Below, piece after piece: positions 1 to 64,000 of a stretch of DNA of 64,000 nucleotides. The position numbers were made by a program, and so were the translations under genes. The notes beneath the pieces were generated by a model that made no database searches, was not told where the DNA came from, and was given only the letters and a program-made list of their open reading frames with translations. Where the stretch lies: the IMG/VR virus record IMGVR_UViG_3300044729_004368, positions 1-64,000 of that record; one strand, written 5' to 3'. Source of the stretch: a virus. Each line of letters begins with the position of its first letter. Position 1 is the stretch's first letter.

Positions 1-2973
1 TTGTACACCGAATTGGTCACCAAGATCCAAGGCATACAACCTGAGTTCATGTACGTGATCAAGCCTGACACGAAGAGCGGTAACGATCCTTTCGATGTCG
101 ATCAGCTACGAGTCGACGACTATATGGCTTACTACCGAATGGCCAAACAGTCGTTCGAGGCCAAACTCGCATCCGAGCCCAACAGTGACAGCAAGCCTGA
201 ACCGTGCAATCATTGCCAGATTTGCAATTGGTGGCCTACCTGCGAGAAAGCATGGAGAGATGCGGATCACTTGTCATTCGTTGCAGGCATCTCGAAATCC
301 CAACGTGTGGAACTCGTCGAGCAAGGTATCACGTCGCTCACGCAATTTGCGGAAGCTGAAGAACCAGTAAAACAACATCCGAAACGTGGCTCTCTCGATG
401 CGTACTACAAAGTCCATCGCCAAGCCAAGATTCAACTCAAAGGTCGCCAGACTGGCAATCCGGAATACGAGTTCAACGACATCGACAAAGAACGAGGATT
501 CCTTTTGTTGCCGGAACCGAACCCAGGAGATGTCTTCTTTGATTTAGAGGGTAATCCACGGGCCAGCGGTGATGGGTTGGAGTATTTGTTTGGATTTGTA
601 ACCAACGAAGGCAGCGAGCCCCGGTATCACAAGTTTTGGGCCCTCAATAGAAAAGAAGAAAGGCAGGTATTTGAGCAGTTTATCGACTGGATTCTGAAAC
701 GATGGGAGCAGTTCCCGGATATGCACATTTACCATTATGCACCCTATGAACCATCTGCACTCAAACGCATGATGACCAAGCATGCAACGCGTGAAGACGA
801 TGTCGACCGATTGCTCCGAGGCGGGAAACTCGTGGACCTCTACGCAGTGACTCGCCAAGCCATCCGTGCAAGCGTCGAAAGCTACTCCATCAAAAAGCTT
901 GAGCGGTTTTACGGGTACGAACGACTGGAACTACTAGAGGAAGCCAGCAAAGCGTTGCGTGAAGTGGAGCGACTGATCGAACTCGATATGACTCGTGAAA
1001 TAACTGCGGATCAACAAGAAATAGTTGAACTCTACAATCAAGACGATTGCCTTTCTACCCTGCAATTGCATCAGTGGCTGGAGAAGCTTCGTGGTGAACT
1101 CTGCGAAACTGGAATCGAAATCCCTCGCCGCCCCTTGGCAGACCCGAATGCGAAAGACTCGGTCAAGAAAATGTCGGCAGAAGCAAAACGCGTTTTCGAC
1201 CTACTCACCTTCGACATCGATGATGCTCCCGTTGGTCCCCGCCAAGAGGCACGTTGGCAACTCGCTCACATGCTGGAGTACTTTCGGAGGGAAGGTAAAT
1301 GCGTCTGGTGGGAGTTTCATCGCATGTGTGAGCTTGAACATGAAGACTTGCTGCTAGAGGCGAGAGCTTTGTCGGGACTGGAACTAGAGCGAGATGTAAC
1401 CCCTGCTCAAAACACCAAGCTACCTGTGCATCGATACCGATATCCAGCCCAAGAAACCATGCTTGCAGTTGGAGACACATTAAGCGATTTAGATGAAAAC
1501 ACGATTGGAACGATCGAGTCCATCAACATTGAGCAATGTACGGTTGATATCAAGAAGACTGGAGCGAGTGTAGATTTGCATCCATACTCGGTATTCGAAT
1601 TCACCTATATCGATCCTCATGAAATGCCTGGTTCGCTATTTGGTTTCGGGGAACAGTTAGCTCGTGGCGCGAGAACTGGCGTATCGGTGCAAGATGCTAG
1701 ACTCGATTTACTACAGAGAGCCCGCCCAAGATTTTACTCTTTGAACCTTCCACATCCTGGCAACGATATTGTCCAAACTGCCAAGGAGCTTGCATTCGAC
1801 TTGGACAACAGTTGTCTTGCGATTCAGGGGCCTCCAGGTTCAGGCAAAACCTATGTAGGTAGCCAGATGATCCTAGCATTGGCCCAATCGGGTAAACGTG
1901 TGGGCGTGACCGCGGTAGGGCACGAAGTGATTCGAAACCTACTTGAAGGAGTTCATAAACGATCGACTGAGCAAAGAACACGAGTGAAGCTGGCCCACAA
2001 GGTAGAGAAGAAGCACGAATTGCCCGCCTACATAGATCGACTAGCTAACGGAAAGAAATCGCTAGAGGCGTTGGAAAGCGGCTATGTCGTCGGTGGAACC
2101 GCTTGGCTCTGGTCACAACCAAACTGCGAGCAGCAGCTTGACTATCTATTCATTGACGAAGCAGGGCAAATGTCCTTGGCAATGGCCTTGGCAGCAGGTC
2201 GAGCCGCAAAAAACATCATTCTATTGGGCGATCCGCAACAGTTAGAACAACCCCAACAAGCGATCCATCCTCACGATAGTGGAGTGAGTGCGTTGGCACA
2301 TATCCTAAATGGTCGTGATACGATTCCAGATGACCAAGGGTTGTTCTTGCCTCAGACCTGGAGACTTCATCCTGATATCTGTCGATTCACTTCCGAGCAG
2401 TACTACAACAGTCGACTAACCAGTCGCGATGGGCTTGACGTCCAAAAGGTGATTGGCAATTCCGTGCTCACAGGCAGCGGGCTCCGCGTTGTTACTGTCG
2501 AGCACGAAGGAAATCAAAACCGCAGCCAAGAAGAAGTCGCCATTATTGCAGACATATTTAGTCAACTGCTGAACGGTCAGCATCTGTCGGTCACCAAGGA
2601 AGATGGCGTGCCCGTACAAAAGCCGTTAACGATCGAAGATATCCTCGTCGTTGCACCGTTCAACGCGCAAGTGAACGCGATCCGTGAAAGGCTACCTACG
2701 GGTGCTCGCGTTGGAACCGTCGACAAGTTCCAGGGCCAAGAGGCTCCGATTGTCATTTATTCGATGACCAGTTCCTCGGCCGAGGATGCCCCTCGCGGAA
2801 TCAGCTTCCTCTACAGCCGCAATCGCATGAACGTAGCCACCAGCCGAGCCAAGTGCGTAGCCCTTTTGGTTTGTGCACCGCCTATACTCTCTCCCGCATG
2901 CAGTACCCCCTATCAAATGCGATTAGCGAACGGGCTTTGCAGATTTAGAGAATACGATGACTCGAAGGCATGA
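1..2973 (+). CDS. TM0106-family RecB-like nuclease / SF1 helicase (5'-truncated)
   Basis: The frame is open from the first base of the window, so the true start lies to the left and the TTG at position 1 is probably internal. Four cysteines (C69, C72, C75, C81) fit the Fe-S cluster of RecB/Cas4-like nucleases. An RNase H-like DEDD exonuclease segment begins at FFDLEGN (about residue 179). The C-terminal half is a superfamily-1 helicase, with Walker A GPPGSGKT at 610-617, an IDEAGQ Walker B near 719, GTVDKFQGQE near 905 and MNVATSRAK near 944. Family members are usually over 1,100 residues, so about 100-200 residues are missing at the N-terminus. The likely role is DNA end processing or foreign DNA degradation, and the island context supports a defence link. 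The domain call is confident; the biological role is inference. Confidence 0.85.
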   Translation: MYTELVTKIQGIQPEFMYVIKPDTKSGNDPFDVDQLRVDDYMAYYRMAKQSFEAKLASEPNSDSKPEPCNHCQICNWWPTCEKAWRDADHLSFVAGISKSQRVELVEQGITSLTQFAEAEEPVKQHPKRGSLDAYYKVHRQAKIQLKGRQTGNPEYEFNDIDKERGFLLLPEPNPGDVFFDLEGNPRASGDGLEYLFGFVTNEGSEPRYHKFWALNRKEERQVFEQFIDWILKRWEQFPDMHIYHYAPYEPSALKRMMTKHATREDDVDRLLRGGKLVDLYAVTRQAIRASVESYSIKKLERFYGYERLELLEEASKALREVERLIELDMTREITADQQEIVELYNQDDCLSTLQLHQWLEKLRGELCETGIEIPRRPLADPNAKDSVKKMSAEAKRVFDLLTFDIDDAPVGPRQEARWQLAHMLEYFRREGKCVWWEFHRMCELEHEDLLLEARALSGLELERDVTPAQNTKLPVHRYRYPAQETMLAVGDTLSDLDENTIGTIESINIEQCTVDIKKTGASVDLHPYSVFEFTYIDPHEMPGSLFGFGEQLARGARTGVSVQDARLDLLQRARPRFYSLNLPHPGNDIVQTAKELAFDLDNSCLAIQGPPGSGKTYVGSQMILALAQSGKRVGVTAVGHEVIRNLLEGVHKRSTEQRTRVKLAHKVEKKHELPAYIDRLANGKKSLEALESGYVVGGTAWLWSQPNCEQQLDYLFIDEAGQMSLAMALAAGRAAKNIILLGDPQQLEQPQQAIHPHDSGVSALAHILNGRDTIPDDQGLFLPQTWRLHPDICRFTSEQYYNSRLTSRDGLDVQKVIGNSVLTGSGLRVVTVEHEGNQNRSQEEVAIIADIFSQLLNGQHLSVTKEDGVPVQKPLTIEDILVVAPFNAQVNAIRERLPTGARVGTVDKFQGQEAPIVIYSMTSSSAEDAPRGISFLYSRNRMNVATSRAKCVALLVCAPPILSPACSTPYQMRLANGLCRFREYDDSKA

Positions 2974-3295
2974 AGGGTGGAACGATTCACGCCCGTTTTA
3001 GTTTGCGTTTTTGCTTCAAGTTCAGGTGCAAGAACAATTCAAGAGAATTTTTGTAAGGCGTCTCGAAGGCTATCTTTAAGACTAAAAGCCAAACTCCATA
3101 CTTTTCAGAATTATGCCAATCGAAAGTTGTTTATCTGAGGCATAAGTTCTCATCCTGGTAAACAGGTAAACAGGCCACAGGCCTAAAAATTGAAACCATT
3201 GTCGCTAGAATTGATCCGAATATCCGCGAACGGCCAATACATTTTTTTCATACGAAACGCATTAACGAAAGAACGTCCAAGAAACGAGGCTTCCA
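2974..3295. other. Intergenic region without a supported gene
   Basis: These 322 bases contain no convincing reading frame. An 8-bp tandem direct repeat (GGTAAACA twice, 3157-3172) is followed by a short GGCC-ACA-GGCC-like palindrome. The promoter of the next gene must lie here, but no box is clear enough to call. Confidence 0.5.
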
Positions 3296-4444
3296 ATGAA
3301 CGGTCAAATCTATTTGCTTGATGGCGATGCGAAACTTATTTCTATGCGAGAGACTTCGTACGATTCGGAATCTTTGCTGCAAACGCTCTTGGCCAAGTAT
3401 CCAAATCTATTGGCAGGGGAGCAAATGGATGCGAAGAATCCTCGCCGATGGATTTTGATATCGCAAGAGTTCGGCGTACCCGGAGAGCAAGATGGCTCGA
3501 ATCGATGGTCACTAGATCACCTGTTCATCGATCAAGATGGTATCCCTACCCTCGTCGAAGTAAAACGCAGTAGCGATACCCGAATTCGGCGCGAAGTTGT
3601 GGGACAGATGCTCGACTACGCCGCTAATGCGGTTTCGTATTGGTCCATAGAGAAGATCCGAGAACGATTTGAATCTCAGGAAAACAGCAATGGCCCTTCG
3701 CCAGACGAGCAACTGCTGGAACTCCTCGGACCGAATGCGGATATCGAGTCGTTCTGGGAACGGGTAAAGACCAATCTACTCGCGGAAAGAATCCGATTGG
3801 TTTTTGTTGCCGATGTTATACCAGCGGAGTTACGAGCAATCGTTGAATACCTGAATCGCCAAATGTCGCCAACAGAGGTGCTTGCGGTCGAAGTAAAGCA
3901 ATTCGTGGATGATGCTAGTCGCCTAAAGACACTTGTTCCAAAGGTTATCGGTCAGACAGTTGCATCGCAATCCAAGCGATCTGCATCTTCGGGAGTATCG
4001 CTCAATATCGAGGTCGACGAGTTCATGGATGCGGTTGCTAGCCAAGGATCTCCTGAGAGGATTGCTGCATCGAAAGCGATTATTGAATGGGCATCTTCTC
4101 GTGGTTGCGAAATGGACTTTACTCAGGCGACACGAGAAGTTGCGTTTACGCCAGGAATCCGCGTTGGAGACAGAATCGAGACGCCGTTAACGTGCAAGCA
4201 TCATGGCAAACTCGTCTTTCGAATGCGAAATCTCGTTTCGCATCCCCAATTTTCCCAACCCGAAGTAATCGCAGAAATGCAAACAAAATTGGAGTCGCTT
4301 CCTGGCTTCAACATTCGAGGAGGTATGCGAGGTTTGCCGTGTGTCGAACTGGATCAAATCGTCGATGACAAGGATTTGACCAAGCTTCTAGCTTTGCTCG
4401 ATTGGTTCCTCGAAAAGCTTCGTTTTCCGGTGGCGCTCATCTGA
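3296..4444 (+). CDS. PD-(D/E)XK nuclease-like protein
   Basis: The 382-residue protein carries a REase-like core near its N-terminus. D74 lies in the strand LDHLFI and is followed after 14 residues by E88-V-K90 in LVEVKR, then by an amphipathic helix (RREVVGQMLDYAANA). This order (D, E-x-K, helix) is typical of PD-(D/E)XK nucleases, including NucS-like and type IV restriction families. The C-terminal half (about 230-382) is not recognised and may bind DNA or a partner. The gene stands alone after a 322-bp gap and lies in a run of defence-type genes. Nuclease activity is predicted from the motif only. The rest could equally be a regulatory module. Confidence 0.7.
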   Translation: MNGQIYLLDGDAKLISMRETSYDSESLLQTLLAKYPNLLAGEQMDAKNPRRWILISQEFGVPGEQDGSNRWSLDHLFIDQDGIPTLVEVKRSSDTRIRREVVGQMLDYAANAVSYWSIEKIRERFESQENSNGPSPDEQLLELLGPNADIESFWERVKTNLLAERIRLVFVADVIPAELRAIVEYLNRQMSPTEVLAVEVKQFVDDASRLKTLVPKVIGQTVASQSKRSASSGVSLNIEVDEFMDAVASQGSPERIAASKAIIEWASSRGCEMDFTQATREVAFTPGIRVGDRIETPLTCKHHGKLVFRMRNLVSHPQFSQPEVIAEMQTKLESLPGFNIRGGMRGLPCVELDQIVDDKDLTKLLALLDWFLEKLRFPVALI

Positions 4445-4623
4445 AGATGTAAAGAAACAAATGGCAAGCTCTGCGAATCGCATCCAATCTTTCCAAAAAC
4501 TTGTCGCAGTCTTTGAAAAGCCGAAACCCGGACCGAATCAGATCACCTCTGAAGTCGAAAGCGAGACAGCCCTCACAGTGGAAACAAGAATCTGCCATTG
4601 AGACATCCAGAATCCCCGTCGTT

Positions 4624-5529
4624 TCAATTCTCTGATATCCCACTTCGCTGAAGACTTCGCTTCGCTTGTGCCGCAGCTCCAGAGTTCGGGTATTTGGAAA
4701 TGATTTCACGCAACACGGCAATTGCCAGATCAGTCTTTCCTTCCTGTGAAAGTTCCCTTGCTTGAGCAAACAGCTTTTTCGCTTCCAAGTCATCGTTTGG
4801 AATTGGTGGAGGTTGCAACTGCTCGCTCAGGAGCTCTGCGGCGGGCTCCGTCATCCATTCTGTTGACGGTTCAGCGATTGCATCGCCGAAGTTATCAATG
4901 GCATTTATGTTTGGTCTCTCGTTGGAATCGACAACCAGATCGCGAATGACTGTGACAATAGACAACGCGCGTTCAACATCAATTGGTACACCTTCAATGA
5001 CGTTGGGTATGAAAAGTAGTCCAATCGATGGACCGCCCTGGCTGTGTATTTCTAGATAGAATTTCTTTGAAAGAACATACACCAAGATCAATATCGCCGA
5101 GCCCAGTAAGCAAACGCCGATACTGATCCAGCTTTCGGTGACAACAAGAAGATAAAGTCCAACAAACGGTAGAGCCACTGCGAACACGATCGCAGCAAAC
5201 GGTTTGTGCACACCTGCAGATACGTTCGATACGGAACGAAGGGGAATGAATTGCAGCCTTTGCCCAAACAAACTGGAAGATTCGCAGCGAAGCTCGCTTC
5301 CTGCAATAAAGAAACGTGTGATCGGACTGAATCCCAGTAGGGATAAGCAAAATGCAATGATGCCTTGCAGTCTTCCTACGATTTCAACTTCCTTCTTCGC
5401 TCGCCGTGATGGCAAGCGATCCACTTTGAATTCTTGCAAGACGAGCGTTGAGGACCGAGAGTTAGCGAGTCGCATTCCCACCAGAGCTGCAAACGCCAGC
5501 ATCACAACGACAGTTACTATAGTTTCCAT
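4624..5529 (-). CDS. Membrane protein with C-terminal TPR-like tail
   Basis: This 301-residue protein of unknown function has an N-terminal membrane segment (about residues 4-22), a further hydrophobic stretch near 55-70 and a long hydrophobic hairpin near 110-155. A cytoplasmic tail follows, with an acidic/proline-rich linker (about 215-245) and a C-terminal helical pair (DLEAKKLFAQARELSQEGKTDLAI...) that resembles a single TPR. It is encoded opposite to the preceding nuclease gene and downstream of the DUF2130 gene on the same strand. Nothing ties it to a named pathway. Membrane-anchored TPR proteins can act as effectors or anchors in defence islands, but that is only context. Confidence 0.6.
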   Translation of the reverse strand: METIVTVVVMLAFAALVGMRLANSRSSTLVLQEFKVDRLPSRRAKKEVEIVGRLQGIIAFCLSLLGFSPITRFFIAGSELRCESSSLFGQRLQFIPLRSVSNVSAGVHKPFAAIVFAVALPFVGLYLLVVTESWISIGVCLLGSAILILVYVLSKKFYLEIHSQGGPSIGLLFIPNVIEGVPIDVERALSIVTVIRDLVVDSNERPNINAIDNFGDAIAEPSTEWMTEPAAELLSEQLQPPPIPNDDLEAKKLFAQARELSQEGKTDLAIAVLREIISKYPNSGAAAQAKRSLQRSGISEN

Positions 5530-5650
5530 TTGTGTTCGTTTAAAACCAAAGATTTGCTGAGAGATGATTTGGATTGAAGGTTAGTCACGCGTCTATTGAG
5601 AACCGTGAATCTGAATTGGACAAAGTACCTAGCGCTAACTGCTCGTCGTA

Positions 5651-6907
5651 CTACTCCGCGAGAGTCAGTCGAGGGTCTTCGCAATCAGCTTCTAATGTCA
5701 TCGACTGAAGATCCGGCAACGTTGCCCCAAGGATTCCTTGCAGATCGCCATATAGGCTCACTGAGGTTTCGATCGCTCTTTGTATCTGCTTACCACGTTT
5801 GGACCACCGAGCGAGCTGAACTCGTTTGTCACTCGCAAGTTCCTGTTCCATTGCGACCAAAGAATCGAGTATTGCCTCAATGCGATGACGAAACTCGGAA
5901 CTAGAGAGATAGCTGTACAAGACAGCCATCTTCTCGTGCTGACCTTGTGCAGATAGTTGACTGCGCCCAATTTCGATGAGCCCTTGCCGTAAAGCGGAGG
6001 CCAATGCGGCGACACACGACCAGGTGCACACCCAAACGCCGTCGATGAACATGAAATGCTTCACTTCGTCAGGCAGTGCTTCGCTGACAATTACACCACA
6101 CTGAGCTCTGCTGGAACGCATGTCGTCTTTTAGCTTCGCAAGCCAACTATTACTCCAGTTCTTTGTTCGTTTTGACTCCCAAAGTATTTGTCCGCATTTT
6201 GAACCGCGTTGGTCCATGACAGTCTGGATAACATCACCACCCGAGAACCCTTTTGCAACTTCAGCAATTGCATCGATTGGGAATGTACGTCGAAGCAGCG
6301 ACTCCAGCTCAATCTCGAGCACCTCACCTTGCAGTTGTTGCGAACCTTGTTCCAAGCGACGCTCCATGTCCGCCATGTTTCGCTTGAGGTCGTTGATCAT
6401 CTTGTCTTTCTCAGCGTCCTTCAACAAGTGCTTCTCCTCGAACTGTTTCAAAGCTTCATCGCGAAGCTTCTGCCGGCCTTCATTTAGTTTTCGCTCCACC
6501 TCAAGTTCGAGTTCAGCCTTTTCCGATTCGAGATCGCGTTGTTTCTTTCGCAGTTCGAGTTCGGCTGCCTGCGATTGCTTGAGCTTTTGATCTTTCTCTG
6601 CTAGTTGCTCGTCACGGTCCCTCAGTTCTACCTCTAGCTCTTTGCGAGCTTTGCATGCGGCTTCCGTTTCAAGTCGCATCCGCTCGAGTTCAATAGCTTC
6701 TTGAATTTGCTCTGGCAGCGACTTCAGTTCGGCCTCTAGCTTTGCTTCACGTTGACTCAACAACAAGGCAAGTTCTTCAAACTTACGCTGCTTGGCTGTA
6801 GTCTCAGCAGCCAACTCACTACGGACTCGACTCTGAATCTGCGAGTACATCACATCAGTCAACTGAAATTCATTTTGGCAATGAGGGCAAACGACTGGAA
6901 GTTGCAT
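5651..6907 (-). CDS. DUF2130 coiled-coil nuclease-like protein
   Basis: The 418-residue protein matches the DUF2130 pattern. An N-terminal zinc-knuckle-like start (VCPHCQNEF) is followed by a very long charged coiled coil (about residues 25-200). The C-terminal domain has D225, E244-x-K246 (ILWESKRTKNW) and a following strand (CGVIVSEALP), which looks like a PD-(D/E)XK core. DUF2130 proteins are widespread and uncharacterised, and the nuclease assignment comes from the visible motif. The start ATG lies directly upstream of the MQLPVVCPHC segment. The gene is divergent from the sigma-54 regulator, sharing a 283-bp intergenic region that contains a 15-bp palindrome. Confidence 0.75.
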   Translation of the reverse strand: MQLPVVCPHCQNEFQLTDVMYSQIQSRVRSELAAETTAKQRKFEELALLLSQREAKLEAELKSLPEQIQEAIELERMRLETEAACKARKELEVELRDRDEQLAEKDQKLKQSQAAELELRKKQRDLESEKAELELEVERKLNEGRQKLRDEALKQFEEKHLLKDAEKDKMINDLKRNMADMERRLEQGSQQLQGEVLEIELESLLRRTFPIDAIAEVAKGFSGGDVIQTVMDQRGSKCGQILWESKRTKNWSNSWLAKLKDDMRSSRAQCGVIVSEALPDEVKHFMFIDGVWVCTWSCVAALASALRQGLIEIGRSQLSAQGQHEKMAVLYSYLSSSEFRHRIEAILDSLVAMEQELASDKRVQLARWSKRGKQIQRAIETSVSLYGDLQGILGATLPDLQSMTLEADCEDPRLTLAE

Positions 6908-6993
6908 AGTCTATCTCTCAAGTTAGAAAGGGTGGTAACATCTGTTTCGATGATTTGACAAAAAGCAGAAAGCGTGCCGAAGTATCATGGAGG

Positions 6994-7008
6994 GAGGTGA
7001 ATCACCTC
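6994..7008. promoter_or_regulatory. 15-bp perfect palindrome between divergent genes
   Basis: Two 7-bp arms (GAGGTGA and TCACCTC) flank a single central A. The palindrome lies in the intergenic region between the DUF2130 gene and the sigma-54 regulator gene. It is a candidate operator for either. No protein is shown to bind it. Confidence 0.4.
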
Positions 7009-7190
7009 GAATCGAATAGTAAAACCGCACAAACGCTTGATATTTTGCAGGTAAAACCTTGAATAAAATTGTTTTGGTTCCGTTTTCCTTATTACCGCGA
7101 GTGTTTTCCAAGATCTTGCGTGTAAGCTATGTTACGAACAAGTAAACTTGGTTACGTCTGTTGCCTTAGATATGAAGAGTCGAGCAATCA

Positions 7191-8819
7191 ATGACACGAA
7201 GAATTCTTGCAACCTGGGTTGGACTTACAGATCTTGGTGCATGGAGCCGGAACTCTACATTAACAGCAGTGCATCAAGAGTCCGTCAGGAAAGTATTGAA
7301 GGGAAAGAATCCAGCAGAAGGCGACGGACCGATTAAAACTTTGCTCGACACAGAGCGTTTCACGGACATCCATTTGATTGGCAACTACGATCGCTCCCTT
7401 TTGCAGCAGTTCTCCAAATGGCTGAATGTAAAAGCCACTATCCACACCGCTGACATCAAAAACCCTACGGATCACGGGCGAATATTCCAGATAGTCGATC
7501 CCATCCTTGAGTCTTTGAAGCTAGAGCGCGGTGATGAGCTATGCTTTCATCTCAGCCCGGGGACGCCAGCGATGGCATCGATTTGGGTTCTCCTCGGCAA
7601 AAGCAAATACCCAGCGACACTCTTTCAAACACACTTTGATTTCGACACCAAGTCCAACCATATCCTAAAAACGGAAATCCCGTTTGATATCACCGTCGAT
7701 GTGTTACCGCAGTTTATGCGGGAGCCAGATCGATTGATGCAGCATTTGCAGAGCCAGAGTCCCCAGGAGACTCAGGGCTTTGAGAGCATTGTCGGCGACA
7801 GCGAAGCGATTCGACTGGCAGTTGGAAGAGCGAAAAGAGCTGCAATCCACGACGTGCCAGTCTTGATTCTTGGTGAAAGCGGGACCGGCAAAGAGATGTT
7901 TGCCGATGCGATCCACAAGGCCAGTGGTCGCCACAACAAGGCGCTGTATTCAGTCAATTGTGCAGCAATTTCAAAGGAATTGATTGAGTCTGAGCTGTTT
8001 GGCCATATCAAAGGCGCATTCACCGGTGCTGACAAAGACCGAAAAGGTCTACTAGAACAAGCTGATGGCGGAACGCTTTTCTTAGATGAGGTGGGAGAAT
8101 GCGATCTTGGACTTCAAGCAAAACTGCTTAGAGCGTTGCAACCACCACATGATAAGGGGGCATGCTACCGAGTTTTTCGTCCAGTTGGCGCGACGTCGGA
8201 CCGCGTTTCGGATGTTCGTATTGTGGCTGCCACAAACCGCGATCTAGTGAAGATGGTTCAACAAGGAACGTTTCGTGAAGATTTGCTTTATCGACTAGCA
8301 ACTATCACCGTCAAGCTACCGCCTCTTAGGGAAAGAGGTAAGGATGTTATGGATTTAGCAGAGACGATGCTCGTTGGAATCAACGATCAGTTCCAGAGAG
8401 CACTCGGCAAAGCATATGTCTCCAAAACTCTCTCTAACGATGCCAAGAAATTCGTTCGAAAGCACGATTGGCCAGGAAATGTTCGAGAATTGCGGAATGT
8501 TCTGATTCAATCCGCGGTCATGTCGATCGACAAGACAATTACCGAGCGTGATATCGCTGCCGCTCTTTCTCAGTTACCCAACACAAGTCTCAATTCCGTT
8601 GAGGCGGACAAACCGCTCGGAGACGGATTTGATCTGGATGCATATTTGGATGAGATTCGTACACGGTACCTCACTCGCGCAATGCATCAGTCGAATGGTG
8701 TGAAGAATAAGGCCGCTGAACTGTTGGGTTACAACAGTCACCAGGTTTTAACGGGCCACCTTATTCGTAGCGGCCTCGAAACCAAAAATAGGAAACCCAC
8801 ACGAAGAACGCGATCGTAA
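7191..8819 (+). CDS. RtcR-like CARF / sigma-54 activator
   Basis: A bacterial enhancer-binding protein of 542 residues. Residues 1-180 resemble the CARF-type sensor of RtcR: a DELCFHLSPGTPAMASIWVLL segment (about 115-135) aligns by eye with RtcR's DYLIHITTGTHVAQICWFLL, and the IKNP segment at 89-92 has a counterpart. The AAA+ core has GESGTGKE (228-235), the sigma-54 contact loop GAFTGA (275-280) and FLDE Walker B (near 297-300). A Fis-type helix-turn-helix lies near 510-540. RtcR is known to sense RNA-derived ligands and to activate rtcBA. Here the downstream genes are a helicase operon instead, so the regulator appears to have been recruited to defence. The ligand is unknown. Confidence 0.9.
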   Translation: MTRRILATWVGLTDLGAWSRNSTLTAVHQESVRKVLKGKNPAEGDGPIKTLLDTERFTDIHLIGNYDRSLLQQFSKWLNVKATIHTADIKNPTDHGRIFQIVDPILESLKLERGDELCFHLSPGTPAMASIWVLLGKSKYPATLFQTHFDFDTKSNHILKTEIPFDITVDVLPQFMREPDRLMQHLQSQSPQETQGFESIVGDSEAIRLAVGRAKRAAIHDVPVLILGESGTGKEMFADAIHKASGRHNKALYSVNCAAISKELIESELFGHIKGAFTGADKDRKGLLEQADGGTLFLDEVGECDLGLQAKLLRALQPPHDKGACYRVFRPVGATSDRVSDVRIVAATNRDLVKMVQQGTFREDLLYRLATITVKLPPLRERGKDVMDLAETMLVGINDQFQRALGKAYVSKTLSNDAKKFVRKHDWPGNVRELRNVLIQSAVMSIDKTITERDIAAALSQLPNTSLNSVEADKPLGDGFDLDAYLDEIRTRYLTRAMHQSNGVKNKAAELLGYNSHQVLTGHLIRSGLETKNRKPTRRTRS

Positions 8820-8835
8820 AAGCATCATTGCTTTT
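8818..8835 (+). terminator. Hairpin with T-run after the regulator gene
   Basis: A perfect 7-bp stem (AAAAGCA and TGCTTTT) with a TCAT loop overlaps the regulator stop codon. The descending arm ends in four T residues. The stem is AT-rich, so termination may be weak. Confidence 0.45.
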
Positions 8836-8853
8836 AACGTAAAGATCATTACT

Positions 8854-8868
8854 TGTTAGTAACTAACA
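8854..8868. promoter_or_regulatory. 15-bp palindrome, candidate activator binding site
   Basis: The arms TGTTAGT and ACTAACA are perfectly complementary around one central A. The site lies about 105 bp upstream of the candidate -24/-12 promoter at 8973-8988, a usual distance for upstream activator sites of sigma-54 enhancer-binding proteins. Binding by the adjacent RtcR-like regulator is inference. Confidence 0.55.
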
Positions 8869-8972
8869 TTACCATACAGGCGTCTGCAATGTACGAACCT
8901 TAAGCTGAGATAATTTTTAACTCCATTGCAGCAAACAACTTACGACTAAACGGTAGTTTGGTTTTACAGTTT

Positions 8973-8988
8973 CGGCACAGCTTCTGCT
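8973..8988 (+). promoter_or_regulatory. Candidate sigma-54 (-24/-12) promoter
   Basis: The sequence reads CGGCACAGCTTCTGCT, with GG at 8974-8975 and GC at 8986-8987, exactly ten bases between them as sigma-54 requires. It resembles the TGGCAC-N5-TTGC consensus. The expected transcription start is near 8999, about 40 bp before the helicase start codon. Together with a sigma-54 activator gene immediately upstream, this is good support that the helicase operon is under its control. Confidence 0.7.
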
Positions 8989-9039
8989 TTAGTTGGTATT
9001 CATCAAACAATCCAACTTCTGACCCGGAGCGAGCTGACC

Positions 9040-11472
9040 ATGACTACAACTTCCGTTATCGAATCTGTTTCCAGTGTTCTCTCTAGCATTGAGGGAACGA
9101 CCGTGTTTTTTGATCAACCTGCAGATGGACCGCGTGCAGGCAAGTACGCATCTCTCGCGGAGTCAACACTTCATTCGAGCTTGAGAGAATTACTTTCGGT
9201 TGCAGCTCCAGATGGACTGTACACCCATCAACAACAAGCGATCGAGTCAGTGCTGAATGGCAACAACACAATCGCTGCCACGAGGACCAGCAGCGGAAAG
9301 TCTCTGATCTTTTCACTACCTGCAATGGATGCGGTATGCCGTGATTCAGACGCAACAGCATTGTTCCTTTACCCGCAAAAAGCGTTAGCGAACGACCAGT
9401 ATTCCAAGCTCGTTTCCGCAATTGAGCAGGTTCCCGAGCTCGCTCAAATGCAAAAAGCAAAACCACACTTGGTAAGCAGGTACGACGGAAGCACAACGCA
9501 AGAGTCTCGGAAATCGATTCGCGAGCAAGTTCAATTTCTAATCACAAACCCAGACATGTTGCACTTGGGTATTTTGCAACATCATTCGACCCATTGGGCT
9601 CGATTCTTTGCAAACCTGAAGTTGATTGCTATCGACGAGTGTCATGAGTATCGAGGTATTTTCGGTACAAACGTATCTTACATTCTGCGTAGGCTACGAC
9701 AGATCTGCCAAGCTCACGGATCCAATCCTCGCTTCATTGCGACAAGCGCAACGGTATCCGACCCACAATCGCACCTTCGCGAACTTGTTGGTGACGATTT
9801 CGAACTCGTCGCCGCAGACCAAGATGGAAGCAAACAAGGGCGTCGCAAATTCTGGATGGTAGGTGGTAGCGAGCATCACTTCGAGTTTGGACGCAAGCTG
9901 GCCATTTCGTTGGTTGAAAAAGGCCTGAGAGTCTTGGCGTTTTGCCCAAGCCGAGTAGCTGCTGAACGCATGCTCGCCAAGATGAGAAAGCCGTCTGGCG
10001 AACTCGAAGACTATGTAGCCGTGTATCGATCTGGCCTTAAGAGCTCCGAAAGAGAGACAATCGAATCACAATTGCGAGATGGCTCCAAAAAGTTGGTTTT
10101 CTCGACAAGTGCATTGGAGCTTGGCATCGACATTGGCGGCCTCGACGTCGTGATTTGCATGGGATTGCCCAACTCCATGATGAGTTTGTGGCAACGAGCA
10201 GGACGAGTCGCACGAGCTGGTCGTGAAGGGGCGATTGTTTTGATTCCTGGAGATTCACCTCTAGATGCTCACTACGCCCGTCACCCTCAGGAGTTATTCA
10301 ATCGCAATAACGAAACACTTGCCCTCAATCTTGCTAACGAACGAGTTGCTTGCCAGCACTATGCCTGTGCAGTCCACGAAACGGCATCCGGCGATTCAGC
10401 CTTGGAGTGTTCGATCCTAGGCTCGACGATTCAGAAAATCCAAGAGCTTCGAGACGATGGCAAACTATCGCGTCCAGAGTTCTATAGTTCTGATCCTCAC
10501 ATGGATGTCAGTATTCGTAATACAGGTGAGTCGAACTACCAGCTTGTTTGCGACAACGAAACCGTGGGAGAAATTGGCAGCTTTCATTTGCTGCGTGAAG
10601 CACCTCGAGGATCACTTTATCGACACAACGGAATGATCTATCGTGTGATGGATGTCATTCGAGGTAGGAAGATCGTAAGGCTTCGCCCCGAACGGACTCG
10701 AAACGAAACGGTTTCCCTTGTTCGGAAAAAGATCCGCCAGAAATACCCGCTCTCTGTTCGAGAGTATTCTCAAGCGACACTTTCCGTTGCTCGGATCGAT
10801 GTCAACGAATTCCTACAATCCGTTTCGGAAAAAGATGCGTCCGGGAAAACGATTCGAGTCACTCCAGGTACTGGAATGCCAACGCATTATCTACCCACCG
10901 AAGGAGTCGCACTAGCATTGCGTTCCGGATTGGTCGCCTCGCTTCAAGCTCAAATGACGACTCGGATTGAAGTTGTGTTAGGCTCGATCGAGCGGTTGAT
11001 GGCCAACCTCTTTCCAATTGTCGCCGGGCCTTGTGATAGTCAAGACTTTTCGTCTGGAATTGAGAAATCGAATTCCGGCGATCTTGTGTTGTACCTATAC
11101 GACAATGTGTACGACGGCGTGAATCTCACCTCGATAGCTTTCGACAACATCAAATCGTTGCTCGAGAAAGTGGAGGATCGCATTCGCTCCTGCGATTGCG
11201 GGGTGGAATGTGGATGCGTTCGATGCATCGCAGATCCAATGCGAGAAGCGCCAAGTAGCAAGCAAGATACGTTGCTCGTAGTCAATCGCTTGATTGCCAT
11301 GCTTGATGGCGAGAAACCAATAACGAAGCACTTCCCAAGGCCGGACGCGGGAATCGAGTCTATGTCGACTGAAGTCGAGTGCCCGAAGTGCCAAGCACTC
11401 GTGTCGGCATCCGCAAAGTTCTGTTCAAACTGTGGCAATCGAATTGAGGAGCCAAACCATGTTGCTGTGTGA
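9040..11472 (+). CDS. DEAD/DEAH superfamily-2 helicase with DUF1998
   Basis: The 810-residue protein is an SF2 helicase of the YprA/MrfA-like type. Motif I is TRTSSGKS (about 81-88), motif II DECH (near 199), motif III SATV (near 235) and motif VI QRAGRVARAGR (near 385-395). The C-terminal region has the cysteine cluster of DUF1998 (CDCGVECGCVRC near 720) and ends in a CPKC...CSNCG zinc ribbon (about 784-801). It should translocate on or unwind nucleic acid. It is the first gene after the sigma-54 promoter, with GGAG upstream of the ATG, and it overlaps the next gene. DUF1998 helicases occur in several defence systems (DISARM, Dpd), but the partners here differ. Confidence 0.88.
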   Translation: MTTTSVIESVSSVLSSIEGTTVFFDQPADGPRAGKYASLAESTLHSSLRELLSVAAPDGLYTHQQQAIESVLNGNNTIAATRTSSGKSLIFSLPAMDAVCRDSDATALFLYPQKALANDQYSKLVSAIEQVPELAQMQKAKPHLVSRYDGSTTQESRKSIREQVQFLITNPDMLHLGILQHHSTHWARFFANLKLIAIDECHEYRGIFGTNVSYILRRLRQICQAHGSNPRFIATSATVSDPQSHLRELVGDDFELVAADQDGSKQGRRKFWMVGGSEHHFEFGRKLAISLVEKGLRVLAFCPSRVAAERMLAKMRKPSGELEDYVAVYRSGLKSSERETIESQLRDGSKKLVFSTSALELGIDIGGLDVVICMGLPNSMMSLWQRAGRVARAGREGAIVLIPGDSPLDAHYARHPQELFNRNNETLALNLANERVACQHYACAVHETASGDSALECSILGSTIQKIQELRDDGKLSRPEFYSSDPHMDVSIRNTGESNYQLVCDNETVGEIGSFHLLREAPRGSLYRHNGMIYRVMDVIRGRKIVRLRPERTRNETVSLVRKKIRQKYPLSVREYSQATLSVARIDVNEFLQSVSEKDASGKTIRVTPGTGMPTHYLPTEGVALALRSGLVASLQAQMTTRIEVVLGSIERLMANLFPIVAGPCDSQDFSSGIEKSNSGDLVLYLYDNVYDGVNLTSIAFDNIKSLLEKVEDRIRSCDCGVECGCVRCIADPMREAPSSKQDTLLVVNRLIAMLDGEKPITKHFPRPDAGIESMSTEVECPKCQALVSASAKFCSNCGNRIEEPNHVAV

Positions 11473-12133
11473 AGCGCAAAGTCCTGTAAGAGCCCAATCT
11501 ATGTTTTCAGTCGACCGAATCTCGCGTCAAGGAGATAAGTTTCTTGGCCGTCTCCATATGGATGCAGATACCGTTCGTTCGCTACGGGAAGACAACGTTG
11601 GGTTGCTGTTCGAAAAATTCCTTAGGTTAGAAACAATGCTAGGGCGCATAATCCCGCTAGCGGACAAGCATGACCTTGGTCGCATCGCGATTGTCTATTC
11701 CAGCAAGGATGCTGGTGCGTACATCTACGACATGCTATGCGATGCAGGTAAATGTGACCGGTCCAAGAATCCCCCAGTTACGTGGCAGGTCGGTAGTCTC
11801 ATTTTCACGTCGGTCGAGGCATTGTCCAAAATCTCGCAAGAGAATTCCAACGTCAATGAAGTGGAACCCACTTCGATGGTTGTGTTGCTCGACCCAACTT
11901 GCATGGTCCATCACGCCCGGACCATGCGGTTGGGCAACGGGCGCACGCACGACCGCCCACAGATCATCGTCAACGCACTATGCGACTTGGCCAATGATGG
12001 ATTACAGCCATTGTTCGTAACCATGACTTGTAAGGCGGCAATCTCGCTCAACAGCGAGAAATTGGCTCGAGTTTACTGCCGCGAAACTTGGTGGTTCTGC
12101 GATGGACCATCGATTTCTATACCCAAATTCTGA
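11459..12133 (+). CDS. Unrecognised helicase-operon protein
   Basis: I do not recognise this 224-residue protein. The start is set at the ATG at 11459 because GAGGA lies 8-12 bases upstream and the gene then overlaps the helicase by 14 bases, a sign of translational coupling. A hydrophobic strand ending in acid (SMVVLLDPTC, about residues 147-156) and another (LQPLFVTMTC) suggest an alpha/beta fold resembling a degenerate P-loop or helicase-like domain, but no Walker A is present. Coupling to the helicase suggests that the two work as a complex. That is inference from arrangement alone. Confidence 0.6.
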   Translation: MLLCEAQSPVRAQSMFSVDRISRQGDKFLGRLHMDADTVRSLREDNVGLLFEKFLRLETMLGRIIPLADKHDLGRIAIVYSSKDAGAYIYDMLCDAGKCDRSKNPPVTWQVGSLIFTSVEALSKISQENSNVNEVEPTSMVVLLDPTCMVHHARTMRLGNGRTHDRPQIIVNALCDLANDGLQPLFVTMTCKAAISLNSEKLARVYCRETWWFCDGPSISIPKF

Positions 12134-12248
12134 TCGAACCAATTTACAAGCTTCCCTAGCAATGCCGTACTCGCGGTGAATACCTAGCATCCATTACAAT
12201 CCAACCCCAAGCAGCCCACTTATTGGGTTGCAGCATGAGGAATGAAAA

Positions 12249-13907
12249 ATGATAACGGCAATCGAAATCGAAAACTTCAAGGGAATTGGTGAAACACAAC
12301 GAATTGAGTTTGCACCGCTGACGTTGATATTTGGGGCAAATAGCTCTGGGAAAAGTACAATAATTCACGCTCTCCATTATTTGCGTGAGATTCTGGAAAC
12401 GGGAAATGGCGATGTCGACGAAGTACGTGCGACAAACGGGGAGCTCCGCCTTGGCGGATTTGCAAACCTCGTTCATGGTCACGACGACGAAAGCCGCAAG
12501 ATCCGAATACGTGCGGATTTTCGGGTTACAGATAATGATATTCTCCCAGCCAGTATAGCAGAATTGAAACGATTGACAGGGATCGACATCAACGGCCCGC
12601 TTATTCAGGGAGTGAAGTCGATAGGAATCGAAATAGTCGTGGGTACACATTTCCGTCCTGTCGACGGAATTGTTCATCCGCTTGTGGAGAAAGTCTTTCT
12701 GTACATCAACGGCGTTTCGCTTGTCGGAAGTCAAGCCACCGGATGTTCCTGGAGTGGTGATGACGAGGGAACTGTTGCAAATTTGTGCAGCATCAATCTC
12801 GAACACCCCGCCTTCGCACGTATAGCCGATAAGTCAGTCGCAAGTCTCATTGCGGAAAAGTGTGGATATGACAAGCAACGATTTGAGATCGACCCAGAAG
12901 ATGAGAGCTACGGGAACGGAGTCGTTTTAGATTCACTCGGCGCAATCTTGACACCCAGATCTATGATAACGATGTGTTCTCTCGATGACGACGACACAAC
13001 TACAATCGATGATATTCAGGATTATTACCGTTCTGTATTGTTTAGTCGCTTCAGTCAATTCTTCGTCCAAGTGATTGTCGATTCGACCAAACATACGATT
13101 CGATTGCTTTCATCCTTAGGCCATTTGGGACCTATTCGTGAAATTCCTGAACGGTCCCGTCGATTCTCGTTTAAGACAAATAGCCTTTCATGGTTTCGCG
13201 GACAAGCTGCATGGCAATGCATCTTGGAAGAAAATCCAAAAGTGGGGCTAATGGTGCACAAAGGCGATATGCGTTGGAGGAGCTGGGAATTGGATCTCCG
13301 AGATCTACTCTCAGCCCCATATGTCGTCCAGCGCCTCGGCATTTGGACGACGTGCGAGAATTGGTGGACTGGCGGCGATCCAAAGGGGGCTGTACAGCGA
13401 AATCTCGAAATCGTGCTTCGTGATACGCGGACCGACACGTTAGTATCGTTAGAAGACGTGGGGGTCGGTATTTCGCAAGTCATTCCGGTAATTGTCGCTG
13501 CTCAGGAGCAATCCTTACCAATTTTGTTTGTTGAACAACCTGAATTGCACCTTCACCCGAAACAGCAAGCAATGCTGGGAGATCTTTTCGCTAGCCAAAC
13601 GGGTAGGCTCTCTAGATGGTTCGAGCCTCGAGTGGGCGTACATTCTGAAGAGAGAACCATAGTTATAGAAACACACAGTGAACTCTTGCTACTTCGCATG
13701 TTACGTCGAATTCGAGAAACGAAAGCCTCGAAGATTCCTGGCGATTCTAGTGCGCCTCGCCTAAATTCTCAGGACTTGAGAATTTACGCTGTAGAAAGCG
13801 ATGACGAAGGAACCAAGTTTAGATGCTTACCCATTTCTAATTCAGGCGACCTAATCGGAGGATGGCCAGAAGGCTTTTTTGACGAACGTATGGACGAGGT
13901 TCTTTAG
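12249..13907 (+). CDS. AAA ATPase of the DUF3696 / OLD-like ABC type
   Basis: This 552-residue SMC/ABC-like ATPase starts MITAIEIENFKG and has Walker A GANSSGKST (29-37). A signature-like GVGISQVIP precedes the Walker B strand ILFVEQPELHLHP (about 420-435). IVIETHSELLLLRMLRRIRE (near 472) is the H-loop region typical of DUF3696 proteins. There is no TOPRIM domain, unlike OLD nucleases, so the effector is probably the next gene, which starts one base after this stop. ATPases of this type act as sensors in many two-gene defence modules. It is the third gene of the sigma-54 operon, after a 115-bp gap that could hold a secondary promoter. Confidence 0.8.
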   Translation: MITAIEIENFKGIGETQRIEFAPLTLIFGANSSGKSTIIHALHYLREILETGNGDVDEVRATNGELRLGGFANLVHGHDDESRKIRIRADFRVTDNDILPASIAELKRLTGIDINGPLIQGVKSIGIEIVVGTHFRPVDGIVHPLVEKVFLYINGVSLVGSQATGCSWSGDDEGTVANLCSINLEHPAFARIADKSVASLIAEKCGYDKQRFEIDPEDESYGNGVVLDSLGAILTPRSMITMCSLDDDDTTTIDDIQDYYRSVLFSRFSQFFVQVIVDSTKHTIRLLSSLGHLGPIREIPERSRRFSFKTNSLSWFRGQAAWQCILEENPKVGLMVHKGDMRWRSWELDLRDLLSAPYVVQRLGIWTTCENWWTGGDPKGAVQRNLEIVLRDTRTDTLVSLEDVGVGISQVIPVIVAAQEQSLPILFVEQPELHLHPKQQAMLGDLFASQTGRLSRWFEPRVGVHSEERTIVIETHSELLLLRMLRRIRETKASKIPGDSSAPRLNSQDLRIYAVESDDEGTKFRCLPISNSGDLIGGWPEGFFDERMDEVL

Positions 13908-13908
13908 G

Positions 13909-14841
13909 ATGTTACTAGAATACTCTCTTGACCCAGAGATTTTTGAATCGGTTGAACAGTTTCAAAGAATTATCGAAGCATGCGGAATCTCCGAAGGGAG
14001 GTATATTGCCAATCTGCCATCACGGCGTTGGGAAGAAGTGGTTTTCAAATGGCTTCGTGCCAAAGATCCAAACAGAGCGCGACGTGCTGAAGAACTACTT
14101 ACTCAGTGCAAAAGACGCCACGGGTTGATTCCTTCTCGCGTAAGTAACTGCCCAGACTGGATTGAGGCTACCCTTGAGCAGCATAAGTCTCAACCATTTA
14201 AGGCAGTAGTAACCGAGAAAGAGATTTTTCCAGCTCGAATATCGCTCAATGATCTGTCTGTAGACACCGATCCTTGGAAGTCCAAAAGGGGCGACCGAAT
14301 ACCAATTGATGCAGTGTCAATCGGAAACATAGCTGCTCCTCTATTGAGAATTAGCAAGGAGATCGTTTTGCTAGATCCGTATTTTGATCCGAAAAAAGCT
14401 CGCTATCACGAATCACTTGCTCAAATTGTAAAGCATTCAATCCATGATGGAAAGAAACCGGAGCGATTCGAGTGTCATTGCAAAATTAACTTAAATCAGG
14501 TTAAACAGTCCCCTACGGATACCGCAGATGCGTGGTCGCATCGTTTCGACAAGGATTGCAGAACGAGACTGCCAGAACAACTGCCAAGTGGGTTTCAAAT
14601 GAAAATCGTTCTTTGGGATGAAATACCCGGGAAGGAAATCATGCATGCACGTTACGTTATGACAGAACTAGCGGCATTGAATTTCGAGCACGGTCTCGAC
14701 GACTCGGAGCGAGATGCAACGACTGATGTTTCATGGCTTTCTCCAGAAGTTCACCAATCGAGATGGGATGATCTTCAATTGAATTCGACTCGTTACCGTC
14801 GAATCCGATCGATTGAAATTGTTGGCAATGGAGCAACGTAG
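13909..14841 (+). CDS. PLD-like protein coupled to AAA ATPase
   Basis: The ATG at 13909 is chosen: it follows the ATPase stop by one base and has GAGG 9-12 bases upstream. The 310-residue protein has an unrecognised N-terminal half (about 1-135). Its C-terminal domain has features of a phospholipase D-like fold: a strand ending in LLDPYFD (near 160) and EIMHARYVMTELAALNFEHGLDD (near 250-270), where the H-x-R-Y and GLD spacing recalls one PLD or MIT_C-type active-site half. The HKD lysine is not obvious, so catalysis may be altered or absent. It is likely the effector or partner of the ATPase. The fold call is moderate and the role is inference. Confidence 0.6.
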   Translation: MLLEYSLDPEIFESVEQFQRIIEACGISEGRYIANLPSRRWEEVVFKWLRAKDPNRARRAEELLTQCKRRHGLIPSRVSNCPDWIEATLEQHKSQPFKAVVTEKEIFPARISLNDLSVDTDPWKSKRGDRIPIDAVSIGNIAAPLLRISKEIVLLDPYFDPKKARYHESLAQIVKHSIHDGKKPERFECHCKINLNQVKQSPTDTADAWSHRFDKDCRTRLPEQLPSGFQMKIVLWDEIPGKEIMHARYVMTELAALNFEHGLDDSERDATTDVSWLSPEVHQSRWDDLQLNSTRYRRIRSIEIVGNGAT

Positions 14842-14870
14842 CAACGCAATTTGTGAACGTCATACCAAGC

Positions 14871-14896
14871 AGGTGTTGGATAGGTATCCGTCACCT
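14871..14896. terminator. Interrupted hairpin between convergent genes
   Basis: An outer stem AGGTG/CACCT and an inner stem GGATA/TATCC are separated by a two-base internal loop on each side. The hairpin sits between the convergent ends of the PLD-like gene and brxL and overlaps the brxL stop. No T-run follows in either direction, so it is only a possible bidirectional terminator. Confidence 0.35.
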
Positions 14897-16967
14897 AACC
14901 GATTGGCGTTCTCAAATAAGTAACCTCAAACTTCTTGCAAAGACGTTGGCTCTGGAGTCTCGCCGCCAGTGAAAACGCATCTTTGCTGTCGAACGGCTGG
15001 AAAACGTCTAGGCCTCGATCGAGTAGAATCTTCCAGCCATGGTCCGTCACGATATGCCTGGCGTGTATCGTGCTGTCGTACTCCCAAGTGAACTTGATGC
15101 CGACGCGTATGCAGTTCTTTTGCATCTGAGTGAAGAAGTCTTCTTGTTGATCAGTCCGGAACTCGTCCTGGCAGGTGATCAAATGCACTTCCATATCACC
15201 AGCTTCATCCATCGTTTTGAATACGGTTTCGAGGAAGTCCATCAGGTTCTTGGCTTGGTGGAAGTTCCGTATGTAGGCATCCGTTACTACGATTTTCGAA
15301 GAGCCTCGCAGGTAAGGACCAAACAAGTCGTCGAAGCTAACGCCCTTCTGATTTTCTTTAATCTCCACATGCCCTTCCGTGGGATTTGCGATTTCCGATT
15401 TTGGATTCTGGATTGGAGATTCGGACTTTTCGATTGAGGTAGCAGCAGGAAGTTCAATGGCTACCTCTTGTGGACCAGCATCCTCAGTATTCGCGTGCTT
15501 GTGATAGATCTTGGGATACTGTTCCTCCTCAAGCGTCTGAACCAGATGCTCCTGGCCACCGCGAGAAGTGAATGAGAATCGCACTGCCGCGTAGGTTTGA
15601 TCGATTCGCATGAGCTGATCTTTCACACGTTTCCGGCCCTCGATCGCAAAACGAAGAACTTCTTCAATTTCCTCAACCGTTGCCTGTTTATGCGGATAGA
15701 GAATCTTCATCAGCCCTGAAAAAGTCTTGTGGATCGCATCCCGATCTCGCGTCGAAATGTCTTCTGACAAACTGAAGTGATCCGCATAGAGATGCGAGTA
15801 ATCGAAGTTTCGCTGGCTCCGCAGAACTTCTGCCAGATAATCGACAACGAAACCGAATCCAGAGGTGAACATCTCACCTCGAATGATATCGACTTCCCAG
15901 CCGGGGATATAGAAGTGGATTCGATCCAAAAATGCCGAGTCGTGGTAATTGGGCGGTAGTTCGTCGAATAAATCGCTGTGACGCAACATGTGGGCCACGG
16001 TGTGTTGCGTGTTTCCAACAAAGGCCATCGACGCCTCTGCACCAAGCGTCTCGATACCACGCGAAAATGACTTGTTGGCCATGTAGTTCTTCATGATATC
16101 CACAAGTGCCTTGTCGACGCGTTTGCTCTTTCCAGCGAACTCGTCAAAGGCGACGCAGTCCCAGTAACCAACAAGCCCGATTTTGTAAGGCGCTCGGTTC
16201 TCCACGAACAGTTTTGGAACCGTTACCTCCCCGCCTGAAATCAACATCCCGTGCGGTGAGAATTCAGAGTAAACGTGCGACTTGCCTGTCCCCTTCGGCC
16301 CAAGCTCAATGATATTGTAGTTCCGCTCACAGAATGGGATCAGTCTAACCAGTTGCAGTAGCTTACTTCTCCGACCAAAACACTCTGGATTGAAACCTAT
16401 GCTTTGAATGAGCGTGTCAATCCAGTCGTCCGTGCTGAATTGAGCTCTGCTGGCAACGTAGCTGTCGAAGTCGAAATGCGACAACTGAATGGGCTTGAGC
16501 GATTCGAGAATCCACGGAACCGTCTTCTGCTCTTCGTCGTGTTGATAATCCAAGTCCGCGATACACCAAACACCACCCACCAAGAGCTTTTGGTGTTTCT
16601 TGATCGTACTGGCAGGTACAGCGACCTTGTTGATCCCCAAGTTGGCGAAGGTTGCTTGGTACACGTCTTCCTTGTCGTTGAGATCGACACTCACGCGATC
16701 GATGATCTTGCGGAGCTTCTTTTCCCGGATCTGAGATCGAACTAGCCCAGCCTCACTCCGATGCACGTAGTGCTTCGCTAGGATATCCTTGACCGTCTCG
16801 ATACCCGTCTGAATGGAACCCTCATCAGCCGTCGCGCAGTATTGGCCCAGCAAATACTCAAGAACATAGGACGGGACGATCGCATTGCCTTTCACTGTCT
16901 TTACCAGATTTTTGCGAACGACCAGCCCGCCAAAATGCTCGTTGATTTTGATGTCGAGTGGAGTCAT
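14895..16967 (-). CDS. brxL: BREX protein BrxL (Lon-like AAA) with PLD/MIT_C-like C-terminus
   Basis: BrxL is the AAA+ protein that ends type I BREX operons. The 690-residue protein opens with a typical INEHFGGLVVRKNLV segment and has Walker A GPKGTGKSH near residue 225. AAA motifs follow (WDCVAFDEFAGK, FVGNTQ). The last ~140 residues (about 550-690) do not look like a Lon protease domain. DDLFGPYLRG, VVTDAYIRNFHQAKNL, STIHARHIVTDHGW and LDRGLDVF resemble an MIT_C/PLD-like module. A linker near 510-525 contains the in-frame 7-bp-period repeat peptide (IQNPKSEIANP). AAGGG lies seven bases before the ATG. It is the last gene of the operon. Confidence 0.88.
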   Translation of the reverse strand: MTPLDIKINEHFGGLVVRKNLVKTVKGNAIVPSYVLEYLLGQYCATADEGSIQTGIETVKDILAKHYVHRSEAGLVRSQIREKKLRKIIDRVSVDLNDKEDVYQATFANLGINKVAVPASTIKKHQKLLVGGVWCIADLDYQHDEEQKTVPWILESLKPIQLSHFDFDSYVASRAQFSTDDWIDTLIQSIGFNPECFGRRSKLLQLVRLIPFCERNYNIIELGPKGTGKSHVYSEFSPHGMLISGGEVTVPKLFVENRAPYKIGLVGYWDCVAFDEFAGKSKRVDKALVDIMKNYMANKSFSRGIETLGAEASMAFVGNTQHTVAHMLRHSDLFDELPPNYHDSAFLDRIHFYIPGWEVDIIRGEMFTSGFGFVVDYLAEVLRSQRNFDYSHLYADHFSLSEDISTRDRDAIHKTFSGLMKILYPHKQATVEEIEEVLRFAIEGRKRVKDQLMRIDQTYAAVRFSFTSRGGQEHLVQTLEEEQYPKIYHKHANTEDAGPQEVAIELPAATSIEKSESPIQNPKSEIANPTEGHVEIKENQKGVSFDDLFGPYLRGSSKIVVTDAYIRNFHQAKNLMDFLETVFKTMDEAGDMEVHLITCQDEFRTDQQEDFFTQMQKNCIRVGIKFTWEYDSTIHARHIVTDHGWKILLDRGLDVFQPFDSKDAFSLAARLQSQRLCKKFEVTYLRTPIG
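15383..15434. repeat. 7-bp-period (ATTTTGG-type) repeat inside brxL
   Basis: The plus strand shows several ATTTTGG/GATTTCC-like units with a period near seven bases. On the coding strand they give SPIQNPKSEIANP in a flexible linker of BrxL. This is one of six copies in the BREX operon. Confidence 0.8.
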
Positions 16968-17079
16968 TGTATTTCCCTTGTTCCTACTTCTAGCTTTGCT
17001 TTCTGATCCGATTCACCAATCTAACCTGATTACAATTTCGAACTAAGCCGAGAAATTCTTGACGGCTTAGCGCGGAGGA

Positions 17080-19614
17080 TCAATCAAAATCACTAGTGAA
17101 AGAACGTCTTAAAGTAAACGGCACTGTTTTGTATTCCTGGTAATGGGTCGTACCAGCAACTACTTCCTCCAGCTTGAGGACAACTTGTTGCTGGTTATAA
17201 GAGTCAGCAATCTTGGAGAGCACCAGACGCAGCTTGAGTTCTCGTTCACGAGGGTTCTCGCTCAACAAATCGAAGCTGATCTCGTGACTATCTGAAATGA
17301 GTTCCCCGTCGCCGGCATATAATCCGATCCGCAGCTTTCTCGCTTGGACCTTTTCAGTAATCGGAGCCGTTTGATAAAACACGAGTGCCAACTGCCCAGT
17401 CGAGATCACACTAGTTGTTGGTGGCAATAAATCGACGTCGACGGCGCTTACATCCGCTGCTCGCCGTTTTCGAATCTGGATCACCGGAATCACGATTTCT
17501 TGCAGTGTGCTTCCGCCGTGCATGAATCGAACACTCGCTCCACTTTTGCGGAGACGGTTGATGGACTTGGGGACAGCAACTTCCAAGTTTCCTTTGAGGC
17601 CGAGTTCCGCTGAAGTATAGAGCTTCGCACCACCATTGATTTTGAGTTGGCGTCCTAGCATGAACCGTCGATCTGACGCCGTCTCGTTACCGGTGATCTC
17701 CGCAGAGCTGAAATCGCTCTCTTCCACTTCGTCCTGGTAGATAAAGCCGTGATCTGCCGTGATCACCACGTTGGTCGCATTTGCGCTGGTCAACTTGCGA
17801 ACTAGCTTGACGATCTCCTCCATCGCTTCTTCGGTTGCCTCGAAGGCTTTGCGTTCCGTATCACGTGTATGACCTCGTTTATCGATGATGTTCTGATAAA
17901 CGTAGATCACATCGTGGTCTCGCACGAGTTCGCGGACCTCTTCCTTGGTCTTGGCAATCATCTCGTCTGCTTTGATCGCCAAAGCGCTTCCCTTGTTGGC
18001 TGCCTTCAGGATCTTGTCCCGATTCACAGTGCCGGAAGATGACTGGCCATTCAAGTTGACAGTGGGTGTCTTGTCAGCGTTAATCTGCAGCTCTGAGTGG
18101 GGAAGAAGTGCTGCCATGCCAAGCTGCGTATAGCTAGGCAAAACGGAAATCATGTGCTCGATCTTGGCCTCAAACTTGTCCTCGCCACGAATCAGCCGAC
18201 ACAATTCTTCACCAATCTCGAAACGCATCGCATCCGAGATGATCACATAGACCTTATTGTTCTTGTCCAGCACTCGCCCGACATAGCTCTTGTAGAAATC
18301 GGTTTGATGTCGCTGGCCAGGCAACGACCAACGCTCGAGCTTATCCACCAATTCCTGCCATCGGTCACCGAGTGGAAGCAGGAATGAATTGGTGTACATC
18401 TTACAAACCTGTTGGTTCAACGGGCCAAAGAACGTCGCTTGGCCTGCACGCACGCTGTGATAGATGAACTTGCGATAAAGTTGATCGACTTTGTAAAGCG
18501 AGCCGACGTAGGCTGCAACTCCTTGTTCAACCGAACTCAAATCGAGCGACAGAGTGTTTAGCATGTGCAACAATTCGGCCGCATACCCAACCGCCTCGTA
18601 AAGGTCTGCATACTCACGATACCAATGCCCGCGGCGACGCGAACGGATGACCTGCGTACATTCGCCGGCTGAGATCGTGCGTCCAAGGACTTTGCTTGCT
18701 AGTTCACTCAGTACGCGTTGATCGATTAGGCGGAAGTAGTCCACCTCAGCGAGTTGCTTTAGTTCGCGACTTTCGAGATCGTTGTGGATGCCCAGAACTT
18801 CGGAGAATCGGTCCGAAAGAGTCTCAAATGTCTTTTCGTGAGTGCGAGAATCCTTCCAACGTTTGAGGAATACCAAAGCCTCGTTGGTCATTTTCGATTT
18901 TGGATTCTGGATTTTGGGTTGGTCCGTTCCAAACTCCATTTCGTAGCAGGATTTGAAAAGAGAGAGAGCGAAGTCTTTTACTGAAGGTGCAGCACTTTCG
19001 TAGTTGTACGTCTTCTGAACTTGCTCCCACAGAAACGGCTCGAGTCCACATTTGGTGATCAACTCGTAACGCTTGAGTGCTGAATCCGACGCCAGCTCTT
19101 CTAGCAGGTTCTCCAGAACGCTATCGATTCTAGAATCGCTGTCGGCGCAAACGCTGAGCATTTTGATGCAAATCTGCGTCGTCGTATCGGTCTTGGTAAC
19201 TTGATCTTTCAGTTGATCGCGCCGTTTGGCACTGTTAAAGAAGAACTCATGGCAATTTACGATCGGACGAAACTCGTACGGCAACTCGAGCTCAGTTAGC
19301 CACAGAGAGGCTTTGTCGGTTCGGAAGTCGGTATGAGCAAGCTGGACATCGAGCAGCCAGTTATCGCGATCTTCCGGCTGAGGACCGGATTTGAAAACCA
19401 AGAATTTTTGTGCTGCTTGCTCGCGCAGCAGGCGATATTTGAGACCAAACTCATTGTTTGCGATTTCCACCTTCTCTACTCCTGGAAGGCTAATGGCGTC
19501 GAAGTCTCCGCGCAGCGATTCTTCCTCGTCGTACCAAAAGACGATTCGATGCTTCTTGAAGAGACGTTCCAAGGCATTTTGGATTTTCGATTTTGGATTT
19601 TCGACTGAAGACAT
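17080..19614 (-). CDS. pglZ: BREX phosphatase-like protein PglZ (type A)
   Basis: The 844-residue PglZ belongs to the alkaline phosphatase superfamily. Metal-site motifs are VIISDAMRFEIGEEL (near 456) and VVITADHGFIYQ (near 617), as in type A BREX-1 PglZ. It is an essential BREX core component acting with PglX and BrxB/BrxC. The N-terminus is odd: residues 4-14 (VENPKSKIQNA) are made by the 7-bp-period repeat that also spans the start codon, and no Shine-Dalgarno sequence is visible before the ATG. Native homology seems to begin at LERLFKKHRIVFWYD. A second repeat peptide (PKIQNPKSKM) lies near residue 235. The gene follows the 128-aa gene by 29 bases. Confidence 0.92.
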   Translation of the reverse strand: MSSVENPKSKIQNALERLFKKHRIVFWYDEEESLRGDFDAISLPGVEKVEIANNEFGLKYRLLREQAAQKFLVFKSGPQPEDRDNWLLDVQLAHTDFRTDKASLWLTELELPYEFRPIVNCHEFFFNSAKRRDQLKDQVTKTDTTTQICIKMLSVCADSDSRIDSVLENLLEELASDSALKRYELITKCGLEPFLWEQVQKTYNYESAAPSVKDFALSLFKSCYEMEFGTDQPKIQNPKSKMTNEALVFLKRWKDSRTHEKTFETLSDRFSEVLGIHNDLESRELKQLAEVDYFRLIDQRVLSELASKVLGRTISAGECTQVIRSRRRGHWYREYADLYEAVGYAAELLHMLNTLSLDLSSVEQGVAAYVGSLYKVDQLYRKFIYHSVRAGQATFFGPLNQQVCKMYTNSFLLPLGDRWQELVDKLERWSLPGQRHQTDFYKSYVGRVLDKNNKVYVIISDAMRFEIGEELCRLIRGEDKFEAKIEHMISVLPSYTQLGMAALLPHSELQINADKTPTVNLNGQSSSGTVNRDKILKAANKGSALAIKADEMIAKTKEEVRELVRDHDVIYVYQNIIDKRGHTRDTERKAFEATEEAMEEIVKLVRKLTSANATNVVITADHGFIYQDEVEESDFSSAEITGNETASDRRFMLGRQLKINGGAKLYTSAELGLKGNLEVAVPKSINRLRKSGASVRFMHGGSTLQEIVIPVIQIRKRRAADVSAVDVDLLPPTTSVISTGQLALVFYQTAPITEKVQARKLRIGLYAGDGELISDSHEISFDLLSENPRERELKLRLVLSKIADSYNQQQVVLKLEEVVAGTTHYQEYKTVPFTLRRSFTSDFD
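18890..18922. repeat. 7-bp-period repeat inside pglZ
   Basis: ATTTTCG/ATTTTGG/ATTCTGG units in series. They encode PKIQNPKSKM in PglZ without breaking the frame. Confidence 0.8.
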
Positions 19615-19636
19615 GCGATTTTCGATTTTGGATTGG
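19575..19636. repeat. 7-bp-period repeat across the pglZ start
   Basis: Two blocks of GGATTTTCGATTTT-type units, one inside the first codons of pglZ and one just upstream, cover the start codon region. The G-rich strand is the plus strand, opposite to the copy at 20036-20070. Confidence 0.8.
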
Positions 19637-19643
19637 CGGCGCG

Positions 19644-20030
19644 CTAGATCTGATGGGAAAATGGTGTGCTGATTCGGGCAAAGTCGGACTGGTGGATTTT
19701 ATAGGACTCGGCTCGCGACGCACCGGGTGGAATCGAACGCCCCGTGCACTGGAGCTTGGCATCAACTTCTATCTCAAAGTAGTGTCGTTCCTTTTCCCAG
19801 CTAAGGATGACATGACCTTCGTCTGTTGCAAAAAAAGAATCCGGCGGTCGCTGGTTGTTTGTTTGAAGATTGAGCAAAACCGCTTCCGCTAGCCCCGTTA
19901 CTTCGAGCCCCGGTGGATTTGCACCCTCATCGTTCCAATCGAATTCGTAAGCACGAATCTCCTGGAGTCGCTCATAGCATCGACGCCATCGCTCACCATC
20001 AGCCGTATCAGTGTCTGCAACCTCATCCAT
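19644..20030 (-). CDS. Small unrecognised protein inserted in the BREX operon
   Basis: The 128-residue protein is acidic at its N-terminus and has no known catalytic motif. The pattern FDWNDEGANPPGLEV followed by PPDSFFATDEGHVILSWE recalls a family of small uncharacterised proteins common in planctomycetes, a resemblance I hold from memory only. It is not a BREX core gene. It sits between pglX and pglZ, flanked by inverted copies of the 7-bp-period repeat, which suggests later insertion. An ATG starts the frame and the stop lies 29 bases before pglZ. The function is unknown. Confidence 0.6.
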   Translation of the reverse strand: MDEVADTDTADGERWRRCYERLQEIRAYEFDWNDEGANPPGLEVTGLAEAVLLNLQTNNQRPPDSFFATDEGHVILSWEKERHYFEIEVDAKLQCTGRSIPPGASRAESYKIHQSDFARISTPFSHQI

Positions 20031-20035
20031 TTTTT

Positions 20036-20070
20036 CAATCCAAAATCGAAAATCGAGAATCCAAAATCAC
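20036..20070. repeat. 7-bp-period repeat, inverted copy, between pglX and the 128-aa gene
   Basis: CCAAAATCGAAAATCGAG-type units on the plus strand. This copy is in the opposite orientation to the other five and reaches the last codon of the upstream pglX. Confidence 0.75.
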
Positions 20071-23000
20071 TCTTCTTCCTTTGCATCCAGGCCTGGGATC
20101 TTGCGGAGGACTGAGCCGAAGAGTAGGTAGTTGTGCTTGACTCCGTCGTCGAGGTCGATGTCGATCTTGCGGGCAGCGACTTCGAAGAGGGGCTTCTCGT
20201 AGTCTTCTAGTTCTTTGAGTTGCTTCTTGATGGCGGCAACATCTTTGATGGCTTGCGTCTTCTCGGACTTGGAGGCGCTCGCGCTGTCGGCCAGCATCTG
20301 TTGATGCTCGGCGTGATGAGTCAGCTTGTCACGAAAATCTCGTAAGTAGTGCAGTACCGTACCGACCGTGTCGGGGCGGTAGCGGTGCATGTAGATCAGG
20401 GCGTTGAAGGTGCCTTTGGGGCTGCTGAAGAGCCAGTAGATAGGCCGTTTCTTGTAGAGCTTAATGTGGTGACTGTAGAAGTCTTTGAGGAAGTAGTCGC
20501 GGATAGTCTTCCGCTTTTTGACCGTCAGGTTGTCGGGATAGACGGCATCTTCGAGGAACTTTAGGTTCTCTTCGTAGTGCTCGGTACCGAAGGTGACTTT
20601 GAGAAATGTCTTCAATCTTTCAGTGATGTCGTCCTCGAACCAATTTCCATCGAGAAGCGGAATGACGTTGTCTTCATCGCACGCGAAGGTCGGCTCGGGA
20701 ATCTGTAGGCGATAGTCGTCGGCCGTTTCGCCTTGATTGGCAAGGATCAGTCCCGGTTTGTCCAACGAGTAGCGCCCCAACATGCAGCCCACCGCGTAGC
20801 CGATGAACTCTCGCATTGTGTCCGCAAGAAGAAGGGCTTCCAGTTCCGATTCGCTCTTGTCGTCGTCGTAGCGGTATTGAGGGTTGCAGTTAAGGGAGAT
20901 TTCGGCGACTGCGGGCGAACTTGGTAATTCATTTGAAAGCGAATACAACTCGTTCACCGTTTTGTTGAGTTGCCTCTCAAGATTTGCGACAAGCTGCGTC
21001 TGATCTTGCCATCTTGAGCGTTGTTTCGCATATCGGTCTTCCAACCGAATGGGGCTGCACAATGGACCGACAAGTTCGCTGGAAGTGAAGTCAATCGACA
21101 GTTCGCGAGAATCCCAGTCCTTGCGAGCGACTTCAACCACATCGTTGACCAAATCACCAACCAAATCCAGCACGCTTGATTCTGGAATCATCACTGGAAT
21201 GTTACCGACGTGGCCTGTTTCGTAGTTGAGTGTGGGGCTCAACACCTGAAGGCATCGGGCAACAAAGTGAGAATTCAACAACGCCAGAAAAAAGTCTTGA
21301 TATTGGTCTGAGAAGAGGCCCTTTCCGCCACTGCCGAAAATCGCATTTCTCATTACTCTCATTGAAGGCTTACCGCTTGAAATGCCCGACCACGTTATGC
21401 CTTGCCGAAAGTAGTATTCCGGGCTTACGATTCGTCCTCCAGCAGCACCTTTCGTCGCATTTCGAATGTCGCGGCCATTCTGCTCCCAATTTACCACATA
21501 CTCGATATTTCCATACCATCTGCGGAAATCGCCTCCTTTGCAGAATGGGTACCATCGATATTTCGCTATCTGCGTTGGGCCAACATTTTCAAAACCGAAT
21601 CCGACTCTCTGGTAGCCGACCTCGTACCATTGCCTTAAAAACGTTTGATTGTCGGTTGTATTGAGTCCACTCTTTGGCTCAGACAATTCATGAAGCGGCG
21701 TGCCGCGTGAAAAAACTTCCCGGAACTCCGGGGAAATGGTAAACGCAATTGGCTTGCCGGGCACTTTTTGAAACTCTTCCGACGACGCTGAGAATCTCCA
21801 GCTACAACTTGCGTCGTGTATGGCCTCGCGAGCTCTGCTGGCTTGAATGTTTGATCCATAGAATGCTTGCAGGTCAATGAACACGCCCTCGTAGTTCGCC
21901 CATTGGACCTTACGGAACGTGAATGCACATACCGGTACGAATGCAGAATCAAAGAAGGCGTGATATTCGGGGCGAACCAAAGACGTGATAGTACAATCCT
22001 CAAGAAGCGTTTGGCGCAATGCGGTGTACGATGACAAAAACATCCAAGTAAACGGCGTCATTAGACCAACGAAACCGCGATCAATTGTCTGGTCGATAAT
22101 TCGCTCGACGAACATTGCAAAAAGGTCGGCCTTTGTTTGCGGAAACTCACTTACAGCGAAACCCCGTAGGTCGACGTTCATTCCTTTGTGGCTCATATAG
22201 GGCGGGTTTGCGACGACGACGTGATACTTGGGACTCAGATATTCGGCCTGCCGCAGCGCCTTGAGCACTTTCTGGTGAACGCTTGCAAGGAACAGGTCTT
22301 CGCCCATCTGACGCTCGCTAAGTAACTTCAGCACTTCGCTCACGTCCGTCACTAGTGGACGGATCAGTGAACCAAAGTTATCCGCTTCCTTCCACTGATT
22401 AACGACTCCTTGCAAGCCGCCGCTGAACACGTCATGACCGACCTTGTCCATGTAAGCCGACAGGTCTTCGGGGTCGATCTGTATGTTCTCCAGCACGCAG
22501 ATGTTCGGATTTTGGATTTTGGATTTTGGATTTTGGATTGAAGACAAATCCCTTCCTGACGGGTCAGCTAACTCTTTTCGTGTGAAGAAGCGTTTGTCCT
22601 TCTCGCGAGCCTTCATCGTGAGCGCAAAGGCGGCCAGAGCGCCAGCTCGTTGGTCGATCTCAATGCCATAGAGATTGTTCTTCAGGATGAGCGTCGGGAT
22701 CTCGGGCTCGGGGTACTGTTCTTCGCGATAGATTTCATACAGCAGATCAAACGCGTATGTCAGCATGTGACCACTGCCGCAAGCCGGATCACAGACCTTA
22801 ATCTCCTCTGGACTCCCGATCGTTAAGAAATCGGATTCGGGTTCCTCGGGTTTGATGTAGTAGTCCATCCGCTCTACGAGCTTCGATGCGGGATGGTTCA
22901 GCATCCACAAGCGACCGAGCGAGTTCTCAACCAGATAGCGCACGATCCAGTGTGGCGTGAACAATTGAGTTGCTGCCGGAATGTTCTCCTCAGTGATCTT

Positions 23001-23693
23001 TTTGCCCTTCTTCAGTCCCTCAAAGACTTCGTCCTTCTTGTCGGCAATATAGAACTGGTAGAGCCAACCGATCACTTCCACCGACTCCTCGGTATGTTCG
23101 GGCGAGCAGTTGTTCGGCAGCAATAACTCGCGGGTGTATGCTGGAATCGACGTGCCGGACAGCAGATCATCCGGTAGTAATAGTTCCGTGTAGTCCGCAA
23201 TCTTCTCGAACATGAACGGCATCAGTGCGTGGTAGTAGTTGCAAACTGCTACTAGCAGCAATCGATAGGCTTCGCCCTGCGGATCTGCGCTCTTGTCTGA
23301 ACCATCTAGCAATCGCATAACTTGTTTGCGGGTCGTCTCTGTCACCAACTCTTCATCGATATGCCCCATTTTGGCTTCTGCGAGGATCTCCGGTTGGAAC
23401 TGGCCATCGGCTGGCGACAGGACACCAATTCGAGTGTAGCGATTTACATCCATGTACCGGAGTGCGCAGAAACGATTGAACCATGTATATGCGACCATCT
23501 CAATAAGACGTTTCTTGCCAGCTTCACTCGAGCCGAGTTCCTTAATCTTCCTTTCAAGTTCTTCAATGACCTTCGGACTCTCGCGTCTCGCCAGACTACC
23601 CTCCGCCAAAACGGTCGTTAAACGCATACTCACCTGCTCAATGAGCGCTGTTCTGGTTAAGGATGCGAATTTTCGAAGTTTGCTAGTTTCCAT
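20067..23693 (-). CDS. pglX: BREX adenine methyltransferase PglX, downstream copy
   Basis: A full-length 1208-residue PglX. Motif I is VCDPACGSGHML (near 299) and motif IV is VVANPPYM (near 494), giving an N6-adenine methyltransferase that marks host DNA and takes part in phage exclusion. The first ~500 and last ~270 residues closely match the second pglX in the operon. The central region (about 510-900), expected to hold the target-recognition domain, differs strongly. A repeat-derived peptide (SIQNPKSKIQNP) lies near residue 390. The gene begins METSKLRKF and follows the other pglX by 58 bases. It is intact, with both motifs present. Confidence 0.93.
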   Translation of the reverse strand: METSKLRKFASLTRTALIEQVSMRLTTVLAEGSLARRESPKVIEELERKIKELGSSEAGKKRLIEMVAYTWFNRFCALRYMDVNRYTRIGVLSPADGQFQPEILAEAKMGHIDEELVTETTRKQVMRLLDGSDKSADPQGEAYRLLLVAVCNYYHALMPFMFEKIADYTELLLPDDLLSGTSIPAYTRELLLPNNCSPEHTEESVEVIGWLYQFYIADKKDEVFEGLKKGKKITEENIPAATQLFTPHWIVRYLVENSLGRLWMLNHPASKLVERMDYYIKPEEPESDFLTIGSPEEIKVCDPACGSGHMLTYAFDLLYEIYREEQYPEPEIPTLILKNNLYGIEIDQRAGALAAFALTMKAREKDKRFFTRKELADPSGRDLSSIQNPKSKIQNPNICVLENIQIDPEDLSAYMDKVGHDVFSGGLQGVVNQWKEADNFGSLIRPLVTDVSEVLKLLSERQMGEDLFLASVHQKVLKALRQAEYLSPKYHVVVANPPYMSHKGMNVDLRGFAVSEFPQTKADLFAMFVERIIDQTIDRGFVGLMTPFTWMFLSSYTALRQTLLEDCTITSLVRPEYHAFFDSAFVPVCAFTFRKVQWANYEGVFIDLQAFYGSNIQASRAREAIHDASCSWRFSASSEEFQKVPGKPIAFTISPEFREVFSRGTPLHELSEPKSGLNTTDNQTFLRQWYEVGYQRVGFGFENVGPTQIAKYRWYPFCKGGDFRRWYGNIEYVVNWEQNGRDIRNATKGAAGGRIVSPEYYFRQGITWSGISSGKPSMRVMRNAIFGSGGKGLFSDQYQDFFLALLNSHFVARCLQVLSPTLNYETGHVGNIPVMIPESSVLDLVGDLVNDVVEVARKDWDSRELSIDFTSSELVGPLCSPIRLEDRYAKQRSRWQDQTQLVANLERQLNKTVNELYSLSNELPSSPAVAEISLNCNPQYRYDDDKSESELEALLLADTMREFIGYAVGCMLGRYSLDKPGLILANQGETADDYRLQIPEPTFACDEDNVIPLLDGNWFEDDITERLKTFLKVTFGTEHYEENLKFLEDAVYPDNLTVKKRKTIRDYFLKDFYSHHIKLYKKRPIYWLFSSPKGTFNALIYMHRYRPDTVGTVLHYLRDFRDKLTHHAEHQQMLADSASASKSEKTQAIKDVAAIKKQLKELEDYEKPLFEVAARKIDIDLDDGVKHNYLLFGSVLRKIPGLDAKEEE
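22505..22541. repeat. 7-bp-period repeat inside the downstream pglX
   Basis: The cleanest copy: about five perfect 7-bp units of GGATTTT. It encodes IQNPKSKIQNP just before a conserved NICVLENI segment. Confidence 0.9.
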
Positions 23694-23751
23694 TAGGTAC
23701 TTCGGTTTTCAGTTCGTGTTTGCATTCGATACTCTTAAATTCAAAACCTAC

Positions 23752-26700
23752 CTAATCGACTTTGTCAGCCAGACCGGTGATCTTGCGGAGAACTGGACCG
23801 AAGAGGAGATAGTTATGCTTTACACCGTTGTCGAGGTCGATGTCGACGTTGCGCATTCGGCTCGCGACTTCAAAGAGGCTCTTCTCGTACTCTTCGAGTT
23901 CTTTGAGCTGCTTCTTTATGACAGCAACATCCTTAACTGCCGTGGTCTTTTCAGCTTTAGATTCACTAGCACTGTCAGCTATCCCTTGGCGCTGCTCAGA
24001 GTGGTGTGTAAGTTTTTCGCGAAAATCTCGCAAGCATTCGAGAACCTTACCGACCGTTTCGGGGCGATAGCGGTGCATGTAGATAAGCGCGTTGAATGTT
24101 CCCTTGGGACTACTGAAGAGCCAGTAGATCGGCCGCTTCTTGTACATCTTGAGGTGATAATCGTAGAAATCCTTCAAAAAGTAATCGCGGATTGACTTTT
24201 GCTTCTTCGCTGTCGGATTTTCCGGGTAGAGTGAATTCTCCAAGAACTTGAGGTTCTCGCTATAATTCTCTGCACCAAAGGTGATCTTCAAGAATTCTTT
24301 GAACCGCTGGCTGATGTCATCGGAGAACCATTCGCCTTCGAGAATGGGGATAACGTTGTCTTCGTCTGGAGCAAACAACGGCTCAAAAATTTGCTTGCGG
24401 TAGTCGGCGGCGGATTCTCCTTGATTGGCAAGGATCAGTCCTTGTTTTTCCAACGAGTAACGTCCGAACATACAACCCACTGCATAGCTGACAAACTGAC
24501 GCATCGTGTCGGCAAGAAAAAGCTCTTCAAGTTCTGAATCGTCCTTACCTTCCTCGTACTGATAGTGAGGGTTGCACGCTAAAGTGATTTGCTTAAGTGG
24601 TGGACATATCAAATCGCCAAACTCGGATTGAAGTTCAAAAGCATCAACAAACAGCTTGTTGTTGGTTAATTCTAACTCTTGAGTATTTCGAATTGTCTTA
24701 TGACTAGCTTCTTGGAAGGAACGGAAAGCCGCCTCAAGCGTCGACGCTCTTTGTTCGTCTGTAAGTATGGGGCTGCATTTGAAATCCCAAGAAGTCTCAG
24801 ACGCATCCCAATCGCGTTTTGCGATGTCTACGAGTTGGCCGACTATTGTTGAAACAGCAGACTTTACACTTGAATTAACAGGAAGGCATGAAATGTTTCC
24901 GACCTGAAAATTTAAAGTCGGATTAATGAATTTGAGGAACTCTCTACTACAAATTGAATTCAACAGTCCACAAACAAAATCGTTGTCGGCTCCCGCAATT
25001 ATTGATGGGGCACCATTATCAAAGATGAAGCCTTTAGGGTATCGACGCACGCCAAACTCACCAGAGGTTACCAATCCCCAGCTTACAGATGGCTGGAAGT
25101 ACGACTCCGAATTGCGAAAAACGGCTTTGCCGGTATCCTTCAATTCTTGCCCGTTGTTCTCGTAATTTACAACAGATGACTGAAAACCGTACCATTTGCG
25201 GTATCCGCCAGCTTTATTGTACGGATAGAACTTTTTGCCTCCAAAGTGTGATAGTTTCGATTGGCTAATCTCAAACCACTCTCTAATAAATCGAGCGTTT
25301 TCTCCGGTTTGGAGCCCAGCGTTGGGTTGATACAACTCACCGAGCTTTGGATTGTTAGTGAAGGAGTCACGAATGCCTTGGGAAATCCAGTATGCGATTG
25401 GCGTGCCGGGAACCAATCCAAAATCTGACTGACGATAGCGAAATGAGTTGTAGCTCTTATCTAAGAAAAGTTCGCTGATCTCTTCGGCCTTTCTCACTTC
25501 GACATGGCGTTCAAAAAGTCGCCGGTAGTACCCAAAGCATCTTATGTCGGGTAAACGATTAATAAAAACGAAAGCGACAGATCCGAAATCTGAACCAAAA
25601 ATTCCCCGACCAAGGTGTAGGAGTGAGCTTATCTGATTTCTGGCTACCAAATCCGTGCGAAATTCTTCGAAGCTTGACAAGTACATCCAGGAGGGAAGGT
25701 TTATCATTCCCCACACAGCATTTTCGAGGGAGATTTCGCTCGCTCTTTGCATGAAGCATGTCATTAGGTCGGGCTTTGCAGATGGAAAGTGCTTCTTTAC
25801 GAAATCCTTCATCTGTGCATTCATTCCACTTCCGCCCATATATGGCGGGTTTGCAATAACGACGTGGTACCTGGACGTCAAATATTCGGCCTGACGGAGC
25901 GCAGTCATCACTTGTTGGTGAACTTTTGCAAGAAACAAATCTGGGCCCACGTGTCGCTCGCGCAGCAGATGCATCACTTCGCCCATGTCTCTCGACAGTG
26001 GACGGATCAGCGAACCAAAATTGTCCGCTTCCTCCCATTGATTCACAACCGCTTGCAGCCCTTTTGTGAATAGGTCACGACCAACTTTGTCCATATACGC
26101 GGACAAGTCATCGGAATCAATCTTGATGTTTTCGAGAACACAAATGTTCGGATCTTGGATTTTCGATTTTGGATTCTCGAATGAGGAAGAGTCCCTTGCA
26201 GAATTGTCGGACCGTGGGCTGCGAGTGAAGAAGCGTTTGTCCCTCTCGCGGGCCTTCATCGTCAAGGCAAAGGCGGCCAACGCACCTGCGCGGGGATCGA
26301 TCTCGATGCCGTAGAGGTTGTTGCGAAGGATGAGTGTCGGAATCTCGGCTTCTGGGTACTGTTCCTCGCGATAGATCTCGTAGAGCAGATCGAATGCGTA
26401 CGTCAGCATGTGACCGCTACCGCACGCTGGATCGCAGACCTTTATTTCTTCAGGGCTGGAGATCTTCAGAAAATCAGTCCCAGGTTCTTCGGGCTTGATG
26501 TAGTATTCCATCCGCTCGACGAGTTTTGAATCGGGATGATTGAGCATCCACAAACGTCCAAGCGAATTCTCTAACAAATACCGAACGATCCAGTGAGGAG
26601 TGAACAGCTGAGTTGCTGCAGGAATATTCTCGGGCGTAATCTTCGCTCCCTTCTTGAGCCCGTCGAATACCTCGTCTTTCTTGTCGGCGACGTAGAACTG

Positions 26701-27330
26701 GTAGAGCCAACCGATTACTTCCACTGATTCCTTAAAATCTTCTATGTACTGCGGCAGGGAATTGATCGGAAGCAATGCTTCCCGGGTATAGGCGGGAAGC
26801 GATGTTCCTGAGAGCAAATCGTCCGGTAACAATAATTCCGTATAGTCAGCGATCTTCTCGAACATGAACGGCATCAGCGAGTGGTAGTAGTTGCAGACCG
26901 CCACTAGCAGCAATCGATAGGCTTCCCCCTGCGGATCTGCGCTCTTGTCGGAACCATCCAGCAATCGCTTAACTTGCTTGCGAGTTGCCTCTGGCACCAA
27001 CTCTTCATCGATATGCCCCATCTTGGCTTCTGCGAGGATCTCTGGCTGAAACTGACCATCGGCTGGTGACAAGATACCAATGCGAGTGTAGCGATTCACA
27101 TCCATGTACCGCAGCGCGCAGAAGCGGTTGAACCATGTGTAGGCAACCGTCTCAAGCACTCGCTTCTCGCCAAGATCTTTGATCCTCTTTTCGAGATCCT
27201 CAACGACCTTCGGACTCTCTCGACGTGCGATGCTCTTCTCAGCCAGCACTGTCCTCAAACGAGTCCCCACTTGCTCAATGAGCGCCGACCTGGCGAACGA
27301 TGCGAATTTCCGTAGCTTGCTAGTATCCAT
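23752..27330 (-). CDS. pglX: BREX adenine methyltransferase PglX, upstream copy
   Basis: The start is set at 27330 because MDTSKLRKFASFARSALIEQV then matches the other PglX and the gene begins four bases after the nuclease stop. The longer in-frame ATG at 27405 would overlap that gene. The 1192-residue protein carries motif I VCDPACGSGHML (near 300) and motif IV VIANPPYM (near 493). Its middle third, starting just after motif IV, is unrelated by eye to the other copy. Two intact methylases therefore probably recognise two different sites. It contains a repeat peptide, SFENPKSKIQDP. Confidence 0.93.
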   Translation of the reverse strand: MDTSKLRKFASFARSALIEQVGTRLRTVLAEKSIARRESPKVVEDLEKRIKDLGEKRVLETVAYTWFNRFCALRYMDVNRYTRIGILSPADGQFQPEILAEAKMGHIDEELVPEATRKQVKRLLDGSDKSADPQGEAYRLLLVAVCNYYHSLMPFMFEKIADYTELLLPDDLLSGTSLPAYTREALLPINSLPQYIEDFKESVEVIGWLYQFYVADKKDEVFDGLKKGAKITPENIPAATQLFTPHWIVRYLLENSLGRLWMLNHPDSKLVERMEYYIKPEEPGTDFLKISSPEEIKVCDPACGSGHMLTYAFDLLYEIYREEQYPEAEIPTLILRNNLYGIEIDPRAGALAAFALTMKARERDKRFFTRSPRSDNSARDSSSFENPKSKIQDPNICVLENIKIDSDDLSAYMDKVGRDLFTKGLQAVVNQWEEADNFGSLIRPLSRDMGEVMHLLRERHVGPDLFLAKVHQQVMTALRQAEYLTSRYHVVIANPPYMGGSGMNAQMKDFVKKHFPSAKPDLMTCFMQRASEISLENAVWGMINLPSWMYLSSFEEFRTDLVARNQISSLLHLGRGIFGSDFGSVAFVFINRLPDIRCFGYYRRLFERHVEVRKAEEISELFLDKSYNSFRYRQSDFGLVPGTPIAYWISQGIRDSFTNNPKLGELYQPNAGLQTGENARFIREWFEISQSKLSHFGGKKFYPYNKAGGYRKWYGFQSSVVNYENNGQELKDTGKAVFRNSESYFQPSVSWGLVTSGEFGVRRYPKGFIFDNGAPSIIAGADNDFVCGLLNSICSREFLKFINPTLNFQVGNISCLPVNSSVKSAVSTIVGQLVDIAKRDWDASETSWDFKCSPILTDEQRASTLEAAFRSFQEASHKTIRNTQELELTNNKLFVDAFELQSEFGDLICPPLKQITLACNPHYQYEEGKDDSELEELFLADTMRQFVSYAVGCMFGRYSLEKQGLILANQGESAADYRKQIFEPLFAPDEDNVIPILEGEWFSDDISQRFKEFLKITFGAENYSENLKFLENSLYPENPTAKKQKSIRDYFLKDFYDYHLKMYKKRPIYWLFSSPKGTFNALIYMHRYRPETVGKVLECLRDFREKLTHHSEQRQGIADSASESKAEKTTAVKDVAVIKKQLKELEEYEKSLFEVASRMRNVDIDLDNGVKHNYLLFGPVLRKITGLADKVD
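26151..26183. repeat. 7-bp-period repeat inside the upstream pglX
   Basis: A diverged copy (ATCTTGG, ATTTTCG, ATTTTGG, ATTCTCG units) at the position homologous to the repeat in the other pglX. It was therefore present before the duplication or was transferred by recombination. Confidence 0.8.
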
Positions 27331-27334
27331 TGAA

Positions 27335-27883
27335 TCACTTTTGCTTTCGAACGCGACCGGTAACTTTGGGAACTCGCTGGATTCTGTACTCCGGATACCT
27401 TTCATTCCACTTTTCGATGGGTAGCACTATGCATTGTTGAATGTGCTCTCGCACCCAAGGCAACTCTCCCTCATTCCGCAAGCTGTTGTAAAGTTTATCG
27501 CTGAAGTTATTGAGAATCCCTAGTTGGATATTGTGCGAAAGTGCTTCCAGCCCGATAACGACGACATATACAATTGGCTTGTTGTCTCTTCCCATAAGAT
27601 GTTCATGGGCGTAGGAATCGCGAGCCTTGGGAGTCAACTCCTCATTTAAAACCGAACCATTGCTCAATCTTCGTGCGTAGTCCAGTCTCTCGCCATCAAG
27701 CATTTGGCTGTGCGAGGGATCCTTTATTTCAACAAAAAGAATGTGGTCGGTTCTTTCGATTACGAAATCAACAAGCGCCATTCCGACTGGAAGCCGTACT
27801 CCCTGCCGATCTAAAACTCGCCACGAAGTACCTTCAGCAAACGTGAATAACAACTCCTTTTCTTTGTATATATTGCCTAACAT
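27335..27883 (-). CDS. PD-(D/E)XK nuclease-like protein in the BREX operon
   Basis: A 182-residue protein with a REase-like core: ALVDFVIERTDHILFVEIKDPS supplies D39 and E53-x-K55, and a helix follows. The start codon overlaps the stop of the ATPase gene by one base (TAATG), so the two are translated together. It occupies the place of ariB in PARIS-containing BREX operons, but I see no DUF4435/TOPRIM features. It may be a toxic nuclease released or controlled by the ATPase, or a BREX accessory. Nuclease identity is from motif and spacing, not from a search. Confidence 0.7.
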   Translation of the reverse strand: MLGNIYKEKELLFTFAEGTSWRVLDRQGVRLPVGMALVDFVIERTDHILFVEIKDPSHSQMLDGERLDYARRLSNGSVLNEELTPKARDSYAHEHLMGRDNKPIVYVVVIGLEALSHNIQLGILNNFSDKLYNSLRNEGELPWVREHIQQCIVLPIEKWNERYPEYRIQRVPKVTGRVRKQK

Positions 27884-29082
27884 TATTTACTTCCCCCGAG
27901 TGCTCGACGCACCTCTTCGTCGTAAAGCTCAGCGAAAGAATCCGAAATCGCGTTCTGATTAAGAAGTCGATACTCATTTGCAGTTTCAACACAAACTTCG
28001 CCAGTTTCTTCATTGCGATACAGCGCATGAAATCGAACGTCATCGTTGTGCTTGGCGTCTTCCAGGAGGTCGAACCACTTAAGCAAAACGTAGTCATGCG
28101 TTGCCAGCACGATTTGTTGGCCGTTGCGTGACATATTGAGCATCACTTCCACGATCAATCGCATTAGCGTGGGATTTACATTGGACTCTGGCTCGTCCCA
28201 AAACAATGTTCCTGAATTGCCGGGCGAAAGAGATCCGTTGGCTAGAAGCTGCTGAAGAACACCAAGCTTTTTGAAGCCTTCTGCCGTGATATGTCCAGGC
28301 TGCTCGCCGTCCTTAACGGGCACAAAGACGGTATCAACATCGTCAGCGACCTGCGGCAACGAAGGAGACTCGCCGTCCGAAAGCTCTTTTTGGGCGATCT
28401 TCGCGACTTGTCTGCTACGCTTTCCAGCAGTCTCTTGATAGGTCCCCGGAATGAATCTGAGGTGACTTTCCTTTATTTCATACCTACCACGTATGGCATT
28501 CGTGATTCCCGGCAATAACGTACCAATGCGTGGATCTCGGTCGACATCAACCTTTACGTCTCGCCGCAGAAGCTCATCGCAAAGATCCAGATAAGAGTCA
28601 TCGAATAAGCTCAGTACGGCCAGATTATCCAAACCAACGGCGACGATGCCGGGCAAGAACGACAACACCTCTTTGGCAGGGAAGAAAATAGGATTATTAC
28701 ACGGCGCCAGCTTCGTTTGTTGTGTCTCCAGTAAAACGCTCTTAGCGCGAGGCTTAAAGCTACACTTATTTTTCTGTCCATCTGCAAATGCAATGTCTAG
28801 TAATGCTGACTCTTGAGACTGCCGATGGACAAGTTCCCTTAGGTGTTGCTCGCCTGGGAAAAACACTCGAAGAAGCTTTTCCGTAAACGACTTACTTAGA
28901 TCGCTTTTCGACTTCTTGTCGCCATCCAACAGTGATTGCCACGAGCTCAACGCGTACGCAGCCTTGAGCAGGTGCGTTTTTCCAGTTCCATTCTCGCCGA
29001 CAATCACATTGATCTTAGGAGAGAACTCGATAGATGCCTTCTTGAACACCGAAAAGTTCTCGAGTTGTAAACTTTGGATCAC
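27883..29082 (-). CDS. ABC/SMC-like AAA ATPase in the BREX operon (AriA-like position)
   Basis: The 399-residue ATPase has MIQSLQLENFSVFKKA at the N-terminus and Walker A GENGTGKTH near residue 30. A Walker B strand TLFWDEPESNVNP lies near 300 and an IVLATHDYVLLKWFD switch region near 330. It uses a GTG start that overlaps the brxC stop (GTGA). ATPases of this class sense phage proteins in PARIS (AriA) and related modules. In some Salmonella BREX loci ariA-ariB lies between brxC and pglX, the same slot as here. Whether this is a true AriA homologue needs a profile search; the ATPase call itself is firm. Confidence 0.82.
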   Translation of the reverse strand: MIQSLQLENFSVFKKASIEFSPKINVIVGENGTGKTHLLKAAYALSSWQSLLDGDKKSKSDLSKSFTEKLLRVFFPGEQHLRELVHRQSQESALLDIAFADGQKNKCSFKPRAKSVLLETQQTKLAPCNNPIFFPAKEVLSFLPGIVAVGLDNLAVLSLFDDSYLDLCDELLRRDVKVDVDRDPRIGTLLPGITNAIRGRYEIKESHLRFIPGTYQETAGKRSRQVAKIAQKELSDGESPSLPQVADDVDTVFVPVKDGEQPGHITAEGFKKLGVLQQLLANGSLSPGNSGTLFWDEPESNVNPTLMRLIVEVMLNMSRNGQQIVLATHDYVLLKWFDLLEDAKHNDDVRFHALYRNEETGEVCVETANEYRLLNQNAISDSFAELYDEEVRRALGGSK

Positions 29083-32000
29083 AGTTGTACCCGATTCCCT
29101 TCGTTCACTACCTTCAGCATCGCTACTCGCATATGATCTAGGTATTGATCGATATCTTCCTTGGTTTCAAGCCATGGTTTGTCGAAATCGACTTTTAGAC
29201 TGGCTTGCGCGACGTACTCAATCGCTGGCTTTGCAGGGGAAGGAGTCGTGTCTCCAGCTCCATCGGGAACCGGTGGGGGCTTGGGTGCGGTCCACTGTGT
29301 TACGCGAGATAATATTGAGGAGTAACCGTTGGTCTCAAAGCGAGTCGCTGCTTCCTTCACCACTGCGATCAACGGTTGGGACTTGATCTGCTCGATCGTC
29401 TCATAAACTATCGATTCGATTTGCTGCTTCTGTGCATCCGATAGCTTGTCGTAGCCTTCGATCGAAGCGAGTCTCTGGACTTTCGAGGTTACCGCTTGCT
29501 CGGCAGCCGCTCGAGCCTCGGTGGCCAAATTTCCCAACCGGCTGCGTAGACTATCCAGGAGTGTCTTGACTTGCTTCATGCCATTTCCGGCAAAACAGCG
29601 AGGGTCTTCGAGCAACTTCTTTAGTTGTGTATGTTCATCGCCATCCAGGTAGGAGAAGTTCGTAGCATTGTGATCGATGAACGATTTCGCTTCCGCGTAT
29701 AGCGAGGCTTGTGGGCCAGCCATGAAACGACGTACCGGATCAAGGATCTGCTCTTTGAGATCGAGCAATCGCTCCGAATCGCCATCGAATTCGGCAAGGA
29801 AATGCTTGAACGATTTACGAGTCAGTTTGGCAAAGTCATCGACATGCGATGAGAGCGTTGAAAGGAACGGATACTCGCGATTGCGTGCGACGAGCAACTG
29901 CAGTTCGCCGTGAAGTTTCTGGAATGCCCCTGCGGTCTCTTCTGCAAGCGCCCGAGCTTCGTTGGATCTGGCCGGCGTGTCGAAGAACTGGGAGAAGAAT
30001 TCCTTCAACTTTCGAACGGCCCCGGCACCAAACTCGATTTGCGGCTCGAGCACCATGTTGCCGTGTTTCTGCGTATTCTTCAGGGCAGATGCAAGTGCTG
30101 CATCCTCGAGCAATTCACCATCGCAACGAACCTCGACTTTACCGCGTGCCACAAGTTTGGCCAGCACGCACTGGATCGCAGGGAGAGGCCAACCAAACGG
30201 TCGCTTCTCGAAATCGTCAACCAACATCTTCATAGTGGGACGAATGCCCTTGGCCACGTTGCGACTGATCGAACCAAGCATCTCTGTTTCTGGTTCCGTG
30301 ATCGTGGCTGCATCGTTGCCAAACAATCCGTCTGCTGACTCATTTAGACACTGGTCAATCTGAGCTTCCGTGAACGACACCCCGCGAAGCATCGGAAGGT
30401 TGGTGTAGGTTTGCTCGACCAGCTTCTCAAAGCCATCGTGGACCCGCATGTTAGGATCTTCCTTGGTGCTTTCGACCAACGATCCAGCCACGAACATCTG
30501 AGCTTTGCCCATCAAGCGTTTGACGAGTTCAACGATCTGCATTTGAAGCAGGCGATTGCTCTCGTTCTTATTGCCAATGATCTGCTTGACGTTGGCCTTC
30601 TTGGCTGTGGCATAGTTGATGCCGACATACTTTGCCGTTTGCTTCATCAGCGTGATGTCGCGAATCAATCGATCGTCCGGTGGCAACAATACCGTCAGCT
30701 CGGATTTCCCCATGTAAGTCATGCGGACATGTTCTGGATTTCCCGAGTGTTCGTGGAAGGGGCTGATGACATGTACGCCAAGCTCATGCTCTCGCCCATA
30801 GATCTTATCATCGAGCTTGCGAGTGAATGAGAAGTCTCGCTTGTTAGGATCGTACCGCAGCTTCTTCGTCTTTAGCACCTTGTCGAAAATGATTTGGTGC
30901 AACTCATCGGCGACTTCCGCTGCGTCGACTTCGGTGTTCTTGATCTCTTGCTCGACATCTTTCTCTTCGTCGGTCAAGAATTCGTAGTATTCACCGTTGC
31001 GCTGAATGTAGATTTGGTTCTCGAGTAGGCTGAGTGCCTCTTCGACGTCCTTACGGAGCTGGGTCAAATCTTGATCGAATCGGCTGATCATCAGGACGCA
31101 GAGATTGGGAACCGATGCCTTGAACTCCTTAACGTACTTCACAAGCAACAGTGCTTTAAGCAAGCGGACGGCAAGTTCATTGTCGAGATTGCGTTCTGCT
31201 GCGCGAACAGACAAGAGATGGCTCTTGAGTGTCGAGCTGATGCCTTTGTACATCAGATCGAATGTTGCGAGCTCGCCGATGGTACTGTCTGCGATTTGGA
31301 TTGCAACTTCTTGAAAGACTCCCAGCATCGATCGCTCACCAACGCTGCTGTGCTTTCCTTCGAAGGCGTTGTGGACCGATAGGCCACGGATCGCTAGCTG
31401 AAACAATTCGAATTGATAAGGGATGAATGGATAGCAATTGCAAAAGTGATCTTCGTCTTGGAAGTTCCGGTACTTTTGCCCCTCGGAAAAGTCGAAAAGC
31501 GTGCGGAAATTTCCCGACTCAGTTTTATAGACCGGGAGGAGCGCTTTGACGCCATCCTCCGTCTTGGCAAGCAGTCGCTTTTGAATGACCTCAGCCACAT
31601 TGGTGCTGGTGAGCTTCATGCGATTGGCGAAGCGAGCTTGGATTTTGGAGAATCCGTCGCCTTGTTCCGATGACATCTCGCCGATGACTGTGGTCATTTC
31701 CTCTTGTGCTGTGACGAGAATCCAAGCGCGACCACGGCATTTGGTTGCGAGACTTTCCGCGATCGTCTGTAGGTTGACCAAAAGCTTGTCGTTCTTGGCA
31801 ATGTATTGCCCCACTTCATCGACGAAGAAGTTCAGCCGAAAGTCTTTGCCTTTGCGGTCAACGTAACGTTTGACTTGTTCGGCAAAGTCTTCGATGGAGA
31901 GCTTGTAATCATCACGGTGCTTGTTGATCACCTCCGAGACCGATTCGCCGGTTACTTCGTTGTAGGCTTTGTCGATACTGCTACCAACACGGATCACTCG

Positions 32001-32582
32001 CTCTCGGCCACTATCCCAAGTCATGCCGGCGTGTTTCTCGAACGCCTGTTTGAACTTGTCGAGAAGGCCGTCTTCGTCCAATTGTCGCTCGAAGTGGGCG
32101 ATGTATCCTTGCTTGCCGTAGTAGCCGCACTTTTCATCGAATACCTTCACGAAAACAGCGAGCAAGGCATCGACGTCCTTTTTGCTGATCACATCGGCCT
32201 TCTGGTCGATGTTGAATAGGATGCTTTCCGATGGGATGGCCACAGCTTTGGCAATCTTAGCTGCCAGCAACTTATTCTTCTTCTCGCACTTCCGCTGAAA
32301 GACTTCGCTAACGTTAATGCCATCAAAATCACGGCCCGCAAGAAGCATTGCCACCATCTTGAGTAAGTGCGATTTGCCGGAGCCGAAAAAGCCCGAGATC
32401 CAGACGCCGTTTGCATTCTCGTACTTGATGTATGCGTCAAGGAAGTCGTCTAGTCGCAGTTCGAGTTCATCCGTGATGACATACTCTTCCACTTCAGTCC
32501 GTAGGCTGGCATCATCATCTGCCTTGATGACGCCCTCGATTGGCCGATCAATCGGAAATTCGAATATTTTGCGGAGTTGCAT
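29079..32582 (-). CDS. brxC: BREX ATPase BrxC
   Basis: BrxC is the large P-loop core protein of type I BREX. The start is taken at the ATG at 32582 (MQLRKIFEFPIDRPIEGV), which fits the family better than the upstream in-frame start at 32636. The 1167-residue protein has Walker A GFFGSGKSH at 64-72 (the glycine-rich part GSGKS). A FFVDEVGQYI Walker B-like strand lies near 250, and AAA sensor segments follow. It is preceded closely by brxB and overlaps the ATPase gene downstream by four bases. The C-terminal ~300 residues are helical and end with an acidic GAGDTTPSPA linker. Confidence 0.93.
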   Translation of the reverse strand: MQLRKIFEFPIDRPIEGVIKADDDASLRTEVEEYVITDELELRLDDFLDAYIKYENANGVWISGFFGSGKSHLLKMVAMLLAGRDFDGINVSEVFQRKCEKKNKLLAAKIAKAVAIPSESILFNIDQKADVISKKDVDALLAVFVKVFDEKCGYYGKQGYIAHFERQLDEDGLLDKFKQAFEKHAGMTWDSGRERVIRVGSSIDKAYNEVTGESVSEVINKHRDDYKLSIEDFAEQVKRYVDRKGKDFRLNFFVDEVGQYIAKNDKLLVNLQTIAESLATKCRGRAWILVTAQEEMTTVIGEMSSEQGDGFSKIQARFANRMKLTSTNVAEVIQKRLLAKTEDGVKALLPVYKTESGNFRTLFDFSEGQKYRNFQDEDHFCNCYPFIPYQFELFQLAIRGLSVHNAFEGKHSSVGERSMLGVFQEVAIQIADSTIGELATFDLMYKGISSTLKSHLLSVRAAERNLDNELAVRLLKALLLVKYVKEFKASVPNLCVLMISRFDQDLTQLRKDVEEALSLLENQIYIQRNGEYYEFLTDEEKDVEQEIKNTEVDAAEVADELHQIIFDKVLKTKKLRYDPNKRDFSFTRKLDDKIYGREHELGVHVISPFHEHSGNPEHVRMTYMGKSELTVLLPPDDRLIRDITLMKQTAKYVGINYATAKKANVKQIIGNKNESNRLLQMQIVELVKRLMGKAQMFVAGSLVESTKEDPNMRVHDGFEKLVEQTYTNLPMLRGVSFTEAQIDQCLNESADGLFGNDAATITEPETEMLGSISRNVAKGIRPTMKMLVDDFEKRPFGWPLPAIQCVLAKLVARGKVEVRCDGELLEDAALASALKNTQKHGNMVLEPQIEFGAGAVRKLKEFFSQFFDTPARSNEARALAEETAGAFQKLHGELQLLVARNREYPFLSTLSSHVDDFAKLTRKSFKHFLAEFDGDSERLLDLKEQILDPVRRFMAGPQASLYAEAKSFIDHNATNFSYLDGDEHTQLKKLLEDPRCFAGNGMKQVKTLLDSLRSRLGNLATEARAAAEQAVTSKVQRLASIEGYDKLSDAQKQQIESIVYETIEQIKSQPLIAVVKEAATRFETNGYSSILSRVTQWTAPKPPPVPDGAGDTTPSPAKPAIEYVAQASLKVDFDKPWLETKEDIDQYLDHMRVAMLKVVNEGNRVQL

Positions 32583-32644
32583 GGTGTATCGTCGAAAGCT
32601 AAATGAAATTGGTTTTAAGTCGTCACTAAGTTGCAATCACTGAC

Positions 32645-33256
32645 TTATGTCTCGCGATCAAAGATGTTGAAGGCGCGATAGTACTTGTCGTCATGGAGCC
32701 GTCCGAATAAATCCAGCGACGCCCCCTCCTCAAGCGAGTGTGAGTAATCGCCAGGGAAGAACATCACCATAGGATGAGACTTGGCGACGCTCTGTAAGTT
32801 GTTCAAGACTGTATGCGATCTGATGTACGGAAACACTTCGCCTACGCCAGACAAGAACAGCACGTCAAACTCGGTGGCACGAATCTTCTCAGCAATTGCT
32901 GGGGCGAGTTTCGTCTCCGAATCGGTCAGGTTCATAAAGGCCTTTTCGAGCTCTGATTTGGAAATGGTCGACTCATTCTCAATCCAATATTGCCAGTCGC
33001 CTTCGGCATCCATGAGCTCCTTACTCAAGTCATAGAGATTGATCTCTAGGATGCGAATGCCTTTGTGGCGAAGCTTGTTGATCAACTGGCCGCGAATGGC
33101 TTCGATTTCCAAATGCTCAGTTGGGCAGTATGGCACGACAAAGAACGGCACTTCCTTGCCGATCCCTTCCATGCGTAAGAATCGTTGGCTACTGATCACG
33201 TTCAGCAAGTGATCGAAGCGAGTTGCTATCGGAGCTTTCTGTAGATCGTTTGGCAT
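32645..33256 (-). CDS. brxB: BREX protein BrxB (DUF1788)
   Basis: The 203-residue protein matches the DUF1788/BrxB pattern: FDHLLNVISSQRFLRMEGIGKEVPFFV at the N-terminus and a central DVLFLSGVGEVFPYIRSH segment. VMFFPGDYSHSLEEGASLDLFG then leads into a C-terminal YYRAFNI. BrxB is a small BREX core protein that contacts PglZ in characterised systems. It begins two bases after brxA ends, and brxC follows. Confidence 0.93.
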   Translation of the reverse strand: MPNDLQKAPIATRFDHLLNVISSQRFLRMEGIGKEVPFFVVPYCPTEHLEIEAIRGQLINKLRHKGIRILEINLYDLSKELMDAEGDWQYWIENESTISKSELEKAFMNLTDSETKLAPAIAEKIRATEFDVLFLSGVGEVFPYIRSHTVLNNLQSVAKSHPMVMFFPGDYSHSLEEGASLDLFGRLHDDKYYRAFNIFDRET

Positions 33257-33257
33257 A

Positions 33258-33869
33258 TTAAGTCACCCGTCCGTTCTCAATCACCAGTGGGAAGAAAAGC
33301 AGGTGGCTTGATGAGTCACGCTGGAGAACTTGAATGAAGCGACCGGAGACCAAGGGAGATGAAATGATTCCGTCGTCCGAAACCAACTCGGATTCTCTGA
33401 GCATTCGAAGCATGACTGTCTGAAGTTTGGTTAGTGTTGATGGGGTTAGCTCCTCCAATTCTTCGTGCCACAAGGTTTGCGATTCGATGAACTTCGCAAC
33501 ATCGACCGCATCTATCGCGTAGTCGAGCTGTAGGAACTTGGCACGTAACACATCGCGTGCCAATTCAGCGAGAAGCGGATATTTGAGGCAGCATGCTAAC
33601 CACAGAATGAGCTTCTGTTCCAACCGCGTTCCATTGACCAACAGTGCCAATTGATCAGCTGTTAGGCACTTCATGCGTTGGGAGATCTCATGCAGTTTGC
33701 GTTTCGCAGTACTAGGCGTGCGGCTTTGAAGTAGATTCTTTTGTTCAACCTCAATGAGTGTCGTATTCCAGTCGTGATCGTTCCTCAAAAGGGCTTCGGC
33801 AACAACGATTGATTCGTTGTATAGAAGTCCTCCCGCGGTAAACGAAAGCGCGAACTTGGTCTTGCTCAT
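33258..33869 (-). CDS. brxA: BREX protein BrxA (DUF1819)
   Basis: BrxA is a small DNA-binding BREX core protein. KFALSFTAGGLLYNESIVVAEALL at the N-terminus is the family hallmark. The ATG at 33869 is preferred because GGA lies eight bases upstream and homology starts at once; an in-frame ATG at 33881 would add four residues. The protein is about 203 residues long. It is the first core gene and follows the small regulator gene by about 65 bases. Confidence 0.92.
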   Translation of the reverse strand: MSKTKFALSFTAGGLLYNESIVVAEALLRNDHDWNTTLIEVEQKNLLQSRTPSTAKRKLHEISQRMKCLTADQLALLVNGTRLEQKLILWLACCLKYPLLAELARDVLRAKFLQLDYAIDAVDVAKFIESQTLWHEELEELTPSTLTKLQTVMLRMLRESELVSDDGIISSPLVSGRFIQVLQRDSSSHLLFFPLVIENGRVT

Positions 33870-33935
33870 GCACGTGTCCATGTGAGTATCGGCGAAACGA
33901 CGTTTTTGGGGCGTTATCGGCTTTTGTTCCTTTTA

Positions 33936-34157
33936 TCAACGCGGTTTTCGATAAGAATCTTGAACGCCCGTGCTTGGACGCTCTGCAAGACTTAGAAGAG
34001 TGTCGAGCTCTTCCTGTTTGAATAGCCGGTAACCGTTCACAGGATGACGGTGAGCGATAATTTTGCCGGAGTTCTCCCAGTTCCGTAACGTGTTTGGTGA
34101 CACGCCCAGATAAACGGCAGCCTCAGTGATTCGTAAGAAGTCCTTGAGTTTGTTCAC
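33936..34157 (-). CDS. MerR/excisionase-type HTH regulator of BREX
   Basis: A small DNA-binding protein of 73 residues. FLRITEAAVYLGVSPNTLRNWENSG is a MerR-like helix-turn-helix, followed by NGYRLFKQEELDTLL. The GTG at 34157 is chosen as start since GGGAG lies six bases upstream. The longer ATG at 34199 would run into the inverted repeat that looks like the operator and lacks a ribosome binding site. Transcription regulators at the head of BREX operons are known (BrxR), though those are WYL proteins and this one is a different family. Autoregulation through 34196-34218 is plausible. Confidence 0.75.
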   Translation of the reverse strand: MNKLKDFLRITEAAVYLGVSPNTLRNWENSGKIIAHRHPVNGYRLFKQEELDTLLSLAERPSTGVQDSYRKPR

Positions 34158-34195
34158 AGCAGTCTCCCGGTAAATTAATTGGTTACCCGAACTAG

Positions 34196-34218
34196 CCAAA
34201 CCTTACCAAGGTTTGGTA
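34196..34218. promoter_or_regulatory. Overlapping inverted repeats, candidate BREX operator
   Basis: Nine-base arms CCAAACCTT (34196-34204) and AAGGTTTGG (34208-34216) enclose ACC. A second, overlapping repeat has arms TACCAA and TTGGTA (34204-34218). Both lie in the spacer and -10 region of the promoter candidate at 34200-34228, as expected for a MerR-type regulator. Confidence 0.55.
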
Positions 34219-34228
34219 TGCTTTTCAA
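34200..34228 (-). promoter_or_regulatory. Candidate promoter of the BREX operon
   Basis: On the minus strand TTGAAA (34228-34223) and TAAGGT (34205-34200) are 17 bases apart. The expected start is about 36 bases upstream of the regulator's GTG codon. The -10 box is weak, so activation by a regulator would be sensible. Confidence 0.45.
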
Positions 34229-34354
34229 TGAGTCGTGCAAGCGCCAAACGCTCGTTTCTTCGAACGAATCAACAAAAAGACTATCAGAGGCTTGCGTTTC
34301 GGGGGCGTTCTCTGGGCTCAAAAATTCCAAGAATTTTGAAGGAGTTAACACGCT

Positions 34355-36535
34355 TTGGAAACCCAAGTTCGTACGCCTCAAACGGTTTTCATGCACCCAC
34401 AACGCTTGACAGTACCTCTATTTCAGCGTCCTTACGTGTGGAGCGAAGAGAATCAGTGGGAGCCCCTTTGGAATGATGTGATTCGCTTAACAGAGCGTGT
34501 TTTGAAGGCACCAACGTCCACGCATCAGCCGCACTTTATCGGCGCGGTTGTACTGCAACAGGTGCAAAACTCTGTCGGCACGATGCAGGAACGTACGATC
34601 ATCGATGGGCAACAGCGACTGACGACGCTGCAGCTATTGTTTGATGCTTTGCACGCTGAACTCATTGCGGTTGGTGCCACAGCTCCAGCGATGCGACTTG
34701 AAACGCTTGTCGTGAATGCAGCTCCCTTTTGTTCACAGCCGGAGGATCGATTCAAGGTTTGGCCAACCAATCGAGATCGCCCCGCTTTCAACGCTGTGAT
34801 GTCGGCCACGGAACCTGTCGACTACGATTCTGTCGGGTTTGGCGAGGAGCGGATGGTGCAAGCACATCGTTATTTCGCGGAACAGGCACGACAATGGCTG
34901 AAGGCTGATGGTTTGGAGTCGATTACAGCACGCTCTATGGCAATCGAAACCGTTATCCGCGATCTATTGCAGATGGTAGTTATCGATTTGGGCGTCGACG
35001 AGAATGCACAAGAGATATTCGAGACTCTAAATGCACGCGGAGCACAGTTGACCGCTGCCGACTTGATAAAAAACTTTGTCTTTCAACGGTTGCTGGATTC
35101 TGGTGCGGATGTGGAGACAGCTTATGTTCAAAACTGGAAAGATTTTGAGTCGGCATTTTGGGAAGCTGAAGTCAATGTTGGTCGAATGCGTTATCCGCGA
35201 TCATCCATTTATCTCAATCATTGGTTGATCGCACAAACTGGAGAGGAGGTTGTCGCTCGCGAAGTATTCACTCGGTTTAAACGTTACGCAATTGAATCAG
35301 GGCTGCCGATGCAGCAGCTTCTAAAGCAGATCAGTCGATCCGCAACGATATATCGAGTGTTTATTCTCGATGGATTGCAACCCACCGGCATGATTGACCG
35401 ATTAGGGCTTTTTTCGTACCGATCAAGTGTGTTGGAAAGCGAAGTCATCAAGCCTTTGGTCCTCAATCTTTTGGATCCAGAGAAATCAACCATCCCGAAA
35501 GAGCAACTTTTAAAGGCTTTGAGTGTGATTGAGAGCTGGATGGTTAGGCGAATGCTCGTCAGAGCTACAACCAAGAGCTACAGCCAGATTGTTGCGGAAC
35601 TGATTCGGCATTTGTCAAATCAAGATCGAACCAAAGTTGGTGACGCGATTGAAACCTTTTTCGCGGGCCAAACGAGTGAAAGCCGCTACTGGCCAGATGA
35701 CAACGAAGTACGAGAGGAGCTGAGAGTCCTGCCAGCGTATCGACGACTGGGGCGCGGTCGACTTCGAATGGTGATCGAAGCAATCGAAGACCATCTTCGA
35801 GGCTGGTGCGGTACGCAGGTTAGTTTCAACTTCGAGCGCGTGTTTCGCGGAAAATACGCAATTGAGCATGTAATGCCTCGAAAATGGCAAGTTCATTGGT
35901 CGTTACCTGAAGGCTCACGCTCCGAAGGCGAACGCGATGCACTAATTCACACGATTGGCAATTTGACTTTACTCACTTCACGACTCAATTCAAAAGTTTC
36001 GAACGGTCCGTGGGGCGGAGTTAGCGGAAAAATGCAGGGATTAAAGGCACATGATGTCCTTATGCTAAATCGTAAACTCCTAGAGTTTGCAGAGGCCGAT
36101 TGGAACGACTCAAAAATCCGAAGTCGTTCGGACTCTCTGGCGAAACTAATCGTAGAAATCTGGCCCACTCCGGATGGTCACAAATCGGCATTCACTGCAG
36201 AAAAAACAAGGCCACGATATCGCGTCGATCTAAGTGTGTTGTTAAGCGCAGGCTGCCTTCAAGTTGGCATGACACTGATTCCAAGGCAAAAGAAGTTCTC
36301 GCAGAAAGCAGCCACCTTGCTTGGGGACGGACGAGTCGATATTGACGGGACCGTTTGTGCAACTGCTTCTGAAGCAGCAAAAGCACTCACAGGTGTTGCC
36401 ACGAATGGCTGGTGGTTCTTTCTAGTAGAAAAGCAGGGCAAGAAATCACTTCGGGATGTTCGTGTTGAATACCTCGAGTCCATAGCAGCTGAAACGGATG
36501 AAGACGAGGGCGATGAAGACGATGATGACGAGTAG
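34355..36535 (+). CDS. DUF262-DUF1524 (GmrSD/BrxU-like) nuclease with RAMA domain
   Basis: The 726-residue protein joins a GmrS-like DUF262 domain (VPLFQRPYVW near 20, IDGQQRLTTLQLL near 83) and a GmrD-like DUF1524 HNH domain (IEHVMP near 503, then IGNLTLLTSRLN). The C-terminal region (about 630-715) has the VGMTLIP...GDGRVDIDG...SEAAKALTG...NGWWFF pattern of a RAMA domain, predicted to read modified bases, followed by an acidic tail. A TTG start with GGAG ten bases upstream is used; an ATG 36 bases later is the alternative. GmrSD enzymes cut modified phage DNA using NTPs. BrxU is a homologue encoded within a BREX locus. The gene is divergent from the BREX operon. Confidence 0.88.
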   Translation: METQVRTPQTVFMHPQRLTVPLFQRPYVWSEENQWEPLWNDVIRLTERVLKAPTSTHQPHFIGAVVLQQVQNSVGTMQERTIIDGQQRLTTLQLLFDALHAELIAVGATAPAMRLETLVVNAAPFCSQPEDRFKVWPTNRDRPAFNAVMSATEPVDYDSVGFGEERMVQAHRYFAEQARQWLKADGLESITARSMAIETVIRDLLQMVVIDLGVDENAQEIFETLNARGAQLTAADLIKNFVFQRLLDSGADVETAYVQNWKDFESAFWEAEVNVGRMRYPRSSIYLNHWLIAQTGEEVVAREVFTRFKRYAIESGLPMQQLLKQISRSATIYRVFILDGLQPTGMIDRLGLFSYRSSVLESEVIKPLVLNLLDPEKSTIPKEQLLKALSVIESWMVRRMLVRATTKSYSQIVAELIRHLSNQDRTKVGDAIETFFAGQTSESRYWPDDNEVREELRVLPAYRRLGRGRLRMVIEAIEDHLRGWCGTQVSFNFERVFRGKYAIEHVMPRKWQVHWSLPEGSRSEGERDALIHTIGNLTLLTSRLNSKVSNGPWGGVSGKMQGLKAHDVLMLNRKLLEFAEADWNDSKIRSRSDSLAKLIVEIWPTPDGHKSAFTAEKTRPRYRVDLSVLLSAGCLQVGMTLIPRQKKFSQKAATLLGDGRVDIDGTVCATASEAAKALTGVATNGWWFFLVEKQGKKSLRDVRVEYLESIAAETDEDEGDEDDDDE

Positions 36536-36654
36536 GTCATTCAGTCCGCACTGCCGAAAGCCGGGTAATCTACAGATGTTTTGCCAATCAAGGTACGAAT
36601 GTCCTTCAATTGAGATAGCAAGGATTCATCAGCATCATATTTATTTCACTTAGT

Positions 36655-36930
36655 CTACTTCTTAGCAAGGTTCCGATTAAGTCCCATTTCTCGACTCTGG
36701 AGCTTTCGTTACCATCGCCCTTCCATTGCCAAGATTTCATCGTGCGTTTGAGCTGACCCCGCAATCTCAAGTATTGAGACCTGGTAGTCACTTGGCTCGC
36801 GTGATTTCAATCCCTTGTTACCACCGTGATGGTTCGCGAAATATTGGAGCCATCTTCCATGGAATCCATCGGCCCCAGTCGCTGATCCGATGTACGGCTC
36901 TTTTGTTCTAGGGCAGGTCAATACAGTAAG
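36655..36930 (-). pseudogene. GIY-YIG nuclease with in-frame stop
   Basis: On the minus strand PYIGSATG..GRW..Y...HHGGNKGL...YQVSILEIA...DEILAMEGRW is a clear GIY-YIG C-terminal half. It is followed by TAA and then, in the same frame, RKLQSREMGLNRN ending at 36655. The family expects Lys where the stop lies, so a single A-to-T change of AAA would explain it. The N-terminal part is missing or unrecognisable, and the frame upstream runs antisense to the zinc-ribbon gene. It is most likely a relic. Confidence 0.65.
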
Positions 36931-36946
36931 GTAGAAAACGAAGCAT

Positions 36947-37132
36947 ATGAAAGTCGAGAACCAGAATAACGCTGGCCAAACCAATCCAGTCGTGAAAGTG
37001 GCGCAATCAGAGAAACAATGCCAGCCCGCTTGCCCTGTGTGCGGCGGATCGCTGATTGACATCCGCGCGAAGCTGCAATGCTCCAAGTGTCACAGGATTT
37101 GCGAGACTTGCTGCGAAGGTGGTCGTGGATAG
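36947..37132 (+). CDS. Small zinc-ribbon protein (planctomycete type)
   Basis: A 61-residue protein with ACPVCGG and LQCSKCHRICETCCEGGRG, that is two CxxC pairs plus extra cysteines. I recall short proteins with a CETCCEGG end from planctomycete genomes, but no function is assigned to them. The pattern argues that this strand, not the overlapping opposite frame, is coding. The gene stands alone between the GIY-YIG relic and csrA. Confidence 0.65.
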   Translation: MKVENQNNAGQTNPVVKVAQSEKQCQPACPVCGGSLIDIRAKLQCSKCHRICETCCEGGRG

Positions 37133-37156
37133 CCTCGACACAAACTACTTATGAGT

Positions 37157-37366
37157 CTAGCAAGCCACCAACAATCCATCTTCAACAACCAGCTCCACAA
37201 TTTGCGCCTTGGCTTGCTGCTCGGTTAACTCACCACGGAGGATTTTGACATTAGAGGGAGCAACAATGCCAAGCGAAATTCGGTTGCCAGAGATCTTGAC
37301 GACTTCGACAGTGATGTTGCCGTCGATAACTAGCTTATCACCAACTTTGCGACTTAGAACTAGCAT
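37157..37366 (-). CDS. csrA: Carbon storage regulator CsrA
   Basis: A 69-residue CsrA/RsmA RNA-binding protein: MLVLSRKVGDKLVID, VEVVKISGNRISLGIVAPSNVKILRGE, then a short helix. It binds GGA motifs in mRNA leaders as a dimer and represses or stabilises translation. The start at 37366 has AAGGAAG seven bases upstream; the longer frame to 37435 is not needed. CsrA genes occur both in host genomes and in phages. Its position at the distal end of the prophage late genes leaves either origin possible. Confidence 0.9.
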   Translation of the reverse strand: MLVLSRKVGDKLVIDGNITVEVVKISGNRISLGIVAPSNVKILRGELTEQQAKAQIVELVVEDGLLVAC

Positions 37367-37680
37367 TTTGAGTCTTCCTTGAGTTCGATTGCTGCGGCAG
37401 TGCGGGAATCGTTGGTCTGCCGCGTCCCAACACATTCATTATCAGTTGAGCCTGTGACAACTTAGGTCACTGCGGTAGGGTAAATCGAGAATAAACTGCT
37501 CTCGGGCGATGAATCCTTGGATTGAAAAGTAACCAACGAAGCCTTCGGGCCCAAACGCAGGGTCAGCAGGATCAAACGGCGAGAGGCAATCGCTGCGGTT
37601 GCCCTTGCCCTTGTCTAGATAGAGAACATTCCCTCGCGCCTAACATACTGGCCAGAGTTTGGAAACGTGATCGATCGCAA
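37367..37680. other. Gap with a start-less open frame on the minus strand
   Basis: No complete gene. On the minus strand a frame of about 60 codons is open from near 37640 to 37447. It reads protein-like (for example CLSPFDPADPAFGPEGFVGYF), but no usable start codon follows the upstream stop. It may be the 3' relic of a gene. Confidence 0.3.
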
Positions 37681-38187
37681 CTATCGCCGACTATTACTCG
37701 CTGATCCCGTCGACCGCCCAGAACTATCTCTGAATGTTGTTCGATTACTATGGTTGCTCGCAGATCCAGTCGACCGTCCACTTGCATCGCGAAATGTCGT
37801 TTGATTGCGAGACTGACTTGCTGAGCCTAAGCTGCTGTTACTCGATGATCGAAATGTCGTACGATCACGGTTCGTACTCGCAGTCTCAATCGTTCTGCCG
37901 CTGGCGTCGCGGATCGTTATTCGGCTTCCTGAGGTATCAGCTGATCCAACCGTTCGACCAGAACTATCGCGGAATGTGGTTTTACCGCCTGATTGTGTTG
38001 CCGAGCCTTGCGTCCGACCGGATGCATCACGGAAGGTGGTTCGATCACCAATTTGGCTACCGATGCCGGAGTACCACTGAATAATGGGCCATTGTTGTTT
38101 GCTTCGATTGTCGTCAGATTGAGCTCGAAAGTTGTCACTAAAACCAATCGAAATAATCAGACATAATACGAACAAACAGCGGGTAAG
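37681..38187 (-). CDS. Exported repeat protein (DASGR repeats)
   Basis: The start at 38187 gives a 168-residue protein with a signal peptide (MLTRCLFVLCLIISIGFSDNFRA) and an AGGGA ribosome binding site. The mature part has six 20-residue repeats of the form RTTFRDASGRTxGSAxxxx; the fourth is degenerate. Repeats of this type occur in phage and enterobacterial proteins of unknown role, and they suggest a beta-solenoid or beta-layer surface protein. It is the last gene in the direction of the prophage late genes. Confidence 0.65.
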   Translation of the reverse strand, partial: LTRCLFVLCLIISIGFSDNFRAQSDDNRSKQQWPIIQWYSGIGSQIGDRTTFRDASGRTQGSATQSGGKTTFRDSSGRTVGSADTSGSRITIRDASGRTIETASTNRDRTTFRSSSNSSLGSASQSRNQTTFRDASGRSTGSASNHSNRTTFRDSSGRSTGSASNSRR

Positions 38188-38346
38188 CATTTTGACAATT
38201 CCCTGCGAGCGAGCGATAGAAAACATTGATTCAGACCCAATTACAATCCTGGCATGGACTCGGGACACGTTTGGTCACATCATTCCCGATTTAAGTGACG
38301 CAAATTCAGTGCCGGCCTTCGCTCTTTATCGTAGACATTGCCATTT

Positions 38347-39009
38347 CTAACGCTTTCGATTGGTTGCAATTGGAATAACAGAGTCCAGGATCTTCTTGGG
38401 CTCGTTGAGACCGTACACGGATCGCATGATCGAGAGGCCTATTTCGGTGTCCCGCTCGCCCCAGTTCTGAGGGTGACGCAAGTGTAGTAGGCCAGGCCTT
38501 GTCTTCGCCTTGATTCGAAATCGCTCCGTCATCATGTGCCATACTATCCAATAGTCCCAGACGGATACTCCGATTACAAACCCCACATCGGGAATCAGGT
38601 CCATCACCTCCTCTGTGATCAGGAACGCATCGATTCCATATAGGTTCATCATCTTTGGCTGTCCAGGTCCGTCGAAGTCGTAACGAATGCCAACGTTAAA
38701 TTGCCCTCTTTCCGTTTCCCAGTCTGCTTGGAAGTTCTCGTGACTGGAGTCTATCTTGATGTCACTGTTGATCAATAGGCCAGGGCCTTGGTCAATCATC
38801 GCTTTGATGCGTACGCGGTTGGGTAGACGATAGATCTCGTTACCAGTTTTATCAGTCTCAATGAAATGGACATCTGGAAAATGGGGTGTCAGCTCTTCAA
38901 TGTCAGCGGCTGATTGTACGGCTGTTATCTCGCCGTACTGTTGCCAAGTCTTGAGGCAATACTGTTGGCGCTCGATGCGGTGACGACTGAGGGAAGTGAT
39001 GAATTTCAC
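38347..39009 (-). CDS. Glycosyltransferase-like protein
   Basis: A GTG at 39009, overlapping the previous stop (GTGA), gives a 220-residue protein that starts with a natural first strand, KFITSLSRHRIERQQYCLKTW. Features of a GT-A-like fold include GLLINSDIKI (a D-x-D-like metal site) and a later WDYWIVWHM segment. It has no signal peptide. It is paired with the upstream 279-residue glycosyltransferase-like gene. The sugar and acceptor are unknown; a phage virion protein or host surface polymer are both possible. Confidence 0.6.
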   Translation of the reverse strand: MKFITSLSRHRIERQQYCLKTWQQYGEITAVQSAADIEELTPHFPDVHFIETDKTGNEIYRLPNRVRIKAMIDQGPGLLINSDIKIDSSHENFQADWETERGQFNVGIRYDFDGPGQPKMMNLYGIDAFLITEEVMDLIPDVGFVIGVSVWDYWIVWHMMTERFRIKAKTRPGLLHLRHPQNWGERDTEIGLSIMRSVYGLNEPKKILDSVIPIATNRKR

Positions 39010-39845
39010 TGGTAGACCTGATCCCAAAGTGGTTTTTCAAAGTCAGCGCATCGATAACAATTGCGACGACCAGTGTTGTCGCCGTGTGAAATTGTTGAAT
39101 ACCTCGCCACATGATGGACGGGTGACGGATCCACAAAGTACATCGCAAGGCCAAGTCGATTGACGGCCTTGCCGATCGCGGTATCGCTATTGGCGATCAA
39201 GTGAGGATGGAGCCTACGATTCTCGATGACTGACTTTGCACCTGACTTTGGCTTGGCACCGAGCCAGTATTTACATGCGGGTGTTTCGAGAACCTGCGAT
39301 AGAACGGAACGATTCCAAAGCAGAGCGCACGCGCCCCATAGGCTGTTGGTAACAATGCGATTGATGCCGGTCGGGCGCAACTGACCAGACTTTTGAATCG
39401 AGTAATGCTTGGGTGTGTAGAGTGATACGAACCCACAGTTGGACGGCCAGGACATTGCATCCACGAACGTTTTACTATCCGGATGAAATAGCGAATCATC
39501 TTGAACGGTCATGATGTAGTCAGTGCTCGAGTGCTCAAGACACCAGCGGCAGGAACGAAGCCAATTGTGCCAAATTCCAAGCTTCGTTGCGTTTTGAATC
39601 GTTTGATAGTCCGTCTCAGTCGCTCCCGGCTCCGCAAAGACTATTGGCGTCCAGCCGCAGGATTCGATGGATGCGAGACAGTAGGCAAGTGTGCAGTCTT
39701 TGCGGGGGGCGGTTGTCACTGCGACCGTGAGTTCTTTATTGCTTTTTTGATGAGCAGCTTCACTGCTGGTTCGAAGAAGGGAACCTTGTGGATTCTTGCC
39801 GAGTGTTTCAGCCATCGAACTATCGTATCCATTCTCTGTTCGCAT
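39006..39845 (-). CDS. GT-A glycosyltransferase-like protein
   Basis: 279 residues. ELTVAVTTAPRKDCTLAYCLASIESCGW and PIVFAEPGA form the usual first strands of a GT-A fold. DYIMTVQDDSLFHPD holds the metal-binding acidic motif, and WGACALLWNR is typical of the acceptor side. Three Cys and several His near the C-terminus (VHHVARYS...RNCYRC) are unusual. It starts inside the upstream gene (overlap about 130 bases) with a GGGGG ribosome binding site; a later ATG at 39815 is possible. It probably modifies a phage protein or the host envelope. Confidence 0.7.
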   Translation of the reverse strand: MRTENGYDSSMAETLGKNPQGSLLRTSSEAAHQKSNKELTVAVTTAPRKDCTLAYCLASIESCGWTPIVFAEPGATETDYQTIQNATKLGIWHNWLRSCRWCLEHSSTDYIMTVQDDSLFHPDSKTFVDAMSWPSNCGFVSLYTPKHYSIQKSGQLRPTGINRIVTNSLWGACALLWNRSVLSQVLETPACKYWLGAKPKSGAKSVIENRRLHPHLIANSDTAIGKAVNRLGLAMYFVDPSPVHHVARYSTISHGDNTGRRNCYRCADFEKPLWDQVYQ

Positions 39846-40117
39846 TTATCTGGCCCCCATGCGTTCATCTTCTTGATTCGTGTCGCGCATTTACACTTCT
39901 TCTTGTCAGGAGAATAGAACCAGGAAATCAGCTTCTTTAGTTCCGTGCCTGGCAAACCATGCTCAACAGTGTATTTGTTTTTCAGAAGCATGTAGTTATC
40001 GTTACTGATGTAGACAAACTCCATGTCTTCTGATTCAACATGAGAATAAACATCTTCTAAGTATCCCTGCGGTCTATCCTTGGCTGCTTCTACCAATAAG
40101 CTCTTTCTAACTTTCAT
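39716..40117 (-). CDS. Unrecognised small basic protein of the prophage
   Basis: A 133-residue lysine-rich protein (MKVRKSLLVEAAKDRPQGYLEDVYSHVESED...). The ATG at 40117 overlaps the previous stop (ATGA). It has no recognisable domain; CATRIKKMNAWGPDKCEQRM suggests a compact Cys-containing fold. The position between the Ser-rich tail protein and the glycosyltransferases suggests a partner of either. Confidence 0.5.
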   Translation of the reverse strand: MKVRKSLLVEAAKDRPQGYLEDVYSHVESEDMEFVYISNDNYMLLKNKYTVEHGLPGTELKKLISWFYSPDKKKCKCATRIKKMNAWGPDKCEQRMDTIVRWLKHSARIHKVPFFEPAVKLLIKKAIKNSRSQ

Positions 40118-40920
40118 GGTGGTGGACCTTCTCCATCGGGGCAACAGTCAGGGTGCGGGTTTGCATCTGAGTACCCATTCACATACTCAAAACAGGCAGT
40201 TAAACCTTTATCGTCTGCTAATTCTCTAGCTGTCTTATTTTGATACCAAATATAGTTAGCGAAATCGGTATTACCGAAATAACAATCACTTGGTGGGGTG
40301 TCTGCACATATGGCCCAGAAAGAATGGTCTTGTCGTTCGAAACATCCATAAGCTGTAGCTATTAGCACGGCAGGAGGAGTAGGGTTTGAACATAACCCAC
40401 TAGGAGCTTCTTGGAATACAGCAATATACAGGTTGGGGCACCAACTAGAACTAGAACTAGAACTAGAACTAGACGAAGGATTGCTAGAGGACGGATTACT
40501 GGACGATGGATTGCTAGAGCTAGGGTTGCTAGATGACGGGTTGCTGGATGAAGGATTACTGGATGAAGGGTTACTCGATGATGTGTTACTCGATGAAGGG
40601 TTACTAGACGAAGGATTACTAGACGAAGGATTACTAGACGATGGGTTGCTGGATGAAGGGTTACTGGATGATGGGCTGCTTGAGGAAGGATTACTCGATG
40701 ATGAGTTACTCGATGATGAGTTACTCGATGATGAGTTACTCGATGATGGGTTACTCGATGATGGGTTACTTGACGACGGATTACTCGACGATGGATTGCT
40801 AGATGATGAGCTAGGTGTGGATGAGCTACTTGACGAACTTGGATTCGAGCTGGATGATGAACTAGACACCGATGAGCTAGAGGAACTTGTCTCAACGCAG
40901 CAGCAAGGATGACCGGTCAT
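40114..40920 (-). CDS. Prophage protein with Ser-Asn-Pro minisatellite
   Basis: The start at 40920 overlaps the previous stop (ATGA). The 268-residue protein has a short Cys-rich start (MTGHPCCCVET), then a low-complexity region of about 150 residues made of serine runs and SSSNP pentapeptides. A C-terminal globular domain follows, with six or more cysteines. The repeat is coded by about 22 15-bp units, which can change number by slippage. The architecture fits a flexible stalk with a terminal head, such as a tail-tip or receptor-binding part. Two glycosyltransferase-like genes follow, and the serines could be their target; this is inference. Confidence 0.65.
   Translation of the reverse strand: MTGHPCCCVETSSSSSSVSSSSSSSNPSSSSSSSTPSSSSSNPSSSNPSSSNPSSSNPSSSNSSSSNSSSSNSSSSNPSSSSPSSSNPSSSNPSSSNPSSSNPSSSNPSSSNTSSSNPSSSNPSSSNPSSSNPSSSNPSSSNPSSSNPSSSSSSSSSSSWCPNLYIAVFQEAPSGLCSNPTPPAVLIATAYGCFERQDHSFWAICADTPPSDCYFGNTDFANYIWYQNKTARELADDKGLTACFEYVNGYSDANPHPDCCPDGEGPPP
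40443..40800. repeat. 15-bp minisatellite with 6-bp tandem end
   Basis: About 22 units close to GGATTACTCGATGAT on the plus strand, preceded by several GAACTA hexamers (40443-40472). The units differ at a few positions, mostly silent. The unit length is a multiple of three, so expansions keep the frame. Confidence 0.85.
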
Positions 40921-41795
40921 GAACACGTTCCTCCCAAAGTCCATACGCCAGGAATTGCCGCGCAATCTGCTTCCGTCGTCATTGAACATGCAGGATTGCC
41001 TGTCGGATCGCTGTAGGCGCAGCTTCCAAGCGGAGCACTTGGAGCAACTTCGTTTTGTTCACATGCGGCTTGAATCACAAAATGTCGTCCGCTACACGTT
41101 CTTGTGGCGAGTCCAGAGTTTCCAAGTCCGATTTGGTCCGCGAATATCCCTAACGGATCTTCCACAATCCCTACCATGTCCGATGCTGCCGCTTCCATTA
41201 ACGTAAAACGAGCAACCGCAAGACCATCGTCTGACCAATCACTCAGCATGACGAATTTCTCGAGCCTCTCACCACATGCTGTGTTGCCAATCCGGACGAT
41301 CGCCCATTGGCTCCCAGTGCCCCCTGCACGCCATAGGATTTGAGCGTTACCAGTCGAATCACTTACCCTCAGCTCTGTGAAATCGGGATCAACCGCATCC
41401 GCGAATCGATTCAGGTCTATCTCAGCAGCGACGTTGATTTTGCAGGCTGCAACTCCCGCAACGATGGCGGTTGTAATCTCACCGGCCGCAACCGGCGACT
41501 GTAGGACACCCCAGCAACCAGGCAATGGCGGTACGATCCGAAACGCGATGTTTCGAACGAATTCCATTTCGTTGTCGGTTGGTAGAATCACGGGTTCCCC
41601 GAGACCTACGATTCCACAGTGCTCGAGCGGACCTGCTGTAGCGTTAAGCACCTTCACAATTGCGGGGCTACGATAGGTGCTTTGCATTGCCTCCGCTTGA
41701 AACAATACGCCCCCGTTGCGAAACTTGTCGACCACGCGTTGCATGTCCGTCCAGTCGCGGGCGCTAATTGCAAGTGGATCTCCGCGCTGTGGCAT
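40917..41795 (-). CDS. Prophage tail-region protein, unrecognised
   Basis: A 292-residue protein. No domain is recognised beyond a beta-rich pattern with a cysteine-rich C-terminus (CAYSDPTGNPACSMTTEADCAAIPGVWTLGGTCS), which recalls small disulphide-rich modules on extracellular or virion-surface proteins. It overlaps the upstream gene and is coupled to the Ser-rich protein downstream. A tail-tip or adhesin component is likely from its place after the tape measure. Confidence 0.55.
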   Translation of the reverse strand: MPQRGDPLAISARDWTDMQRVVDKFRNGGVLFQAEAMQSTYRSPAIVKVLNATAGPLEHCGIVGLGEPVILPTDNEMEFVRNIAFRIVPPLPGCWGVLQSPVAAGEITTAIVAGVAACKINVAAEIDLNRFADAVDPDFTELRVSDSTGNAQILWRAGGTGSQWAIVRIGNTACGERLEKFVMLSDWSDDGLAVARFTLMEAAASDMVGIVEDPLGIFADQIGLGNSGLATRTCSGRHFVIQAACEQNEVAPSAPLGSCAYSDPTGNPACSMTTEADCAAIPGVWTLGGTCS

Positions 41796-42622
41796 TATGC
41801 ACCCAACCCCAACAAGCTAAAGTCAGCTCGTTCGTAGACTCTTTCCACGTAAGCGCCTCGAGGTCGACGAACGATACGATGCGCGACAGAATCGACTTGG
41901 TCATCGTAGTACAACCACATGTAATCCCAACCCTGTTTGTTGAGCACGGTGATGCTCGGCGTAAACACAATCGACGCAATGTTCGGACTGGCAGCGAAGT
42001 TGTAATTGATTTCAAAATCCTCGCGCCCACGGCGCTGCCCCGTGGAGCCAAGGAACAGCACCTCCCCCGCAGCAAAACTCTTAAACGTTGCGTTGTTGAC
42101 CTTTCCAGTCATTTGAAAGAGCGTGTTTCTGTACGATGCGTTAACAAAGATTCTCGGAATGAAGTGAGTTTCCGAGAATTTGTAAGCAGGGATCGTAATA
42201 TCCACACCATCAACCCTGTCATCGCTAACTCCAATTGCCCCTTGGAAATCAGGAGCCAACGTTCCAAAGCGATTGGTCCCAAAACTCTGTGTGACATGCA
42301 CTGTCCCGCCCGTCGTGTCGAAGGATTCGGCCGATTGATTGCGAATTTTGTAATTCACATGTGCCAGCCACACACCGCCACCCTGTGGATCGAGAGTGTA
42401 ACTGTCCGCATCCAGGCCGTCGAACAAAGCTGGCGCAGTATCCTCAAGCTTACCGGCAATTCTCGATTCATCGTCGCTTCGCCACAGGCTGAAGTGGAGC
42501 GTTATCGATGGGTCCCGGCTGTTATTCACAGGCCGTGAGTCGAAGCGCTCGACACAGACTATCTCGTCGTCACCGGGTCCCGACAATCCTGGCCATAGAG
42601 GTGACTCTTTGGGAATCGTCAT
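41795..42622 (-). CDS. Prophage tail protein downstream of tape measure
   Basis: The ATG at 42622 overlaps the tape-measure stop (ATATGA), giving 275 residues. It is beta-rich without a known motif (GGGVWLAHVNYKIRNQSAES, YNFAASPNIASIVFTPSITVLNKQGWDYMWLYYDD). In siphophages this slot encodes the distal tail protein or hub. I infer a distal-tail-like role from order only. Confidence 0.55.
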   Translation of the reverse strand: MTIPKESPLWPGLSGPGDDEIVCVERFDSRPVNNSRDPSITLHFSLWRSDDESRIAGKLEDTAPALFDGLDADSYTLDPQGGGVWLAHVNYKIRNQSAESFDTTGGTVHVTQSFGTNRFGTLAPDFQGAIGVSDDRVDGVDITIPAYKFSETHFIPRIFVNASYRNTLFQMTGKVNNATFKSFAAGEVLFLGSTGQRRGREDFEINYNFAASPNIASIVFTPSITVLNKQGWDYMWLYYDDQVDSVAHRIVRRPRGAYVERVYERADFSLLGLGA

Positions 42623-44697
42623 ATGAATCGGACTCCGGGGTTTTGTTTCATCCACTGCAACATGGCGGCTGTATTCTTGGCCGTCTCAGCCGATGATTTT
42701 TCTACCGAGTCGGATTGCAGTCCACGTGCACCAAAGGCGCTAAATGTCCCTTTCGATTCGATGCGCGTTCTCGCTTCCGTGAGGCTCTTTTCTGGACTGT
42801 ATGTATCGGTTAAAAGACTTTCGGGATCGAAACCGAACTTGTTCTTGCGTGCTTTGAAATCTGGTCTGAATTCCTGAACTGCCTTGATAGACGCTTCGTA
42901 CCTCTGCTTGGCAGTGTCGAACTCCGCGTTCGCTTGGCCCATGAGGCTGTCGGTCGCTTTAGCATGATCGGTTTGTCTTCGCTGGCGGTCCGATTCTAGA
43001 GTGCCGATCATGGTCGCGCGCTCCACTTGGATCTGCGACTGACGGTCTCGTCGTTGTTTCTCACGAGCTACGATGGCAGACTCACCACTCGCAAAGGCAT
43101 TCCCATTCGCATCCAATGTTCGCTGTTCGATAGCATTGGTCTCGGCCGTAACATTGATATCCTTATCAAACATCGCCTTGAGCCGGATCCAAGCTTTTTG
43201 GATGAACCCGATAGAAGAATTCCAAGCGATCGTTAAACCGGTAGTAAACAGAGTCCACATTTGACCAAGGTACGAAATGGTGTCTGTGAAAGTCGATTCG
43301 ATACTTGTCCAGGCGACCACAAAACCATCCGCAAGACCTGTTGTCCACATATCCCACGAGGACTTCCAACCCTCGATGAAGGCGAGGTAGTAGCCGTAGA
43401 GTACGTTGAATCCTCCACGGAAGGCACGTGTGAGTCCGGTCATGGCGACTTGGCCAGCGCCCTCGAGGTTGCCATCGGCGAGCGCTTTGCCAATGGCACC
43501 GAAATACTGGGTAGCGCCGTCATACATCCATGCGAAGCCATTGACTATTTTACTAACCCAGTTGGCAATAAAAGTTCCCACAGGGCTGAGAGAATTGCCA
43601 ATGAAGGACATGGCACTCGACCACACGTTGGCAATCGTTGTCGCCACATCGGTCCAAGTTATCCCCAATGCGTATATCGTAGCCGTCAGTCCGCCGATTG
43701 CAGCAGCCACCGCTAACGCCGGAATCGCAACTGCAGCCAGCACACCTGCGACAGTTACAATCGCGGTCTTCACAGCGATAAGGGCCGCAAGTAACGCTGG
43801 TCCTACCGCAATCGCTGCAATCTTGAATGCTAACCCCAAACCAATGGCCGAAGCCCCGGCCGAACCAAGAGCAGCCACAATGGGTGCTACCAAAGCGATG
43901 ATCCCACGATTCTTGTCGAGCCATTTGGTAACGGCCGCGGACACACTAACAAAAATGCTGGTGATACGATTGAGCATGGGAGCCAGCGCCGCACCGATTT
44001 TGTTATAAACGGCTGTCAGGGACATGCGTAGTTTATCAAGTGTGTCGCCGAACACGGCAGCCGATGCCGCATCCTTCCCTGACATCACCAATCCAAGGTC
44101 GCGAGCCTCTTTGGCCAAATCCCTCAAGCCATCCTTTCCCTCCATGAGCATAGGAAGTAACTCAAGACCACTTTTGCTAAACACGGAAACGGCAGCGTTG
44201 GCCCGCAACGCCGGATCTTGGAGTTTCGCAATGGCACCTGCAAAGGCTTCAAATTGCTTGTCGGGTGACATGCGCGCGAGACTTCGCAGATTGAGACCAA
44301 GGGACTGGATCGCATCAACAGCCTCATCATTCCCCTTGGACGCCTTCACTATAAGGAGTTGCATCTTTGCAAATGCTTTCCCTAAGGTCTCCATGCTGGT
44401 ATCGGACAGCTTGGCAGCCAACGACAATGCCCCCAGCGATTCTACCGATGCGCCCGAACGCTGTGAAAGATCGTCCAGTGCCGATCCAGCATCTGCGAAC
44501 GACCTGGCCGAATTCAAAATCCCACCGCTAAGCGCTGCGCCCGAAAACAACGTTCCCAGTTGCAATCCAATGTTTCGAACCGAATCCCCAAAGCCGCGTA
44601 TCTGAGTTTGAGCCGCGCGCAGATCGCGACCCAACCGTGACGAATCAGCAGCGATCTCAACGTACGCTCGTCCTGCTCTCACATTGGTTGCGGACAT
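42619..44697 (-). CDS. Tail tape measure protein
   Basis: 692 residues. The N-terminal helical part (VRAGRAYVEIAADSSRLGRDLRAAQTQIRGFG) and TMP-like core (FADAGSALDDLSQRSGASVESLGALSLAAKLSD) match phage tape measure proteins. A hydrophobic, alanine-rich stretch (about 250-350) contains several membrane-like segments. The C-terminal part is charged and helical. The length would set a tail of about 100 nm by the usual relation, so a long non-contractile tail is plausible. It follows the frameshifted chaperone gene by two bases. Confidence 0.88.
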   Translation of the reverse strand: MSATNVRAGRAYVEIAADSSRLGRDLRAAQTQIRGFGDSVRNIGLQLGTLFSGAALSGGILNSARSFADAGSALDDLSQRSGASVESLGALSLAAKLSDTSMETLGKAFAKMQLLIVKASKGNDEAVDAIQSLGLNLRSLARMSPDKQFEAFAGAIAKLQDPALRANAAVSVFSKSGLELLPMLMEGKDGLRDLAKEARDLGLVMSGKDAASAAVFGDTLDKLRMSLTAVYNKIGAALAPMLNRITSIFVSVSAAVTKWLDKNRGIIALVAPIVAALGSAGASAIGLGLAFKIAAIAVGPALLAALIAVKTAIVTVAGVLAAVAIPALAVAAAIGGLTATIYALGITWTDVATTIANVWSSAMSFIGNSLSPVGTFIANWVSKIVNGFAWMYDGATQYFGAIGKALADGNLEGAGQVAMTGLTRAFRGGFNVLYGYYLAFIEGWKSSWDMWTTGLADGFVVAWTSIESTFTDTISYLGQMWTLFTTGLTIAWNSSIGFIQKAWIRLKAMFDKDINVTAETNAIEQRTLDANGNAFASGESAIVAREKQRRDRQSQIQVERATMIGTLESDRQRRQTDHAKATDSLMGQANAEFDTAKQRYEASIKAVQEFRPDFKARKNKFGFDPESLLTDTYSPEKSLTEARTRIESKGTFSAFGARGLQSDSVEKSSAETAKNTAAMLQWMKQNPGVRFI

Positions 44698-44699
44698 GA

Positions 44700-44930
44700 T
44701 TACTGCAGTGGCCTCCTCTCCACAAAAATCGACTTGAGTATTCTTAAATCGACTTGCTCAATTGTTTGTTGCTTTAATTTCGCTTTCCGAGGATGAAATT
44801 TTGATGCCGTGAAGGGGGTTGGATTCTTCTTCTTGTCCCGATTGACCTCGGCAATGATCGCCAGGATGGATGCCGTATGGTCCCACCAGTTATCTTGCTG
44901 TTCCTCGACCATCCAAACCAATTCACGCAA
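44700..44930 (-). CDS. Tail assembly chaperone, -1 frame part (GT-like)
   Basis: The visible TTG start at 44930 is probably not used. The same frame is open without a stop back to the slippery heptamer at 45104-45110 inside the preceding gene. It reads EVWRFGYGLAGILHVDPGPFTLRELVWMVEEQQDNWWDHTASILAIIAEVNRD, the usual form of the downstream T part of lambda-like G/GT chaperones. Expression as a -1 fusion of about 230 residues is inferred. Confidence 0.7.
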   Translation of the reverse strand: MRELVWMVEEQQDNWWDHTASILAIIAEVNRDKKKNPTPFTASKFHPRKAKLKQQTIEQVDLRILKSIFVERRPLQ

Positions 44931-44947
44931 TGTGAAAGGGCCGGGAT

Positions 44948-45397
44948 CTACGTGGAGGATTCCTGCAAGACCGTAGCCGAATCGCCAGACTTCCCATTCG
45001 TCTCGCGCTCGATGTCTGCCAGAGCCTGATTGGTTGCGGTCAGCTCCATCTGCTTTAGCTTGCTGATCATTTCGGTCAGAAGCTTTCCCTTCTGACCTCT
45101 CCGGAAAAAATACGCAAGTCCCTCCAGCAACGCACTGCTCGCACTGTCGAGCGCCTCACCATCGAGAGCGTCCTGAAAGTTGTCGAGGCTAATTCCGCGA
45201 GCGGTACATTCGGCACTGCATAAACAGAGGACAATGTCCCCCACCAGAAGATTGTCGAGACGCATACGACCAATCGTTTGATCGATCTGCGCGACATCGA
45301 GTAGGTTGATATCGCATTGCGATTGAATCTTTTTGCAGGTGGCGTAGGATACGCTCAATGGCCACGTTCGGCCCAATGCATCCGTAAAATTTGGCAT
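44948..45397 (-). CDS. Tail assembly chaperone, zero-frame part (G-like)
   Basis: 149 residues, starting MPNFTDALGRTWPLSVSYATCKKIQ, a common start of phage tail chaperones that follow the tube gene. Position between tube and tape measure is canonical. T TTT TTC in the proper phase lies at codons 96-98. The product chaperones the tape measure during tail assembly. Confidence 0.75.
   Translation of the reverse strand: MPNFTDALGRTWPLSVSYATCKKIQSQCDINLLDVAQIDQTIGRMRLDNLLVGDIVLCLCSAECTARGISLDNFQDALDGEALDSASSALLEGLAYFFRRGQKGKLLTEMISKLKQMELTATNQALADIERETNGKSGDSATVLQESST
45104..45110 (-). promoter_or_regulatory. -1 ribosomal frameshift slippery site
   Basis: The heptamer T-TTT-TTC in the zero frame of the 149-residue gene fits X-XXY-YYZ. 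After a -1 slip the frame (CCG GAG AGG ...) has no stop until 44700, through the 76-residue frame. Placement matches the G/GT recoding known in tailed phages. Confidence 0.7.
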
Positions 45398-45401
45398 GAT
45401 G

Positions 45402-45860
45402 TTAGAGTCCTACCGTTCCGGTGATCCAAGAGGGAGCATTGATGGCATAGGTGGGTTTGATGGAAACGTCGGTCATGATGGCGTTTTCAAGCTCTTCGTT
45501 TCGGCTGAAATTGAAGATGCTGCAAGTGGCGCGTAGTCCTTGGCTAGCTTCACCGCCCGAATCAGCGACCATTTTTCCATCCATGATTGCGAACTCGACG
45601 GGACTATCGGCGAAGAAAGCGGTGTGAAAGGCAGTGTGATCATCATCGGCCGTGTCCCAAACCATTTGAAACTCGATCGAAGCGGATTTGAGTGTACCGA
45701 TGAGCGCTCGCCAGCCATCGTTGCCTCGAGTACTCACATCCGCTTCACCCTTTTCGATTGTGAGCGTTAGGTCTTTGACATTCTTGACCTCATTCCACAC
45801 GGGGGATCCATAGGAGCCCGTATTGCGATAGAGCTTGGCTTTGAGTCCGAGTCTTACCAT
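45402..45860 (-). CDS. Major tail tube protein
   Basis: 152 residues: LGLKAKLYRNTGSYGSPVWNEVKNVKDLTLTIEKGEADVSTRG, then IEFQMVWDTADDDHTAFHTAFFADSPVEFAIMDG. This matches the beta-sandwich pattern of phage tail tube proteins. It lies directly before the tail chaperones, as expected. The tube fold is well supported by context; similarity is by eye. Confidence 0.8.
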   Translation of the reverse strand: MVRLGLKAKLYRNTGSYGSPVWNEVKNVKDLTLTIEKGEADVSTRGNDGWRALIGTLKSASIEFQMVWDTADDDHTAFHTAFFADSPVEFAIMDGKMVADSGGEASQGLRATCSIFNFSRNEELENAIMTDVSIKPTYAINAPSWITGTVGL

Positions 45861-45896
45861 GATCTCTTTATAAACTCCTTTTTTTGTCGACCGGTT

Positions 45897-46520
45897 TTAG
45901 TGTGACTGGACCGCGGATGCCCACAGTTCGGGCAATTTCGGCTTGGCTACTTCGAGAGCTGGTCCCATAAAAGCTCGCTTGGGATAATTGGCAACGCCGC
46001 CCGTGGCCGCGATCCGGAACAACACATACTCATCGTGGATCCGTTGTGCCCGTTCGACCTGCTTGGCAGAGACCAGAATCGGTCTTGCGAAGCGCTTCGA
46101 TCTGGGGGAAGGTTGGCTTATCTCCCGAATCGGACCACGTTCCCCAATGGAAAACACGTGCCCTTGTGCTCTCTCGGCTCGACGTTTGACGCGTCCCCCG
46201 AATTCGTTGGCTTCCGGCGCCGTTGTTCCGTCTGCATTCACCGTTTTTGTGAATAGAACTGGACCGATGACAACCGACTTGGTTCGAGGATCGAAGACAT
46301 ACAGGATGTAGGTAAGACCCTGACCGCGTGGCCTGTGCCTAGAGGGAGGCGTGCCAGGTGCGGATGCCTTCTTTCGAGATCGCATGCTGTTTTGTGCGAT
46401 GCGGCGAATGAGTCCGCCCCCTTTGGCAAGAGCCGAGGCTGTCTTTCGATCCATGTATTGCGTGACAAGGACTCGGTCGAAGAAGAAATCCTTCGCCTTG
46501 GCTGGTTTCATGGTGATCAT
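45897..46520 (-). CDS. Neck/tail completion protein (HK97 gp10-like)
   Basis: 207 residues, rich in basic residues. The N-terminal part (ASALAKGGGLIRRIAQNSMRSRKKASAPGTPPSRH) is typical of gp10-like neck proteins, and the C-terminal PKRAFMGPALEVAKPKLPELW is the usual family end. The start overlaps the upstream stop (ATGA). It is needed for head-tail joining in related phages. Confidence 0.7.
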   Translation of the reverse strand: MITMKPAKAKDFFFDRVLVTQYMDRKTASALAKGGGLIRRIAQNSMRSRKKASAPGTPPSRHRPRGQGLTYILYVFDPRTKSVVIGPVLFTKTVNADGTTAPEANEFGGRVKRRAERAQGHVFSIGERGPIREISQPSPRSKRFARPILVSAKQVERAQRIHDEYVLFRIAATGGVANYPKRAFMGPALEVAKPKLPELWASAVQSH

Positions 46521-46957
46521 AGAAATGACCTCACGATGATCGAGAGGATCGATGTGAATTGCTTGTTATCTCGTAGCAATTGCTGGTCAAAGATCGGAGC
46601 AATCTTGGCTTCGACGACTGTGGAAACGTTGTCCAGCTGCGCACCGTCAAGGTTTAAAGCCATCGAATCAACCAACGCCACAAACGGATCGATCCCAGCC
46701 AAGGTCGAAACTACCCTAGAAAGTACCCCGATTTGGATGGTCGAATTCTGTTGATTGACCGATCGGCTCAAGTTGCTCCGTTCGACTTCCGCTGGCACGA
46801 CGCAGACTTTTACTCCTTCCTCCAGTTCCGGCAGTGTGAATCGTGGCTGAAAGTAGCGTACGGCCTCGAAACGCATGCCATAGGTGCCGCTCCTCGAACC
46901 GTTGTTGAGCAGCGTTACGATCTTGTCACAAAGCTGGAGTATCAATGGGACGGTCAT
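46517..46957 (-). CDS. Prophage neck/tail terminator-like protein
   Basis: 146 residues. No signature motif. Its place between the 271-residue protein and the gp10-like gene, its size and the alpha/beta pattern (VKVCVVPAEVE, IQIGVLSRV) suggest a tail terminator (gpU-like). The assignment is positional. Confidence 0.5.
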   Translation of the reverse strand: MTVPLILQLCDKIVTLLNNGSRSGTYGMRFEAVRYFQPRFTLPELEEGVKVCVVPAEVERSNLSRSVNQQNSTIQIGVLSRVVSTLAGIDPFVALVDSMALNLDGAQLDNVSTVVEAKIAPIFDQQLLRDNKQFTSILSIIVRSFL

Positions 46958-47769
46958 ACGAGGTCCTCATAGATAGCGTTCTCCTCGTCGGGAACCGTGC
47001 ACGTTCGATCATGCAGGATTTTGCCGGATACTAGATCGATCAGCCTGAATCGATAAGCGCCCACCCCAGCGCTGCTCGACCATGGCAGGTCTACCAACAG
47101 GATGCCATTGTCGTCGGTCTCGCCGTCGAAAGCTGTATTGAGAAACGCGAGGTCTTGGTCCCGCCCCACAGAACTGGTGGTGATGACAACTCGGACTCTT
47201 TCGCCAGTTGCACCGCGTGTTGCTTGCAAACTCACACGGCACGTATCGGCGGCTGTTGGCGGATCCAACGGTGCCAAGGTCAGGCTCCGGGCAAGAGTCA
47301 TGTCCTCAGCAACCGTAAACGGCGAATCCACAATGGATGTGAATCCGGTCGCCACAATCGTCACTGTGTAGTCACCTGGATCTAGCGCTACTGCTGCCAC
47401 TCCCAGCGACTTGGTAACAACATGCAGAACGGTGAGCCCATCCTGCTCGATCGTCACAATGGCTCCACGAACAGGCAGACTGTCCGAAGTGACTTCCACC
47501 GTGACGATATAAGCCCCCGAGCCACCATTGCTTGTATTGAGGGGAAAGTACTCTATCGCCTCTCCCCAGGAAACGGGCTGAGCCGCTCCCTCGAACAATC
47601 TCCACAGGGAGGCAAGGGATTCGTCAATATCGGCGGTATAATAACCTGAATTTGGAGCAGGTAGTTCGCTGAGTAACACGCGATAGGACGTCCAGTCAGC
47701 TAACGAAAACCCCTCTGGAAACGCATAGAGCGTTAAACCGGGGGGGCGTGTTGTGCTGACTGGAATCAT
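46954..47769 (-). CDS. Prophage protein with Ig/carboxypeptidase-regulatory-like domain
   Basis: 271 residues. YIVTVEVTSDSLPVRGAIVTIEQDGLTVLHVVTKSLGVAAVALDPGDYTVTIVATGF (about 95-150) is a clear CarbopepD_reg/Ig-like beta-sandwich repeat, often found on virion surfaces. The N- and C-terminal parts are unrecognised. It may be a head or neck decoration that binds cell-surface sugar. Confidence 0.6.
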   Translation of the reverse strand: MIPVSTTRPPGLTLYAFPEGFSLADWTSYRVLLSELPAPNSGYYTADIDESLASLWRLFEGAAQPVSWGEAIEYFPLNTSNGGSGAYIVTVEVTSDSLPVRGAIVTIEQDGLTVLHVVTKSLGVAAVALDPGDYTVTIVATGFTSIVDSPFTVAEDMTLARSLTLAPLDPPTAADTCRVSLQATRGATGERVRVVITTSSVGRDQDLAFLNTAFDGETDDNGILLVDLPWSSSAGVGAYRFRLIDLVSGKILHDRTCTVPDEENAIYEDLV

Positions 47770-47802
47770 AATCTCTACCTACGAATGCTCACAAAGTGAG
47801 AT

Positions 47803-48288
47803 CTAAGCCTTGGGAGGATTGATCGCAGCTGCCACAGCCGCCGCAATGGATGCCCCGAGCGACTTGAGCGATACATCATCGAGGGTTACCGAGCGCATGG
47901 TGACCGCATCCCCAGCCCCTTGCTGCACTGGATTCCAGAGGTTGTCAGTTGCGACGTCCCGGTGGGAAGTGTGCTGCTTTTGGAGCGCGTCGATATTCAC
48001 AATCGCATTCTTGGCAACCATGTTCGCAGTTTCAACAGCATTCTGAAGAGACTGGTTTGCGATTGCTTGCCGCTGGTTGTCATATTGCTGTGCATCGCTG
48101 AGCAATTTGTCAACGATGGATCGATTCCGCTTGATCGACTCGAGAGACTCCTGTTGATACTCGTCGTAGGTACGCTTTAAATTGGCATACAAGAGCCTTT
48201 CGTTCTCGGCCGTGTACCCAACCTGAGCGGTCGACGCTTGCTTAAAGCTCTCATCCATGCCTGTTTCAAACACTTTTTCGTTAGCCAT
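47803..48288 (-). CDS. Prophage helical structural protein, unrecognised
   Basis: The ATG at 48288 is chosen because GGAAAGAGAG precedes it; 161 residues result. It is mostly helical (RLLYANLKRTYDEYQQESLESIKRNRSIVDKLLSDAQQYDNQRQAIANQ) with an alanine-rich end, AIAAAVAAAINPPKA. Coiled-coil assembly with the 307-residue neighbour is plausible but unproven. Confidence 0.5.
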   Translation of the reverse strand: MANEKVFETGMDESFKQASTAQVGYTAENERLLYANLKRTYDEYQQESLESIKRNRSIVDKLLSDAQQYDNQRQAIANQSLQNAVETANMVAKNAIVNIDALQKQHTSHRDVATDNLWNPVQQGAGDAVTMRSVTLDDVSLKSLGASIAAAVAAAINPPKA

Positions 48289-48353
48289 TTTGGGCTCTCT
48301 TTCCATATAGAACGGGTAAACAAACAACAATCCATAGTGTCAAAAGAATGCAC

Positions 48354-49277
48354 CTAAGCGGTGGCGATGTCCGCCAGCGAAAGGAGCAAACGTTCCTGTA
48401 CGACCTTCATGTCCAAGTCGGGCCAGTGTTGGGCCTTTAGGGTGCCGATGATCGATAGCAATAGAGCTGGTAGCGATTGCTGAACAGAAACATTCGCAAG
48501 CAAGTCGGTCATCAATCCGTTTTCAATTGCATCTCGCTGAGACTTTTCTAATTGGAATCGACCGAGTTCTTGTACTTTTTGAATCCTGGCGGTACTTTGC
48601 TCCTCCTTGATCGCTTCAATCTCGTCCGATAGTTGGTCGATACGTCGTTGGATTTGGGTAGTGTAGGATTCCCGTTGCGCTTTGGTTGTGGAGTCTTCGA
48701 AATTGAGCGTGTATAGTTGGGGATTACCGTGCTCTTGGTCGTTGTCGTAGAGACCCACTTTGAGCAAGATCGATTTGGAGGATTCGAACGGCATTCGAGC
48801 ATCCCATTGCATCTCCTTCACGAACAACGGAATACCGCCAACGGCTGTTTCCGGTTCCTTCCAGGTTGGGAACTCATCGAGTGCATCCGAGAAGACACCT
48901 TCCCAAAGAGAGTCAAGAGTTGGTAACGAACCAGCCAGCAAGATTGTTTCCGCCCACACGATATCGGTTCTAGCAATCGTGGCTTCGATATTCGTGATTG
49001 CCAGGGTGTCTTGCTCAGTCTTCGTTGGTTTCGCATCCAAATCAGCAAGAGCCTTCTCGAAGAATGCTTTGCTCGGGAACTTGAATTGGCTTGCTGGACC
49101 TTTCACCGATCCCACGTACGGAGTGATTTCGCACTCAATCCCTGGCAAATCAGTTACTTGCTGGTACAGATCTTGCCCTTCTCTGTTTTGATATCCACTT
49201 GGAACCCAATCACGAGTAGGTCGTTTGGTAACTCGCAAGTGAGAGACGTATGGCAAAGCGGATCGTAGTTCTGGCAT
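48354..49277 (-). CDS. Prophage structural protein, unrecognised
   Basis: 307 residues. The middle part is alpha/beta, and a charged coiled coil follows (about 205-255, RRIDQLSDEIEAIKEEQSTARIQKVQELG). No known domain. It starts shortly after the large fibre gene and may connect the fibre to the virion. Confidence 0.5.
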   Translation of the reverse strand: MPELRSALPYVSHLRVTKRPTRDWVPSGYQNREGQDLYQQVTDLPGIECEITPYVGSVKGPASQFKFPSKAFFEKALADLDAKPTKTEQDTLAITNIEATIARTDIVWAETILLAGSLPTLDSLWEGVFSDALDEFPTWKEPETAVGGIPLFVKEMQWDARMPFESSKSILLKVGLYDNDQEHGNPQLYTLNFEDSTTKAQRESYTTQIQRRIDQLSDEIEAIKEEQSTARIQKVQELGRFQLEKSQRDAIENGLMTDLLANVSVQQSLPALLLSIIGTLKAQHWPDLDMKVVQERLLLSLADIATA

Positions 49278-49291
49278 GGATTATCCTGCTG

Positions 49292-52200
49292 TTAAGTAAG
49301 TGTCACAGATTTTATGGTGCCACCATCATTGGCCCACAAACGTAATAAACCTGATGTCGTGTTTTTCACGAGTCGTGATTGACCTGCGGTGAGGTCTAGG
49401 GTCGTCGGATCGGCAGACAAGGATTGAAAACTGGAAGTCACATAACTGGCAACATTTACCGCGGCATTGAAGGTGAATATGCCACCACTTCGCTCATTGA
49501 CGAATCCGATGTTTTCACCAGAATCAAATCCAACATAGCCTTGCCTAGTACCGCCAGGCTTAAACCAAGCAAAGAATCCTGTACCGGAGAACCCACCTGC
49601 TGCTATTGCTGCTGCACCTTTGCCGGGTTCAATAGCAGTGAATCCGACTGCTTGAGGATTACCCTTGATGATCGTACTTTGCGTAATATCACTTCCGATA
49701 GTGATGCTAGTGTAGCCACCATTGGAACACTTAAAGACATCGTACCCACCATTGGTGATTGCAAACGATCGATCCGAGTTCCAGTTGTTTTCGATGACCG
49801 TACGATAGGCGGGAATTACTCCTACAAAGGTGATGGTTTCTGCACCAAGGTTATCGTTACCCAGGCTGAGTGAGCGATTCGAGTTGACGCTACCCGTTGA
49901 GTCTATAGCTCCCCAGGTAGTTACGTGCCCTGCTGCGGTAACACGAAAATATGGGAGTGCCGTTAAGGCATTGCGAAATTGAACTCCTCCACCATTGCTA
50001 TCGATGTGGAAACTATTGGAGTCCTGAAAGATCCAATTACTTCCATTGCCGAAGTACAACAATCCGCCGAGTGCTCCAGCTCCTATCCTAGCTGAGGTAG
50101 TAACTGCCAGACTGTCAGCTATGGCTTGTCCTCCAAATGCAGCAATTCCTGTCGTTCCGTCTATCGATGCAGTAATAGCTCCGCCTATTGACGGTCTAAA
50201 GTACGTGATTCCTCCAAGATAGTTATTGGGTCCCGCATCAAAACCAATGTGGGAAGCGTTTGAAGCTACTTGTAAGCCTTGATTCACAACGACATGAGAT
50301 TCAAAACCAACAGTGGAGGCGTATGATGTAGCTCCAGGGTAGATGATCACATGGTTATGACTGTTGACCATATCTCGGATATACAGTGGTTGTCCTACGC
50401 CCGCATTCTTATAAAGCAACCATTGCATTGTGGAGGTGCCGAGTTCGGTTATGGTCATGCCATACTGGCAGGCCATGGTTCCGCCAAACACCGCAGGACC
50501 AGTAGTCGTAAGTGCACCTGTTGGTGATACGCTAAACTTTGTTGTTGGTTGCGAAGGTAGTACCGATCCTGGGGCAGCAGTGGTTGCGTCTGTAGTTATG
50601 TACCGTAATCCTGCGAAGTCGTTCAACAAGGCAGTTCTAGATAAAGCACCATAGTCCCATCCAGACAACCAACTGGTTGTGTTATCTTGATACATGCCCC
50701 AGGCAAGCCCAATAGCTATAGATCCTCGTTCAGCTACTAAGCCAGATGCGAAATGTCCATTTGCTGACCCATCATAGTTCGGGGATATCAGTCGTCTTCC
50801 ATCGCTACCAGTCCCAGAACCAACAAACATTGGTCCGTCTATAAGCGTAGTACCGCTGTCTCGGATGGTTAAACGATCAGTACCTGCACCATTTCTAAAT
50901 ATGTGTGGAAATGATCCATGTCCTTGATAGTAACTGGTTGCATCTACGCTAAAGAAAAGCCGTTGTTTTGGTGTAGACTCTGTACTCGTGTGCCACGTTC
51001 CGGTTGGAAGTCTTACAGTACCGGAAAACGTTGCCCCGTTTGAAAACGTTACGTTACCCGTTGCCCCTGCAATCGTGATATTAGGCGTAGGTGGGTTGAG
51101 AAGGTTGGGGTTAGCACACAAGAACATATTTGTGGCTAGACTGTCGTTTGCGTAGCTTTCGGTATAGATCGCTCCAGTACGATACGAGTAGTTACCGCTC
51201 CAGAAATCCAGCCTAGAACGAGATGGAGAAGAGATCGAACCTCCAGGCATGGAATGGGCTATCAGCCCATTAAACGCCCCAGTACCGGCAAAGGTCGTAC
51301 TAACTCCTGGAAAGTTTACGTTTTGTGTTCCCGAATGTCCTATGGTCAACGAGTTGTACACATCTGAGGAGCATTTGATTACATCGTATCCACCTGCCGT
51401 AATCGCAAAAGCTCTACCAGAGTCCCAATTGTTTTCAATTGCAGTGCGATAACCAGAATTTGGACCTAGGAACGTGAGACGAGTAGCACGGCTAAGTTCA
51501 ACATTGCCAGTATTTCCACGAATCGCTAAGTCGTTTGAAAGGTTACTACCGTCTGTAATCAATATGGAAGGATTGGCCGACAGAACCAGATCGCCATAAA
51601 TGAGGTTTGCAGCGTACGTTCTTCCTTCAATTCTACCAGCCGAATAAGTCCAACCCCCACTTCGGAAATCTACAAAAGCTTTTGCGGGAGTTGCTGTGGA
51701 ACCACTAGGATCACTGGTGCCAGAGCTAATCAAAAGACTACCACGAAGTAGTTGGTCTCCGTTGTCTTGGTTTCGAAACACATCTTGCCCAGAAGCATTT
51801 CGGTGAATAACAGGGTAAGTACCTTGTCCAGCTAAATAAGTAGATGAACCCCCAGCAAACATGATTCGATTGTAGGAATCTCGAATCCAATACCAAGACG
51901 GGAATACAGTGTCGTTTCCGAGTGGGTTGATTTGTAGGGGCTTTGATGCAAAACTTTGGAGGATTGGACCGTTGGCGTCTCCATGAAGTTTGACTTGGTA
52001 ATCGCCTGCATTGATTTCAAAAGCACCAGTGTTGCCGTTAATAGTTGCTCTGGTGGTGTAGTCTGTGCCTTTGACACTTAGCAATCCGGCTACTTCTGCG
52101 TTGCCATGAAACAGCTGGTTCTGAGTAAACGTGTTCGACAGATCGATGCGAGCTACGGTTACAGGTAGATCGGCACTACCATGGGAATGCGGACTCGGTG

Positions 52201-52294
52201 GAAAAAGCAGAGGCTTGCTAAGGATGCTTGCCCACAGCAAATCCGCTGGTTTAAGACCATCTATTGGCACGCCTGGAATCACGGGAGCGCTCAT
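49292..52294 (-). CDS. Large tail/neck fibre protein
   Basis: 1000 residues of beta-repeat fibre. The start (PADLLWASILSKPLLFPPSPHSHG) resembles attachment ends of fibres, and ADLPVTVARIDLSNTFTQNQLF is a typical phage fibre segment. Two long internal repeats share YRTAIENNWDSGRAFAITAGGYDVIKCS (near residue 280 and near 875), so part of the gene arose by duplication. No C-terminal S74 chaperone is seen. A head-to-neck position, upstream of the tail tube, is unusual for the main fibre and suggests a collar or whisker fibre. Confidence 0.7.
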   Translation of the reverse strand: MSAPVIPGVPIDGLKPADLLWASILSKPLLFPPSPHSHGSADLPVTVARIDLSNTFTQNQLFHGNAEVAGLLSVKGTDYTTRATINGNTGAFEINAGDYQVKLHGDANGPILQSFASKPLQINPLGNDTVFPSWYWIRDSYNRIMFAGGSSTYLAGQGTYPVIHRNASGQDVFRNQDNGDQLLRGSLLISSGTSDPSGSTATPAKAFVDFRSGGWTYSAGRIEGRTYAANLIYGDLVLSANPSILITDGSNLSNDLAIRGNTGNVELSRATRLTFLGPNSGYRTAIENNWDSGRAFAITAGGYDVIKCSSDVYNSLTIGHSGTQNVNFPGVSTTFAGTGAFNGLIAHSMPGGSISSPSRSRLDFWSGNYSYRTGAIYTESYANDSLATNMFLCANPNLLNPPTPNITIAGATGNVTFSNGATFSGTVRLPTGTWHTSTESTPKQRLFFSVDATSYYQGHGSFPHIFRNGAGTDRLTIRDSGTTLIDGPMFVGSGTGSDGRRLISPNYDGSANGHFASGLVAERGSIAIGLAWGMYQDNTTSWLSGWDYGALSRTALLNDFAGLRYITTDATTAAPGSVLPSQPTTKFSVSPTGALTTTGPAVFGGTMACQYGMTITELGTSTMQWLLYKNAGVGQPLYIRDMVNSHNHVIIYPGATSYASTVGFESHVVVNQGLQVASNASHIGFDAGPNNYLGGITYFRPSIGGAITASIDGTTGIAAFGGQAIADSLAVTTSARIGAGALGGLLYFGNGSNWIFQDSNSFHIDSNGGGVQFRNALTALPYFRVTAAGHVTTWGAIDSTGSVNSNRSLSLGNDNLGAETITFVGVIPAYRTVIENNWNSDRSFAITNGGYDVFKCSNGGYTSITIGSDITQSTIIKGNPQAVGFTAIEPGKGAAAIAAGGFSGTGFFAWFKPGGTRQGYVGFDSGENIGFVNERSGGIFTFNAAVNVASYVTSSFQSLSADPTTLDLTAGQSRLVKNTTSGLLRLWANDGGTIKSVTLT

Positions 52295-52677
52295 AAGCTG
52301 ACAATCACTCCGATATAGCGTGTGTGAATTCGCAGCTTGTGTCGGTACGGATCGCAGAATCGATACGGTTGCTCGACGCCGAAATTACTGACCTCGAATG
52401 CGTGCAGTTCTCCGCCGATTGTTTCAATAATGCGATCTCCGACTTCCGGCAGGGCTGGGGTATCGTCAAGCAAAAGGTTGGCAGCCGAAATCAAAAAGTC
52501 CCTCGACTCGATAGAAATGAGAATTCCGCTCGTATCGGTTAGCTCGAACGTCGTTCGTCCCTTGCCCGCTTGAACTGGGACCGTCAGCGAGCCACGTCGA
52601 TACAGAACGCTTGACGCAGCGTACTGGTCGATCTGATCGCTCAGCCATTGGCTGCCTTGCTCGAGCATATTTGTCAT
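52291..52677 (-). CDS. Head-tail connector-like protein
   Basis: The start at 52677 has GAGGGTG upstream, giving 128 residues. FELTDTSGILISIESRDFLISA and a C-terminal YRHKLRIHTRYIGVI give the compact beta-barrel look of head-tail joining proteins. It overlaps the fibre start by four bases. The role is inferred from position after the head genes. Confidence 0.55.
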   Translation of the reverse strand: MTNMLEQGSQWLSDQIDQYAASSVLYRRGSLTVPVQAGKGRTTFELTDTSGILISIESRDFLISAANLLLDDTPALPEVGDRIIETIGGELHAFEVSNFGVEQPYRFCDPYRHKLRIHTRYIGVIVSL

Positions 52678-52689
52678 TTGCAACACCCT

Positions 52690-52950
52690 CTACGACTTGA
52701 CGACTTCGGCAACCTTGGCTTTAACTGCCGCTTCCTTGTCCGCCGTCTGCTTCTTCAGTAGTGCGTTGCGGATGATTTGAATCTCCGATTCGTCTAGCCC
52801 ATCGGATAAGTCGATTGTCGAACGCTCTCTTTTGGCAGAGATCAATCGGTACGCGCCGACTCCGACAAACAACAGAACCAACAGGAGAATCATCAATACG
52901 ACCAATACGGTGATTCCCACGAATAGAGTGCTAATAAAGCTTGTTCCCAT
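52690..52950 (-). CDS. Small membrane protein in the head module
   Basis: 86 residues with one strong membrane segment (VGITVLVVLMILLLVLLFVGVGAYRL, about 12-37) and a charged cytoplasmic tail. It is part of a four-gene run of membrane or exported proteins. The function is unknown. Confidence 0.55.
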   Translation of the reverse strand: MGTSFISTLFVGITVLVVLMILLLVLLFVGVGAYRLISAKRERSTIDLSDGLDESEIQIIRNALLKKQTADKEAAVKAKVAEVVKS

Positions 52951-53019
52951 GTGATTTACCTAAGTAGTTTGAGTAGGAGGGTGAGGAGACCAATAGACCA
53001 ATCAAGAGGCTGAATATCT

Positions 53020-53694
53020 CTACCTCCAAAGATTGCGGACGAGAAGCATTGCACCGACCAACAACACAAAGAAGAACAGCACGAAGCCAAGTGCGATGAC
53101 CGAGAACACCAGCCAAATACCGGACGAAATCGAGTCGCTAAACCAGCCAGTTACTATGTTGTCGAGTGGATTGTTCGCCGGTTGCTTGAACGGATTCAGC
53201 CGAGGGAAGCGTGGTTCTTGCTCTGCAGTTTGGTCGGGATAGCAATTTCCATCCAGGCAATCGGCTTGGAGTACACTTGGCACTTCCATTTCCACAGGGA
53301 GTCGCGTCGATGGCCGAGCATTCTTGGCGAGAAATGCTGCCGCCTTCATTTCTTGAAACAAATTGGCGCCATTGGATGGTAATGTGTTGCGGTCCGCAAA
53401 ATACACGACCCCACCATCCGACCGAAGATACGCAACGATTGGAAAGTCAGTACCAAGCGTAGACTGATATCGTTCTCGAAAGAGCTTGGAAGTCGGAGTG
53501 AACAGCGTGAAAGATACCGCATTCTTTACTTGAACCAGCTCCGTGACTTCATTGAACCATTTCGCGGGCGCTTCACCTGGTTGGCCAACAACAATGAGCT
53601 GATTTTTGCCAGCGTCATTGGCCGGAAGATCGGCAGCCGCAGCGAGCGAAGCACATCCACAGAGTGCGATGAGTATCGATAATGGAGTTTTCAT
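53020..53694 (-). CDS. Exported protein with C-terminal membrane anchor
   Basis: 224 residues. A signal peptide (MKTPLSILIALCGCASLAAAA), then a domain that may be thioredoxin-like in pattern but lacks CxxC (GEAPAKWFNEVTELVQ...FPIVAYLRSDGGVVYFAD). A proline-rich linker and a terminal membrane segment (SGIWLVFSVIALGFVLFFFVLLVGAMLLV) follow. An exported, membrane-anchored product is unexpected in a capsid gene cluster. Confidence 0.6.
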   Translation of the reverse strand: MKTPLSILIALCGCASLAAAADLPANDAGKNQLIVVGQPGEAPAKWFNEVTELVQVKNAVSFTLFTPTSKLFRERYQSTLGTDFPIVAYLRSDGGVVYFADRNTLPSNGANLFQEMKAAAFLAKNARPSTRLPVEMEVPSVLQADCLDGNCYPDQTAEQEPRFPRLNPFKQPANNPLDNIVTGWFSDSISSGIWLVFSVIALGFVLFFFVLLVGAMLLVRNLWR

Positions 53695-54419
53695 TATTCG
53701 CCGATTTCCTGGTGTAAGAGTGCAGCACGACCATTCTTCGTCGTTTGACGTGAAGCGTAGGCCTTGTACGCTTCAATCCGCTGCTGTGAGCTCATGCGTG
53801 AATAGCAGCCTTCGCAGAGGAAGGTGATGGGCGTACCGTCCGCAGCCCAATCCGTATGCCACTCCTCACCCACATGCGACTTCCTGCAACGCGAACAAAT
53901 GAATGCCCCTGTCTTGTTCTCCGATCGGGGAGAGACTTTCTTCCGAAAGAGCTTTTCAATTTCCACAGAGGGGGGACAGGTTGGACAATCTCCGCTCTGG
54001 GGCTCGAGCGGATTGATCGCGGGATATTCCTTCAAAGGGTCTGATGGCGATTCGATACCAGTTGCTTGGATCACATACGGCTGAGGCTCTATCACCCTTG
54101 TGTCTTGAACAGGAACGCATGCTTGCTGTGGGACTGGGTTACAGATCCTCGATTGCCGAGTGTCGCGAATCCTTGCAAACAAGCCATTTTTGATTTCTTT
54201 TGCTGCATCCAGATTGACGGGACCATATTTCAAATCGTTGATAGCTCTTTCAGTGTCTCCGATCGCTCCCGAATTTGGCTTGAAGATGGCCGGTGCCATC
54301 GTAGGCTCTGTGCTATCGATGCAAAGCGTGGCACCAATCGCTACGCAGAGCATCAAGACCAAGCACCCAATGAACAGGCCCGTTCCAACGGAGACCGATA
54401 CAACAATTGCTCTGGACAT
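53694..54419 (-). CDS. Membrane-anchored zinc-finger protein
   Basis: The start at 54419 overlaps the previous stop (TAATG), giving 241 residues; the longer frame to 54668 lies inside the next gene. One N-terminal membrane anchor (VGTGLFIGCLVLMLCVAIGATLC) precedes a long linker and a C-terminal CSRCRKSH...FLCEGCYSRM zinc finger. It belongs to the exported cassette. Confidence 0.55.
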   Translation of the reverse strand: MSRAIVVSVSVGTGLFIGCLVLMLCVAIGATLCIDSTEPTMAPAIFKPNSGAIGDTERAINDLKYGPVNLDAAKEIKNGLFARIRDTRQSRICNPVPQQACVPVQDTRVIEPQPYVIQATGIESPSDPLKEYPAINPLEPQSGDCPTCPPSVEIEKLFRKKVSPRSENKTGAFICSRCRKSHVGEEWHTDWAADGTPITFLCEGCYSRMSSQQRIEAYKAYASRQTTKNGRAALLHQEIGE

Positions 54420-55039
54420 TAGTTCACCTCGTAAGCTTGGAAGGGTAGATTCGGGGCTGGCGTTAAGAGTGGGATTGCACAGAAGCCTCCATAGCCGCGC
54501 CACTCCGTCAGAAACTGTTGTTTTGGAATGGGAATGAATCGCTCCTTGCGATTGTTGTCGAGCAACCAGGCGACCTCGCGACCTTGCCAAAGGGAGAACC
54601 CACAAAACGTCACGCAATGATTGGGAAAGTACCAAATGATTGCTGCTCGGCGCGTCCGACTGGCCCACTCCAAAAAGTCGGGATCGCCATATTCATCATC
54701 TCTTTCAGGAGCAATGAACTTGATTCCGTTGGCAGCCCATTTTTGTTTAATGCTGGTCTCCGTTTGCCCGCCTGAATAGGACTTACGAAAGCGTTCAGCC
54801 AGTTCCGGCTTGTTGTGCCACTGAAGTGCTGAACAGGTCGAGGCGATAACACACGACCCGGATCCGCGCGCGTCGGGCCAGTTCTTTTGGCGCAGAGCCA
54901 GTGGCACGTTCGCAGCAGGAACTTCCACAGAGGGACGTGCCAGCTCTCTCCATTGCTGCTCTTCACAGCCGGTGAAAAACATGCTCATCCACAAGAGCAC
55001 TATCACCAACCATTCTTTCTCGTTCGCCACTCGAACCAT
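54419..55039 (-). CDS. Lipoprotein with C39/papain-like peptidase fold
   Basis: 206 residues. A lipobox-like signal end (MSMFFTGC) is followed by a Cys-His peptidase pattern: GSGSCVIASTCSALQWH (candidate nucleophile C), NHCVTFCGF (candidate His) and AWLLDNN (candidate Asp/Asn). This resembles peptidase C39-like or BtrH-like folds. A lipid-anchored peptidase could open the envelope during entry or act in host surface modification. Catalysis is untested. Confidence 0.6.
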   Translation of the reverse strand: MVRVANEKEWLVIVLLWMSMFFTGCEEQQWRELARPSVEVPAANVPLALRQKNWPDARGSGSCVIASTCSALQWHNKPELAERFRKSYSGGQTETSIKQKWAANGIKFIAPERDDEYGDPDFLEWASRTRRAAIIWYFPNHCVTFCGFSLWQGREVAWLLDNNRKERFIPIPKQQFLTEWRGYGGFCAIPLLTPAPNLPFQAYEVN

Positions 55040-55068
55040 GTCTATTCCCTACTCCATTGACGGATTGA

Positions 55069-55416
55069 CTAGTTAAAGTTGATAGCAACCTTGACCTTGG
55101 TAGGCCCGTTACCAGCAGCCTCGACACATCGGCCAAGTGCAATAATGCCAGCACCGACGACAGCATTGGTGGCAAGCTTCGTTGCCGTCACAAAATTAAC
55201 ATCGTCCCCGACCGCAAAGGTTGTTGCACTCGCTTTGTCACAGTGAAAGATGGCGCCTTGCTTTCGACAAATCCCAGCGGTTTCGTTGGCTGCAATAGGC
55301 CGAATAGCGATGCCCAGCGGTTTGCTGTTGGCAACCACTACTTCGCCCGCAGCAATGGCTGTACCTCCGTTTGCGTAATCGATCGCGTCGCCATGCCTGA
55401 GATATTCGTATGCCAT
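55069..55416 (-). CDS. DUF2190 capsid decoration protein
   Basis: 115 residues with the DUF2190 pattern: YLRHGDAIDYANGGTAIAAGEVVVANSKPLGIAIRPIAANE, then DDVNFVTATKLATNAVVGAGIIALGRCVEAAG. Proteins of this family cap the capsid surface. It follows the capsid gene by 61 bases. Confidence 0.85.
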   Translation of the reverse strand: MAYEYLRHGDAIDYANGGTAIAAGEVVVANSKPLGIAIRPIAANETAGICRKQGAIFHCDKASATTFAVGDDVNFVTATKLATNAVVGAGIIALGRCVEAAGNGPTKVKVAINFN

Positions 55417-55477
55417 CGGTTATGAGTCCTCTTTTCGAGTAATGATGTTTCTTGAATTGAGCGCGGCTAAATCGCGA

Positions 55478-57583
55478 CTACGCTTCGCCCTTGGACTTCA
55501 ATCCGCCGCGCGGATCCTGGAGCGCCACACCAAAGTCGTGATAGCCGCGCATCTTGACACCCAGAATGTTGAAATCCGCTTCGGCAGTTTCAATCGTGGG
55601 AGACTCTTGGCCGTTGAGGAAAGCGACTTCGATCACAGGCAGGTCGTTCGGATCCGCGAGCAGGTACCAAGCTCTGCCCGATGCGCCCGCATATGTTGCA
55701 TTGCCCAAGTAGCGGCTTACTTCAACCCGATACTTGCCTTGGTGAGGGTTGCTCGTGGTTGTCTTGGAATTGGCCGTGTTGTCGCGCATTTCCAAGGACT
55801 TGTAGAGCTGCGCAGCTGTGGTCGAAATGGCCGTTGGTACAAGCAGGATCTGAGGCATGATTCCAACTGGCTTGCCGTCGGCATCTACTTGGTCCATGAA
55901 TGTCGTTTCGCCAAGCGTTAATCCATCGATGCCCAGATTCGTATTGGCTCCGAGGATATAGTTTCTGTTACCGGCTGCGAAGAATGCAGCATTGTTGAGG
56001 AACGTTGTCCAGAAGATGTCATTGATCTTGAGCCCCGATCCGCGACCAAGTTTCCGAGGCACGGTCGTAATAGCACCAAGATCATCATTGATAAAATCCC
56101 TGCGATCGATGGCTAGCATGAGGCCGTACGTGTCGGCCTTGTTGGTATACTTTTCTTCACCAAGCGTTCCGCTAGAGATCTCACCACCGGGCGCGACCAG
56201 TTCGTACTGATCCTTGCCAATCAGTCGATAGCTACTGATGGTCTTAAAATCGTTGACAGTTCGTACGGCGCAGATGTTGCGCCACACGCGTTCGACCGAA
56301 AAGAACCCCTCGAGTAGAAACTTGTTAGCAACATTGGATAGGATCCCAGAGACTTCAATCGTGGAGAGTCCCGCTTGAATCGACGGCGCGAATGCAAACC
56401 GGAGTACTTCCCGCGAGTCACGGAAGTTGCGACCGGTGTATCCGTTGGCCCACGCGGCTTCGAGGATAAGTTCTTGAAGTGTGATCCCGCCCCGGAAGCG
56501 ACGGTTTGCTGCATCGAGCGTCTTAGGTTCGTACAGAGTTTCAACGTCGCCGTGACGTGAAGCAATCATGCAAGCAGCCTCAAGGATTTCACCGCTGATT
56601 GAACGGTCGATGGATTGGATGGCTGGTGCCTGTGGGCGTTGTGTTCGCAAGATTTCTAACTCCGTTCGAGTGGTATCCCATCCCTCGGCGATCGCACGAG
56701 CTTCGATCGCTGTGTCCCGCTCCTTGCAAATCGTTCGGATGGTGGCGATGCGTTTGAGTTCTGAAGCCATTGAGGCACGTAGCGCAGTCACGGCATCGGT
56801 AGCGGAATGCGCAGGCTCGCTCGTAGGTTGGCTATCTCCAGGTGGGTTGGATTCAATCTTGCTGTGAGCGACCGCGAACATTTGCTTCAGCGCATCGGTT
56901 TGGGCTGCGGTTAAGGTTTCAGTATCAAATCCATGGACTCCCAGCCAAGCGTCGATAGCGGTTGGCGTTTCCAAGGGTGAATCGTTGGTGGACGAGATAT
57001 TGGTCGCATCTTGAGAGGCTGCGATTTGTGCGCTCGTATTATCATCTGCACCCAGCACAACAAAGCTAACCTCGCCTAGCATGGATCGTCGTGCCACATT
57101 GATGGGACCACTGACTTCCTGGCCATTGACCATTGTGGACTTGCCCTCGGCCACAAATTCCACTTGGTCTGCACGAGCGCCGATGGAGGCTTGCCAAGCA
57201 AACCCCTTGTCGTTGAGAGAAATGACTTGCCGTGCCTTGGGAGAATCGCCCATGACTTGACCGGCCACAATGAGCGAGTTGTTCATCACCGCGATAGAAT
57301 CCGTCTGTCCCACTACGAAATCGACGTCTCGCATGTGGTCCAGTAAAATCGGCCGTCGCTGTTTGCCCATCTGCATCCCCTGCAAATCGACAACCACCGG
57401 ATATCTCCAGCCGTTCAACAGCATCGGGCCACCCGTGTACGCGGTCATGCTAAAGCGACGAAGGGTGGTTTCATTGCCGTCCGCAGGTGCAGCTTCGAAT
57501 TCAACCGAGCAGGCTTGCAGATTGAGAAGCTTGTCCTCCGACTGCGCTAGGATATTGAGCTCGGTTGGTAGTGGACTATTCAT
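55478..57583 (-). CDS. Fused prohead protease and major capsid protein
   Basis: The ATG at 57583 overlaps the portal stop; the product has 701 residues. The first ~190 residues are a U35-type prohead protease (LLDHMRDVDFVVGQ with the candidate His, AWQASIGA, and SMLGEVSFVVLGAD with the candidate Ser). A charged, linker-like scaffold segment (about 195-330) follows. Residues 330-700 are an HK97-fold capsid protein (VLRFAFAPSIQAGLSTIEVSGILSNVANKFLLEGF). The fusion implies release of the capsid protein by self-cleavage. Confidence 0.85.
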   Translation of the reverse strand: MNSPLPTELNILAQSEDKLLNLQACSVEFEAAPADGNETTLRRFSMTAYTGGPMLLNGWRYPVVVDLQGMQMGKQRRPILLDHMRDVDFVVGQTDSIAVMNNSLIVAGQVMGDSPKARQVISLNDKGFAWQASIGARADQVEFVAEGKSTMVNGQEVSGPINVARRSMLGEVSFVVLGADDNTSAQIAASQDATNISSTNDSPLETPTAIDAWLGVHGFDTETLTAAQTDALKQMFAVAHSKIESNPPGDSQPTSEPAHSATDAVTALRASMASELKRIATIRTICKERDTAIEARAIAEGWDTTRTELEILRTQRPQAPAIQSIDRSISGEILEAACMIASRHGDVETLYEPKTLDAANRRFRGGITLQELILEAAWANGYTGRNFRDSREVLRFAFAPSIQAGLSTIEVSGILSNVANKFLLEGFFSVERVWRNICAVRTVNDFKTISSYRLIGKDQYELVAPGGEISSGTLGEEKYTNKADTYGLMLAIDRRDFINDDLGAITTVPRKLGRGSGLKINDIFWTTFLNNAAFFAAGNRNYILGANTNLGIDGLTLGETTFMDQVDADGKPVGIMPQILLVPTAISTTAAQLYKSLEMRDNTANSKTTTSNPHQGKYRVEVSRYLGNATYAGASGRAWYLLADPNDLPVIEVAFLNGQESPTIETAEADFNILGVKMRGYHDFGVALQDPRGGLKSKGEA

Positions 57584-59069
57584 CGTTAGCAGCTGGGTCA
57601 CTGAGAGACTCCTCGTTGACATCGGGGGTAAGTACAGGCACCGGTGCGCCAGGTAATGCAAGGCCAAGCTCAGACATCAATGCCAATTCCTTGGCTCGTT
57701 GAAAGAGGGCATCTTCCCAATCACGACCTTGTCGCGCATACTCGTATGCCAGAGTCGTGGTATGATTGGAAAGACGTGTTGCTTGGGCGTTTGCCTCTTT
57801 CAATGGATCGACATGCTCATGTCCATCGAAGAACCATTGATGCGAGGCGTCGAAGTCTGTTGTTCGAACAGATTGAGGCAGTAAGCCTTCAATGAGAATG
57901 GCTTCGCTGAGCCACGCTGATAGAATGCGATCGAGCACCACACGTGCCATATTCGACTGATCGACACGGATGGATTTGAAGTAGGTTTGGTGATCGAGTC
58001 GCCCACTCGCATAATTGTAGCCCGAAGAATTCCCAGCTGCGACATTGAACGGCATGTTGAGGCAGCGCGCGATCTCATTGAGGATTTCATGTTTGAATTC
58101 CGCATACGAGGTCGTTGGCTGCTCGGCGTGAATTTGGCTCATCTTCCATCCGCCAGGCATCGTTACCAGAGTTCGCTTCTCTAGTTCGATCGGTTCAAAT
58201 GGTTCGGCTGCATCGGCTTCACCATTTGCGGGGGAGTCGGTGTACAAAATCCCAGCAAAGTCAGCTGCGGTTTCGGCGGCAGAAATCACCGCGAGCGTGA
58301 ATCGCCGAAGTTGTGCGAACAACGGAAGCGCCGGTGTGATCTCTGGGATGCCACGTACTTGGCCAGGCCGATCCACACGAAACAAATGCAACATCGCACT
58401 GGTTGCAACGATATCGAATTCACCCCACGCAGATCCGGTGTCACCTGGATGCGACTTGAGTACGTGGTAATAGACAGGATTCCCGAAGGAGTCGAATTGA
58501 ATACCATCGATGTAGTTGGACAAACCATTCACACCGAATGGAGTGGTCACTTGGTCTGCTTCGACAAGCATCAAGTCCAATTGAACCGGTGTTTGGACGC
58601 TTGGGTTGCTGGTCATAATGCCGAAGGCTTCCCCATCGCCACAGCAGGCCAACTTCATCGTTCTTAGTTTCTCAGCGAGACCGACCGCATTGGACCAGCG
58701 ACTGAACTCCATTTCGATGGTGCGATTGGCAATGGGATCATCGGTAAGCATTTGTAGACGAGGACCGGTACCCACAATGTCATTGGCCAACGTCAGCGAA
58801 ATGCCACGTGCGTAGCTGTTGTTGGCAATTTCATAACGTGCTCGGTTGCGTAAGGTCCGGCGGATGCTGGCCCCGTTCGCAGTTTTTGCAGACAAACCAT
58901 CAGCGGCCGACCAATGTCTTCGATTGTCATCGTTGGTAACCGCTGCGTCATAACGAGCATCAACACGCGGTTTGAATGAGAAAGGCTGTCGGAACAAGCT
59001 TCCACCCCGCGACGGACGGACTGTCCGACGAGGTCTTTTGCTAAAGATCCCTGACAAGTATGGGAACAT
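57576..59069 (-). CDS. Phage portal protein (lambda type)
   Basis: 497 residues. RRHWSAADGLSAKTANGASIRRTLRNRARYEIANNSYARGISLTLANDIVGTGPRLQM is the N-terminal signature of lambda-type portals (PF05136-like). DLMLVEADQVTTP and a stem/wing region follow. It forms the dodecameric packaging vertex and overlaps the protease-capsid gene. Confidence 0.88.
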   Translation of the reverse strand: MFPYLSGIFSKRPRRTVRPSRGGSLFRQPFSFKPRVDARYDAAVTNDDNRRHWSAADGLSAKTANGASIRRTLRNRARYEIANNSYARGISLTLANDIVGTGPRLQMLTDDPIANRTIEMEFSRWSNAVGLAEKLRTMKLACCGDGEAFGIMTSNPSVQTPVQLDLMLVEADQVTTPFGVNGLSNYIDGIQFDSFGNPVYYHVLKSHPGDTGSAWGEFDIVATSAMLHLFRVDRPGQVRGIPEITPALPLFAQLRRFTLAVISAAETAADFAGILYTDSPANGEADAAEPFEPIELEKRTLVTMPGGWKMSQIHAEQPTTSYAEFKHEILNEIARCLNMPFNVAAGNSSGYNYASGRLDHQTYFKSIRVDQSNMARVVLDRILSAWLSEAILIEGLLPQSVRTTDFDASHQWFFDGHEHVDPLKEANAQATRLSNHTTTLAYEYARQGRDWEDALFQRAKELALMSELGLALPGAPVPVLTPDVNEESLSDPAANDE

Positions 59070-59124
59070 CCGTGTCTTTCCTTGAGTGTCGCTGTTCCGA
59101 CAGCCTATTTCCGAAGATGCTTAG

Positions 59125-59322
59125 TTAGTCCGCGCCAGGTGGCACGATCTTGTTAAATCGCAATCCACGATTCTTAGTTTGGGTCGCTCGCTTGGAGGCG
59201 AGGTATTTGTCCGCTTCAATTTGATCCTTGAGGTTATGTTGCTCAACACTGCCAGCATCACCTGACGCCTTGGCGGGTGCCTTGGCATTGTCGCGAATCG
59301 CGTCTTGCAAGTTATCTAACAT
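59125..59322 (-). CDS. Small protein between terminase and portal
   Basis: 65 residues, charged (EQHNLKDQIEADKYLASKRATQTKNRGLRFNKIVPPGAD). The location is that of gpW-like head-tail joining proteins of lambda-type phages, but the sequence does not show the family pattern clearly. Confidence 0.5.
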   Translation of the reverse strand: MLDNLQDAIRDNAKAPAKASGDAGSVEQHNLKDQIEADKYLASKRATQTKNRGLRFNKIVPPGAD

Positions 59323-59407
59323 CTGGAAACCCTCTTCGAGTGAAAAAGAAACTCGATTGCCTCTTCCAGTACTAACTATGCAATTTGTCCGAACGACGTC
59401 CCAAAAA

Positions 59408-61675
59408 TTATTTGCGTCGGGTCTGCTGAAGCTCTTTAAAACTCATGCGTTTTCGGGAAATATCGAGTGTTGCTTCGGTTCCAAATAAAATTGCTCCTTG
59501 CATCGAAGCCGCAACCGCTGAGCCAACCAAACAGTCGAACCAGTGGTTGTCTGGCTGCTCAGGTCGCTGCTTCCATTCGTCAACGCTTCGGCCGCGAGCC
59601 TCGGTCTTGATGAAGTACTCCGAAGTTAGATGCTCGGCGAGCATGCGATGCGTTTCGGAGTTGCTACCGAAGAGCGATAGACAACCACGATCTCCCATGT
59701 TCACTCGAAGGCGAGCGTTGACAAACGACTTCCACCAATTGGTGTCGTATACCACGTGGCGAATCGCCCGCTTCCCGCTAACGTTTGGGATGCGCCAGTT
59801 GAGTCCTACGCGATCACCTGGTCGGCGACGATACTCGCTGAACGGCAAACTTGAAGCGCCGACGAACCGACCGTGGCTGGGCATGATCACAGCGGCGTGC
59901 TTGGACTGCCGGCAGAACTGGTAGACGACATCCGTCGATTGGCCCCAGTTAGCGTCGATCAAACAGCGACCGATGCGCATCGCTGCACCATCGTCGCGCT
60001 GCCACTCACGATCGAGCAATTTCGATGTCAGCGATTCGAGGCCGGCATAGATCGAACCCTCGAGTCCGGTTCCAGTCGCTTCGGAGCTCAGCGTCTGGCG
60101 AGCCTCGCGCAGCGTGAAGTAGGGACGCTGTTGATCGGGGTAACAGCCATAGTCGACAATGTAGCCCGTGAAATTATCCTCCCAGGCGGTGACCGCATAA
60201 AATAAAAGCTTCTGCTGAACGTCGATGAAGGCGGTGAGTTGGTTTGCTCCAATCGATAATAACCCGCGATCCATACGATTAACCTTGCTTGCGACCTCCT
60301 CGGGCTTGAGCATCCCATCGACAATCGTTTCCGCCGGCAGAGGCTGATTTTGATACTCGGCAAAGAATGCGGCCTCGTCCTGCAACTTGAGATTCATTGC
60401 GTGCTGGATCGCGGAGAGTTCGTCGTAGTTGAATCGCTCTTGCCAAGCGACAACAGCACCCTCATCCATCGCGGCTTGGTTCTGACGATAGAACTCGGTG
60501 GCCGATTCGCCACCATCGCCGTTACGCATTCCTTCGGCACGGATCTCGGCATAGCGCTCCCACAGCGTTTCATTCTTAGGGAACGCATAAACCATCTTGG
60601 TTCGTTCGCCATTCCATTCGGGATGGCGATTGCGATCGAGGATATTGTCGGCCATGTCGCTCGGGCGAATGACGGTACAGGGCATGATGCCAGAGATCTT
60701 TTTGCCCGGTCCTGCTAAGCCAAGGACTGCGCCGGCGAGAATGCTTTCGCGATTCGCGCATTGCGATAGCGAACGAGCACTCTCGTCGGTCTGGGGGTCA
60801 TCGAGCACGACTAAACTTGGACGCACCGTTCTGCCATCAGGGCGTTTGAACTTCATACCTCGGATACGACCGGTCAGGCCAGCCACTTTGATAATCGCAC
60901 CGCTGGCACTGCTGCCATCAATCGTTGGTAGCACTACCTCCTTTGCGGTCCATCCGATCTGCGTTCGCTTGCCTTTATAAAGCTGCCCATTAGCTCGATT
61001 CGATATCCCATCGAGGGCTTGAATAGGAAAGATAACTTCGGGGAAATCGGCCAAGAGCAACTCGTTGCTGTCGAGTTCTGTTTTGATCGAGTCGAGCATG
61101 TCACACGCATGGCCTTCATCGCTGCCGATCAAACAAACGAAGTTGCGATGCCCATATAGAACTGCCCAGATGCAGGCAACCTCGGCGATCGAACTTTTCC
61201 CACTACCCCGCGCCATCGCTAGCGCAAACAATCCCCCATGGACAACGGCTTGCTCAATCTTATCCATGACCTTGATGTGGTCCGGCGACCACGCAAGATG
61301 AAACGTCAATGGGAAATACGTTTCACAGAAATAGCGGAAGTCACGCGCTGCGCGATCTTTGCGATCAACGTTGTCGACCTCCGGCAGTTCACCAATGTCG
61401 CGACCAGCGAGTGCCAGTGCTGCATTGCGTGCACGCGCTCGCTCTTTCATCGCATCGTATGGATCAACACCGCTTGTCGCCCGAGGCGTGTGTCGTACGC
61501 GATGCATCCAAGCACAATAGCGAAGCAAATCAACGGTCTTGTTATCACCAATGCGTGCGCCGGCGCGCTGACGATGCCGATACAGTTGTCGCTCGCTGAT
61601 CACCTCACCCAGCGGTGTTGAATTGAGCAGTCGGCATAGCTCGCTTGGCTTTAGTTTCCTTGGATCAGATCGCAT
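59408..61675 (-). CDS. Terminase large subunit
   Basis: The ATG at 61675 has AAAGG eight bases upstream; an in-frame start at 61714 is less likely. 755 residues. Motor: Walker A MARGSGKSS near 152 and Walker B LVVLDDPQTD near 290. Nuclease acids: AFIDVQQKL near 475, CLIDANWG near 575 and HWFDCLVG near 733. The GpA-like type is probable. It drives headful or cos packaging. No small terminase is recognised. Confidence 0.88.
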   Translation of the reverse strand: MRSDPRKLKPSELCRLLNSTPLGEVISERQLYRHRQRAGARIGDNKTVDLLRYCAWMHRVRHTPRATSGVDPYDAMKERARARNAALALAGRDIGELPEVDNVDRKDRAARDFRYFCETYFPLTFHLAWSPDHIKVMDKIEQAVVHGGLFALAMARGSGKSSIAEVACIWAVLYGHRNFVCLIGSDEGHACDMLDSIKTELDSNELLLADFPEVIFPIQALDGISNRANGQLYKGKRTQIGWTAKEVVLPTIDGSSASGAIIKVAGLTGRIRGMKFKRPDGRTVRPSLVVLDDPQTDESARSLSQCANRESILAGAVLGLAGPGKKISGIMPCTVIRPSDMADNILDRNRHPEWNGERTKMVYAFPKNETLWERYAEIRAEGMRNGDGGESATEFYRQNQAAMDEGAVVAWQERFNYDELSAIQHAMNLKLQDEAAFFAEYQNQPLPAETIVDGMLKPEEVASKVNRMDRGLLSIGANQLTAFIDVQQKLLFYAVTAWEDNFTGYIVDYGCYPDQQRPYFTLREARQTLSSEATGTGLEGSIYAGLESLTSKLLDREWQRDDGAAMRIGRCLIDANWGQSTDVVYQFCRQSKHAAVIMPSHGRFVGASSLPFSEYRRRPGDRVGLNWRIPNVSGKRAIRHVVYDTNWWKSFVNARLRVNMGDRGCLSLFGSNSETHRMLAEHLTSEYFIKTEARGRSVDEWKQRPEQPDNHWFDCLVGSAVAASMQGAILFGTEATLDISRKRMSFKELQQTRRK

Positions 61676-61752
61676 CTTTTCGGCCTTTCCCTTTGGATGA
61701 ACTACAAGGTACAATAGAACGTCGTGTCTTGTTGGATTCCTTGGAGATGTAT

Positions 61753-61959
61753 ATGGCCACGGTTGAAGAACGACTTGAGCAATTGGAAAAGGAAGTAACT
61801 CTTCTTAAGCTTTCGCAATCAAGCAAAATCGATCTCGCTGCGAAGAAACCAGGGTGGATCGCCAAAATCGAAGGTTCGTTCAAAGATGACCCCGATTTTG
61901 CAGAGATTCTCCGGTTGGGGCGTGAAGAGCGGCAAACCGATATTCTGAATGACGAGTAA
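61753..61959 (+). CDS. Antitoxin of a VapBC-like pair
   Basis: 68 residues. The second ATG at 61753 is chosen since GGAG lies six bases upstream; the ATG at 61747 would abut the ribosome binding site. The coiled-coil start MATVEERLEQLEKEVTLLKL and the C-terminal WIAKIEGSFKDDPDFAEILRLGREERQTD form are typical of antitoxins before PIN toxins. The toxin starts six bases later. The pair lies against the direction of the prophage genes. Confidence 0.75.
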   Translation: MATVEERLEQLEKEVTLLKLSQSSKIDLAAKKPGWIAKIEGSFKDDPDFAEILRLGREERQTDILNDE

Positions 61960-61964
61960 GGTTG

Positions 61965-62399
61965 ATGTTTATTCTCTACACGGATCACCTTGGCATCTTG
62001 CAAGGCCACAGGGGCGAAGACTGCACTAACGTTCTCAAAAGAATTGCAGTAGTTAGTGATTCGAACGTGTACACAACCATCGTCTCTTTTCACGAGATTG
62101 TTGCAGGTTGGACAAAGTATGTTAAACAGTCGAATAGCCCTCAAAAGATTGTCACTGGGTATGCTCGACTCGAACAAGTTTTGAAGGACTTCTCTTGCTC
62201 GCAGGTTCTTCCGTTCAACCTCGCGGCATCCGAGGTATTCGAGGACTTTAAGCGTAATAGAATTCGAGTCGCAACCATGGATCTGCGGATTGCATCGATT
62301 GCGATCAGTCAGCACATGACTGTCATAACACGAAATACAGTTGATTATGAGCGAATTCCTGGATTGACTGTCCAAGACTGGACTCTTCCAATCTCTTAG
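61965..62399 (+). CDS. PIN-domain toxin (VapC-like), first Asp replaced
   Basis: 144 residues. The fold is VapC: TIVSFHEIVAGW (acidic E), ATMDLRIASIAI (D) and ITRNTVDYERIPGL (N and D). The usual first motif LDTDHL is LYTDHL, codon TAC for an expected GAC, so the first metal-binding aspartate is Tyr5. The toxin may be inactive or impaired. AAGG lies upstream of the ATG. PIN toxins are RNases that stop growth when the antitoxin is lost. Confidence 0.8.
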   Translation: MFILYTDHLGILQGHRGEDCTNVLKRIAVVSDSNVYTTIVSFHEIVAGWTKYVKQSNSPQKIVTGYARLEQVLKDFSCSQVLPFNLAASEVFEDFKRNRIRVATMDLRIASIAISQHMTVITRNTVDYERIPGLTVQDWTLPIS

Positions 62400-62409
62400 C
62401 GTCGCGATT

Positions 62410-62616
62410 CTATTCGCCATGTCCCATCTCCTCTGCTTGCCATGCGCTGTAGTGCACGAGGTTGATCGTTCCGTCGGCATTGGTCGGTGCGCCGGCGTCG
62501 ATGTCTTCCTGAATCTTTGCGACCTCTATTCGCTCTCGATAAGCAGCTGAAAGTAGCTTTCCTGCCTGCTCGATCGAAAGTCGCGTTGGGTCGACCTGGT
62601 TGTTGCCTTCACTCAT
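62410..62616 (-). CDS. Small prophage protein upstream of terminase
   Basis: 68 residues (MSEGNNQVDPTRLSIEQAGKLLSAAYRERIEVAKIQEDIDAG). GGAGG lies before the ATG. It may be the first late gene and a packaging accessory, but no family is recognised. The toxin-antitoxin pair separates it from the terminase. Confidence 0.5.
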   Translation of the reverse strand: MSEGNNQVDPTRLSIEQAGKLLSAAYRERIEVAKIQEDIDAGAPTNADGTINLVHYSAWQAEEMGHGE

Positions 62617-62890
62617 CCCATTCCTCCATGATCCGTTGAATTGCCACTGGTTGCGACACGTTCGCCACAGTCGCGTTTTGTTTGCATGTTCGCCTTGTTA
62701 TGCGATGCATGTTTGGACGCCACCGTGGCGTAATGTTGGGGCACCGGTTGCCTCTCAGAAAACATGCACAATTACTGAAAAAACATGCAGGAAGCGGCTG
62801 GATGATCCTCGAAACGCATGGCTCCATTGTGTCATCGCGACGCGGAAAGCGCGACGCAAAACACACCTTGAACCACAAAGGAACAGAACG

Positions 62891-63751
62891 ATGAACGCAA
62901 ACGAGATCACCTTCGGAATTGAATTCGAAACCACCCTCCCCGGTACCGACAATACACCGATCGGCCCCTACCACGGCGGTTACCAAGTACCCTGGCTTCC
63001 AACCGGATGGAAAGCAGAACGCGACGCGAGTATCAAACCGGAAAACATGAGCCGCAAAGGCTGCGAGTTTGTAAGCCCAAAACTTGTCGGATACGCAGGA
63101 ATGAAAGAGGTTGAGAACGCGATCGACGCGATAAATACTCGCGACGCACGGGTCAACGCAAGCTGCGGACTTCACATAACCCTGACCTTCAACGGAGACG
63201 CCGCCGCCCTGGCAAGATTGATTTCCTTGGTCGGCAACCACGAACGAGCGATCTTCGCCTCGACCGGATCGCGACGACGCGAACACGCGGTATACACCAA
63301 GAAGATCAAACACTACGGCGACAAAGACACCGCGAAGAGCCAATGCGAATCGGACCGCTACCATCTTTTGAATTTGACCCACCTTCGACAAGGCAAGAAC
63401 CGAATCGAGTTCAGAGCTTTCGCCGGCACGCTGAACAAAACCAAGGTGATTGGATACCTGATGATGGTTTTGGGTTTGGTCGAACTCGCCCTCAACTCCA
63501 AACGATGCCCCGATTGGGATTACGCCAAGAAAGAAGGAACCAAGAGCTGCTGGGATCGCCCCGATGCCGGCCTCGGCGAAACGGAATTGAACCGACTGTT
63601 CTACCGGCTCGGATGGACCAAGGGTTGGTACAAGGGCGACCTTCGAAAGAAGACCTTCGGCGAGATCACCAACGGGGACCAAACCCCAGATTGGAAGACG
63701 ATCAAAACGAAACTTTTGGACTTGGCCAAGAAATACGACACGGCTGCCTAA
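62891..63751 (+). CDS. Amidoligase-family protein
   Basis: 286 residues. The ATG at 62891 has AAGGA eight bases upstream; the long frame to 62600 is not used. EITFGIEFETTL at the start, the RKGCEFVSPKL segment, SCGLHITLTF (about 97-106) and NRIEFRAFAGTLN (near 175) are the conserved Glu/His strands of the COOH-NH2 ligase (Amidoligase_2) superfamily. Members are predicted to join amino groups to carboxylates and are common in phages and modification loci. The substrate is unknown. It is divergent from the prophage late genes. Confidence 0.8.
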   Translation: MNANEITFGIEFETTLPGTDNTPIGPYHGGYQVPWLPTGWKAERDASIKPENMSRKGCEFVSPKLVGYAGMKEVENAIDAINTRDARVNASCGLHITLTFNGDAAALARLISLVGNHERAIFASTGSRRREHAVYTKKIKHYGDKDTAKSQCESDRYHLLNLTHLRQGKNRIEFRAFAGTLNKTKVIGYLMMVLGLVELALNSKRCPDWDYAKKEGTKSCWDRPDAGLGETELNRLFYRLGWTKGWYKGDLRKKTFGEITNGDQTPDWKTIKTKLLDLAKKYDTAA

Positions 63752-63764
63752 GAAACGAGATCCA

Positions 63765-63800
63765 CGAACTACGCCGAGCAGAATCGCTCGACGTAGTTCG
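63765..63800 (+). terminator. Strong hairpin after the amidoligase gene
   Basis: Nine-base arms CGAACTACG and CGTAGTTCG plus inner arms CGAGC and GCTCG, with one mismatch between the two stems and a six-base loop. It starts 14 bases after the stop codon. The following sequence (TTGTTCT) is only partly T-rich. Confidence 0.65.
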
Positions 63801-64000
63801 TTGTTCTGGCATTCTCGATCGTAACGTCCGCCAGCAGTCGCATCCTTGGGGTAAGTAACTAATGGCGACCCAAGCTTTTTTTGAACGCCACACGTCGCGT
63901 TTTGTGCTTTGTGTCGGCACCGGAAGAAAGCTGCAGAATCTTTTCCATTTACTCGCATACTGCGCTTGATGTGTTTTGAACCGCATGGCTCATGTGTGTT

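Follow-up and report, generated by a model that had tools for sequence, protein, structure and literature searches.

What controls a group of genes that follows a CARF-domain activator beside a BREX locus, and do these genes form a defence system of their own? The operon in question lies in the first 64,000 positions (the window) of a 69,945-base IMG/VR entry. An initial, sequence-only reading had described an RtcR-type regulator facing a helicase-ATPase-PLD operon, which would remain silent until RNA damage or a nucleotide signal appears. We assign a probability of about 60% to the reading that this is an inducible antiphage operon of two modules, switched by a nucleic-acid signal.

Genomic setting of the operon

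The features of the locus are collected in Table 1. All five operon ORFs are open and intact at the positions first proposed, and the four genes that follow the regulator lie on its strand, as had been read. Since the five genes are co-directional, the regulator does not "face" the operon. Relatives of the operon genes occur in Pirellulales, which suggests that the window comes from a planctomycete (Pirellulales-like) organism; scans of viral contigs for relatives of the operon returned only two close copies.

Table 1. Features of the operon and of the neighbouring BREX-type locus (positions in the window)
Feature	Position	Strand	Remarks
RtcR_PspF2-type regulator	7191..8819	+	PADLOC PDLC01995, E=4e-159; Pfam PF00158 (Sigma54_activat), E=3.8e-62
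15-nt perfect palindrome TGTTAGTAACTAACA	8854..8868	.	118 nt 5' of the sigma-54 site
-24/-12 sigma-54 promoter TCGGCACAGCTTCTGCT	8972..8988	+	Predicted; GG-N10-GC; between regulator and helicase
MrfA/YprA-type DEXH helicase, 810 aa	9040..11472	+	MZB (DUF1998) zinc domain; added C-terminal zinc ribbon
224 aa protein, no known family	11459..12133	+	Directly 3' of helicase in every case; motif LLDPxCxVHxAR...HDRPQ
AAA_15/AAA_21 ABC-type ATPase, DUF3696 type	12249..13907	+	
PLD-like protein, 310 aa	13909..14841	+	C-terminal half apparently related to MIT_C domain of BrxL
BrxL of convergent BREX locus	14895..16967	-	Carries MIT_C domain; context, outside operon
Rest of BREX-type locus	17080..33881	-	Context
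PglZ	17080-19614	-	
PglX	20067-23693	-	
BrxC (probable)	29079-32636	-	ORF corresponds to BrxC position of L031
BrxA/BrxB-sized ORFs	32645-33881	-	

A second AAA_15/AAA_21 ATPase gene lies within the run of BREX genes (27883-29082), and a GmrSD type IV restriction protein with a RAMA domain is encoded next to BREX (34355-36535). A large protein combining an RNase_H_2 domain (YprB/MrfB-like exonuclease fold) with an SF1 helicase is found at positions 1-2973, 4 kb 5' of the regulator, and prophage genes (portal, capsid and terminase large subunit) occupy positions 42000-64000. Three IMG/VR records, among them one with a protein divergence of 3-5%, show an identical spacing of about 40 kb between portal and PglZ; the defence island and the prophage therefore travel or are inherited together.

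The regulator and its putative ligand

The regulator comprises an N-terminal CARF domain with an SPGTPAM motif, an AAA+ sigma-54 interaction domain with GAFTGA, and a C-terminal Fis-type HTH. The PADLOC model RtcR_PspF2--CARF_AAA_HTH matches it over its full length (residues 4-529; Table 1), and a profile check of the N-terminal part, proposed earlier to be CARF-like, returned Csx1/Csm6 (CARF; E=6.6e-5, residues 6-152) and CARF4, both weaker than the RtcR_PspF2 match. RtcR proper is ruled out: Pfam RtcR (PF06956) does not match, and the NCBIfam RtcR model (NF038308) reaches 309.5 bits, less than half of its cut-off of 650. The CARF call was thus right and the sigma-54 activator motifs are intact, but "RtcR" should read "RtcR_PspF2"; judged by these profiles, the protein is a CARF-AAA-HTH sigma-54 activator of the RtcR_PspF2 subfamily and not RtcR itself. 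When 17 relatives are aligned, nearly every row retains SPGTPAM, Walker A, GAFTGA and the HTH. Regulators with strong scores are present in 23 of the 240 genomes of the Pirellulales-like family.

RNA that ends in a 2',3'-cyclic phosphate is bound by the CARF domain of RtcR (Hughes et al. 2020, PMC7790460). For the RtcR-headed loci of Figure 8 in Bell et al. 2024 (PMC11090510), fragments of RNA carrying such an end have been suggested as the signal. By analogy, RNA ends may be the ligand of the window regulator, although this is less likely than not. Another candidate is a cyclic oligoadenylate-like messenger made by a different defence system. Such a messenger would suit the CARF superfamily, whose members mostly bind cyclic oligonucleotides, as well as the weak matches of the regulator to Csm6/Csx1 CARF. 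However, RtcR-type CARF domains are mostly without the basic residue that normally follows strand 4 (Makarova et al. 2014, PMC4012209), the window regulator carries SPGTPAM, RtcR itself binds cyclic phosphate RNA (PMC7790460), and no nucleotide cyclase was found among the window proteins searched; we therefore consider a cyclic messenger rather unlikely.

Upstream of the regulator genes, an inverted repeat, TTTGTG-N4/5-CACAAA (at most two mismatches), was observed in 12 of 24 regulator loci, against 0.5 hits expected. The repeat sits 28-48 nt 5' of the regulator start codon (regulator loci L064-L083), in several loci just 3' of a TACAAT-like element; the window, L009 and L010, which differ in their HTH helices, do not have it. 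It is a candidate operator of the RtcR_PspF2 regulator family. Similar TTTGTG/CACAAA-type repeats within the coding region may reflect protein motifs.

The helicase and its 224-residue partner

The helicase, originally described as a DUF1998 protein, indeed contains DEAD, Helicase_C and MZB (formerly DUF1998; E=4.5e-9) domains, and is colinear end to end with MrfA/YprA (PDB 6ZNP; residues 9-735 against 7-735, E=4e-90, 306 bits). Its relatives are 50-67% identical, and the models of Druantia, Dpd and DISARM reach at most 98 bits. Bell et al. (PMC12458937) distinguish two branches of YprA helicases, one for defence and one for repair, the repair members either accompanying MrfB or lacking a conserved context; by architecture and scores, the window helicase would fit the repair branch. 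It shares with MrfA/YprA this colinearity and the MZB zinc domain, and differs in its extra C-terminal zinc ribbon and its defence-island context. Moreover, where the MrfAB pair has the MrfB exonuclease, the window helicase has the new 224 aa protein. An RNase_H_2 (MrfB) protein is absent from the four operon genes, the one at the beginning of the window being apart from the operon.

The start of the 224 aa gene was corrected to its position in Table 1, which gives an overlap of 14 nt with the helicase gene. The protein had been left without a family, and searches with up to eight relatives agree: no convincing match was found in Pfam, PADLOC, NCBIfam or PDB. A known fold likewise finds no profile support, and the AlphaFold model, based on two near-identical sequences, has a pLDDT of 39.5. 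The protein is rare: three of the 397 genomes searched from one planctomycete order contain it, six of 241 from one family (plus one weak match) and none of 392 from across the phylum (a set without a positive control), and it was not found on the plasmids searched. In six further genomes (L020, L021, L022, L031, L032 and L033) it directly follows the helicase. The pair of L031 immediately precedes BrxA, a BrxB-sized gene, BrxC and PglX and shares their strand. In a named Planctomycetaceae MAG (L014), the 224 aa gene persists as a decayed remnant.

Some neighbours of the pair deserve mention. A decayed second copy (helicase start and 224 aa gene end) is located between the intact pair and BrxA in L031 (6036-6472). 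A conserved cluster of four genes, whose products (351, 288 and 619 aa, plus one with AAA_5) mostly lack a Pfam match, is divergent from the helicase pair in both L021 (13053-19022) and L022 (835-5139). In L020 (7073-9144), a MotA/ExbB-type gene (ZorA-like, weak) and a 340 aa partner lie directly 3' of the pair.

The affinity of the helicase raises the alternative of a DNA-repair operon, in which the helicase and the ABC ATPase would mend DNA, the CARF regulator would report damage-linked RNA cleavage, and phage defence would be secondary. MrfA is a DNA repair helicase of a branch called repair-related (PMC12458937), Rtc induction is tied to mutants of DNA metabolism (PMC7790460), and rtcBA answers genotoxic stress. 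On the other hand, the patchy spread of the 224 aa protein (6/241 genomes of one family), the decayed remnant in L014 and the occurrence beside BREX, GmrSD and type I restriction genes all point to a mobile defence module, and no MrfB directly adjoins the helicase. A repair operon is therefore improbable, and a role of the operon in defence is probable, given the position of the helicase pair directly 5' of BREX genes in L031 and the BREX and GmrSD-type restriction genes near the operon itself. Counting against the inducible antiphage operon are the fit of the helicase to a repair branch without conserved context (PMC12458937), the L020 helicase pair, which does not stand behind a sigma-54 promoter, the lack of a full pair of HKD motifs in the PLD-like protein, and the 115 nt gap between the 224 aa and ATPase genes, which allows a separate promoter.

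The ATPase and the PLD-like protein

The ATPase matches AAA_15/AAA_21 and falls slightly short of the DUF3696 cut-off (E=2.4e-4), in line with the DUF3696-type assignment made earlier. The start of the PLD-like gene is most likely the one given in Table 1, which is common to the relatives and one base from the ATPase stop. In the PLD-like family, D156, H246 and R248 (310 aa numbering) are invariant, the last two forming a single HxR motif with no second motif; the acidic position is variable. Neither two HKD motifs nor the HxKx4D of the dimeric type is present, the window protein has no direct profile match to PLD-like domains, and its predicted model has a pLDDT of 33.8.

A more distant relation emerges from the family as a whole. 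One relative alone matches MIT_C (PF16565), weakly (E=0.08), two match PADLOC BrxL (up to 6e-5), and the family profile matches the MIT_C domain of the window's own BrxL at E=2e-6 (probability 89%). The C-terminal half of the protein thus seems to resemble the MIT_C (PLD-like) domain of BrxL. A single HxR motif and the MIT_C/BrxL relation give the "PLD-like" label no weight as a sign of nuclease activity. The window BrxL itself terminates (14898-15350) in a complete MIT_C (PLD-like) domain (E=3e-44).

The ATPase and PLD-like genes are also found on plasmids of Methylocella, Azotobacter, Vibrio and Deinococcus; those of Azotobacter and Vibrio carry an RtcR_PspF-type regulator, HsdRMS, ATPase and PLD-like genes in this order. 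On the Methylocella plasmid (L007), the pair follows HsdRMS under a WYL regulator, not a CARF one. Among the 240 genomes of the Pirellulales-like family, the PLD-like gene is present in five, all of which contain the regulator (5/5, compared with 23/240 overall; chance about 5e-6, calculated by hand). In four of the five it lies 2.6-15.5 kb downstream of the regulator on the same strand and contig, and in the fifth on another contig. As a rule, the pair comes after type I restriction genes controlled by this regulator.

Arrangement of the modules

Type I restriction relatives form the cargo of about 13 regulator loci with readable downstream sequence: HsdR, HsdM and HsdS relatives lie 3' of the regulator in most readable loci, and the ATPase pair then follows in some. 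L076 and L079 have an ATPase with a small partner whose kinship to the PLD-like family is only distant. All five gene families occur in L020 in another arrangement (regulator-ATPase-PLD-HsdM-HsdS, with the helicase pair divergent), whereas the window has both modules downstream of a single sigma-54 promoter and next to BREX. In view of this varied cargo, the window represents one arrangement of interchangeable defence modules, and the gene set would consist of two mobile modules (helicase with 224 aa protein; ATPase with PLD-like protein) rather than one fixed system. The conserved gene order foreseen by the sequence-only reading thus holds for each pair but not for the five genes together, which are rearranged in L020.

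The four proteins could instead form one obligate machine, since the five families occur together in the window lineage and L020, the order helicase-224aa-ATPase recurs in L032, and the ATPase gene accompanies the 224 aa remnant in L014. This is unlikely, as the flanking sequence retrieved around the helicase pair of L021, L022, L031 and L033 contains no ATPase-PLD pair, and the ATPase/PLD pair stands without the helicase in L007-L010, L073 and L077.

A sigma-54 promoter behind the regulator

Promoters were sought with a purpose-made position-weight matrix, whose weights were set from the textbook sigma-54 consensus. The window site, the best of the intergenic region, scores 13.9, which was reached by none of 300 to 500 shuffles. 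Comparable sites (scores 13.0-17.6) lie 1-152 nt 3' of the regulator stop in 21 of 23 related loci; 743 kb of strand sequence contain 41 sites scoring at least 13.5, which gives an expectation of about 0.4 for these zones. In L020 a site lies 5' of the ATPase gene and none before the divergent helicase, and the helicases of L021 and L022, near which no regulator was found, have no sigma-54 site in front. A sigma-54 gene is encoded in all ten relatives' genomes. That the operon is gated through sigma-54 by the RtcR_PspF2-type regulator is highly probable; the family-wide rule of a sigma-54 site after the regulator is new as far as could be found. Constitutive expression, with the site a chance match or relic, is very unlikely: the window site is among the weaker ones (14-17.5 in most loci) and its -24 element is CGGCAC, but the GG-N10-GC core is intact, its placement is that of the other loci, and the plus strand of the region contains no sigma-70-like site.

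The palindrome upstream of the promoter (Table 1) is a candidate activator-binding site on weak evidence, being not clearly above chance and not seen in relatives. No operator sequence near the sigma-54 site is common to the window and its relatives.

Comparison with known systems

RtcR-like proteins have been linked to restriction-modification (Makarova et al. 2014, PMC4012209), and RtcR-headed CoCoNuT superoperons have been presented (Bell et al. 2024, PMC11090510, Figure 8); control of defence genes by RtcR-like regulators is thus already published. The window regulator shares family, domain order and position ahead of defence genes with the RtcR_PspF-type regulators (PMC4012209; PADLOC RtcR_PspF2), and both the full-length CARF-AAA-HTH profile match and the sigma-54 target promoter that define RtcR_PspF2 are found. 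The cargo of the published loci, however, is mostly restriction-modification, as opposed to the helicase, 224 aa, ATPase and PLD-like genes here. CoCoNuT superoperons likewise place co-directional defence genes after an RtcR homologue, and the legend of that figure lists YprA, DUF1998, PLD and HsdR/M/S among the domains. CoCoNuT has the CnuB GTPase and CnuC, whereas the five operon proteins show no McrB/McrC-type Pfam match, so membership fails. The RtcR-rtcBA RNA repair operon has a CARF-AAA-HTH activator and a sigma-54 promoter in common with the window operon. It is excluded by the failure of the RtcR models, by the DNA-type enzymes of the cargo and by the absence of RtcB from the 69,945-base record, itself a fragment; the cargo had correctly been read as not rtcBA.

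DISARM, Dpd, Druantia, ARMADA, BRIGADE and TALON (PMC12458937) also employ a YprA-family helicase with DUF1998, some with PLD genes; compared with these, the window helicase is short and lacks a fused nuclease or the system-defining partners. DISARM has DrmA, a separate DUF1998 protein (DrmB) and the PLD protein DrmC, whereas here helicase and DUF1998 are one gene, DrmA scores only 54 bits, and DrmC has no match. The large DruE of Druantia, often with a C-terminal nuclease, contrasts with the 810 aa helicase, to which its models align partially. ARMADA combines YprA with a BrxHII-like helicase and a PglX-like methylase; the operon has neither a second helicase nor a methylase, the PglX of the window belonging to the convergent BREX. 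Finally, the ATPase pair recalls Septu PtuA, PARIS AriA and PADLOC NsnB, PDC-M55A and HEC-03B, in which a similar ABC ATPase precedes a small downstream protein, but its PLD-like/MIT_C-like partner has no PADLOC model and the ATPase model matches are partial. The open-licence literature yielded no paper with the set regulator-helicase-224 aa-ATPase-PLD-like; as far as could be found, the set is new and, as first supposed, matches no named system.

Proposed mechanism and significance

In the inducible two-module operon that we favour, the CARF domain would keep the AAA+ domain of the regulator inactive at rest, and the operon would be silent, since sigma-54 polymerase needs help to open the promoter. 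Infection would generate a nucleic-acid signal that binds CARF, either a cyclic oligonucleotide or RNA cleaved to leave a 2',3'-cyclic phosphate end, upon which the regulator would form a hexamer, remodel sigma-54 polymerase and turn on the four genes. The MrfA-type helicase and its 224 aa partner may then load on, unwind or track along invading or replicating DNA, and the DUF3696 ATPase may sense DNA structure or ends and control its PLD-like partner, in the manner of other ABC-ATPase/effector pairs; we infer this division of labour. The core of the sequence-only reading, a defence operon gated through sigma-54 by a CARF regulator, is supported by the family-wide promoter signature and the conserved defence cargo; silence and trigger are parts of this proposal. 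Less probably, the helicase/224 aa pair could be the core of an undescribed defence system derived from the MrfA or "repair-only" branch of YprA helicases, in this lineage under a CARF/sigma-54 switch that answers broken RNA.

For this regulator family in one bacterial group, a sigma-54 promoter followed by interchangeable defence cargo is thus a rule and not an isolated guess, and the inducing signal of RtcR-like defence operons is open to test through their promoter. The findings link a PLD-like effector to the C-terminal domain of BrxL, and they suggest that the MrfA branch of YprA helicases, until now listed as repair only, has a conserved role in defence islands.

Follow-up and report, generated by a model that had tools for sequence, protein, structure and literature searches.

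The window analysed in this study, namely the whole stretch of 64,000 nucleotides at positions 1 to 64,000 of the IMG/VR virus record IMGVR_UViG_3300044729_004368, carries a BREX island with two genes between brxC and pglX, one for an ABC-type ATPase and one for a small nuclease-like protein. The locus raises the question of what this pair is and what it does within BREX. The original prediction assigned it to the "PARIS slot" and suggested that it could be a PARIS variant, with an AriA-type ATPase and a different effector, guarding BREX against phage inhibitors.

The BREX island and its gene pair

Type 1 BREX is complete in the window (BrxA, BrxB, BrxC, two copies of PglX, PglZ of type A, and BrxL), and the open reading frames confirmed that both genes of the pair are sited between brxC and pglX on the minus strand. 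The features are as follows.

33258..33881, minus strand: brxA
32645..33256, minus strand: brxB
29079..32636, minus strand: brxC, bordering the cassette slot on the left
27883..29082, minus strand: HEC-02A-type ABC ATPase, 399 aa (Pfam AAA_21/AAA_15)
27883..28065, minus strand: C-terminal tail of the ATPase (residues ~340-399), co-varying with nuclease type; proposed docking element
27335..27883, minus strand: HEC-02B-type PD-(D/E)XK nuclease, 182 aa (D39 / E52-x-K54; D25 and K86 near-invariant)
23752..27330, minus strand: pglX copy 1, bordering the cassette slot on the right; start moved to ATG 27330
20067..23693, minus strand: pglX copy 2
17080..19614, minus strand: pglZ, BREX-1 type A
14895..16967, minus strand: brxL with a C-terminal PLD/HKD-like domain (MIT_C)

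The two predicted gene overlaps are real: the ATPase gene starts with a GTG that overlaps the brxC stop (GTGA), and its own end joins the nuclease gene at TAATG. The mechanical ORF of pglX copy 1 starts at 27405 and overlaps the nuclease gene; this overlap is not real, because the BREX-type start is ATG 27330 (MDTSKLRKFA...), 4 bp past the nuclease stop. The tandem pair of complete pglX genes (20067-27330) is also present in L008 and L034 (L numbers denote the loci compared), and a 128-aa ORF at 19644-20030, between pglX copy 2 and pglZ, has no family match.

Phage-type genes (tape measure, head protease, portal, and large terminase) are located at 42619-61714 beside the BREX island, and the phage-side neighbour genes are common to two more IMG/VR contigs, L007 (identical) and L008 (93% over 2.5 kb); therefore, the window BREX appears to be carried by, or to adjoin, a phage. 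Divergent from brxA, a GmrSD-type gene with an extra C-terminal RAMA domain occupies 34355-36535, its top PADLOC matches being Orf5, HEC-06, and type IV restriction. The stretch 12249-14841 holds a second ABC ATPase of 552 aa (top PADLOC matches NsnB, PDC-M55A, and HEC-03B) and, overlapping it downstream, a 320-aa protein without a family match; these two possibly form a further ATPase-effector pair.

In the ATPase of the pair, the Walker A motif (GENGTGKT, 29-36), the Walker B motif (WDEPE, with D296/E297), and H329 are each invariant or close to it, and Pfam matches are limited to AAA_21/AAA_15 and related ATPase domains. In PADLOC, the HEC-02A profile PDLC04213 matched residues 1-396 with 337 bits, versus 67 bits for AriA and 50 bits for Mad3 (MADS). 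A PDB profile search using a profile of 11 ATPases as the query gave 53 bits for PtuA, about 41-44 for OLD/Rad50, and 33 for AriA. The predicted structure, modelled like the others from loci of the scans with plasmid-record rows left out, was nearest to Rad50 and SMC heads and to PtuA, which in Septu and the retron is the ATPase holding a nuclease; AriA was absent among its best 50 structural matches. The assignment to the AriA type thus holds for the kind of protein (ABC/OLD-type) and fails for the subfamily.

For the small protein, the HEC-02B profile PDLC04220 matched residues 5-172 with 194 bits (PADLOC), and no Pfam match was obtained. E52 and K54 are present in 72 of 72 homologues, and D39, D25, and K86 in 71 of 72 each, so that the catalytic residues are retained across homologues of 20-74% identity; this conservation argues for an active enzyme. 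The predicted motif was correct at D39 and off by one at E53 and K55, the true positions being E52-x-K54. In the confidently predicted fold (pLDDT 92.6), E52 and K54 lie on strand 48-54 and D39 at the start of strand 40-43, placing the motif on the core sheet of a REase-like order of strands and helices, as expected for PD-(D/E)XK. The best plausible structural neighbours are the PD-(D/E)XK proteins EcoO109I, Nt.BspD6I, Hjc, and endonuclease I, none of them at E <= 1e-3. Neither DUF4435 nor TOPRIM was matched in the window protein or in ~73-74 nuclease relatives, as anticipated. Judged from these profile matches, the pair is a member of the known candidate defence class HEC-02, not of PARIS, and its description as an ABC/OLD-type ATPase with a non-DUF4435 PD-(D/E)XK protein, forming a module in BREX, stands.

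The brxC-pglX junction as a cassette slot

Relatives were found on two plasmids (Methylomonas and Sphingobium) and 80 genome contigs. The same pair recurs in the brxC-pglX slot in 47 of the 57 homology-found loci with both flanks, a proportion that describes loci collected by ATPase similarity and is not a frequency for BREX at large. Among the remaining loci, eight have a split pglX with the pair after the first half, L030 has it after the first pglX, and L057 has the ATPase without a detectable nuclease; in L013 only the ATPase is annotated. The halves of the split pglX measure ~600 aa, the pair directly following the first one (L027, L028, L032, L035, L036, L063, L066, and L076). In 64 of 81 loci the two genes of the pair share a 4-bp overlap, and this coupling, taken together with the recurrence of the pair, is far beyond chance. 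The two proteins very probably constitute one functional module. As the ATPase is at times kept without a detectable nuclease (L057 and L013), it may also have a role of its own.

Searching 383 Pseudomonadales genomes with the nuclease alone returned six matches, all beside the ATPase in BREX-1, and a nuclease-only pattern scan of the genome contigs gave no match. Beyond type 1, the pair is present in BREX type 2 (Polaromonas, L011) and in type 3, where an IMG/VR viral contig carries it between pglXI and a BrxH-type helicase gene (L096, 9992-11532). It apparently exists without BREX as well (Comamonas, Paracoccus, and Pseudanabaena). Since relatives exist outside BREX-1, the broader family does not depend on BREX.

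Among the 46 classifiable BREX loci found via BrxC or BrxA, the slot was empty in 19, held the pair in 9, and held other genes in 18; class-wide BrxA searches turned up too small a number of BREX loci to support a wide census. Profile matches, or similarity to a representative with such a match, identified the following other contents.

PsyrTA: L115, L117, L121, L137
Schlafen-type AlbA_2 gene (~589 aa): L113, L116; also upstream of the pair in several loci
GmrSD-like HEC-05: L133, L134, L136
PDC-M25: L135
PDC-M47/PD-T4-4-like: L143, L144
PDC-M21: L128, L129, L131
Xre-RES (by annotation): L153

The loci with PsyrTA or the Schlafen-type gene in the slot (L113, L115, L116, L117, L121, and L137) are in Pseudomonadales genomes.

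On the BrxC tree, presence and absence of the pair switch at least 14 times. In L102, whose slot is empty, brxC meets pglX at TGATG; the related locus L042 carries the pair at precisely this point, flanked by TGATG on either side. Based on the tree changes and the L102/L042 junction, the pair is a movable cassette rather than a fixed part of BREX; the latter possibility was ruled out by close BREX relatives without the pair and by the changes on the tree. In related loci, the junction of brxC and pglX acts as a cassette slot.

Exchange of the nuclease with the ATPase tail

The Spearman correlations of pairwise identities over 49 loci were 0.95 for BrxC-PglZ, 0.60 for BrxC-ATPase, 0.25 for ATPase-nuclease, and 0.15 for BrxC-nuclease. 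In the comparisons L017/L019 and L006/L022, BrxC is 97% identical, the ATPase 89-90%, and the nuclease 30-31%; DNA identity is mostly 87-100% up to ATPase codon ~320-340, just past the H-loop, drops to 30-60% through the nuclease, and is regained within ~60-120 bases of the pglX start. Among BREX loci with ~97% identity elsewhere, the nuclease is swapped in one block with the final ~50-60 ATPase residues. Fast evolution alone is insufficient as an explanation, since L027 and L035 combine distant BrxC (61%) with close nucleases (84%). A milder exchange was observed between the window and L008, a 91%-identical relative: DNA identity of ~90% across brxC and the initial part of the ATPase gene gives way to 70-87% over the remainder of that gene and 49-82% over the nuclease gene, before rising to ~83-100% in pglX.

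Four nuclease types were distinguished, each with its own matching ATPase tail.

Type 1 (window): '..SAISDTFAELYDEDV.RALG'
Type 2: '..NAIANTFSDLYDEEIKRSLGG'
Type 3: '..NPIDEAFGFLINQEIENDMGGLGK'
Type 4: '..NAIADTFNELTKEQV.KKMGGLGK'

With BrxC controlled, ATPase residues 361-380 followed nuclease similarity with a partial rank correlation of 0.52 (0 of 200 permutations); by the same measure, residues 61-120 and 301-360 showed no tracking of nuclease type, and the mid-ATPase stretches 121-220 and 241-300 gave weak values of 0.12-0.17. Among 62 loci, ~24-25 switches of nuclease type fall on the BrxC and ATPase-body trees, versus 3 on the nuclease tree. The tail is likely to be the docking determinant for the nuclease, although its co-variation with the nuclease could merely mark the end of a recombination block. 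HEC-02 is rather probably a plug-in effector of BREX, with an ATPase body largely inherited with its BREX locus, a unit of tail and nuclease repeatedly replaced by recombination, and the junction as the general slot.

Function of the pair and comparison with known systems

The reading that we favour, and consider reasonably probable, is that of a BREX-associated HEC-02 module in which the ABC-type ATPase holds and gates the small PD-(D/E)XK nuclease. Its computed support consists of the gene coupling, the intact ATPase site, the near-invariant nuclease site, the cassette slot, and the block exchange. The ATPase tail (residues ~340-399, with a helix at its end) would dock the nuclease and hold it inactive until either a signal from a phage or a BREX-blocking phage inhibitor altered the state of the ATPase. 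The freed or activated nuclease would then cut nucleic acid, which might be DNA of the phage or, in a suicidal response, DNA or RNA of the host. A swap of tail and nuclease would allow the same sensor body to drive different effectors, presumably under pressure from phage inhibitors. The chances are about even that the module is a back-up or guard of BREX and not an independent defence.

Alternatively, the nuclease might be auxiliary to restriction, that is, an extra DNA-cutting arm beside PglZ against unmethylated phage DNA with no suicide trigger. PD-(D/E)XK is typically a DNA-cutting fold, the pair has been recruited in BREX types 1, 2, and 3, all six nucleases of the Pseudomonadales search are in BREX-1, and a role of this kind has already been proposed for some BREX REases. 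However, there is little support for a link of the nuclease to PglX recognition specificity, as its type barely follows PglX or the recognition domain of PglX (partial correlation 0.09 overall and at most 0.11 per comparison window, BrxC controlled); moreover, the BREX loci without the pair are otherwise complete (L102, L109, L141, and L150). We consider this alternative unlikely.

An addiction module, with a nuclease toxin and an ATPase antitoxin stabilising the BREX island on a mobile element, would fit the toxin-antitoxin genes found elsewhere in the slot (PsyrTA and Xre-RES) and the exchange of tail and toxin as a block, which resembles cognate toxin-antitoxin pairing. Yet the ATPase gene comes first, it encodes a full ABC ATPase with all motifs, beyond the needs of an antitoxin, and in L057 it is present without the nuclease; this alternative is quite improbable.

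The least plausible alternative, to which we give very little credence, is a true PARIS variant in which AriA would detect Ocr-like inhibitors and a PD-(D/E)XK nuclease would have taken the place of the effector: it draws on the broad Pfam families AAA_15 and AAA_21, the two-gene ATPase-effector arrangement, and the embedding in BREX as in Salmonella, but it is countered by the HEC-02A match far above AriA, the rank of AriA below PtuA, OLD, and Rad50 in the PDB profile search, its absence from the best 50 structures, the lack of DUF4435/TOPRIM, and the different slot. PARIS membership was rejected on these grounds, and a PARIS variant by descent is mostly refuted. The slot label itself was mistaken, as the Salmonella ATPase/DUF4435 pair STM4493/STM4494 (ariA-ariB) lies as an indel in the pglX-pglZ interval (PMC9009780). 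In Salmonella, deletion of the BREX-embedded PARIS left defence unweakened, Ocr was no trigger, and no activity was seen against the phages tested (PMC11341690); therefore, embedding alone is no proof of guarding.

Returning to the gated HEC-02 module, this analysis corrects the PARIS label and gives a HEC-02 catalogue entry a mechanism that can be tested. The pattern of tail swaps predicts workable ATPase-nuclease combinations and provides a way to ask whether the effectors of ATPase-gated antiviral modules are replaceable parts. Natural controls for the effect of an embedded module on BREX are available in L102/L042 and in L113, L115, and L061 (with versus without the pair), and the brxC-pglX slot is a hunting ground for defence-gene candidates.

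Among known systems, HEC-02 in PADLOC-DB is the closest, with a near full-length match of both proteins and adjacent genes; as far as found, it is a computational candidate only. In a literature search covering mostly non-subscription journals, we found no paper naming HEC-02 for this ATPase-nuclease system and no experiment on the pair or its anti-phage activity. In Rakesh & Krishnan 2026 (PMC12839542), OLD-ABC/nuclease pairs, including those with PD-(D/E)XK, are proposed to be back-up suicidal effectors of BREX, and 594 taxa are reported to have alternative nucleases. These modules resemble the present one in having an ABC/OLD-type ATPase next to a non-TOPRIM nuclease inside the BREX operon, and the general idea that an OLD-type ATPase and a PD-(D/E)XK nuclease form a back-up effector for BREX is already published. 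The sections of that article covered here give no account of the brxC-pglX slot, cassette turnover, or joint exchange of tail and nuclease; we regard the slot, the HEC-02 turnover, and the tail-nuclease exchange as new relative to the literature covered, which is mostly from non-subscription journals.

PARIS (AriA-AriB) shares with the pair an ABC ATPase, a small nuclease, and occasional embedding in BREX, and differs in ATPase subfamily, in the TOPRIM/DUF4435 effector fold, and in its pglX-pglZ position in Salmonella. Septu and retron Ec78 (PtuA-PtuB) provide the nearest ATPase structure and the logic of an ATPase-gated nuclease, whereas PtuB belongs to the HNH nucleases, the PtuA chains in solved structures exceed the ATPase of the pair in length (up to ~550 aa), and no PtuA was identified in the brxC-pglX slot. 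The joint exchange of tail and nuclease is comparable to the exchange of toxin modules in polymorphic toxins, here inside an intracellular antiviral module.
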